Position numbers and translations under genes: made by a program
Shown here: positions 1 to 30,183 of the stretch, piece after piece
How positions within the stretch are numbered: position 1 is the stretch's first letter
Layout of the letters: each line of letters opens with the position of its first letter
Notes under the pieces: model-generated
Database searches by the model: none
What the model saw: only the letters and a program-made list of their open reading frames with translations
What the model was told of the DNA's origin: nothing
IMG/VR virus record: IMGVR_UViG_3300023184_007517
Span: 1 to 30,183 of that record
DNA length: 30,183 nt
Direction: 5' to 3' (one strand)
From: a virus

Positions 1-36
1 GAAGTCGGCGCAGGGGTCGAAGTCGGCACAGGGGTC
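1..36. repeat. Two 18-bp tandem units encoding a Pro/Thr linker
   Basis: The unit GAAGTCGGCGCAGGGGTC occurs at 1-18 and again at 19-36 with one base changed. Read on the minus strand it codes for the six-residue unit TPAPTS/TPVPTS in the partial structural gene. The array reaches the window edge, so the total number of copies is unknown. Confidence 0.8.
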
Positions 37-461
37 GATTGCGAACAACAACAATCGCCTACAACTTTAACACTTGCGCCGCCAAACTCACATTCGCAAA
101 TAAAATCCATACTACTAACATCACCAGTAACAGATAAAGTACCGCGCAAATAACTTGTTATTTTTTTAAGACTAGTATCAAATATTCGCAAATCATAATT
201 GTAAATCCCCTGAGGCATACCCATAATACAACCGCTTACACGGCTTAAAATTATAGTATCATTATTTACAATATCAATTGTTCCATCATAAGTAGACCAG
301 CTTAAGACTATTGCATAATTCTTTTTATTTTTTACCTCGGCAATAACCTCAGCGCCGACAACATTCAAATATCCGCCAGAAGAGTCTTTAATTTTAAACG
401 TAATAGGTCCGTAAGCATCGCCCCTGTAAGCATCGGGTAAATTATAAGTAGTTGGAATCAT
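1..461 (-). CDS. Phage structural protein with Ig-like N-terminal domain, C-terminus cut by window edge
   Basis: This open frame starts with ATG at 461 and runs off the left edge, so 153 residues are visible. The N-terminal ~110 residues (start MIPTTYNLPDAYRGD) have the pattern of a small beta-sandwich found at the start of tailed-phage baseplate/fibre proteins: a YRGD...ITFKI opening, a middle strand pair, a PQGIYNYDLRIFD segment and a closing RGTLSVTGDV strand. I infer a virion role from that pattern and from its place next to the capsid genes. After it come a Cys-rich stretch (ICECEF, then GDCCCSQ) and a Pro/Thr linker made of six-residue units (TPVPTS, TPAPTS), which continue past the edge. 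It lies downstream of the capsid gene's terminator, so it probably has its own promoter in the A/T-rich gap 462-571. No clear ribosome binding site is visible. The exact function is not identified. Confidence 0.7.
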   Translation of the reverse strand, partial: MIPTTYNLPDAYRGDAYGPITFKIKDSSGGYLNVVGAEVIAEVKNKKNYAIVLSWSTYDGTIDIVNNDTIILSRVSGCIMGMPQGIYNYDLRIFDTSLKKITSYLRGTLSVTGDVSSMDFICECEFGGASVKVVGDCCCSQSTPVPTSTPAPT

Positions 462-571
462 AGATATTTGAAATATATTAAAAAAATATATCTTTTAGCA
501 AGATAACTAAATAGTTTACACATTTAATAGTAATTCTTATCATTAAAAAAAATTTATCTCATAAAAAGAAA

Positions 572-595
572 AAGCCCCGATTTTCATCGGGGCTT
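572..595 (-). terminator. Rho-independent terminator after the capsid gene
   Basis: A perfect 10-bp stem (AAGCCCCGAT at 572-581, ATCGGGGCTT at 586-595) has a four-base loop. On the minus strand it is followed by a T-rich run (complement of the A-rich 561-571). It lies 24 bases beyond the capsid stop codon and is the strongest terminator in the window. It should end the head-gene transcript before the next minus-strand gene. Confidence 0.9.
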
Positions 596-619
596 CTCTT
601 ATTTTGTTTTATTCGTTTT

Positions 620-1750
620 TTATACGATAATACCAGCAACTGCACGAGCATCAAGAGCGACGCGACCCTCTTCGAGTCCGCCGTAGAATCCAACCTTACC
701 AGAACGAGCCAAAAATTGGTCGTCAGGGCGAAGATTGAAGCTTCCGCCAGTTTCAGCATTAACAGCCAAAGTGCGGATGAATGATCTGCGCGAGCGATCA
801 ATACCGATAAGAATCTCATCCTTGAGATAAGAAGGATTAGCCCCAAAATCAGAAGCGCCAGTGCCATCTGCTTTTGTAAAGCTTTTTCCACCAGCAATTT
901 CATCAAACAGAACGTTATATTTGCGACCAACGCCAAGTTCAAGCAATTCATGAAGCGTGACGCCCCAGATATCACTCATTCCAGCTGCGCTGAAAATACG
1001 CTCACGAACTGAATCAGTAAGAGGAATTCCAGTAGTATTACTACTAATGCCCTGCTTGCTATTCACTGGATTATAAGCGAATGAACGAATTTGCTCCATA
1101 ATTTCAGGAGAAACATACAGATCGGTTAAACCGCGACCTTCGTTTCCAACTGGGGTGGCACCGTTATAGGCGGCGTTTAATCTCTTGAGGAGGGTAATAG
1201 CTTTATTGATGTCATCTACTTGGAAATTGCCAGCCGATTGAGCTCTAAATACGTGATTGAGACCCCTTGTCTGAGCGTCAGCAAGCATTTTAAGCACAAC
1301 GTACCAAGCGTTTCTTTCTTGTTTAATAAGAACGTCGTTAGAAAGTCTCTCAAGACCCCTGGCGACAACATCCAAACGGCATTTGCGAACATATCTTTTA
1401 TCAAAGCTAATAGCGGAATCCAAAGTATAGGTTGAAACCTTGATCTCTTGGAAGCTGCCAATTTGCTGAGTAGGAAGACCACCAGCTACAGTTTGTTGCC
1501 AAACTGAGAAGGTGCCCTCTGGCTCGCCATAATAAAGATCAACTGGGATAGATGGAGAATCGTCTTCATCATAACTCATGTCTTCATAAATAGCAGAAGC
1601 GGTACCCGCCTGAAGAAGAACTTCTTGGATAACTGGAGCAATGAACGCTGCAAAAGCATCCTGAGCTTCAAGAGCTTGAACTTTATTGCTGGAGCCCATT
1701 GCCTTCACTAACTCAACCTGCTCTGGTGTTTTTTCAAATTTAATTTTCAT
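620..1750 (-). CDS. Major capsid protein
   Basis: This 376-aa protein is called the major capsid subunit from its length, composition and position. It is last in the order protease-scaffold, decoration protein, capsid, which is the usual order of HK97-fold phages, and a strong terminator follows it. The N-terminal ~35 residues are helical and charged, and could act as a delta-like scaffold segment. They are followed by an acidic loop (SYDEDDSPSIP) and mixed alpha/beta sequence typical of the HK97 fold. The C-terminus (ARAVAGIIV) is hydrophobic. The start is ATG at 1750. The 36-base gap to the previous gene has an A-rich leader and no obvious Shine-Dalgarno sequence. No transmembrane or lectin-like domain is seen. 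Assignment to the HK97 fold is an inference; a structure prediction would settle it. Confidence 0.85.
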   Translation of the reverse strand: MKIKFEKTPEQVELVKAMGSSNKVQALEAQDAFAAFIAPVIQEVLLQAGTASAIYEDMSYDEDDSPSIPVDLYYGEPEGTFSVWQQTVAGGLPTQQIGSFQEIKVSTYTLDSAISFDKRYVRKCRLDVVARGLERLSNDVLIKQERNAWYVVLKMLADAQTRGLNHVFRAQSAGNFQVDDINKAITLLKRLNAAYNGATPVGNEGRGLTDLYVSPEIMEQIRSFAYNPVNSKQGISSNTTGIPLTDSVRERIFSAAGMSDIWGVTLHELLELGVGRKYNVLFDEIAGGKSFTKADGTGASDFGANPSYLKDEILIGIDRSRRSFIRTLAVNAETGGSFNLRPDDQFLARSGKVGFYGGLEEGRVALDARAVAGIIV

Positions 1751-1786
1751 ATTTTTTTACTTGTATTTTACGATTAATTGTTAAGA

Positions 1787-2320
1787 TTAAAGCTTGATGT
1801 CGATCAAAACGAATCCGTGAGAATCCTTAGGACCGAGAGCTTTGGCAACTGCATTTGCAGAACCAGGAGCGACAGTTTTAAGTGATCCATCACCAGCGTC
1901 AGAGATGGCTAAGCCGCTGCCAAAAGTAGGAGTTCCAACCACGCCGCTATAAAGGAATACGCCACGTTTTACAACGGGCACAGCTTCACCGCTAATAACC
2001 ACATCGCGCTCAGCAGCTTTACGTGGTTCAAATTTCAAAGGATAACCATTTTCATCAACGCTCTTAACGTCTTTAAGGGTCATTCCAAGAACCATAGCTG
2101 GAGCAGTTCCAGATGGAGCAGCCGCAACTCTATTCTTCACATTGAAACGCGCGGATATCGTATTATGGATAAAGCTGTCATCTTCAAAATTTGGTGTAGC
2201 ATCAAGATCAAATCCGCTAACGGCAGCCGTAACGAAAGTTCCCTTGTTGCTTTCACCCTGAAGAGCAAAAAGGTTAATAACCTCATGCTCGCTATAATCT
2301 CTAAAAGGTCTAATTGTCAT
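1787..2320 (-). CDS. Head decoration/stabilisation protein candidate
   Basis: This 177-aa protein lies between the protease-scaffold and capsid genes, the slot used by capsid-stabilising proteins such as lambda gpD and the DUF2190-type decoration proteins. The sequence is rich in short beta strands, Gly, Ala and Val, with no transmembrane segment or catalytic motif. The second half (from about residue 100, VVISGEAVPVVKRGVFLY) reads like a small beta-barrel; a glycine-rich loop follows and the chain ends in GFVLIDIKL. The start is ATG at 2320 after an A-rich leader without a Shine-Dalgarno sequence. The role is inferred from position and fold impression only. A head-tail connector or fibre-like head protein is less likely. 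Confidence 0.6.
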   Translation of the reverse strand: MTIRPFRDYSEHEVINLFALQGESNKGTFVTAAVSGFDLDATPNFEDDSFIHNTISARFNVKNRVAAAPSGTAPAMVLGMTLKDVKSVDENGYPLKFEPRKAAERDVVISGEAVPVVKRGVFLYSGVVGTPTFGSGLAISDAGDGSLKTVAPGSANAVAKALGPKDSHGFVLIDIKL

Positions 2321-2355
2321 ATTTTTGTTTTTATTTAATTGTTAATTGTTTTTAC

Positions 2356-3039
2356 TTACTTATTTACTTCTATTTTAATAGTGTCGCTATTGAAAGCTCT
2401 AGCAAATTTTTGTCTAAGAGTGTCTTCAGCAACTGCCCCATTTGGAAGAGCAACTTCTTCTGCTTCAACTTTTTCAAGTGCTAAAGCAGCCTCTTGCTCT
2501 TTCTTTTCCTGTTCTGAAGCAATCACTTCAGCAGATTTATTTTTTTCAGATGAAGCGCAGCCTTCTTTTTTTTCTTTCATTTTTTGTTCAGACGCTTTTT
2601 TCTCCATCATCATTTTTTTATTTTTGCCTTTTGCAAAAACATTGAAAGCTTTATACCATTTTTCAAACGAGTCAACTTCGAGGTTTTTAATTTGCTCTCC
2701 AATCACCTGGCGCTCCTCATCGTTAAGATCAAACTCTTCATCCAAAGTGGTCATTCTATTTTGGAATGTTTCCTCTATCTCTCGAGCCTGAGCTTCGATT
2801 TTGATTTTTTCAAGTTCGGCTTTTAACTGCTCGCCCACTTGCTTTAATTCTTCGAGCTGGCTCTCTAATTCGACTTTTGTTTTTTCAGCTTCGGCAATAA
2901 CGCTGTCTTTAGCGGACTGCTCTTCTGCGAACTTTTCACCAGCCTTTTTAATTTCTTCTTCAAATAAGGCGCGAATATCTGTCGCGCAAATTTGCTTTAA
3001 AGAGTCATCATTTAAATCTTGAATAGATTTTATAAGCAT
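2356..3039 (-). CDS. Nested in-frame scaffold protein (internal start of the protease gene)
   Basis: An ATG at 3039 (codon 347 of the protease-scaffold gene) is preceded by AAGGA at 3050-3054, ten bases upstream. That is a better ribosome binding site than the parent gene has. Translation from it gives a 227-aa protein starting MLIKSIQDLNDDS that contains just the coiled-coil region. Lambda C/Nu3 is the known precedent: a scaffold made from an internal start in the protease gene. The polar linker before this Met marks the domain boundary. That the shorter product is made is an inference. Confidence 0.5.
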   Translation of the reverse strand: MLIKSIQDLNDDSLKQICATDIRALFEEEIKKAGEKFAEEQSAKDSVIAEAEKTKVELESQLEELKQVGEQLKAELEKIKIEAQAREIEETFQNRMTTLDEEFDLNDEERQVIGEQIKNLEVDSFEKWYKAFNVFAKGKNKKMMMEKKASEQKMKEKKEGCASSEKNKSAEVIASEQEKKEQEAALALEKVEAEEVALPNGAVAEDTLRQKFARAFNSDTIKIEVNK

Positions 3040-4077
3040 TTTATTATTTTCCTTTTCGTTTTTTTCTTGTTCAAAATTTTTTGACGCGGCTATTTGTTCC
3101 GAATCTATTTTATTTGAAATTATATTTATATTTGTTTCTACAGGTCTTTCAGATAATTGGGAACTTTCAGTTAATTGGAAACTTTCAGTTAATTTAACAT
3201 TAGATGCATCAACTTCAGTAGAATCATCATCCACTTGTTTGTCATTAGCAATCCGCATTTCTAAATCATCCGAACCAAATACTTTAACCCCTTTAACATC
3301 AGCGGCAGGATTGGTTGTAAATCCTATTCCAAGCGGTAAAACTTCACCAACTAAATTTATGTAAAGAGGTCTGCCATCTTCATCAAGACCCTTCCCTCCA
3401 AAATGGGCGAGTTTGTCTTTTAGCTGGTCAATTTCTCCGCTGTCGGTAAAAACAACAGCCTCGGAAAGATTTTCAGATCCCTTTGCGATATTAAAATCTT
3501 TAAATCCCATTTCCCAGCTTGTTGATATGCTTAAATACGATTGCGAAAATGGGTCAGAGGATTCCTCTAATTTAGTAGCAAATTCGTCATTAACAATTCT
3601 CCAAACAAAACCACTTAAAACAACATTAAAAGGGTCCTTTTTATCTTTTACTTCCTCAAGAGTAAGCGGCTTGTCAGTACCGTATTCGCTAAAGCCATAT
3701 CCAGTTATCAATCCGGCAACGTTCTTTCTCTTATGCTCGATATTCATTGGCTTAAATTTAAAATTATCAACCGAAGAAAGAGCAACGTCCGTAGAAATAA
3801 CTTGACCATTTTTATTAGCCCTATTGACGACAAAAGCATTAAAAGCAACGCCAATCAGGTCATAATTTTTTTCCAAATCAATAGATGGATCTAAAAACGG
3901 CTTTAAAGAATCTATTCCAGCTTTTGCAATGTTAATGTCGTTATCCTGCGGTAAAAAAACCTTGACAGGATCAGACGCGAAAATAGTTTCGAGTGGAAAC
4001 TTAATTTTGACCGATGGTCTATACTCTTCTGCTACGAAATCTTTTACCCAAATATAAGAATTTTCAAATGTAGGCAT
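2356..4077 (-). CDS. Prohead protease fused to capsid scaffold
   Basis: This 573-aa protein appears to join two head-assembly functions. Residues ~45-275 look like a prohead maturation protease of the HK97/U35 type. There is a conserved His in PMNIEHKRK, a Ser-rich strand (SQSYLSISTSWEMGF) fitting the nucleophile region, and a closing LPLGIGFTTNPAADVKGV segment. Residues ~305-345 form a polar linker. From ~347 to the end the chain is charged and largely coiled coil (for example EKTKVELESQLEELKQ), as expected of a scaffold that fills the procapsid and is then digested. The gene follows lysozyme after a 72-base A/T-rich gap and precedes the decoration protein. The start is ATG at 4077 with no Shine-Dalgarno sequence. 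An in-frame internal start at 3039 could produce the scaffold alone. Confidence 0.8.
   Translation of the reverse strand: MPTFENSYIWVKDFVAEEYRPSVKIKFPLETIFASDPVKVFLPQDNDINIAKAGIDSLKPFLDPSIDLEKNYDLIGVAFNAFVVNRANKNGQVISTDVALSSVDNFKFKPMNIEHKRKNVAGLITGYGFSEYGTDKPLTLEEVKDKKDPFNVVLSGFVWRIVNDEFATKLEESSDPFSQSYLSISTSWEMGFKDFNIAKGSENLSEAVVFTDSGEIDQLKDKLAHFGGKGLDEDGRPLYINLVGEVLPLGIGFTTNPAADVKGVKVFGSDDLEMRIANDKQVDDDSTEVDASNVKLTESFQLTESSQLSERPVETNINIISNKIDSEQIAASKNFEQEKNEKENNKMLIKSIQDLNDDSLKQICATDIRALFEEEIKKAGEKFAEEQSAKDSVIAEAEKTKVELESQLEELKQVGEQLKAELEKIKIEAQAREIEETFQNRMTTLDEEFDLNDEERQVIGEQIKNLEVDSFEKWYKAFNVFAKGKNKKMMMEKKASEQKMKEKKEGCASSEKNKSAEVIASEQEKKEQEAALALEKVEAEEVALPNGAVAEDTLRQKFARAFNSDTIKIEVNK
3050..3054 (-). 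promoter_or_regulatory. Internal ribosome binding site for the nested scaffold
   Basis: AAGGA on the minus strand lies inside the protease-scaffold gene, ten bases before an in-frame ATG at 3039. Most genes in the window lack any such motif, so its presence exactly at the domain boundary is noteworthy. Confidence 0.5.
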
Positions 4078-4149
4078 TTTAATAATTTATTGTAATTTTA
4101 TTTTACACAATTATATAAAAAATGTCACTTTATTTTATATAAAATTGAT

Positions 4150-4767
4150 CTATATGCAGGTTTCAATTAATTTAGCTTCTGCTTCTCTTCTATCCAACAA
4201 ACCATCCAAGTTCTTACCAATCCAAATTCGTTTCATATTGCGAAACTCCTTTGCGATTTTTTTGTAATCCTTCTTGGCAATTAAGTTTTTTATGCTGACC
4301 ATCTCTTTTCTCGAATCCCCTTTAAGACTGGTTCCTCTATTGAATACTAAAGAAATTATAGCTCCGTAAGCATCTGGATGCAAATCTACTAAACCGGGAA
4401 ATGTTTTTTCTGCAAGTTTTGTAAATTTTGGCCAAGTGAGTTTTTGAAAAATCTCCAATGCCTTATCCCAGCCAACAACAATCCCCGCTGCTCTTAAGCT
4501 TTTTGTGTATTCTTTTCCCCTTTCTCCCGACTTTCCCGATGCTCCTTGAATTTGTTTTATTTGGTCTTTTGGAAGAAATGAAAATATTTCAGCAAGCTCT
4601 GATTCAGAATAATAAGCACAATCTACGCCAATGGCAATGGTCGACCCAGAAGCTCCACCTGGCCAAGTAAATTTTGAAAGATATTTCTCATAATAAGACC
4701 TACCGCCTCCAACTTCATATTGGAGCAAAAGATCTAATGTTTTAGGAGAAGGCTTAGATGAGTTCAT
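4150..4767 (-). CDS. Endolysin, T4-lysozyme/pesticin-like muramidase
   Basis: This 205-aa protein is expected to cut the glycan backbone of host peptidoglycan at lysis. The N-terminal third carries the family pattern: a catalytic Glu in LLLQYEVGGG (about residue 18), then WPGGASGSTIAIGVDCAYYS, which matches the Thr/Asp active-site loop of pesticin- and T4-type lysozymes. The rest is helical, with NRGTSL and a terminal LLDRREAEAKLI helix typical of the family. No signal peptide is present, so it should need a holin. The start is set at ATG 4767 rather than 4773, because AAGGAGG at 4774-4780 directly abuts the first ATG but lies six bases from the second. It overlaps the preceding holin candidate by 14 bases, suggesting translational coupling. 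Confidence 0.85.
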   Translation of the reverse strand: MNSSKPSPKTLDLLLQYEVGGGRSYYEKYLSKFTWPGGASGSTIAIGVDCAYYSESELAEIFSFLPKDQIKQIQGASGKSGERGKEYTKSLRAAGIVVGWDKALEIFQKLTWPKFTKLAEKTFPGLVDLHPDAYGAIISLVFNRGTSLKGDSRKEMVSIKNLIAKKDYKKIAKEFRNMKRIWIGKNLDGLLDRREAEAKLIETCI

Positions 4768-5179
4768 AATCATCCTCCTTTGTGTTTGTTTGAATAACAG
4801 TTACTTCATCGATTGTTTCAGTCATTCCTTGTAAAGACGCGCTAGAATTGCTTCCGTATTTTAAATCCACGGCAGCTTGAGCACCAACATAAGAAGCTAT
4901 AATAATAGCTAAAATCTCAATAGTTTTTGAAAATATAGTAACGAATCCGCTGACGAATTCTGGAGCTTCGTGTGGCAGTAAAAACATTATGCCTATACTA
5001 ATAAAATAAAAAAATGCTAAAATAGTAACGGATGTAAGAACAATAAAGAATTTTTTAGATTCCATATGATTTATAGATTTTAATCTATCTACGTCTTGAG
5101 CCGGGGTATTTGGCGGAACATAATTATTACTCAAAAATGAAACCGCAGTCATGGCAGCATTTTTTATTAATTGTATCAT
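4754..5179 (-). CDS. Holin candidate
   Basis: This 141-aa protein has two predicted membrane segments: about residues 45-70 (FFIVLTSVTILAFFYFIS...) and 80-108 (FVSGFVTIFSKTIEILAIII...). A short acidic loop joins them, and a ~30-residue polar tail ends in KEDDYELI. A small two-TM protein whose gene overlaps the endolysin gene is the standard picture of a holin, which opens the inner membrane for lysozyme release. No sequence family is recognised, so the call rests on topology and context. The start is ATG at 5179; the stop of the GAF gene lies five bases upstream. A membrane protein unrelated to lysis remains possible. Confidence 0.6.
   Translation of the reverse strand: MIQLIKNAAMTAVSFLSNNYVPPNTPAQDVDRLKSINHMESKKFFIVLTSVTILAFFYFISIGIMFLLPHEAPEFVSGFVTIFSKTIEILAIIIASYVGAQAAVDLKYGSNSSASLQGMTETIDEVTVIQTNTKEDDYELI
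4774..4780 (-). promoter_or_regulatory. Strong Shine-Dalgarno of the lysozyme gene
   Basis: AAGGAGG on the minus strand sits six bases before ATG 4767 and decides the start between two ATG codons. It lies inside the last codons of the holin candidate, so it also encodes part of that protein (KEDD). It is the only full Shine-Dalgarno sequence noticed in the window. Confidence 0.7.
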
Positions 5180-5183
5180 AACA

Positions 5184-5828
5184 TCAATGCTTTTCTACTG
5201 AAACTATAGCAACATAACCAGCTAAAATTTTTGACTCGACCTCTAGTTCCATATAGAGTTCATCACTTAATTTTCCAATATCACTATTGAAATCAACACC
5301 AAGCACCCCTATAAAGTCACCCTCCAAACAAATAATTGGAAACATGTATGATCTAATAACTCCTCGATGTAACCAAAAATCTTTAAACGCATTGTCGCTA
5401 GTTTCACCTGTTTCAATTATAACGCCACTCTGATTTTCATTCATTCGCTGCAAAACGCTACTAAAAAAAGAAACCGGAAGGTTTTGAAGCTTCATGAAGT
5501 CAGTAGAAACGCCAGCTTTTGTAGACTCGAACGTTGCGGACATCTTCTTCATACTCTTATTGCCTGGATAAAAATTTCCGCCATTATGAAATTGAGCTAT
5601 CCAAATTCTGTCTAAATCATATTTGGATTGTAATTTATTCAACGTATCGTTTATTTTTTGCTGAATATCTATTGTTATATTAAAATCATTACGCCTTTTT
5701 GATATATCTCTTATCTTTCTTACGCTTAAAACATACTTTATGTAAACAACTAACGCCGGTCCAATTATCCCAGTTAAAAAAGCTATCATTACGGGCACAA
5801 AGTCTGAAGGAATAAACGAAGATATCAT
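5184..5828 (-). CDS. Membrane-anchored GAF-domain protein
   Basis: This 214-aa protein has one N-terminal membrane segment (residues ~10-32, FVPVMIAFLTGIIGPALVV) and then a cytoplasmic-type domain with a GAF-like pattern. That pattern includes a helix (INDTLNKLQSKYDLDRI), the strand and turn IWIAQFHNGGNFYPG, a variable middle, and the paired strands MFPIICLEGDFIGVLGVDFN followed by a C-terminal helix. GAF domains bind small ligands or mediate dimerisation. No output domain is attached, so an enzymatic role cannot be claimed. It sits inside the lysis block between the 38-aa membrane protein and the holin candidate, so a role in lysis timing or sensing is conceivable but is pure inference. The start is ATG at 5828. 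Confidence 0.65.
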   Translation of the reverse strand: MISSFIPSDFVPVMIAFLTGIIGPALVVYIKYVLSVRKIRDISKRRNDFNITIDIQQKINDTLNKLQSKYDLDRIWIAQFHNGGNFYPGNKSMKKMSATFESTKAGVSTDFMKLQNLPVSFFSSVLQRMNENQSGVIIETGETSDNAFKDFWLHRGVIRSYMFPIICLEGDFIGVLGVDFNSDIGKLSDELYMELEVESKILAGYVAIVSVEKH

Positions 5829-5875
5829 TATTTAAAATACTAATTGAATTTGTAATACATTATTACATTAAATAA

Positions 5876-5992
5876 TTAAAATATAGATCTTATAATAAAG
5901 CCAAAAATAAAACCAAGTGCAAAAATAATTTTAAGTGCGTGATTCCATATTAACTCTTTTATTTTTTCTTCAATTTGATTTTCTTTTTTCAT
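5876..5992 (-). CDS. 38-aa single-TM protein
   Basis: A short gene encodes 38 residues: a charged N-terminal helix (MKKENQIEEKIKELIWNH) followed by one hydrophobic segment (ALKIIFALGFIFGFII) and a short basic end. Its ATG overlaps the TGA of the lipoprotein gene in an ATGA arrangement (5989-5992), which is strong support for real translation. Position and topology suggest an accessory lysis protein such as a small holin or antiholin. No family is recognised. Confidence 0.6.
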   Translation of the reverse strand: MKKENQIEEKIKELIWNHALKIIFALGFIFGFIIRSIF

Positions 5993-6594
5993 AATATTCC
6001 CTTTATTCTTAAATACGTTGCTCCTCCCATTGCGGCAATCAACAATACTATAAGAATGTTTCTTCGAAGTATAGCCAAATCCTTTTCGACTAATTTTTTT
6101 TGCATTAAGTTTAGATCATTAATCATCTTATCCCGGTTTTCCATCTGGCGAATTAATTCATCATCAACTTGTTTTTTAGCATCAAGCAATCCCGCTGTAT
6201 CTTTTTGAATCTGAATAAATATTTCCTTATCCTTCAAAAGCTGATCATACTCGTCGGTATTAACAACAATAACAGTATCATTCCTATATTTTTCTGGAAT
6301 TATGACTGTTCTATGTTTTCCCACGGGAACAGGATCAAGCTTACTTCCACTAGAAACCGTACCAATATGATGATCGATTTTTTTATATACGGACTCGATT
6401 GGAATTCTATTCTTGGGAGGTCTAACAATCCTTGTTGTTTCAGTTATATACTTATCGGCTAAATCTATCCTGGCAGCTTCCATTGAATCTTTGGAAGCAT
6501 ACACAACCTTAGATAAAGCTTCGGATTGTTTTTCAGTATAAACTGTACAAGAAGAAAGAAGCAAAAAACACAAAAATAGAGATAGCTTTTTCAT
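5989..6594 (-). CDS. Lipoprotein with C-terminal TM: unimolecular spanin candidate
   Basis: This 201-aa protein begins with a lipoprotein signal (MKKLSLFLCFLLLSSC, lipobox Cys at 16). It continues with ~95 periplasmic residues containing a proline-rich and beta-rich part (RIVRPPKNRIP, HRTVIIPEKYRND), then a coiled-coil-like stretch (about residues 112-175) and a C-terminal membrane segment (ILIVLLIAAMGGATYL). Outer-membrane lipid anchor plus inner-membrane anchor in one chain is the architecture of u-spanins (phage T1 gp11 is the type case), which fuse the two membranes in the last step of Gram-negative lysis. It is longer than T1 gp11 (131 aa). The neighbours are a 38-aa TM protein, a holin candidate and lysozyme. 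The start is ATG at 6594. The alternative, a general membrane lipoprotein, cannot be excluded. Confidence 0.6.
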   Translation of the reverse strand: MKKLSLFLCFLLLSSCTVYTEKQSEALSKVVYASKDSMEAARIDLADKYITETTRIVRPPKNRIPIESVYKKIDHHIGTVSSGSKLDPVPVGKHRTVIIPEKYRNDTVIVVNTDEYDQLLKDKEIFIQIQKDTAGLLDAKKQVDDELIRQMENRDKMINDLNLMQKKLVEKDLAILRRNILIVLLIAAMGGATYLRIKGIL

Positions 6595-6605
6595 ACGTAT
6601 ATATT

Positions 6606-6941
6606 CTAGGTTGTCAACTTCTCATTCCAAATTTTTGAATCTTCAACTACATTTGGATTTATTTTTTTATAATTACCAAGATGTCCAACGGTTCTATGGC
6701 AACATATGCCATAACTATAAGACTCGCATAGGGTGATTAAATTGGTTGGTTCGAGTTCTAATTCGGGATGCTCATGAAATGGTTTAATGTGATGTACTTC
6801 TAATTTATCTTTCCCAGCGCATAGTGCGCACACAGGATTTACATCCAAATGCTTTTTTCTTACAGATGACCATTTTGATGATCTACTATGCCCAATAGAA
6901 GCCTTACCCTCAATAACGTCTTTTATTTTTTTAATAATCAT
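6606..6941 (-). CDS. HNH endonuclease
   Basis: This 111-aa protein has the HNH (beta-beta-alpha metal) pattern: zinc-type Cys pair C38/C41 (PVCALCAG), the catalytic HH at 50-51 (LEVHHIKPF), Asn 67 in PTNLITLC with Cys 72, and the closing CHRTVGHLGN. Such small HNH proteins nick or cut DNA. In many phages they sit beside the terminase and assist packaging, but here the gene is about 9.5 kb from TerL, between the fibre and lysis genes. It overlaps the upstream 70-aa gene by four bases (ATGA), so it is part of the operon rather than a free-standing insertion. The sequence around it shows no split gene, which argues against a homing endonuclease. Confidence 0.85.
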   Translation of the reverse strand: MIIKKIKDVIEGKASIGHSRSSKWSSVRKKHLDVNPVCALCAGKDKLEVHHIKPFHEHPELELEPTNLITLCESYSYGICCHRTVGHLGNYKKINPNVVEDSKIWNEKLTT

Positions 6942-7150
6942 AATGGTATTTGCTCTTCAACTAATTCAGAAGCCCAAGGTAAACCTAATCTAATTATTTC
7001 CGCTTCACATTCTTCTTTAGTACCAGCAAAAATATATCCTTGTGTAGAAGTAATTCCTTCAACTTCCAATAATGATATAATTGAAGTATCATTATAAATT
7101 AATTGCCATGGTCCTTGATCAGTTACTGTCCAATTTGGTTGTATATTCAT
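6938..7150 (-). CDS. Hypothetical 70-aa protein
   Basis: This short protein starts MNIQPNWTVTDQGPWQLIYN and ends ELVEEQIPL. It has no membrane segment or metal motif and is mixed alpha/beta with an acidic helix (TKEECEAEIIRLGL). Its ends are tightly packed: the ATG lies one base after the stop of the beta-strand-repeat gene, and its stop overlaps the HNH start by four bases. That supports it as a real, co-translated gene. A tail-fibre accessory or chaperone role would fit the position, but nothing in the sequence shows it. Confidence 0.65.
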   Translation of the reverse strand: MNIQPNWTVTDQGPWQLIYNDTSIISLLEVEGITSTQGYIFAGTKEECEAEIIRLGLPWASELVEEQIPL

Positions 7151-7151
7151 A

Positions 7152-9182
7152 TTAGTTAATAGTTAAAGTTGAATTTGTATAGTTATAAGTTCCGGTTTTT
7201 CCACCAGCATTAGTCAGAGTAACCGTTAATCCAGTTGGTGAAGTTGCACCAAGAAAGAATTGATATGTTGCCCCTGTTGTAGGGGTTACGTTATTAAAAT
7301 CTACTGTTAATGAAGTCGTGGTAAATGATGCCGTAAGCGATATTGCTCCAAATGTTTTGGCAAAAACTCGCAAAGTGCCTGCGCTGATAGTTGTTGAGCC
7401 AGTATAGTTATTATTTTGATTGTAAGTCGTGAGCATTCCGGTCCCAACTTTTGTAAATGATCCCGATCCAGATATTTGTCCAGTTATACTAAAGCCAGAT
7501 GTTGTATTCCCTACGCTTGAGTCTGTGCCAGAAGCCAAAGTAATTGTCCCAACATAAATCGGTGTATGTCCTGCAACAACCGACTCATTCCAAAGTGCGC
7601 CGCCTCCATTTGGTCCAGCACCGCCGTTGAGCGTAATGTTATTATTGATCGTTGGGCTAGTGTAGGTTCGGAATTGCGCCCCGCTCGAAACATTTATCGT
7701 AGCGTTTCGCAGAGGCAATCCCCCAGCACCATCCTGCCCAACTGCTCCAGTGAGAATGTTTATTTGACCCAGACTGGTTGTTCCCGCCGTCCCGTTAAAA
7801 TAAATTACACCAGTCGCATTGATATTTAAAGTCTGCCCTCCTCCGTTAAGTGTGCCAGTTTGAAGGTTAATCTGGAACGATCCAAGTTTTGTTAAACTTG
7901 CCGTTGAGGTAAGGGTTATTGCTCCATTTACTGTAAAGTTGTTGGCATTGTAATTGTAAGCAAGATTGCCTCCGCTCAAGGTTGTGGTATTTAAAACCCT
8001 CGCCGTAGCATTTGTGCCATTTCCTATTTGTAGAGTTCCCGCATTTACTATAGTTCCCCCCGTGTATGTGTTTACTGCATTTGTTATTAATGTACCAGTG
8101 CCGCTTTTGGTGAGTACACCCGTTCCGCTGATGATACCAGAGAGGGTTTGATTGCTGTTTGATCCAAAAAGGAACGTGCCGTTGTTTGTAACAGTCGCGC
8201 TGTAGCTTCCGTTTCCAAGCAATCCCGTGGATCCAATTTCTAATGTACCTGAGATTGTTGTCGTTCCAGTATAGGTATTGTTTCCCAACAGGGTCTGTGT
8301 TCCACTTCCAGATTTAACTAAAGTAAGCGTGGCGGTTCCATTAGCTATTATTCCGCTAAAGCTTCCAGTTCCATTGTTTGCGCCTACTGTTATGGTACTG
8401 GCGGTACTATCAGCGCGAACTCTTCCGTTTCCATTCAAGCTCTTGATGGTAGCACCTGAGTTTGCGTCACTATTTGACCCTCTACCGACATTCATGGTAG
8501 CATTGGTGAGGGTCAAATCTGTGTTGGCAAAGTTGCTGGAACCAGCAGTAGCGAATTGCAGGTTGGAACGACCAGTGGTGGAACCAGTGCCAACTCCGTT
8601 GATAACCAGAGATCCACTCGAAGAGGCGTTATTGCGCACTACAATTCCGCTGTTCAAAGTTGTGGGATTATATGTCAGAGTCACGCCACTGGAAATGTTA
8701 ATGCCTCCGTCGAAATATAATTGGCTCAAGTTAGTGGTTGTCCCCGTGCCACTGGTCTGTATTATGGAGTTGATGGTCACGTTCACCACCGGACTTATAA
8801 CAACGAAACCAGAATTCTGATCAGAAAACAGAGTGCCGCCGTCGAGGTTGACCCCGACTTTAAGATCAGAATCAGCACCGCCGAGGGATAATGTTCCATT
8901 TGTATTTACGGTGAATGGGGCGGTAAACCCATTAAAAATAGCTCCTGAAGATGTGAGGCGGAGTATGCCCATATTAATAATTGTGGCTCCAGTGTAAGTA
9001 TTCGATCCTATAAGCGTTAATGTGCCAGTGCCGTTTTTAATAATACCGATTGTGCCAGAAATAACCGATGAAATGGTTGTCGCGGAATAAACCATAAACT
9101 GACGATACAATGCCGTCGAAGATGCTATTGCGCTTACATTGCTTGCCCCCACTTTTGCTGCGCTTGAATCAGTTATTTTCAT
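7152..9182 (-). CDS. Beta-strand-repeat (PATR-type) adhesin-like fibre protein
   Basis: This 676-aa protein is rich in Gly, Thr, Ser and Asn, with several autotransporter-associated beta-strand repeats. Each has a GTGTLTL core, then NTYTG, then a TLRL/TLEIG strand. Examples start near residues 50, 285, 355 and 610 (KNGTGTLTLIGSNTYTGAT, KSGSGTQTLLGNNTYTG, KSGTGTLITNAVNTYTGG, KVGTGMLTTYNQNNNYTGS). Such repeats form right-handed beta-helices in bacterial surface proteins. There is no signal peptide and no outer-membrane barrel, and the gene lies in a run of fibre genes, so I read it as a virion fibre or spike rather than a secreted adhesin. One sampled 60-base stretch (8101-8160) is 50% G+C, clearly above its neighbours, consistent with acquisition from another genome. 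The start is ATG at 9182, eight bases after the previous stop. Confidence 0.7.
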   Translation of the reverse strand: MKITDSSAAKVGASNVSAIASSTALYRQFMVYSATTISSVISGTIGIIKNGTGTLTLIGSNTYTGATIINMGILRLTSSGAIFNGFTAPFTVNTNGTLSLGGADSDLKVGVNLDGGTLFSDQNSGFVVISPVVNVTINSIIQTSGTGTTTNLSQLYFDGGINISSGVTLTYNPTTLNSGIVVRNNASSSGSLVINGVGTGSTTGRSNLQFATAGSSNFANTDLTLTNATMNVGRGSNSDANSGATIKSLNGNGRVRADSTASTITVGANNGTGSFSGIIANGTATLTLVKSGSGTQTLLGNNTYTGTTTISGTLEIGSTGLLGNGSYSATVTNNGTFLFGSNSNQTLSGIISGTGVLTKSGTGTLITNAVNTYTGGTIVNAGTLQIGNGTNATARVLNTTTLSGGNLAYNYNANNFTVNGAITLTSTASLTKLGSFQINLQTGTLNGGGQTLNINATGVIYFNGTAGTTSLGQINILTGAVGQDGAGGLPLRNATINVSSGAQFRTYTSPTINNNITLNGGAGPNGGGALWNESVVAGHTPIYVGTITLASGTDSSVGNTTSGFSITGQISGSGSFTKVGTGMLTTYNQNNNYTGSTTISAGTLRVFAKTFGAISLTASFTTTSLTVDFNNVTPTTGATYQFFLGATSPTGLTVTLTNAGGKTGTYNYTNSTLTIN

Positions 9183-9190
9183 ATTATAAA

Positions 9191-10129
9191 TTAGCCAACA
9201 ATTATATAAAGTGTCCCAGTTGATGGACTAGATATAGCATTATAACCAGACTGAGTTATTTGAATAAGATTTGTCAGAGCCGTAGCTCCGCTAATATTTG
9301 TTATATTACTAGCAACGTATCCAGAAGCTGCTATCTGAGCAGTAAGAAATCCACTTGGGTTTGAAGTTGGATAAAATGCACCAGTTTGAGACTGCATAAT
9401 ATAACCACTCGGATTATTACGCGGATATAAAGATGATGTGTCAACACCAGTAATAAAACCGCTAGGGTTGCTGCGAGGATATAACGAAGACGTGTCAACG
9501 CCAGTAATGAAACCGCTAGGATTACTGGACGCGTAAAAAAGTCCAGTATTATAACCAGTAATATAACCGCTAGGGTTGCTGCGAGGATATAACGAAGACG
9601 TGTCAACGCCAGTAATGAAACCGCTAGGATTACTGGACGCGTAAAAAAGTCCAGTATTATAACCAGTAATATAACCGCTAGGGTTGCTGCGAGGATATAA
9701 CGAAGACATGTCAACGCCAGTAATAAAACCGCTAGGGTTATCTTTGGTGTATAAATTCGACGTGTCAAATCCAGTAATGAAACCGCTGGGGTTATTAATT
9801 GGATAATATCTAGATAAATCACCAGACACGACAACCCCAGAAATAGTGGTTGGAAAAAGTCCAGAAATCGATCCAGATGTGACAAAACCGCTAGGATTAT
9901 TTCTTGGATAAAAAGATGTAGTATCAACATCAAAAAGGTCGCCCCGAACCATTATAGGAATACCAGAAACAAGCGGTCTATTTTCAAAATATGCATCGCC
10001 GCCTTCAATTCTAATATCGCCACCAGATATGTGCAAGCCACCAGATGGCGCGGACGCACCAATTCCTATTGAATCAGCAAAATAACCTGATTTACCGTGT
10101 AGCATTTTTGTTCTAAATATTAATGACAT
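9191..10129 (-). CDS. Tail-fibre protein with 18-residue repeats
   Basis: This 312-aa protein has a head (residues ~1-75, MSLIFRTKMLHGKSGYF... with GGLHISGGDIRIEGG) typical of phage fibre trunk proteins. It is followed by about ten copies of an 18-residue unit built around NPSGFITGVDTSSLYPRS or NPSGYITGYNTGLFYASS, and a C-terminal cap (from ~residue 265) ending in TGTLYIIVG. Regular NPSG turns every 18 residues suggest an elongated trimeric shaft. The middle units are nearly identical at DNA level and alternate in pairs, forming a 108-bp tandem repeat, so copy number could change by recombination. The start is ATG at 10129. A conserved family could not be named with certainty. Confidence 0.75.
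   Translation of the reverse strand: MSLIFRTKMLHGKSGYFADSIGIGASAPSGGLHISGGDIRIEGGDAYFENRPLVSGIPIMVRGDLFDVDTTSFYPRNNPSGFVTSGSISGLFPTTISGVVVSGDLSRYYPINNPSGFITGFDTSNLYTKDNPSGFITGVDMSSLYPRSNPSGYITGYNTGLFYASSNPSGFITGVDTSSLYPRSNPSGYITGYNTGLFYASSNPSGFITGVDTSSLYPRSNPSGFITGVDTSSLYPRNNPSGYIMQSQTGAFYPTSNPSGFLTAQIAASGYVASNITNISGATALTNLIQITQSGYNAISSPSTGTLYIIVG
9459..9782. repeat. 108-bp tandem repeat inside the fibre gene (three copies)
   Basis: Copies begin at 9459, 9567 and 9675. The first two are almost identical over the full 108 bases, and the third matches for about its first half and then diverges. Each copy encodes two 18-residue units (36 aa). Near-identity, including at third codon positions, indicates recent duplication or gene conversion. 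Confidence 0.85.
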
Positions 10130-10260
10130 TTTTATCTATCTAGCCCGCCGACCTATTTCGACATTAGTTCATTAAATATTATACACGCTTATAATATAAA
10201 TAAAAATTATTTTTTAATAGTAGACGAATTTACCAAATAAACCCACGCACATAAACAGAT

Positions 10261-10359
10261 TTATTTATTTTTTTTATTCGAGCCCTTTTGGGAAGATTTC
10301 GAACCAGCCTGCTTGGGCTTCTTTTTTTCTTTTTTTTGAGAATTGTTTCCTTTAGCCAT
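10261..10359 (-). CDS. Small lysine-rich protein (32 aa)
   Basis: An ATG at 10359 opens a 32-residue frame starting MAKGNNSQKKEKKKPKQ and ending GSNKKNK, with 13 Lys and no hydrophobic core. It lies in an otherwise empty gap between the LamG and repeat-fibre genes, on the same strand. Compositions like this are seen in tiny cytoplasmic proteins of Gram-negative bacteria (MAKG...K-rich), and a nucleic-acid-binding role would fit the charge. Function is unknown. The frame is short enough to be fortuitous, but the coding-like use of A-rich Lys codons and the start context favour a gene. Confidence 0.5.
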   Translation of the reverse strand: MAKGNNSQKKEKKKPKQAGSKSSQKGSNKKNK

Positions 10360-10525
10360 ATGCTATTTTTTAAAATTTAAAGGTGCGGATTATACATGCA
10401 TATACACAAAATCAGTCACCAACAGACAAACAGTTTACAAATCGTTAATCCATTTAAAAGACTCATTAATCTTTTCAGAAAAATCTCTTATAGAGATATC
10501 AGTATTCGTTTAAGCATAGTTTATA

Positions 10526-10533
10526 TATTTATA
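10526..10533 (-). promoter_or_regulatory. T4-late-type promoter octamer TATAAATA
   Basis: TATAAATA on the minus strand lies eight bases past the terminator at 10541-10572 and upstream of the small Lys-rich and repeat-fibre genes. The T4 late promoter is this octamer and is read by gp55, a phage sigma. This phage encodes a sigma-like factor, so the match could be functional, but the region is A/T-rich and chance matches occur. Confidence 0.35.
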
Positions 10534-10540
10534 CAAAAAA

Positions 10541-10572
10541 TAACCACAGGAACCGTTAAGCTCCTGTGGTTA
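10541..10572 (-). terminator. Rho-independent terminator after the LamG gene
   Basis: An 11-bp perfect stem (TAACCACAGGA at 10541-10551, TCCTGTGGTTA at 10562-10572) has a ten-base loop. On the minus strand it is followed by six T. The plus-strand side is also followed by a T-rich run, so it could work in both directions, though no plus-strand gene reads into it. Confidence 0.85.
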
Positions 10573-10598
10573 TTAATTTTTTTATTAAAACTGGTTTA

Positions 10599-11285
10599 TT
10601 AGTTTAATTCCAAACCGTTTCCAGAGTTATAAAGAGCAGATACTTCTCCTTCAGTGAGTGCTCTGTTCCAGATACCAACTGCATCGATTTGACCGTTGAA
10701 GGGGCTAATAAGACTTCCTTCCCGCACTTCAGCTCCAATGGACAAGCAAGGTATATTTCCTAAATAATTAGATACTGAGCTTTGCAAAATTCCATTTACA
10801 AACAATTTAATTGTTCCTGAAGAAGTTGTTACAACAATATGTTGCCAGGAATTAGTGGTAAATGGGTAATTTATTCCAAGATCTTGAGTAAAATCATCAA
10901 TATTAATATTTCCGTTCAATAAATACATATTGAAACTAGGTCCATAATTATATTGACCCATTAATATTTGACCATAACCAGCATCAGAACCATTCACCCA
11001 ACATGAAATTGTTTTGTCGTTTGAAAAATCCAAAGCTAATGGAGCAACTAAAGCATTACTTCCATCAAACACAGCAGCATCTCCAATCTTTCCAGAAGCA
11101 AACTGAACATTGCCATTAACTGTCAATGTGTTGTTGTTTCCAGAAGAATCAGATGGATCTGTGAGTTTATAGAATGCTTGAAGACCAGTTAGAAGAGAAT
11201 TACCACCTCCATTTACTGGTGCAGCAGATAGTTTGCCACCAAATATTTTTATGTTTGCGTTGTTTGATTTTATTAAGTTTGCCAT
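10599..11285 (-). CDS. LamG/concanavalin-like tail protein
   Basis: This 228-aa protein has a short N-terminal segment (MANLIKSNNANIKIFGGKL) probably used for attachment. The rest is a laminin-G-type lectin fold of the LamG_3 kind: YKLTDPSDSSGNNNTLT, then GKIGDAAVFDGSNAL, a central NSWQHIVVTTSSGTIKLFVNG strand pair, and the diagnostic ending FNGQIDAVGIWNRALTEGEVSALYNSG. These domains bind sugars. In phages they occur on fibres and capsid decorations and are thought to help adsorption. The gene is flanked by terminators on both sides (10541-10572 and 11314-11348), so it may be a separately controlled, exchangeable unit. The start is ATG at 11285. There is no signal peptide. Confidence 0.85.
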   Translation of the reverse strand: MANLIKSNNANIKIFGGKLSAAPVNGGGNSLLTGLQAFYKLTDPSDSSGNNNTLTVNGNVQFASGKIGDAAVFDGSNALVAPLALDFSNDKTISCWVNGSDAGYGQILMGQYNYGPSFNMYLLNGNINIDDFTQDLGINYPFTTNSWQHIVVTTSSGTIKLFVNGILQSSVSNYLGNIPCLSIGAEVREGSLISPFNGQIDAVGIWNRALTEGEVSALYNSGNGLELN

Positions 11286-11313
11286 ATGTTATTTAATTTA
11301 GTTTTTCAAAAAA

Positions 11314-11348
11314 AATCTTACGCAAGGGATTGGACCTAGCGTAAGATT
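11314..11348 (-). terminator. Rho-independent terminator after the long fibre gene
   Basis: A perfect 10-bp stem (AATCTTACGC at 11314-11323, GCGTAAGATT at 11339-11348) has a 15-base loop. On the minus strand it is followed by a T-rich run (complement of the A run ending at 11313). It lies 16 bases past the stop of the 366-aa fibre gene. Confidence 0.85.
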
Positions 11349-11364
11349 GTTTATTTTTTATTTA

Positions 11365-12465
11365 TTATTGATTTGAGGCGAATACATTCAAGACGATATC
11401 ATTCTCAAGAACTTCATCAGAGAAAGAAATATCAAATCCAGTCGTAGTTCTGTTGCTTATCGAAAACGCGTAATAAACGCTTCCCTGTATAGAAACATTA
11501 ACAACCGGAGTTGAAGAAAACGCAGAACCAGGGAAACTAACGCTCATTGATTCAACGTTCTGCGTAACTGGCGTACTAAATGACTTCTGCTTAGCAAAAA
11601 GATCATCAACATAGGTTTTTGTAGTAGCATGTGAACCACTTATTGGAGCAGCCACCTCTACAGTACCAGAAAACTTACCATTTCCAGAAACTTCCAAAGC
11701 TTCAGAAGGTGTTTCGGTATTGACACCGACCTTACCATTTTCAACGAATAATGTTGTCGAAGCTCCACCGCCATTAACCTCAAAACCGCCAGAAGCAGTT
11801 ATTGTGCCAGTAACATCAAGATTTCCACTTATAATACCGCCAACTCTTTTATCGAGATAATTACTTTCAATATCAACCAAGCGAGTATCAAGCAATCCAC
11901 TTGCAGTAGCGAGTGAACTATTAAGCGTAGACACCTCAGTTGTTATTCTAGAATCAAGTATTCCAGATGCTGTAGAAATATCTGAAGACAAAGATCCACT
12001 AATATTTCCGAGTGTAGTTACGAGATTAGAAGCAAAGTTTTCATCGTCTCCCAATGCGGCAGCCAACTCATTAAGAGTGTCGAGTGCGGCAGGAGCCATA
12101 TCAATTACGCCACTAATGCGATCATCGATATATGTGTTAAGATTGCCAGACACTAAATCAATTTTACTATCAAGTATGCCGCTAGCCGTAACAAGCGCAG
12201 AAGATAAATCTGCACCAGTTTGAGCTATACTAGTAGCAAGTTCACCACTTGCCGTTGCAAGATCAGTACTAAGAGCAAACAATCCACTCCCTAAGCCAGT
12301 AGAAAGCTCGCCACTTAATTGCAATAATGAATTATTAAGAGCTACGCCAGTAGCATCAAGTTCAGAAAGGTAAGCAAAGCTCCCGCTAGCTCCCGCTTCA
12401 ACTCTACCAGCGTTGCCGCTGATATTAATATTAGTGAGTCTAATTTGTTTAAATGCGTTTATCAT
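11365..12465 (-). CDS. Tail-fibre protein
   Basis: This 366-aa protein has a fibre N-terminus (IRLTNINISGNAGRVEAG), a long region of SG/AS-rich helical repeats (ATASGELATSIAQ, TASGILDSKID and similar), the classic phage fibre motif APAALDTLNELAAALGDDEN near residue 130, and a GVNTETPSEALEVSGNGKF segment typical of fibre tips. The final ~70 residues form a separate module that resembles the end of the neighbouring 157-aa fibre protein (TGFDISFSDEVLEND...LNVFAS). It probably forms a trimeric coiled-coil shaft with a small receptor-facing or capping tip. The start is ATG at 12465; the leader contains a hexanucleotide repeat and a TATAAATA octamer upstream. A perfect terminator follows. Confidence 0.8.
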   Translation of the reverse strand: MINAFKQIRLTNINISGNAGRVEAGASGSFAYLSELDATGVALNNSLLQLSGELSTGLGSGLFALSTDLATASGELATSIAQTGADLSSALVTASGILDSKIDLVSGNLNTYIDDRISGVIDMAPAALDTLNELAAALGDDENFASNLVTTLGNISGSLSSDISTASGILDSRITTEVSTLNSSLATASGLLDTRLVDIESNYLDKRVGGIISGNLDVTGTITASGGFEVNGGGASTTLFVENGKVGVNTETPSEALEVSGNGKFSGTVEVAAPISGSHATTKTYVDDLFAKQKSFSTPVTQNVESMSVSFPGSAFSSTPVVNVSIQGSVYYAFSISNRTTTGFDISFSDEVLENDIVLNVFASNQ

Positions 12466-12466
12466 A

Positions 12467-12495
12467 TTTTTTTAATTTTAATTTTAATTTTAATT
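12467..12495. repeat. Hexanucleotide tandem repeat in the fibre leader
   Basis: About four units of TTTTAA/AATTTT follow one another between the start codon of the 366-aa fibre gene and the upstream TATAAATA octamer. In the mRNA this is an A-rich, unstructured leader (AATTAA units). Slippage here would change promoter-to-start distance. Confidence 0.6.
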
Positions 12496-12516
12496 CAACA
12501 ATGATGCTTTATAAGT

Positions 12517-12524
12517 TATTTATA
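12517..12524 (-). promoter_or_regulatory. T4-late-type promoter octamer TATAAATA
   Basis: TATAAATA on the minus strand lies 52 bases before the ATG of the 366-aa fibre gene, in a 120-base gap. It is the second exact copy of this octamer in a minus-strand intergenic gap. The call rests on motif identity and position only. Confidence 0.35.
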
Positions 12525-12585
12525 AGCAATCAGATACACATTACACCATTTATATTGGATATGAGAATAATTTTATACAAAAGAT

Positions 12586-13059
12586 TTATCTTGACGCAAC
12601 AACGTTCAAAATGTAACCATCAGCAGACAAGTAATCACTAAATTCAATGTTGAATCCCATGTTGGTAACATCAGATATAAAGTAATTATAGATAAGATCA
12701 TCTATATTGTTTTCAATTGAACAAGTAACAGTTTTAGGCTTCTGAGTTAAATTAATTGGATAGTTTACATACAGCGAATCAATTCCAGAGTACAACGCAA
12801 CCTGAAACTCCAGATCAGAAGAATTGCTCAATTGAACTTGCGAAAGTATTCTTTGCTCTAAAGCTAAAAGCGCGCCAGAAATCGGAATCGACACGGGCTT
12901 GTCAATATCAGCAGTATTATTTACATTATTCAAACCAACGCTTGCGGCGCTAACATTTACAGCTCCGATCATGCCATTAACAGACTGAACTGGCGCCATA
13001 GATGTTTCTACAACTATTTCGTTCACTCTTGATAAATCCTGTATTTCGATAGTATACAT
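12586..13059 (-). CDS. Short tail-fibre protein
   Basis: This 157-aa protein opens with a short N-terminal strand region. It then carries the well-known fibre module VQSVNGMIGAVNVSAASVGL followed by NNVNNTADIDKPVS (about residues 24-58), a helix, and a C-terminal beta-rich module (from ~residue 85) ending FNIEFSDYLSADGYILNVVAS. That last module is similar to the end of the next fibre protein, suggesting two fibres with a shared cap or tip domain. The start is ATG at 13059, six bases after the stop of the S74 fibre, so the two are likely co-translated. A virion location is inferred from the motif families. Confidence 0.75.
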   Translation of the reverse strand: MYTIEIQDLSRVNEIVVETSMAPVQSVNGMIGAVNVSAASVGLNNVNNTADIDKPVSIPISGALLALEQRILSQVQLSNSSDLEFQVALYSGIDSLYVNYPINLTQKPKTVTCSIENNIDDLIYNYFISDVTNMGFNIEFSDYLSADGYILNVVASR

Positions 13060-13065
13060 AGAATG

Positions 13066-14364
13066 TTAAATTAATACTCCACTTTTTAATCTATTTAAAG
13101 ATCTTCTCATCAAAGCCATCTCCATGAATTGGCATTCGTCAGGCCTAATAGACCAAATCTCTCCCGATGGCACTATATTTCCATTGCCATCAATCGATTG
13201 ATCCCATTTATCATAACATAACATACCAATATTAAATGCATCCAATCCTCTACTCGCAAACTTTTCATGAATGTTTTGCGCGATATGACCAACATGCCAT
13301 CTTGCACTAGATAAACCCTTTTGAGCAACTGCGTCTTTAAATTTATACCTAACGTAGTCGACTTCCTGCCAAGCATCAAGCCAACTATCTGGAATTTCAG
13401 ATATTTCAGTTTTTAAATTTCTATCAGACGTCTGAATAGTTGTTGTAGTTGCGTAAACCGCGCCCCAAGGCATAGTTGGTTGACCGAGGGCTTTAGTGCC
13501 ACTAGTAGAGGGAGCAAAAAAACCACTAGTCATCTTATAACTTGTACTTCCAGATGGAAATTGAAAATTTATAAAACCACTCTGCTCAAATGTTGAAAGT
13601 TCTAAATTGCTGCCAGTTGGAGCCCTAAAATGTTTTCCTAAAAATGCACTCCCAGAAAAAGTTTTAGACATCAAAACCTGACTAGATGAGTTGTACTCTA
13701 GCGCCTCATTAATTAATGGCGTTTTAAAGGCACCGCCAGCGCCCTCTACAAAAAGCGGAAAACACCTACTGCTAATACTCGCTGGAAAAGTATAAACCGG
13801 ATATGGATTACCACTTATCAAAAGATTGGAACCATTAACTTTTGGAACAGACGTAAAATTCTTAACACCGTCAATGGTCTGATTAGAATCAGTGGTAACC
13901 AGCAATTGCTGAAGCTCGTTAGCCAAATTATATCTAGATATCGTATCAAATGTAAAATCTGCTCCAGAAAAATGAATATCGCTTCCGGAAAAATTAACAT
14001 CATCCATAATAAAGTTAACATCAGCCGTAAGAAAGTTAATTTCAGAATTATTAAAAGATGCTCCAGATTCAAATATTTTAGCACCACTCAGCGTTTGCTG
14101 ACCTGTCAAAGTAAGAACTTCTTGTAATGTGCTCAAACGCGCCCCGCTAAAAGTAGGTCTAGAAAAAAAATTTTTCACGCCAGATATCGACTGCGCCCCA
14201 GTATTATAAAGAAAACCTCCAGTAGCAATATAAGAATAAGGAACCGTAGATACGGAAAGCGAATTTAATGATCCAGTTGTTGCGAAATAACCAGATCCAT
14301 ATTGACCAACAACTTTAGAAAAATCAGCGTCTATCTGTTGTAATTTTATTTTATTTATTGCCAT
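13066..14364 (-). CDS. Tail fibre/spike with C-terminal S74 intramolecular chaperone
   Basis: This 432-aa protein has an N-terminal fibre region with SG-rich beta repeats (TGAQSISGVKNFFSRPTFSG, TLTGQQTLSGAKIFESG), a unit that recurs as TIDGVKNFTSVPKVNG. The C-terminal ~125 residues form a peptidase-S74/endosialidase chaperone domain. PWGAVYATT leads to QTSDRNLKTEI, with Ser313, Asp314 and Lys318 as the expected self-cleavage site, and ARWHVGHIAQNIHEKF follows. S74 domains drive trimerisation and then cut themselves off. The gene lies between portal and the short fibre. The start is ATG at 14364 with AGGAAA upstream as a ribosome binding site. This is probably the main receptor-binding or depolymerase-type spike, though no enzymatic domain is seen. 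Confidence 0.85.
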   Translation of the reverse strand: MAINKIKLQQIDADFSKVVGQYGSGYFATTGSLNSLSVSTVPYSYIATGGFLYNTGAQSISGVKNFFSRPTFSGARLSTLQEVLTLTGQQTLSGAKIFESGASFNNSEINFLTADVNFIMDDVNFSGSDIHFSGADFTFDTISRYNLANELQQLLVTTDSNQTIDGVKNFTSVPKVNGSNLLISGNPYPVYTFPASISSRCFPLFVEGAGGAFKTPLINEALEYNSSSQVLMSKTFSGSAFLGKHFRAPTGSNLELSTFEQSGFINFQFPSGSTSYKMTSGFFAPSTSGTKALGQPTMPWGAVYATTTTIQTSDRNLKTEISEIPDSWLDAWQEVDYVRYKFKDAVAQKGLSSARWHVGHIAQNIHEKFASRGLDAFNIGMLCYDKWDQSIDGNGNIVPSGEIWSIRPDECQFMEMALMRRSLNRLKSGVLI

Positions 14365-14366
14365 AA

Positions 14367-16403
14367 TTATTTCCTGCTATGATAAAGAATACATGCGGAC
14401 CTATTATCAAGGCTGTGGTTAATAGCCAGTTCATCTATTTTATTGTAGATTTCCGGATTAGATTTAGACGGATCTTGAATGTAAGATTCGCAAATATTAT
14501 TCCACTCGATTAACTCTTCATTTTGAGCAATTAAAATTGCCATATCCGAAGCCACCTCAATTTGATCTTTATTTAATTTTTTAATTTTAAATTTTGCCTT
14601 TAGAATGGACTCTATTTTCTTTTCTAATGATGTAAGAGAGGAAATGGTAATTTTTATTTTATCGCAGCTAAACTGATTAACATTTTCCAAATTAGACGAG
14701 CCCGAAACTTGCTTTCTTGGAACCGACTGCTTTATTGCGCCAGTGCCAGATGGTCTTCCGGAATTCCCAGCTGGATTTTTACTACCGCCAGATGATCCAG
14801 CAGACTGCGCCCCAGACGGATCCTTAACTCCGCCTATCAGGGGCTGATAGTAACCCTTTTCCTTCAAATCTTTATATTTCTTTTGAGACTCGATACTTTC
14901 TTCCGAAGTTGGCAGCCTACCGCTTTGAAAAACATCAAATCCCTCCTCTGGAGTTAGAACGCCGAGCTCTATTAGCCTAGAGTAGACTCGACTCATCAGA
15001 ACATTATCCTCGAAGTCTATATCTTCAAGTTTCGGAGCCGGAATCTGCTTAAATCCAAGAGCTTTTCCAACCTCTTTCATTTCTGGTATTAAAAAATCTC
15101 TCAAAAACTTTTCACGACCATACTTCAAGCGCGCAAAGAACACCTTGACCTTTATTGACGTATTTGAAAACTTCTCTTCCCCGAAAAGAATACTGTTCAG
15201 TCCCATTCTGATATCATTATCTAATATTTCGTATTTCTTAGGATCAAGCAGATTCCCTATGTCCGGAATGACAAATTTTGCATTAGTTGTATAATCAGCG
15301 ACAAGAACCTTACCAACGCTCTGATTTTCAAAAAGCTTTCTCATTGATATTAGATTCTGAGCGCTCGGCATACCAACTTTTTCATCGCCCATCGTAATCA
15401 TCAAAACAGCCTGCTGAACAGATCTAGCAATAGCCTGATCTATTTTTTTTAACTCCAGCTTGGAATTTATATCCTCAAGCACGGCAAATCCCATAGGGAC
15501 AGAAAGTGGTTCATAATTTTGTTTCTTGTAAAAAACAGCAACCAATCTATCCTTATCAAGTTGCAATCCCACATTATTCAAACCAGACGGAATACCCTTA
15601 GACACCTTACTTTTATTCCTATCTATGATATTTTTAATTTCAGGAATTTTTTCCGCTATCTGTCGGTCAGATTCCGTCTTAGGATTTATCAAGCTCTGTA
15701 ACTCGTAGTCATTCAGCATCTTAACATACACATTATCTAAAAATGACGAAGAAGTTATTATATTTATATCAGCAGGATTAAGGACTATATATTTTACTGG
15801 GACCGTAGCTGCTGAGTCAGAAAGCTTAGAACCAACTGACCCAAAAGCGTCTTGAATTTTCATCATGCTTTCTCTACCAAATTCAGCTCTAAATTTATAT
15901 ATAAAAATATTGCCACTTCTATAAAATTCTCTATAAAATTGATCCTGCAAATCCCAAGAATTTATTTTTTGCAACCACAGGTCGAAAAATTTTCTACTTT
16001 GCTCATTGCCTCCTGTTAAGTATATATCTGAAAGACTAAATTCAGTCATTAAGTCGATGGTATTTCTAAATATGGGAACATTCCAGTAAGCTTTTTGACA
16101 AAGAACGATGGTATCTTTTGCGGATATGTTGGAGTCATAATTACCCTTGCCACTACCATAAATAAAAGGAACCACGCCACGCTCCAGATTAGCAAACCTA
16201 TCCGTTCTAGTTATCGAACCTGACGAATTTCTCCTCATGGATGTATCTCCCGACCTCTCACAAGTGGAAGCTAAGGATACGCTTAAATTATCGTCTAGCG
16301 AAGCCATAACCGCCTCCGGAAGCTCCACCTTCTCGCGTCTAGTAGACGACTTAGAAACTGTTCCAGTAGCAAATGAAGTATTTTCTAGCTTTTGTTTAGA
16401 CAT
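14367..16403 (-). CDS. Portal protein
   Basis: This ~678-aa protein directly follows TerL and has portal features. A central alpha/beta core contains FYRSGNIFIYKFRAEFG, VKYIVLNPADINII and FGEEKFSNTSIKV, with a long helix-rich part after ~residue 380. The N-terminal ~70 residues are Ser/Thr-rich and low in hydrophobics. Near residues 530-570 is a flexible linker (SAGSSGGSKNPAGNSGRPSG), and the last ~100 residues are helical (LTSLEKKIESILKAKFKI...). That extra tail beyond the core is longer than in many portals. The ring of twelve would form the DNA gate at the head vertex. The start is set at ATG 16403 because AAAGGA lies six bases upstream; a TTG at 16406 would be the only longer option. Confidence 0.8.
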   Translation of the reverse strand: MSKQKLENTSFATGTVSKSSTRREKVELPEAVMASLDDNLSVSLASTCERSGDTSMRRNSSGSITRTDRFANLERGVVPFIYGSGKGNYDSNISAKDTIVLCQKAYWNVPIFRNTIDLMTEFSLSDIYLTGGNEQSRKFFDLWLQKINSWDLQDQFYREFYRSGNIFIYKFRAEFGRESMMKIQDAFGSVGSKLSDSAATVPVKYIVLNPADINIITSSSFLDNVYVKMLNDYELQSLINPKTESDRQIAEKIPEIKNIIDRNKSKVSKGIPSGLNNVGLQLDKDRLVAVFYKKQNYEPLSVPMGFAVLEDINSKLELKKIDQAIARSVQQAVLMITMGDEKVGMPSAQNLISMRKLFENQSVGKVLVADYTTNAKFVIPDIGNLLDPKKYEILDNDIRMGLNSILFGEEKFSNTSIKVKVFFARLKYGREKFLRDFLIPEMKEVGKALGFKQIPAPKLEDIDFEDNVLMSRVYSRLIELGVLTPEEGFDVFQSGRLPTSEESIESQKKYKDLKEKGYYQPLIGGVKDPSGAQSAGSSGGSKNPAGNSGRPSGTGAIKQSVPRKQVSGSSNLENVNQFSCDKIKITISSLTSLEKKIESILKAKFKIKKLNKDQIEVASDMAILIAQNEELIEWNNICESYIQDPSKSNPEIYNKIDELAINHSLDNRSACILYHSRK

Positions 16404-16472
16404 CAATTTTCCTTTATTTTATTAATTTTAAAACGCAATTAACAATTGTATTATTGTATAATTCTACACGTT

Positions 16473-18404
16473 TTATAGAAAAAAGGGTGTAAAATTATAT
16501 TTGGGCTTTTCCGCTTTATCAGAATGTAGATCAAAATATACCTTAACAGCCCAGTTGCCAAGCATTAAAGCAGAATAGTTATCTTTTCTTGGTTTGTTTG
16601 CAGTCGTGAGTCTCCTCAAGTGAGAAGGGAGATCAAAACTCTGCGTTCCGCGAGCTGTTGACGAAACTTGTATCAACGCGCACTGATCTTTCGTATCTTT
16701 TATTATAAAGTCCTGTTGCTCCATAAAGTCTCTAATGCCGAGTTTGGCTCTTTCAGAAGCGTCATCGGGCGCATCATCTATACCTTTTGGATAAATATAA
16801 TCAATAGGAATATTCAAACTAAACATTTGATTTACTATGTCCGGGTGCGCGCACGAGGCACTGGCAAACCATATTCTTTTATGGTCTATACAACTTTGAA
16901 GATAACCATTAGCTCTACCTATAAATGAAGAAGTAAAGTATTGTTTAATGCATACGGTTTTAGTGTCTAAGTTATATTGAGTTTTAGCATTCTTAAGCAT
17001 TTCAATATACTCGTCACCTTCCTTATCAGAATTGAATTCAAAAAAGCCGACTTTCATTCCTTTTGCTTTAAAAATAGCTGATCCGTTTGCAGCCTCTATG
17101 AATTGATCACCACCAGCATTATCAATTATTACCAACTCTATATTAAAGTGAGTTAGTAAGTAATAAAAGTACTTTATATGATCTTGAATGCTTGTTCCAG
17201 CCTTCTGGTACCCATGAACATAAATAGAAGTACCATCTTCTTGATTTAATTCTAAAACAGCCATAGCAAAATAATCTGAACTTTTAGAAGCACTAAAACT
17301 TGGATCTATGGCTAATACATATTTTTTATCCCTATCTCCAACTATTTTAGTAGTCGGATACTGCCCATTTGGAACCGTACATAGTGTCATCTTTTTAGGT
17401 GAAAAATAACCATCGCCACCGTCTACAAATCTTGCACAATATTCTCTAAGAAACGCGGAATGACTTATTCCGCCACTTTTTGCCAGTTGTATAACGCCCT
17501 GATCAATCATATGTTCCGGCAATGATTCGTAACTCATTTGAGAAACAAAATAAGTAGAATTCTTCATCGCCTCCATTCTGTCCTCTCCTATTTTTTCCAC
17601 GTCCCCCAATAGGTTAGGATCTCTTATTATGTCTGACCAAATAGAATAAAGCTCAAAAAGATATTCGAAAGTATAACTCGCAGAACTCAGAGTTATCATT
17701 TTATTAGTATTTTTAAAAACTGTTCTATCTTTTTCAAACATCCTTCCGGCTTTAATCATCTGATCCTCAGCCTCCCTAATTCTAATTCTCTCAGCGACAT
17801 CAAGAGGGGAACTCATAAAAGGCATAAGAACCCTTTCAACTATGTCTTTAGGCATTAATAAAAATTCATCAATTACTAGAACCGAGGCTCTGTAGCCTCT
17901 CGTGTTTTCTCCACCGAGCGGTATAGCAATTATAGATCCACCGCTCGGCAATTCGACAGGGTAGATATATTCATCATTTCTCTTTATTGGATTTTTAAAA
18001 CACTGATGAGCCAAACTTGCATCTTTCGCATTCAGCATTTTATCTATTTCCATAAATAGTCTTCTCGAAGTTCTGAAGTTCGCAGAAGCTATTAATATTT
18101 TACTTCCCGGTTCAAATATGCACTGCAACACGCAGAAGACGGCGGCGCAAAAGGTCTTAGAGGCACCTCTTCCCCAAGTCAACATGCTAAAATTCCTATT
18201 AAACATGGCTTTAATAGTTATTTCTTGATACTTTTCAAGCTTTATTCCTAAAAATAATTCCGTAGTTAATCCTATATTGGATTTTAAAAATTTAGCAAGC
18301 GTTATACGTGCCGTAGGATCATCCATTTCCCCACGCATCTCCAAAAGCTCCTCATTGAAGTGCCTATCTGGAATAATAATATCTTGATTTCCTACTTCCC
18401 ACAT
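16473..18404 (-). CDS. Large terminase subunit (TerL)
   Basis: This 643-aa packaging motor has both expected domains. In the ATPase part are the Walker A variant WGRGASKT (77-84), Walker B VLVIDE (175-180) and a coupling-type motif LSSAS (239-243). In the RNase-H-like nuclease part, LAIDPSF carries the first metal Asp (367) and LVIIDNAGGDQF carries the second (428); further acidic residues near IDDAPDD (about 575) are candidates for the third. TerL binds the portal and drives DNA into the prohead. The gene is preceded by the ERCC4 nuclease gene with a three-base gap and followed by portal after 69 bases. The start is ATG at 18404, without a Shine-Dalgarno sequence. Length is normal for the family. 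Confidence 0.93.
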   Translation of the reverse strand: MWEVGNQDIIIPDRHFNEELLEMRGEMDDPTARITLAKFLKSNIGLTTELFLGIKLEKYQEITIKAMFNRNFSMLTWGRGASKTFCAAVFCVLQCIFEPGSKILIASANFRTSRRLFMEIDKMLNAKDASLAHQCFKNPIKRNDEYIYPVELPSGGSIIAIPLGGENTRGYRASVLVIDEFLLMPKDIVERVLMPFMSSPLDVAERIRIREAEDQMIKAGRMFEKDRTVFKNTNKMITLSSASYTFEYLFELYSIWSDIIRDPNLLGDVEKIGEDRMEAMKNSTYFVSQMSYESLPEHMIDQGVIQLAKSGGISHSAFLREYCARFVDGGDGYFSPKKMTLCTVPNGQYPTTKIVGDRDKKYVLAIDPSFSASKSSDYFAMAVLELNQEDGTSIYVHGYQKAGTSIQDHIKYFYYLLTHFNIELVIIDNAGGDQFIEAANGSAIFKAKGMKVGFFEFNSDKEGDEYIEMLKNAKTQYNLDTKTVCIKQYFTSSFIGRANGYLQSCIDHKRIWFASASCAHPDIVNQMFSLNIPIDYIYPKGIDDAPDDASERAKLGIRDFMEQQDFIIKDTKDQCALIQVSSTARGTQSFDLPSHLRRLTTANKPRKDNYSALMLGNWAVKVYFDLHSDKAEKPKYNFTPFFL

Positions 18405-18407
18405 ATA

Positions 18408-19340
18408 TTAAATAAGTTTATGCTCTATCAGGTATTGAAAATCTAATGTTTTTGCGGCGTCGCAATCAAGCGAAAGTATTTTAGGAATAATTTCAGATGA
18501 CTCTTTTCTACCGCCAGAGAAACAAAACTGAATCGTTTCGGGAAAGCTTTTGCATACATCTCTAAACCTATGAAATATAAAATCAGAAGACGCCTTAGCA
18601 TATCTTCCAGTTCTAGAGTAAGAAAATGATAAAAACTTATTAATATCGCACTCAGTTACTACCACTATATATCCACCAGCTTCCCTCGCCCTTGCAACTT
18701 CTCTATTGAATCTGTCAAATCCAGAAGACAGAGTGGAAACCAAATCACTCAATGATTTTCTTTCAACAGCCAGGATTTCATCACACGAGTAGTCTCCAAA
18801 CTCAAGTTTCTTGCTTATTACATCACAATTCATAAGCTTTATAGGCTTTTGCTCCCTAGTGTCTATCGTTATGTTTTTCTTGTGAATAAAATTAAAATTT
18901 AATTCATTTTTATTGTAATTATACCGCCTACTTAAACCCGTAGAATCTATAAATTCATTCAATTCATCAAAGAAAAATTTATATGTTTTAATAGAGGGCA
19001 AATAAGATATAGTTCTTATCTCCGACGATGAAGGAAAATGGCATACACTTTTTAATTTGGAATGTGAAATAATTTTATACAATAAGAATTCTTTTGCTAA
19101 ACCGTCTTTTTCTAACTTCAGCCAAGCCAACATATTCTTCTTATTTACAAAGTCAGTTAATAGATATTGCTCAAAACTTTTAAAATCAATCGATTCTTTG
19201 GTCAGCAAGTCTTTCTTATTCAAATTACGCTTTAGATACTGATCAATTTTAATACCATGAATATCCTTAATATGATTAATAAATTTATCCTTATCGTCAC
19301 ACGAATAAGTGCAGTTTTTTTCCTTACAAGAAAATTCCAT
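18408..19340 (-). CDS. C2H2 zinc finger-ERCC4 nuclease
   Basis: This 310-aa protein starts with a C2H2 finger (Cys5, Cys10, His23, His28 in SCKEKNC...INHIKDIH). After a helical middle it carries an ERCC4/XPF-type nuclease domain from about residue 155: ITIDTREQKPI with Asp160, FGDYSC, then the signature VERKSLSDLV (Glu193, Arg194, Lys195, Asp199) and a FDRFNREVARARE helix. ERCC4 nucleases cut branched or flap DNA. In a phage this could resolve replication or recombination intermediates before packaging. It is packed three bases from TerL, so a packaging-linked function is plausible. No helicase domain or tandem HhH domain is evident, so it is a stand-alone nuclease. The start is ATG at 19340. 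Confidence 0.85.
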   Translation of the reverse strand: MEFSCKEKNCTYSCDDKDKFINHIKDIHGIKIDQYLKRNLNKKDLLTKESIDFKSFEQYLLTDFVNKKNMLAWLKLEKDGLAKEFLLYKIISHSKLKSVCHFPSSSEIRTISYLPSIKTYKFFFDELNEFIDSTGLSRRYNYNKNELNFNFIHKKNITIDTREQKPIKLMNCDVISKKLEFGDYSCDEILAVERKSLSDLVSTLSSGFDRFNREVARAREAGGYIVVVTECDINKFLSFSYSRTGRYAKASSDFIFHRFRDVCKSFPETIQFCFSGGRKESSEIIPKILSLDCDAAKTLDFQYLIEHKLI

Positions 19341-19345
19341 ATATA

Positions 19346-20500
19346 TTAAGTATTGAAAATCTCCCTTGGGTCAATTCCGCGAATGACAGCCTTAAATTCA
19401 TCAACAGAAGATAGTTTTTCAACTTCTTCTTTAAGTGCTTCTCTTTGTCTTTCGGCAAGAGCAATCATTCTTTCCCTGTTCTCTTCCTGTTTCCAGGCAT
19501 AAACCAAATTCAAGATAGACGCGTTTTCATTTCTTCTTTCTTCTATTCTTTTGGATCTATTAACAGTAAGGCTCTTGTATAACTTATCCTGACGCGAAAT
19601 ACATTGATTATATTCTGTCTGAGCATTATTAATGGCTTCATTAAGACTCATGCTTATTTTTTTACCATCGGATTCGGAAGCCATCTCATCTAAAGAAATT
19701 CTAAGATATTCTATCCGCCTTTGAATGTCGGCCGCAATTACAACCTCATTTGAAAGAGTTATAAACTGATCTATTTCCTCTTGAGACAGGTCATCTTTAT
19801 CATGAGTATATCTGATAAACGCGTCCTCAAACAATTCTCTATCTTCCTGTCTAGAATAACTATTAATCTGATAAAGAAATCTAAATATTTTGAGATATGT
19901 TGACAAGGCTTCAGCGGACTTTATTTGTGCCCGTTTTAAATTTTCTTCCTTCCAGCCATAGTTTAAATACTTGTTTATTCTCGCTATTACCTGTACGAAT
20001 GTGGCTGGTGGCCTGTACTGGTCAGAAGCTATCTGGGGTCTCTTTGGATTGCTTGACGGATTGTAAACTATAGACTGAAAATCTCCCGACTCGTCCAATC
20101 TTAAATTCTTTTTATCTTCTTGATCGTCTAGAAATTTTATATAACCCTGAACAGCCCTATGCTCTCTATGTAGAGCGCTTATAGAATCATCATTAAATAA
20201 TTTTCTAGTAAATATAAGACTACTAAAATCCAAGTCCTTGACAGCTAAAGATACTTGATTCTTTTGTTCATCAGTAAGAGTGCAAGGCTCAACTTTTTCA
20301 ATAACATTAACTTTAATTTTTCCAATTTTAAATTCAGATATATACTCCTTTATACATCTGCCTTGCTTGCTTCTTCCATCCAATGAAGCATTATTAAAAA
20401 CTAACGCCGTTAATTCCGAAAGATTTGGCGTAGCTCCATTCTCAAAAGCCTGCCTAATTATCTTTTCTTGATCAGCTGTTAGGGATATAGGGTCTTCCAT
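19346..20500 (-). CDS. Unknown 384-aa protein with duplicated N-terminal module; possible small terminase
   Basis: The protein is not recognised from family motifs. Residues ~7-54 and ~75-123 are two copies of one helical module: LTADQEKIIRQAF / LTDEQKNQVSLAV, then LVFNNASL / KLFNDDSI, then a basic stretch and RCIKEYI / RAVQGYI. The rest is helical and strongly charged, with coiled-coil potential from about residue 260 to the end (RKRIEERRNENA-like segments). The duplicated module could be a DNA-binding helical unit. With TerL two genes downstream, a small-terminase role is possible but not shown. The gaps are five bases to the ERCC4 gene and twelve to the sigma-like gene, so it belongs to the same operon. 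The start is ATG at 20500. Confidence 0.7.
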   Translation of the reverse strand: MEDPISLTADQEKIIRQAFENGATPNLSELTALVFNNASLDGRSKQGRCIKEYISEFKIGKIKVNVIEKVEPCTLTDEQKNQVSLAVKDLDFSSLIFTRKLFNDDSISALHREHRAVQGYIKFLDDQEDKKNLRLDESGDFQSIVYNPSSNPKRPQIASDQYRPPATFVQVIARINKYLNYGWKEENLKRAQIKSAEALSTYLKIFRFLYQINSYSRQEDRELFEDAFIRYTHDKDDLSQEEIDQFITLSNEVVIAADIQRRIEYLRISLDEMASESDGKKISMSLNEAINNAQTEYNQCISRQDKLYKSLTVNRSKRIEERRNENASILNLVYAWKQEENRERMIALAERQREALKEEVEKLSSVDEFKAVIRGIDPREIFNT

Positions 20501-20512
20501 TTTTTATTAAAT

Positions 20513-21235
20513 TCACAATATGTCAACCATTAAATTTTTTGCAATTTTATAAATTTTGTTTTTAATTTTTTTAATTTGCTTGTATCCGGGGGATCTATTT
20601 TTTTCGCTAGTTTTATAGCCCATTTCCTGAGCCGTCTGTATCTCGCTTACATTATCTATATAAAGAAGTTTATAAACCTTCCACTCTACCTGAGACAGCT
20701 TTTCCCTTATAGTTTTGTTAAACTTGTCTATTTTAGATTCGTAATCTATATAGGAATCAAATTCCGGTATATCCATAGTGAGCCCCTGGTTTTCTTCACT
20801 ATTTGGATTATTAAATTTTTCATGGATGCTTATAGGCATTCTTATATCGTATGCGCTTTTTTTTCCCAACTCCCATTTTGAATAATCTGAACATTCGGAG
20901 TTTTGAATTGAATATAATTCGCATAAATTCCCGCCCTGATTATATTTGCATTGAGAACACGGCTTCGAGAAAGAGGAGTAATTATTTCTAACAAGGTTAG
21001 TTATCTGATTTGTAATAATGGTATTTAACCATGGCCTAAGAGGTCTTGAATTATCCCATTGGGACCATTTATTAAAAACATGAAGTCTTATTTTTTGAGA
21101 CACATCGTCAAAATCCATCCAAGCTATTGCGGTTAATCTCCATTTTGCTCTTCTTTTAGATAATTCTTGATTTATTATGTAAATACATTCTGAAAAATCT
21201 GGTCGACTACTTTCAAATAATTTTTCATCAAGCAT
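20513..21235 (-). CDS. Sigma-70-like factor with a four-Cys insert
   Basis: This 240-aa protein looks like a minimal sigma factor. Region 2 spans about residues 38-86 (WMDFDDVSQKIRLHVFNKW, then SRPLRPWLNTIITNQI and NLVRNNY), which is the core-RNA-polymerase and -10 binding helix pattern. Region 4 spans about 178-235 (LSQVEWKVYKLLYIDNVSE, then IQTAQEMGY and a basic recognition-type helix). Between them is an unusual loop with Cys93, Cys96, Cys105 and Cys115, which could bind zinc. It would direct host polymerase to phage promoters, as T4 gp55 does for late genes. The start is set at ATG 21235, one base after the zinc-ribbon stop; a GTG at 21265 would overlap that gene by 29 bases. A packaging or DNA-binding role is the alternative. 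Confidence 0.7.
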   Translation of the reverse strand: MLDEKLFESSRPDFSECIYIINQELSKRRAKWRLTAIAWMDFDDVSQKIRLHVFNKWSQWDNSRPLRPWLNTIITNQITNLVRNNYSSFSKPCSQCKYNQGGNLCELYSIQNSECSDYSKWELGKKSAYDIRMPISIHEKFNNPNSEENQGLTMDIPEFDSYIDYESKIDKFNKTIREKLSQVEWKVYKLLYIDNVSEIQTAQEMGYKTSEKNRSPGYKQIKKIKNKIYKIAKNLMVDIL

Positions 21236-21236
21236 A

Positions 21237-21776
21237 TTAATCGATCTCAATCGGTCTAGAAACACTCGATGCCTCTAATCTTATTTCTTCCAATATTTGT
21301 TGATTTGTTTTTTTAGGAAAATTCGCGTCCTCTTTCATTTGAAAATCCGTATTAGATTTAGTCTTGGAAGCGGACGAGTTTTCAATTAATTGACCAAAAG
21401 ATATACCGGAATCACTAGAGCTCTTTTCAACTATAACGCCAGACCTTTTAGCATTACGTTTAAAATTATTTATATGTCTTTGAGTTTCACTATAATCTTC
21501 GCTATCGTAATCATCATCCGATTCGTCATCATCTAAAGCCCTAGAGCGCAAGATTACGGAATCGGTAGATTTTTTTCTTTGTGCCCCGCCTTTTCTAAAT
21601 TCTGACAATTCATTTTCTAAGTCTTTGATTTTTTGAATATTTTCCGAGTCAGTATTTTCAATAGTTTTACTGGCGGCTGTCAGTGCTGCAGTTTTAGAGC
21701 CGCACTCTGGACAGAACTTCGGCTTCGAAAATTTATATTCAGTTTTGGAAAAGCAATTATTGCAATACAGTTTCAT
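21237..21776 (-). CDS. Zinc-ribbon protein upstream of the sigma-like factor
   Basis: This 179-aa protein begins with a zinc ribbon (Cys5, Cys8, Cys22, Cys25: YCNNCFSK...KFCPECGSK). A short coiled-coil helix follows (IQKIKDLENELSEFRK), then a long acidic, Ser-rich, probably disordered region (DDDESDDDYDSEDY) and a C-terminal helix (QQILEEIRLEAS). There is no enzymatic motif. It is the first gene of the minus-strand late block and is one base from the sigma-like gene, so a transcription co-factor role, comparable in position to a late-gene coactivator, is an attractive inference. The start is ATG at 21776 after an A/T-only stretch that probably holds the operon's promoter. Confidence 0.7.
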   Translation of the reverse strand: MKLYCNNCFSKTEYKFSKPKFCPECGSKTAALTAASKTIENTDSENIQKIKDLENELSEFRKGGAQRKKSTDSVILRSRALDDDESDDDYDSEDYSETQRHINNFKRNAKRSGVIVEKSSSDSGISFGQLIENSSASKTKSNTDFQMKEDANFPKKTNQQILEEIRLEASSVSRPIEID

Positions 21777-21866
21777 ATATTATATATTAATTATATATAT
21801 AAATCTATAATAATCAATTTATTTGCAGTCTCTATGCCCTTGTATCATGTAATATATTTTATGCAC
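21777..21866. promoter_or_regulatory. Divergent A/T-rich intergenic promoter region
   Basis: Ninety bases separate the minus-strand zinc-ribbon gene from the plus-strand metallopeptidase-like gene. On the plus strand there is a TATAAT at 21806-21811, without a good -35 element, and a seven-of-eight match to the late-type octamer (TATAAATC, 21798-21805). No clear minus-strand promoter could be chosen in the alternating A/T sequence. Confidence 0.35.
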
Positions 21867-22514
21867 ATGAAACTAGAAGATATTTTTAAAAAATACAAAA
21901 TAGAAGTTTTTATAAATAAAATTAAATCCCACTTGAAAGAGCGCAATGGAAAAATAATATTTAAAGATCCCTCAATAAATAAAAATGAAATAGATGGAGA
22001 GTTTTCAGAATTCGATATGACAATAAAATGCTTTTTAGATACATCTTCAACCTATTGGATGGGAGTTTTAGCGCATGAGTACTCACACTTTCTGCAGTGT
22101 ATCAATGGAAGCAAATATTGGGATGATTTTCAAATTAAGGTATCCAATATAGATAATTTAAATAATTTATTTAAAAATAGCAAAAGCATGCAAAAAATAA
22201 GCAAATCCAATAGATTAAAATTATCTCAATCCATAATAAAAATGGAATTAGATTGCGATAAATCAGCAATAGGGCTAATTAATAAATATAAACTTCCAGT
22301 TGATAAAAAAGAATATCGCTCAAAAGCTAATATAGTATTGTATAAATATTTATACTGGGGAGAGTACGGGGTTTGGCCAAGTATAATTGATAAAAAAACG
22401 GGAAAAATTTCAGACTGGAAAACGCTGGGCTTAAGCAAGCTACCTTCTGAAGACAGTTACGAAAGTGTAAATAACATACCGAGAAAATTATTTTATATAT
22501 TTCAGAATAATTAA
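21867..22514 (+). CDS. Zinc metallopeptidase-like protein (HEYSH)
   Basis: This 215-aa protein has the zincin motif HEYSH (70-74) in a helix after WMGVLAHEYSHFLQC. About 50 residues later a second helix contains MELDCDKSAI, whose Glu127 is placed to be the third zinc ligand. HExxH plus a downstream Glu is the gluzincin-like pattern, also seen in ImmA/IrrE-like and small phage peptidases. No signal peptide or membrane segment is present, so it should act in the cytoplasm. It is the only plus-strand gene between two minus-strand blocks. The start is taken as ATG 21867 because longer forms would run across the divergent zinc-ribbon gene. The substrate is unknown. Cleaving a host regulator or a phage structural protein are both open possibilities. 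Confidence 0.65.
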   Translation: MKLEDIFKKYKIEVFINKIKSHLKERNGKIIFKDPSINKNEIDGEFSEFDMTIKCFLDTSSTYWMGVLAHEYSHFLQCINGSKYWDDFQIKVSNIDNLNNLFKNSKSMQKISKSNRLKLSQSIIKMELDCDKSAIGLINKYKLPVDKKEYRSKANIVLYKYLYWGEYGVWPSIIDKKTGKISDWKTLGLSKLPSEDSYESVNNIPRKLFYIFQNN

Positions 22515-22528
22515 TTTATATTTTTAAC

Positions 22529-22716
22529 CTAAGAAATCGGCTGTCTCCAGTCGCTCTCTTCAAATACTAATTTGTCAGTTTTTTGAATAACCCACGATTG
22601 AAATGAAAATGGTGGAATTTAATATGAGGATTAAATTTTCGAAATGATTTAAATAAGTTTGTTTTTTCGATATCGAAAGAATCAGCATGATTCCACGTTA
22701 TTGTTACTAGTGCCAC
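22529..22716 (-). pseudogene. Remnant of a broken gene, probably a glycosyltransferase
   Basis: Two coding-like pieces lie in different frames. From GTG 22716, overlapping the end of the FkbM gene by ten bases, 49 residues can be read to a stop at 22567; they include VTITWNHADSFDIEKTNLF and SFRKFNPHIKFHHFHFNRG, which read like the start of a GT-A glycosyltransferase. A second frame entering near 22615 reads FSFQSWVIQKTDKLVF then EESDWRQPIS to a stop at 22529, like the end of a protein. The simplest explanation is that the middle of a gene that once followed FkbM has been deleted, fusing the ends out of frame. A short functional peptide cannot be excluded. Confidence 0.4.
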
Positions 22717-23264
22717 ATAACTATGTCAGTGCCCAACTTTTTTATTTTTGCTGTTAGTTCTTGAGCATGCTGTATGTATTCGGGTACGTATCTGTTATGC
22801 CATTCAATCCAGATTTTTTTAATGTTCGTTGGCCATCCTCTACTAATAAGATTTTCTAGTAGAGGATATTCAGACCATTCAATATCCATTTTAATATAGA
22901 TCTCATCATCTGGTTTAAATCTTTGTATAAAATTGTAAATGTCCTCCGAAGGAACTTCGACGTCAGAATGAAAATCCTCATATTCTTTTCCTCCGCCAGT
23001 ATCAGCAACAAGACTTCCTTCACTTTGACCATTAGAACCAAAACGATTAAATGTTACAGTTCCGTCTTTAATCCAAGCAGCTGCTCTGTGAAGAGTAATA
23101 TTAAGATTTTGTTCTTTGCGAAGCTGATCAAATGTTGATTCTGGCTGAGCTAAAGGATTGGGTTCAAATGAGTGAATTTCCCAATCTTTGTTTAAATTTA
23201 AGATTGGTATGAACTGCAACATACCTTCTCCGTGATGAGCTCCTAAGTCTAAAAATATTTTCAT
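22707..23264 (-). CDS. FkbM-family methyltransferase
   Basis: This 185-aa SAM-dependent methyltransferase shows FLDLGAHHGEG (SAM-binding motif I, residues 4-14), HSFEPNP (motif II, about 32-38) and YIKMDIEWSEYPLLENL (about 122-138), where the usual FkbM motif reads KIDIEGAE. The family O-methylates sugars and natural products. It is second to last in a row of sugar-modifying genes, so methylation of a phage- or host-derived glycan is likely. It is shorter than many FkbM proteins but has all core motifs. The start is ATG at 23264; about 100 non-coding bases separate it from the preceding glycosyltransferase gene. The tail overlaps the broken remnant. Confidence 0.85.
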   Translation of the reverse strand: MKIFLDLGAHHGEGMLQFIPILNLNKDWEIHSFEPNPLAQPESTFDQLRKEQNLNITLHRAAAWIKDGTVTFNRFGSNGQSEGSLVADTGGGKEYEDFHSDVEVPSEDIYNFIQRFKPDDEIYIKMDIEWSEYPLLENLISRGWPTNIKKIWIEWHNRYVPEYIQHAQELTAKIKKLGTDIVMWH

Positions 23265-23368
23265 AATGTATTTTATTTGCTGATTACTACTACTCCCACA
23301 GCAAGGAGAGGTGATGTTTGTGGTTTTAAATCAAATGTTACGATTGAACTTGTTAAAGATTTCTCGTT

Positions 23369-25171
23369 CTAGTAATTTTTAACACATCCAGTTTCATGTT
23401 GAATGTCCGATGGGAAATCGTCGACGTACATTGCTAATCTCTCATAGGCTGCATAATATTCAATATGATTCTGCAATGTATATAATACGGAATCTAACTG
23501 TATATCCATTGGAAAAATCAAATCTAAAAGTTTTTTAGCACCTTTTGGCGAAAGGATGTAAGCATGTGGACCGTTTAATTGCCCCCTTGGGATAAAAAGT
23601 TTTTTTGAAAATGGTATTTTTTGATAGTTGGTATCGTAATATCCCAAATAGCAGAAATCAAACGTGGCGGGCAATTCTTTTAAAATTTCGCATATTTCAA
23701 CGTCAAAATTTTCATTAACTAAAACATCATCATCTATAATGAAAATATTTTTGTTTTGAGATACAGCGTATTCAAATATTTTAATATGAGTCAGATAAAA
23801 CCCCAGCGCCCCAGGCGTTAGACTCAAGCCTCTCTGCACCGGTAAGCCAGAAGTGATATTGTCATACGCTCGTTTAGTAATTATTTTACTAGGTATCCAA
23901 TCGGGATTTATGTTTCTTCCATCTAATGCTGTCCATTTTTTTATTTTACTCTTAAGTATTGTACTTTTGCCAAACTCATTGGCGATAAAAAGCAATCTAT
24001 CTTTTGCTCTATCAAGATTTACGAAAAAATACTCATCAATAGTTATATCGGCACGATCGCCGCGACACTCTTCGGCTTGCTCGCTATTGAATTTCACTTT
24101 TTTCTTTAAAGGTTTTAAATATCCCTTGCTCGCAGAATGAGGCCAAATAACGAAACTTTCAGGATGGCGGTCCGATACAATTCTTAAACTCTTATTGGTT
24201 TCATTAAAATTTAAAAAGGCATCGTGCTTTCCGTAAGAAAAGTCATCCCTAACTATTAATTTACCATACTCATCTTCAACGCAAAAAAACCAAAAATCAT
24301 AATCTTCAGATTTTTCTATTTCATCACTTTCCCACTCGCATATTACATCGTACATTTCCTGCACGGGTTTGACATATTCATAAGAAAAAAGTTTTAACTC
24401 TTCTCTCCAGTTACACTTGTATAAATCGAAAAGCTCAGGATTGTTCAAGCAACACAAGTCGAATATTTTTTCATCGCTTCCTATGTATCCATTATTAATA
24501 CTCTGAGTAACGTAACGATTAAATTTATCTCTGATTATTGCCGTAAGATTCTTATGCAGAAAAAAGATTGTACCCTTCAATAATCTCCTTTGGGAAAGCA
24601 AGTGGTCTCTAGTGCTAGATATTGATCCTTCAATGTTGTCATCAATACAAAAGAATTTAATTTTATCTGGAGCTAATTTTAACTTTTCTGGATCAGGCCA
24701 TGATGTTATACCCTCAATATCTTTTTCACCCCTAATAAAGCCAGCATCAACCCAGCTAAAATAATCTGTATTAAATGGATTTCTTTGAGCTACCTCATTC
24801 AGGTAATTCACCTTATGAAACATTAAAACATTATATAATGGCTTGCTCATTTCTGGAGTTTCTGGATGCCACAATATTTCCTTAAACTGATTAGAAAACA
24901 TTAATTTTTCCAAAGATGAGTTAAATTTTTTAAATCCCTCTAATTCCTGAATTGTAGTTACTTGTATAATCGTTTTTTCAAAATTGGGATCTATTTTTGA
25001 TCTAGCTTTCCTTATTTCTTTTACAAATTTTTCTTCAGTGGCTATATGCAGCTTGATATCTAGAGATAATACGTTTTTAAACCAGTATAAATAAGTATTA
25101 TTTGGAACAGTAAAGTTTTCCCAGTTACCCCTATCAATATCAAAATAAAATGTACAAAATGTTATATCCAT
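23369..25171 (-). CDS. HtrL/YibB-GT25 fusion glycosyltransferase
   Basis: This 600-aa protein seems to be a three-part fusion. Residues 1-~275 match the HtrL/YibB pattern (ITFCTFYFDIDRGNW, NTYLYWFKNVLSLD, then NPFNTDYFSWVDAGFIRG), a family tied to lipopolysaccharide synthesis. Residues ~290-355 form a small separate segment (YDFWFFCVEDEYGKLIVRD). Residues ~377-600 are a family-25 glycosyltransferase: YFFVNLDRAKDRL, TALDGRN, LTPGALGFYLTHIKIF, the acidic metal motif IIDDDV (480-482 are DDD) and LNGPHAYILSPKGAKKLL. GT25 enzymes add sugars to LPS or proteins. The start is ATG at 25171, overlapping the previous gene by ten bases; a TTG two codons earlier is less likely. Fusion of these families suggests two linked steps on one glycan. 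Confidence 0.8.
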   Translation of the reverse strand: MDITFCTFYFDIDRGNWENFTVPNNTYLYWFKNVLSLDIKLHIATEEKFVKEIRKARSKIDPNFEKTIIQVTTIQELEGFKKFNSSLEKLMFSNQFKEILWHPETPEMSKPLYNVLMFHKVNYLNEVAQRNPFNTDYFSWVDAGFIRGEKDIEGITSWPDPEKLKLAPDKIKFFCIDDNIEGSISSTRDHLLSQRRLLKGTIFFLHKNLTAIIRDKFNRYVTQSINNGYIGSDEKIFDLCCLNNPELFDLYKCNWREELKLFSYEYVKPVQEMYDVICEWESDEIEKSEDYDFWFFCVEDEYGKLIVRDDFSYGKHDAFLNFNETNKSLRIVSDRHPESFVIWPHSASKGYLKPLKKKVKFNSEQAEECRGDRADITIDEYFFVNLDRAKDRLLFIANEFGKSTILKSKIKKWTALDGRNINPDWIPSKIITKRAYDNITSGLPVQRGLSLTPGALGFYLTHIKIFEYAVSQNKNIFIIDDDVLVNENFDVEICEILKELPATFDFCYLGYYDTNYQKIPFSKKLFIPRGQLNGPHAYILSPKGAKKLLDLIFPMDIQLDSVLYTLQNHIEYYAAYERLAMYVDDFPSDIQHETGCVKNY

Positions 25172-25917
25172 GCCCAAGTAACTCTAATATGTTTATGAAG
25201 AATATTTAACTCGTCAACATTAAAAAAATCAGAAGTATCATCTGATTTTATTATTGTATTTAATTTGAATCCATTATGATTTAAAACAGTTGGAACGAAC
25301 CCTTCACCATAACCATTATAACCGTTATTTGTAATTTCTAAAATATTTTTTAGTGCCGAATTGGAAAATCTATTTGTTGGAAAAAATGAGCCAAATAAAT
25401 CCCCCACATTTGGTGGCATTTTATCCCCATCTCCAGGAAACCTTCCGAACCAGCCGTAACTTGAACGCGATTTTTCATTTATTTCTGGAACGCTTGGTTG
25501 ACTTAATACGCCCTTGTTTTTAAAACAGAAATAAGATAGAAAGTCAGAGCTTTCCGAATTAAATGAATCAAAGAAAGCCTCCCAATTATTCATTATTATG
25601 TCATCATCAAAAAACCAATAATAATCATAGTCTGGATAAGACAAATAGAAATTAATCATTCTAAAGTGAGCGTAAAACCAAGCAACTGTTCTATATCCAC
25701 CGGGGCTCCAATAATGAAATTTACTAATCTCCTGATTTGTATAAAATTTATCTCTTAATTCAGCGTCAGTGAATCCAAACCCTTTATCAAATCCAGTATT
25801 GTTGGTTTTATCTATAATAGAAAATTTATCGCCATTATTTATTTTAGAAGACATCCATTCGTCCATATGTGGCCCATATGTTTCCGCCATTGTACACATG
25901 CAGTATGCATTATTCAT
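25162..25917 (-). CDS. GT-A-type glycosyltransferase
   Basis: This 251-aa protein has a tripled Asp metal motif (WFFDDDIIM, 104-106) behind a YPDYDYYW strand, typical of nucleotide-sugar-binding GT-A folds. Other landmarks are YWSPGGYRTVAWFYAHFRM (69-87) and YNGYGEGFVPTVLNHNGF near the C-terminus, which could be the acceptor or base region. No membrane segment is present. It overlaps both neighbours (eight bases with the upstream gene, ten with the GT25 fusion), showing a tight sugar operon. The exact CAZy family is not clear from reading alone. Confidence 0.7.
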   Translation of the reverse strand: MNNAYCMCTMAETYGPHMDEWMSSKINNGDKFSIIDKTNNTGFDKGFGFTDAELRDKFYTNQEISKFHYWSPGGYRTVAWFYAHFRMINFYLSYPDYDYYWFFDDDIIMNNWEAFFDSFNSESSDFLSYFCFKNKGVLSQPSVPEINEKSRSSYGWFGRFPGDGDKMPPNVGDLFGSFFPTNRFSNSALKNILEITNNGYNGYGEGFVPTVLNHNGFKLNTIIKSDDTSDFFNVDELNILHKHIRVTWAWI

Positions 25918-26731
25918 AATCTTTAATTAAAATTTTATTCCATTCTTCAATCCTATTGAATTGATGAACCATATCAAAAATTTTATCATCCTCAGTATAG
26001 ACTATACCTCCAATTAATTTTGGCACTTTATATCCATTATGAATAAGGGAGTTTCTTAGTCCCCAGGCTTCAAAAAAATACGTTGGACCAGAGCACTGGC
26101 AATGCATAGCCCACCCATCATGCAAATTAAAAATTTTTAATCTATCGATTTGCTTTTTTACAACCATTATTATTAATGCCGCTTGATCCTTTATATTATG
26201 TCCATTTGGACTGTTTTCGCACATATCGTCCATTTTAGAATATAGATCCAACATTGCTTGTTTTTTACCCGCTATGATTCCAGAACAAACAATTTCTGTA
26301 TTTGAGCATATATCTAGATCATTTGGAAAAACTTCGTTTATAACATTCCTATTCCACGGTTCTTGATTTACAAATATACCCTCTCCGCTAGTAAAAATAT
26401 CATAATTTTCTAAATCCATCTTTTGGAATGGGTCAGACTGGAATACGACATCAAAAACATCTGTTACTAAAAATAAATCACCATCGGACTGCTCCATGAA
26501 ATCCCTAGTATGCTTTAATCTTTTATTATTAATAAAATGAACCTCTTCGACAGTAACTAGATGGTATGATATATTTAATTCCCTACAGGTATTAATATCT
26601 TCATCTGTAGCATTGGCAGCAATTAATACAATTTCACCATCAGAATATTTTCTAAAACTTTCGGACCATGTCTTTATCTTTTGCTTATTTTGTGCTATAT
26701 TATTTGATAATCCAGTGAGTATTTTTTTCAT
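25910..26731 (-). CDS. Glycosyltransferase, nucleotide-diphospho-sugar type
   Basis: This 273-aa protein starts MKKILTGLSNNIAQNK and has an N-terminal Rossmann-like half (GEIVLIAANATDEDINTC), then an acidic motif LVTDVFDVVFQSDPF (Asp91 and Asp94) that fits a DxxD-type metal and sugar-nucleotide site. The C-terminal half contains CSGIIAGKKQAMLDL, typical of GT-A acceptor regions in this broad group. It is second in the PhoH-led operon, 21 bases after PhoH. The donor and acceptor sugars cannot be read. It may act with the next gene in one chain extension. Confidence 0.7.
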   Translation of the reverse strand: MKKILTGLSNNIAQNKQKIKTWSESFRKYSDGEIVLIAANATDEDINTCRELNISYHLVTVEEVHFINNKRLKHTRDFMEQSDGDLFLVTDVFDVVFQSDPFQKMDLENYDIFTSGEGIFVNQEPWNRNVINEVFPNDLDICSNTEIVCSGIIAGKKQAMLDLYSKMDDMCENSPNGHNIKDQAALIIMVVKKQIDRLKIFNLHDGWAMHCQCSGPTYFFEAWGLRNSLIHNGYKVPKLIGGIVYTEDDKIFDMVHQFNRIEEWNKILIKDYE

Positions 26732-26752
26732 TTTTCAAATCCGTAATTATTA

Positions 26753-27568
26753 CTAATTACACGATTTATCGCTATTGGGATTCTTAATTAGCCCGGCTTT
26801 TTCCATCACGAACCTTAGCAGTCCAGACCTAACTATGTCCGAATACTCCCTTAATTCAAAGCAATTTATTCCAAAATCCCGACTCTGTTGATCGTTAAAT
26901 AACTCAAACATTTTACGAAAACCAGATTTAGCACCAATATCATTTTGGTTTATAGAATCCCCTATAAAAAAGATACGCGTAAATTCCCCGCATCTTGTTA
27001 AAATAAGAAAAAGGTCATCCCAAGTCATAGAGGATGCTTCATCTACTATAACAGCCTTGCAATTCCAAGAACGCCCCCTTACAAAGCCAACAGGATGACA
27101 AGTTATTCGATTATCTTTTTTTAATTTTGCTATATCAGATTCGCACAACATTTCCTCTAACTTGTCAAAGAGAATGGCATTATACGGAGCCATTTTTTCT
27201 TCGCTAGTTCCGGGAATAAATCCAATTTTACCAGTTGTAGAAGACTCTACAGGGTTTCTTATAAAGATAATTTCATCCACCTTCTTAGCATTCAATAACT
27301 TCAAAGATGCCATTACAGCCAAGTAAGATTTAGACGTCCCATAAAGCCCATCAATGAATACGCATTTAGAATTCTTATTCAATGCGATCTCCATTAGCAA
27401 TTTTTGCTTTTCAGTAAGGTCTTTGCGCTCTTTGATATTTAAAGAAAAATTTATTTTAGGCCTTTGTGATACGTGTGAGGATTTATCATCAGTCTCCACA
27501 TTATCGGCTTGATTGTTAATTTTAGAATCCGTCTTTGAGTGAGAATAATTTCTTTTAGGTTTTGACAT
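26753..27568 (-). CDS. phoH: PhoH-like P-loop ATPase
   Basis: This 271-aa protein has a PhoH core after a ~45-residue polar N-terminal tail. Walker A is the variant GLYGTSKS (74-81), IIFIRNPVES follows, Walker B is VIVDEASS (173-180), then FIGDSINQNDIG. PhoH-like proteins are common in aquatic and other phages; they bind and hydrolyse ATP, and RNA-related and phosphate-stress roles have been proposed. It is the first gene of the sugar operon, placed just after the candidate promoter at 27584-27614, so it is likely expressed with the glycosyltransferases. The start is ATG at 27568. The GxxGTSKS loop departs from the usual GPAGTGKT. Confidence 0.9.
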   Translation of the reverse strand: MSKPKRNYSHSKTDSKINNQADNVETDDKSSHVSQRPKINFSLNIKERKDLTEKQKLLMEIALNKNSKCVFIDGLYGTSKSYLAVMASLKLLNAKKVDEIIFIRNPVESSTTGKIGFIPGTSEEKMAPYNAILFDKLEEMLCESDIAKLKKDNRITCHPVGFVRGRSWNCKAVIVDEASSMTWDDLFLILTRCGEFTRIFFIGDSINQNDIGAKSGFRKMFELFNDQQSRDFGINCFELREYSDIVRSGLLRFVMEKAGLIKNPNSDKSCN

Positions 27569-27583
27569 TAAATTAATATAGCT

Positions 27584-27614
27584 ATTATACCAGCAATATC
27601 GATTTTTTTTTCAA
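27584..27614 (-). promoter_or_regulatory. Sigma-70-type promoter for phoH and the sugar operon
   Basis: On the minus strand, TTGAAA (27609-27614) and TATAAT (27584-27589) are separated by 19 bases. TG one base before the -10 box makes an extended -10. The spacing is longer than ideal and the start codon follows only 15 bases after the -10, giving a very short leader. It is the best host-type promoter seen in the window. Confidence 0.45.
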
Positions 27615-27871
27615 AAACAAGCTTTTAATTTAAAATGCTCGATTTTATTTGGAAATATCATTCCAGTACCAAATATTCAAAACAATAAGACAAAAAATAA
27701 GAAAAAGAATCAATTAAATTAGCAAAAAACTGCCTGAATCCCTAATTTTCGCCACCTCATTAAGTTCGTTCATAAATATATATACACTTTGCACACGCCG
27801 CGCGCCGTCACAATTTATGGAAAATTCAAAACTTCTAAAGATAATACCAATTATAGAAAGGTTAAGAAATT
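27615..27871. other. Non-coding gap between divergent operons
   Basis: The whole gap from 27569 to 27871 has no convincing gene. It holds the phoH promoter on its left side. On the right are a one-mismatch late-type octamer on the plus strand (CATAAATA, 27771-27778), a C+G-rich island (CGCCGCGCGCCGTCA, 27796-27810) and, just before the first plus-strand gene, an AAAGG that could aid its translation. A 19-codon minus-strand frame at 27714-27773 is too short to call. A similar C+G-rich island recurs past the end of the plus-strand genes. Confidence 0.5.
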
Positions 27872-28684
27872 ATGAGCTTTAAAAAATGCGCATTTTATAT
27901 GACGTGGCCCACGCAATATGGTCATGTATACCAAGATTGTCTTGCGCCCCTATATAGCATTGATGCTATTCTCCCCGAATTTGACTCTATTTTAGTGCAA
28001 ATGACTCCAATGATGCAATCAATTATAGATTTTTTCGGGTTAACACTGTCAAGCAGGCTAAAATTCGTCTATGGCGAAAACAGCTTAAACCCAATTCCGG
28101 AGTTTGCTGAATTTGGAATAACCCTTAATCGTCCAAATAGGGGGTTTCGATATAAAAATATCAGCGCAGAGGGCGCAATACGAGCATTAATAAAAGAGTT
28201 TCAGAGATTGAAGCCCACAGTTAATACGCCAAAGCAATATTTGATATTTTGTTCTAGGAACAACACGACGCTTCTTATTAACAATCGCAGACGCATGATT
28301 CAAGAGAACGAAGATGAGATTGTTGCTTATTTAAAAGAATACGCCAATGAGCACAATCTAGAGTTTTATTTGTTAACAGGACAAGAGCCGGATGGAAGCG
28401 CAACTTCTCTTGCAAAACAATATGAACTCTTTACTAATGCTAAAATTGCAATTGGACCTCACGGATCAGCTTTTTCCAATATGATTCATTTAGATCCCGC
28501 AAAGAAAGCAAAAGTTATTAAATTTAATAACGAGAGCTACCGCAATAAAACTAATTTTATGAAAATATTTCATAACACACTGGCAGGGGTTTGCGAATAC
28601 CATAACATTCCGTATTATGATAACAATATCGACGCAGATTTACCTCACATTGATATAATGCGAATAAAATCGTTACTAGAATGA
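27872..28684 (+). CDS. GT61-like glycosyltransferase (DUF563)
   Basis: This 270-aa protein shows the GT61/DUF563 pattern: an N-terminal YGHVYQDCLAPLY (about 15-27), a central YLIFCSRNNTTLLINNRRRM with IQENEDEIVAYLKEY after it, and the C-terminal IAIGPHGSAFSNMIHLDP (about 193-210), where the GPHG loop is the family hallmark. GT61 enzymes transfer sugars such as xylose or GlcNAc in eukaryotes and act on surface polysaccharides in bacteria. It opens a plus-strand three-gene cassette; the next gene overlaps it by four bases (ATGA). AAAGG is 13 bases before the ATG. There is no signal peptide or TM segment, so a cytoplasmic location is likely. Confidence 0.8.
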   Translation: MSFKKCAFYMTWPTQYGHVYQDCLAPLYSIDAILPEFDSILVQMTPMMQSIIDFFGLTLSSRLKFVYGENSLNPIPEFAEFGITLNRPNRGFRYKNISAEGAIRALIKEFQRLKPTVNTPKQYLIFCSRNNTTLLINNRRRMIQENEDEIVAYLKEYANEHNLEFYLLTGQEPDGSATSLAKQYELFTNAKIAIGPHGSAFSNMIHLDPAKKAKVIKFNNESYRNKTNFMKIFHNTLAGVCEYHNIPYYDNNIDADLPHIDIMRIKSLLE

Positions 28685-28905
28685 ACGCAAAAGAATTGAT
28701 AGAAATTTTATCAAAAGTGCCTCCGGATAGTCGTATTGTAGTAGATGGATGGGAACGAGGTTATAACGAGGCTGATCACATTGAATACGTAAGAATAACA
28801 ACCAATGAGAACAAGACGACGCCTTGGCATTTTGAAATAGGGGACTTTCGTGTGGCTGATGATGAAGAAGCGTCTGAGATCGCCATATTTATCAGACCCG
28901 AATGA
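28681..28905 (+). CDS. Small 74-aa protein, KELIEIL-type
   Basis: This short acidic protein begins MNAKELIEILSKVPPDSRIVV, a pattern (helix, then PPD and strand) found in many small phage and bacterial proteins of unknown function. The rest is beta-rich (DHIEYVRITTN, FEIGDFRV, EIAIFIRPE). It overlaps both neighbours by four bases (ATGA at each end), which is good evidence of co-translation with the GT61-like and WcbI-like genes. It has no catalytic motif. Confidence 0.75.
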   Translation: MNAKELIEILSKVPPDSRIVVDGWERGYNEADHIEYVRITTNENKTTPWHFEIGDFRVADDEEASEIAIFIRPE

Positions 28906-29774
28906 AACAAAAAATATTATTTTACGGAAATTGCCATACGTGGACTCTTGGAAGATACTTTTTAAGAAATCCAGAGCTACAAGAAAAATTTGAGGTGATC
29001 GGAGCTGACGAATCCTGCAAACCAATGGGTCGAAATCCAGTAAACTTCAAAGTGTGGGCTAAAAGCAACCGACTGCACCAAAGCGAATTTTTTAATGCAA
29101 TACACGAAAAAATAAAACAAGCTGATATTTTTGTATTTCAAGATATGGGTCTATCGTCTTGTATACCAGAATTAACAACCAAATTCCTTTGTGATAAAAT
29201 AGTAACTGGGAAAGCTATATGTGTTCCTAATCCTCGTTTAACAATGCATTCTTTTGATTTGCAACAATCCAATCCTTATATAAAATACGCACAAACGAAA
29301 GTTAATGATCCTAATAATGTTGAAGAAATTGTTGAATTCTTACGCATGTCAGATGATCCAAAGTTAACGGAGATTTTAGAGCAAGAGTATCCGATATCAA
29401 ATGTTCGTATTGAAGGCAGAAATGAAAACCATCAAAGGGCTAAGTTGCATTCTCAGCAATATCCAAATTATATTTGTATGGAGAGTTTTATAAAAGAAAA
29501 CTTTAAGACTAAGGTTGTAGCTTTTGAGGCTATGCATCCTACTAAAATTTATTTTGTCGAGTTGATGAAATTGTTATTGACAAATATTGGACTGGTCGAT
29601 TCTAATGTAAATGAGGAGTACATCACACTACAAGGCGTTCAAAGCGCCGCAATTAATCCGATGCAGTTTAAGTTTTTCCGGGAATACTTTCCCCTTTTAC
29701 ACGACGAGTTTCAAAAAAACTGCCTCAATAAAGACTTGGTCCAAAAAATCAGAAAAATGACCAGCTTGGTATAA
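28902..29774 (+). CDS. WcbI-like polysaccharide biosynthesis protein
   Basis: This 290-aa protein starts KILFYGNCHTWTLGRYFL, the WcbI-type opening (usually GNCQ...), followed by an alternating alpha/beta pattern with DIFVFQDMG (about 75-83), CVPNPRLTMH (about 109-118) and a later HPTKIYFVELMKLLL helix (about 214-228). WcbI is a capsule-biosynthesis protein that binds coenzyme A and is proposed to be an acetyltransferase. Here it would modify the same glycan as the GT61 partner. It is the last gene of the cassette. A GC-rich hairpin follows the stop. The substrate is unknown. Confidence 0.75.
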   Translation: MKQKILFYGNCHTWTLGRYFLRNPELQEKFEVIGADESCKPMGRNPVNFKVWAKSNRLHQSEFFNAIHEKIKQADIFVFQDMGLSSCIPELTTKFLCDKIVTGKAICVPNPRLTMHSFDLQQSNPYIKYAQTKVNDPNNVEEIVEFLRMSDDPKLTEILEQEYPISNVRIEGRNENHQRAKLHSQQYPNYICMESFIKENFKTKVVAFEAMHPTKIYFVELMKLLLTNIGLVDSNVNEEYITLQGVQSAAINPMQFKFFREYFPLLHDEFQKNCLNKDLVQKIRKMTSLV

Positions 29775-29783
29775 ATAAACACT

Positions 29784-29806
29784 TGGCGCCGCGCGCTGTA
29801 AGTTTT
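29784..29806 (+). terminator. Candidate weak terminator after the plus-strand cassette
   Basis: A GCGC/GCGC stem (29786-29789 with 29793-29796), extended by two wobble pairs around a three-base loop, is followed by TAAGTTTTTC. It starts ten bases after the WcbI stop. The stem is short, so activity is uncertain. Confidence 0.35.
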
Positions 29807-29970
29807 TCATTTTACGTTTTCCCTATTTCGCGGCACCCGGCCCGGGCCCAAACGATCACAAACGCGAACCGAGCCTCATTTATTCTATTTTTTTGAGAAA
29901 TACGGGGCACCCTACGGGTACGCAGATACAGGCATAGATACACATACAGTATAACAATATTGACAAGGTT

Positions 29971-30040
29971 ATTATGTATTGTATTATGTATTATTATCAG
30001 GTTGTGTTGTTTATTATTATGTATTGGATTGTATTATGTA
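29971..30040. repeat. Imperfect direct repeat in the T/G-rich tract
   Basis: ATTATGTATTGTATTATGTA (29971-29990) recurs at 30016-30040, split by a five-base insertion (GGATT). Further partial units lie around them. No known replication-origin box was recognised. Confidence 0.6.
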
Positions 30041-30183
30041 CTGTATTGTTATTTTTGTTGTTATCTTGTTGTTATTTATTTAATTAAATTGAATTAATAT
30101 ATTTTTATTGGGGGAGAGTGAATTTTAAGACCCCCGCGCGTTTTGGGCCGGCGACCGCACCCTAAATTCGAAAAATTGGGGGG

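Follow-up and report, generated by a model that had tools for sequence, protein, structure and literature searches.

A sigma-70 family protein with a four-cysteine module, its zinc-ribbon neighbour and a candidate -10-only promoter class in uncultured aquatic phages

Takeover of the host RNA polymerase by phage sigma factors is known in detail mainly from T4 and from Bacillus phages. The locus described here raises the question of whether two adjoining genes of an uncultured virus, one for a sigma-like protein of 240 aa and one for a zinc-ribbon protein, make up a late-transcription system of another build. The first-pass annotation of the window (the whole stretch of DNA analysed, a 30,183-bp IMG/VR virus record) had proposed such a system by analogy with T4 gp55 and gp33, and had described segments resembling sigma regions 2 and 4 on both sides of a loop with four cysteines. 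Coordinates of the features discussed below are listed in Table 1.

The sigma protein and its cysteine module

The 240-aa protein belongs to the sigma-70 family. Its match to the Pfam family Sigma70_r2 (PF04542) scores 27.5 bits, above the curated cutoff of 24, and the NCBIfam model TIGR02937 (sigma70-ECF) matches residues 22-210 at 34.5 bits, below the curated cutoff of 42.9. A phmmer search of the protein against PDB gave no match; with the family profile, the only plausible PDB match was region 2 of CnrH (E=0.022). The AlphaFold2 model, built on an alignment of 71 sequences (mean pLDDT 80.5), consists of sigma2 helices (residues 14-86), a strand-containing Cys4 module followed by a helix (~92-124) and a four-helix sigma4-like domain (165-239), with a linker that is disordered at residues 134-143 (pLDDT below 50). 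In Foldseek, sigma factors are the top PDB matches of this model (best E=1.3e-3, with probabilities reaching 1.0), further PDB matches include the ECF factors SigH, SigL, SigE and BldN, and most of the named fold matches in BFVD are sigma factors of phages. Differences in the placement of the two domains keep the full-length TM-scores low (about 0.25-0.3); the fold match therefore rests on the domains taken separately. Pfam, NCBIfam and Foldseek place the protein inside the sigma-70 family, and not outside it as a refutation of the first-pass annotation would require.

The most conserved part of the protein is sigma2, including the segments that contact RNA polymerase and the -10 element; W32, W39, D44, Q47, H52, K56, W57, P68, W69, Q77, N80, R83, N84 and Y86 are invariant. 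For region 4, the TIGR02937 alignment extends to residue 210 and four C-terminal helices are modelled, with no region 4 family matched above its cutoff. Judged from its sequence, the protein is a two-domain factor of ECF-like build, with sigma2 and a sigma4-like domain only.

The four-cysteine loop seen in the first pass is a constant feature of the family. C93, C96, C105 and C115 are invariant in 71/71 aligned sequences (the sole other cysteine, C17, is variable), and the pattern PC-x2-C-x(6-25)-C-x(6-14)-C-x2-[YF]-x2-W was present in all 158 of the 158 sigma ORFs of relatives that were scanned. The searches for relatives, as well as the test for the ribbon gene described below, did not demand the sigma cysteines, save for one of the six patterns used in the first scan. 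The module is modelled as short strands followed by a helix (116-124), with block-mean pLDDT of 81-88 over residues 91-120, and its cysteine pattern indicates that it probably binds zinc.

In having sigma2, a linker and sigma4 without sigma1.1 or sigma3, the protein resembles ECF sigmas (group 4: CnrH, SigH, SigE) and the phage sigmas of PHROG 1740; the best sequence matches (TIGR02937 and CnrH region 2) and the fold matches are also with ECF sigmas. It differs from them in what lies between the domains, since here the Cys4 module and a long variable linker together take up residues 87-164 in place of the short unstructured linker of the ECF type. The metal-dependent CorE-like ECF sigmas (ECF44/ECF238) likewise have cysteines in the sigma2-sigma4 linker (PMC8999054). 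CorE, however, has a CXC in the linker and a C-terminal Cys-rich domain, whereas the present family lacks such a domain and its linker carries CxxC...C...C. Homology to gp55 was considered and rejected: PHROG 234 was matched neither by the sigma protein nor by its relatives, while gp55 itself, used as a control, does match phrog_234, and hhalign gave a probability of 0.3%. The protein is not a member of the gp55, CorE-like or curated ECF families.

Successive scans of IMG/VR for relatives yielded 32, then 336 and then at least 590 encoding stretches, on aquatic contigs of up to 200 kb. The carriers of the Cys4 sigma are a large and widespread group of uncultured marine and freshwater phages. 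A tblastn search with the sigma protein against 50,697 phage records produced nothing, that is, no detectable relative among the cultured phages there. Weak tblastn matches in cultured phages (Finch gp84, Bjorn, BK063668 and MT836805) were set aside, those inspected having no Cys4 module, as was ORF27 of phage T4S1, an ordinary PHROG 1740 sigma without the insert. Among bacterial genomes the Cys4 sigma turned up on only two contigs, L390 (from the MAG Halobacteriovorax sp. SP2999) and L389; these are probably phage contigs binned into metagenome-assembled genomes and give weak hints about hosts. In the literature and databases searched we found no description of the sigma family, its module, its obligate partner or the GTGTAa promoter class, all of which appear to be undescribed.

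Table 1. Positions of the features discussed (coordinates refer to the window unless a contig is named)
Feature	Position	Strand	Remarks
Zinc-ribbon partner protein, 179 aa	21237..21776	minus	N-terminal C4 ribbon
C4 zinc ribbon	21693..21770	minus	C5, C8, C22, C25 invariant in 70 sequences
Second conserved element of partner, GISFGQLIENSS	21363..21398	minus	helix 127-138
Sigma-70 family protein, 240 aa	20513..21235	minus	ATG (21235) to stop; four-Cys module between sigma2 and sigma4
Sigma2, residues 14-86	20978..21196	minus	helices 14-26, 29-32, 42-59, 66-86; Sigma70_r2 at 38-85
Cys4 module, residues 92-121	20873..20962	minus	P-C-x2-C-x8-C-x9-C-x2-Y-x2-W; C93, C96, C105, C115
Sigma4-like helical domain, residues 165-239	20519..20743	minus	conserved GYKQIK recognition-helix segment
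p384, conserved protein	19346..20500	minus	directly after sigma gene
ERCC4-type nuclease	18408..19340	minus	profile matches
Large terminase (TerL)	16473..18404	minus	phrog_2, E=7.8e-22
Host sigma70-like promoter of ribbon-sigma pair	21790..21817	minus	TTGATT-N16-TATAAT
Class B element	16465..16469	minus	upstream of portal
Two overlapping class B elements	12535..12546	minus	upstream of fibre-like gene 11365-12465
Class B element	10182..10186	minus	57 nt upstream of fibre gene 9191-10129
Class B element	4104..4108	minus	31 nt upstream of 573-aa head-region protein (2356-4077)
Class B element	517..521	minus	60 nt upstream of gene starting at 461
RHSG sigma-like gene, example	G003:3746-4339	minus
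RHSG sigma-like gene, example	G001:95466-96035	plus

The zinc-ribbon partner and the packaging block

A single base (21236) separates the zinc-ribbon ORF from the downstream sigma ORF. This arrangement, already pointed out in the first-pass annotation, is general: an ORF with the ribbon (CxxC...CxxC) ends just before the sigma gene in all 144 of the 144 loci of relatives with enough upstream sequence. The long acidic tail that was described along with it is confined to the window's clade; partners from other clades have a short tail with a small acidic patch, followed by a basic KRGRPRK-type or other end. Only zinc-ribbon matches below the cutoff were obtained for the partner in Pfam. AlphaFold2 models the ribbon (residues 1-30) with confidence (pLDDT 91-93) and adds two helices, 127-138 and 158-169, the rest of the chain being of low confidence. 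The first of these helices carries GISFGQLIENSS, which aligns with the LSYSIE...NKFxLKDxxP / FKVDVYQSKGESFGSLI motif of other clades. Zinc ribbons have been proposed as transcription factors in jumbo phages (PMC7824862). Those ribbons likewise stand alone as proteins and might contact the host transcription machinery, but they come from phages that have no sigma factor or, in phage G, form expansions, whereas here a single ribbon is obligately paired with a sigma. The protein may act as a cofactor of the sigma.

The pair does head the packaging block, as had been noted: it lies just upstream of p384, the ERCC4-type nuclease, TerL and the portal gene in the window and in near relatives. The order ribbon-sigma-p384-ERCC4 nuclease-TerL-portal is also kept in L031/L032 (41% identity), and in the more distant relative G003 the portal gene is relocated elsewhere. 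No Pfam or PHROG family was matched by p384, which sits between the sigma gene and the ERCC4 nuclease wherever the region is complete; by its position only, it is a candidate small terminase.

Several other genes of the window deserve mention. Divergent from the ribbon gene is a small gene (21873-22514, plus strand) with a metallopeptidase-like HEYSHF (HExxH) motif, kept in nearly all near relatives. Glycosyltransferase-like and methyltransferase-like genes (22707-26731, minus strand) are inserted between PhoH and the ribbon-sigma pair, and the content of this insertion differs from relative to relative. Within the structural block, a 676-aa protein (7152-9182, minus strand) has autotransporter-like repeats (TGTLTLxGxNTYTGxT), and the fibre-like protein at 9191-10129 (minus strand) has repeated NPSGFITGVDTSSLYPR units.

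Two classes of promoter-like motifs

In three long relatives (G001, G003 and G006) two motifs occur at a fixed distance from start codons, TTGAC at -35/-36 and GTGTA at -14/-15; no third promoter class with fixed spacing was found in these contigs. TTGAC with TATAAT about 17 bp downstream is a promoter of the host sigma-70 type (class A) whose transcripts are nearly leaderless. Both classes put the expected transcription start at or next to the ATG, which suggests that leaderless mRNAs are widespread in these phages. In its CTTGAC form, the -35 box is a possible clue to the host group. The ten class A genes of G003 include rIIA, rIIB, DNA ligase and the small subunit of ribonucleotide reductase (RNR), and those of G001 and G006 include genes for an endonuclease, a DNA polymerase-related protein and a protease.

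The second motif, class B (GTGTAa), is strongly associated with gene starts. GTGTA at 13-17 nt from starts was counted 17, 20 and 11 times in G001, G003 and G006, respectively, against permutation means of 1.2, 1.2 and 0.4, and 63 of the 227 occurrences of AGTGTA lay within 60 nt of a start (about 6% or less for letter permutations without overlap with the motif); such counts are not fully independent because related contigs share ancestry. An alignment of 111 class B sites, for which GTGTA itself was the selecting string, has GTGTA followed by A and an A/T-rich stretch. Upstream of the motif no position exceeds 0.12 bit, and therefore class B sites have no -35 box.

Enrichment of class B holds for the window's clade, where its distances from starts are variable (about 15-80 nt), and for every one of the six large Cys4 clades that do not include the window. 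In the window itself five of 13 upstream regions of minus-strand genes contain it (0.69 in dinucleotide shuffles, P=0.0005), while the reverse complement of the motif is found in none of the same regions. The element stands before five structural transcription units, namely portal, two fibre genes, a head-region gene and the gene whose start is at 461; a similar element precedes genes placed like the 573-aa head-region gene in G012, G013 and G014. Among ten class B genes of G003 are those for central tail fibre J, tape measure, tail fibre, tail sheath and protease, and the portal gene of this contig has the element as well. The class B genes of G001 and G006 also comprise those for the large subunit of RNR, for a Clp-like ATPase and for an endonuclease located next to a structural protein, so the class is not purely structural. 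Phage-specific and largely late is the most fitting description of it.

The ribbon-sigma pair itself has a promoter of the host type. TTGAT(A/T)-N16-TATAAT was found in 74 of 106 upstream regions of the pair in relatives (shuffle mean 8.8), and a class B site in only four of the 106, as one would expect if the factor is produced ahead of its target genes.

A possible promoter switch and its alternatives

In 11 long relatives we detected no RNA polymerase of phage origin, whether multisubunit or T7-type, with searches that did match the phiKZ and T7 controls; it is therefore the host RNA polymerase that must be redirected. The reading that we favour, with modest confidence, is that the host-transcribed Cys4 sigma and its zinc-ribbon cofactor redirect this polymerase to the -10-only GTGTAa promoters and work in a T4-like manner. 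The two proteins would then together switch promoters in a lytic phage that relies on the host enzyme. The Cys4 sigma would be made early, from the host sigma-70-type promoter, would bind the host core RNA polymerase and would direct the holoenzyme to GTGTAa promoters. The Cys4 module, the expected zinc binder, would occupy the place of sigma3 directly after sigma2. In primary sigmas, sigma3 reads the extended -10 element; the module may similarly read the GTG upstream of TAA, and a -35 contact would then be unnecessary. The zinc-ribbon protein would be a coactivator or RNA-polymerase-binding cofactor, as gp33 is for gp55 of T4. Counter to this proposal, the sigma4 domain is well conserved though class B promoters show no -35 box.

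The T4 system of gp55, gp33 and gp45 is alike in combining a phage factor of the sigma-70 family with a small partner on the host RNA polymerase (PMC2988020, PMC7892883). T4 late promoters are -10-only and resemble extended -10 promoters (PMC2988020), and class B promoters are similarly confined to the -10 region without a -35 element. Such promoters in front of structural genes are what a T4-like late system would need, and to this extent the first-pass proposal has held up. What it did not gain is homology to gp55 or a clamp of the gp45 type: PF02916 found none in the 11 long contigs, with T4 matched as a positive control, although divergent clamps could escape this profile. Furthermore, the Cys4 sigma has a sigma4-like domain of its own, unlike gp55, its partner is a zinc ribbon where that of T4 is a helical protein, and the motif is GTGTAa instead of the 8-bp TATA box. 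More tentatively, as something possible that we would not yet call probable, the phages would possess an independently evolved late-transcription system, widespread in uncultured aquatic phages, with an ECF-like sigma, a zinc module replacing sigma3 as the reader of a GTG-TAA extended -10 element, an obligate zinc-ribbon coactivator, no -35 contacts and no gp45-type clamp.

The link from class B to the Cys4 sigma is one that we infer, since a second sigma-like protein co-occurs with it and no contig separates the two. This protein, of the RHSG/KFST family, is unrelated to the Cys4 sigma, has 190-210 aa and matches phrog_351; its relatives number at least 417 in IMG/VR, and none was matched in cultured phages. 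RHSG could be the factor that reads GTGTAa, with the Cys4 sigma and the ribbon serving a smaller set of promoters or another step, e.g. the coupling of transcription to packaging. We regard this as rather unlikely, yet several observations are in its favour: RHSG was present in 11/11 of the Cys4-carrying contigs of 100 kb or more examined (G001-G011), it has a region 2 and region 4-like match of its own (phrog_351), and several RHSG genes of the near clade have TTGAC about 36 nt before the start, so that both sigmas look early. On the other hand, with a single non-host promoter class of fixed spacing, no visible sites would remain for one of the two sigmas, and it is the Cys4 pair, not RHSG, that stays fixed at the start of the packaging block. 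Attempts to separate the roles by co-occurrence failed, as the contigs with RHSG only are fragments (G031, G032, G035 and G036 also lack TerL, and G044 and G045 end at TerL), and the promoters of the two genes, both early in appearance, did not separate them either. A third sigma, an ordinary phrog_1740 ECF-like protein without the Cys insert, was seen at L243 (G002:21000-26000) and L245 (G001:17500-22500).

The partner may be a coactivator, as in the favoured reading, or else an anti-sigma factor or holding chaperone of the Cys4 sigma, like those of adjoining ECF sigma/anti-sigma pairs. Obligate adjacency and probable co-transcription of the two genes would fit such a role, and zinc is also used by ZAS anti-sigma factors (PMC8999054). 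Still, the partner has no His/Cys domain of the ZAS type, its ribbon having four cysteines without a conserved histidine, and a cytoplasmic inhibitor would here be co-expressed with a phage sigma without an evident release signal; we consider this role improbable. A zinc-ribbon protein in place of a known anti-sigma, together with candidate promoters that lack a -35 motif, sets the pair apart from ECF sigmas.

Phage ECF-like sigmas are common (phrog_1740 and the BFVD matches), and the Cys4 sigma might accordingly be an ordinary one, its cysteine knot a passive structural element and the ribbon gene an unrelated early gene kept by chance. Such an account is quite improbable, since the cysteines in 158/158 sigma ORFs and the ribbon adjacency in 144/144 loci exclude chance and, across clades down to about 35-45% identity, imply strong constraint on both. 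Recruitment of a sigma-derived DNA-binding protein to packaging (e.g. in a small-terminase role), with no further part in transcription, is very improbable given that sigma2 with its polymerase- and -10-contacting segments is the most conserved part, even though the sigma gene adjoins p384, the nuclease and TerL and, in one relative (P0003), the C-terminal domain weakly matches a small terminase (phrog_7344, E=0.008).

Redirection of the host polymerase by the Cys4 sigma and its ribbon, the reading that we prefer, comes with an explicit promoter motif and is therefore directly testable in vitro with synthetic genes. If true, it would be a second and unrelated way of using late promoters that consist of a -10 element only, and the sigma a rare example of one with a metal module as part of its body. 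With the GTGTAa motif, transcription units can also be better annotated in the genomes of hundreds of uncultured aquatic phages.
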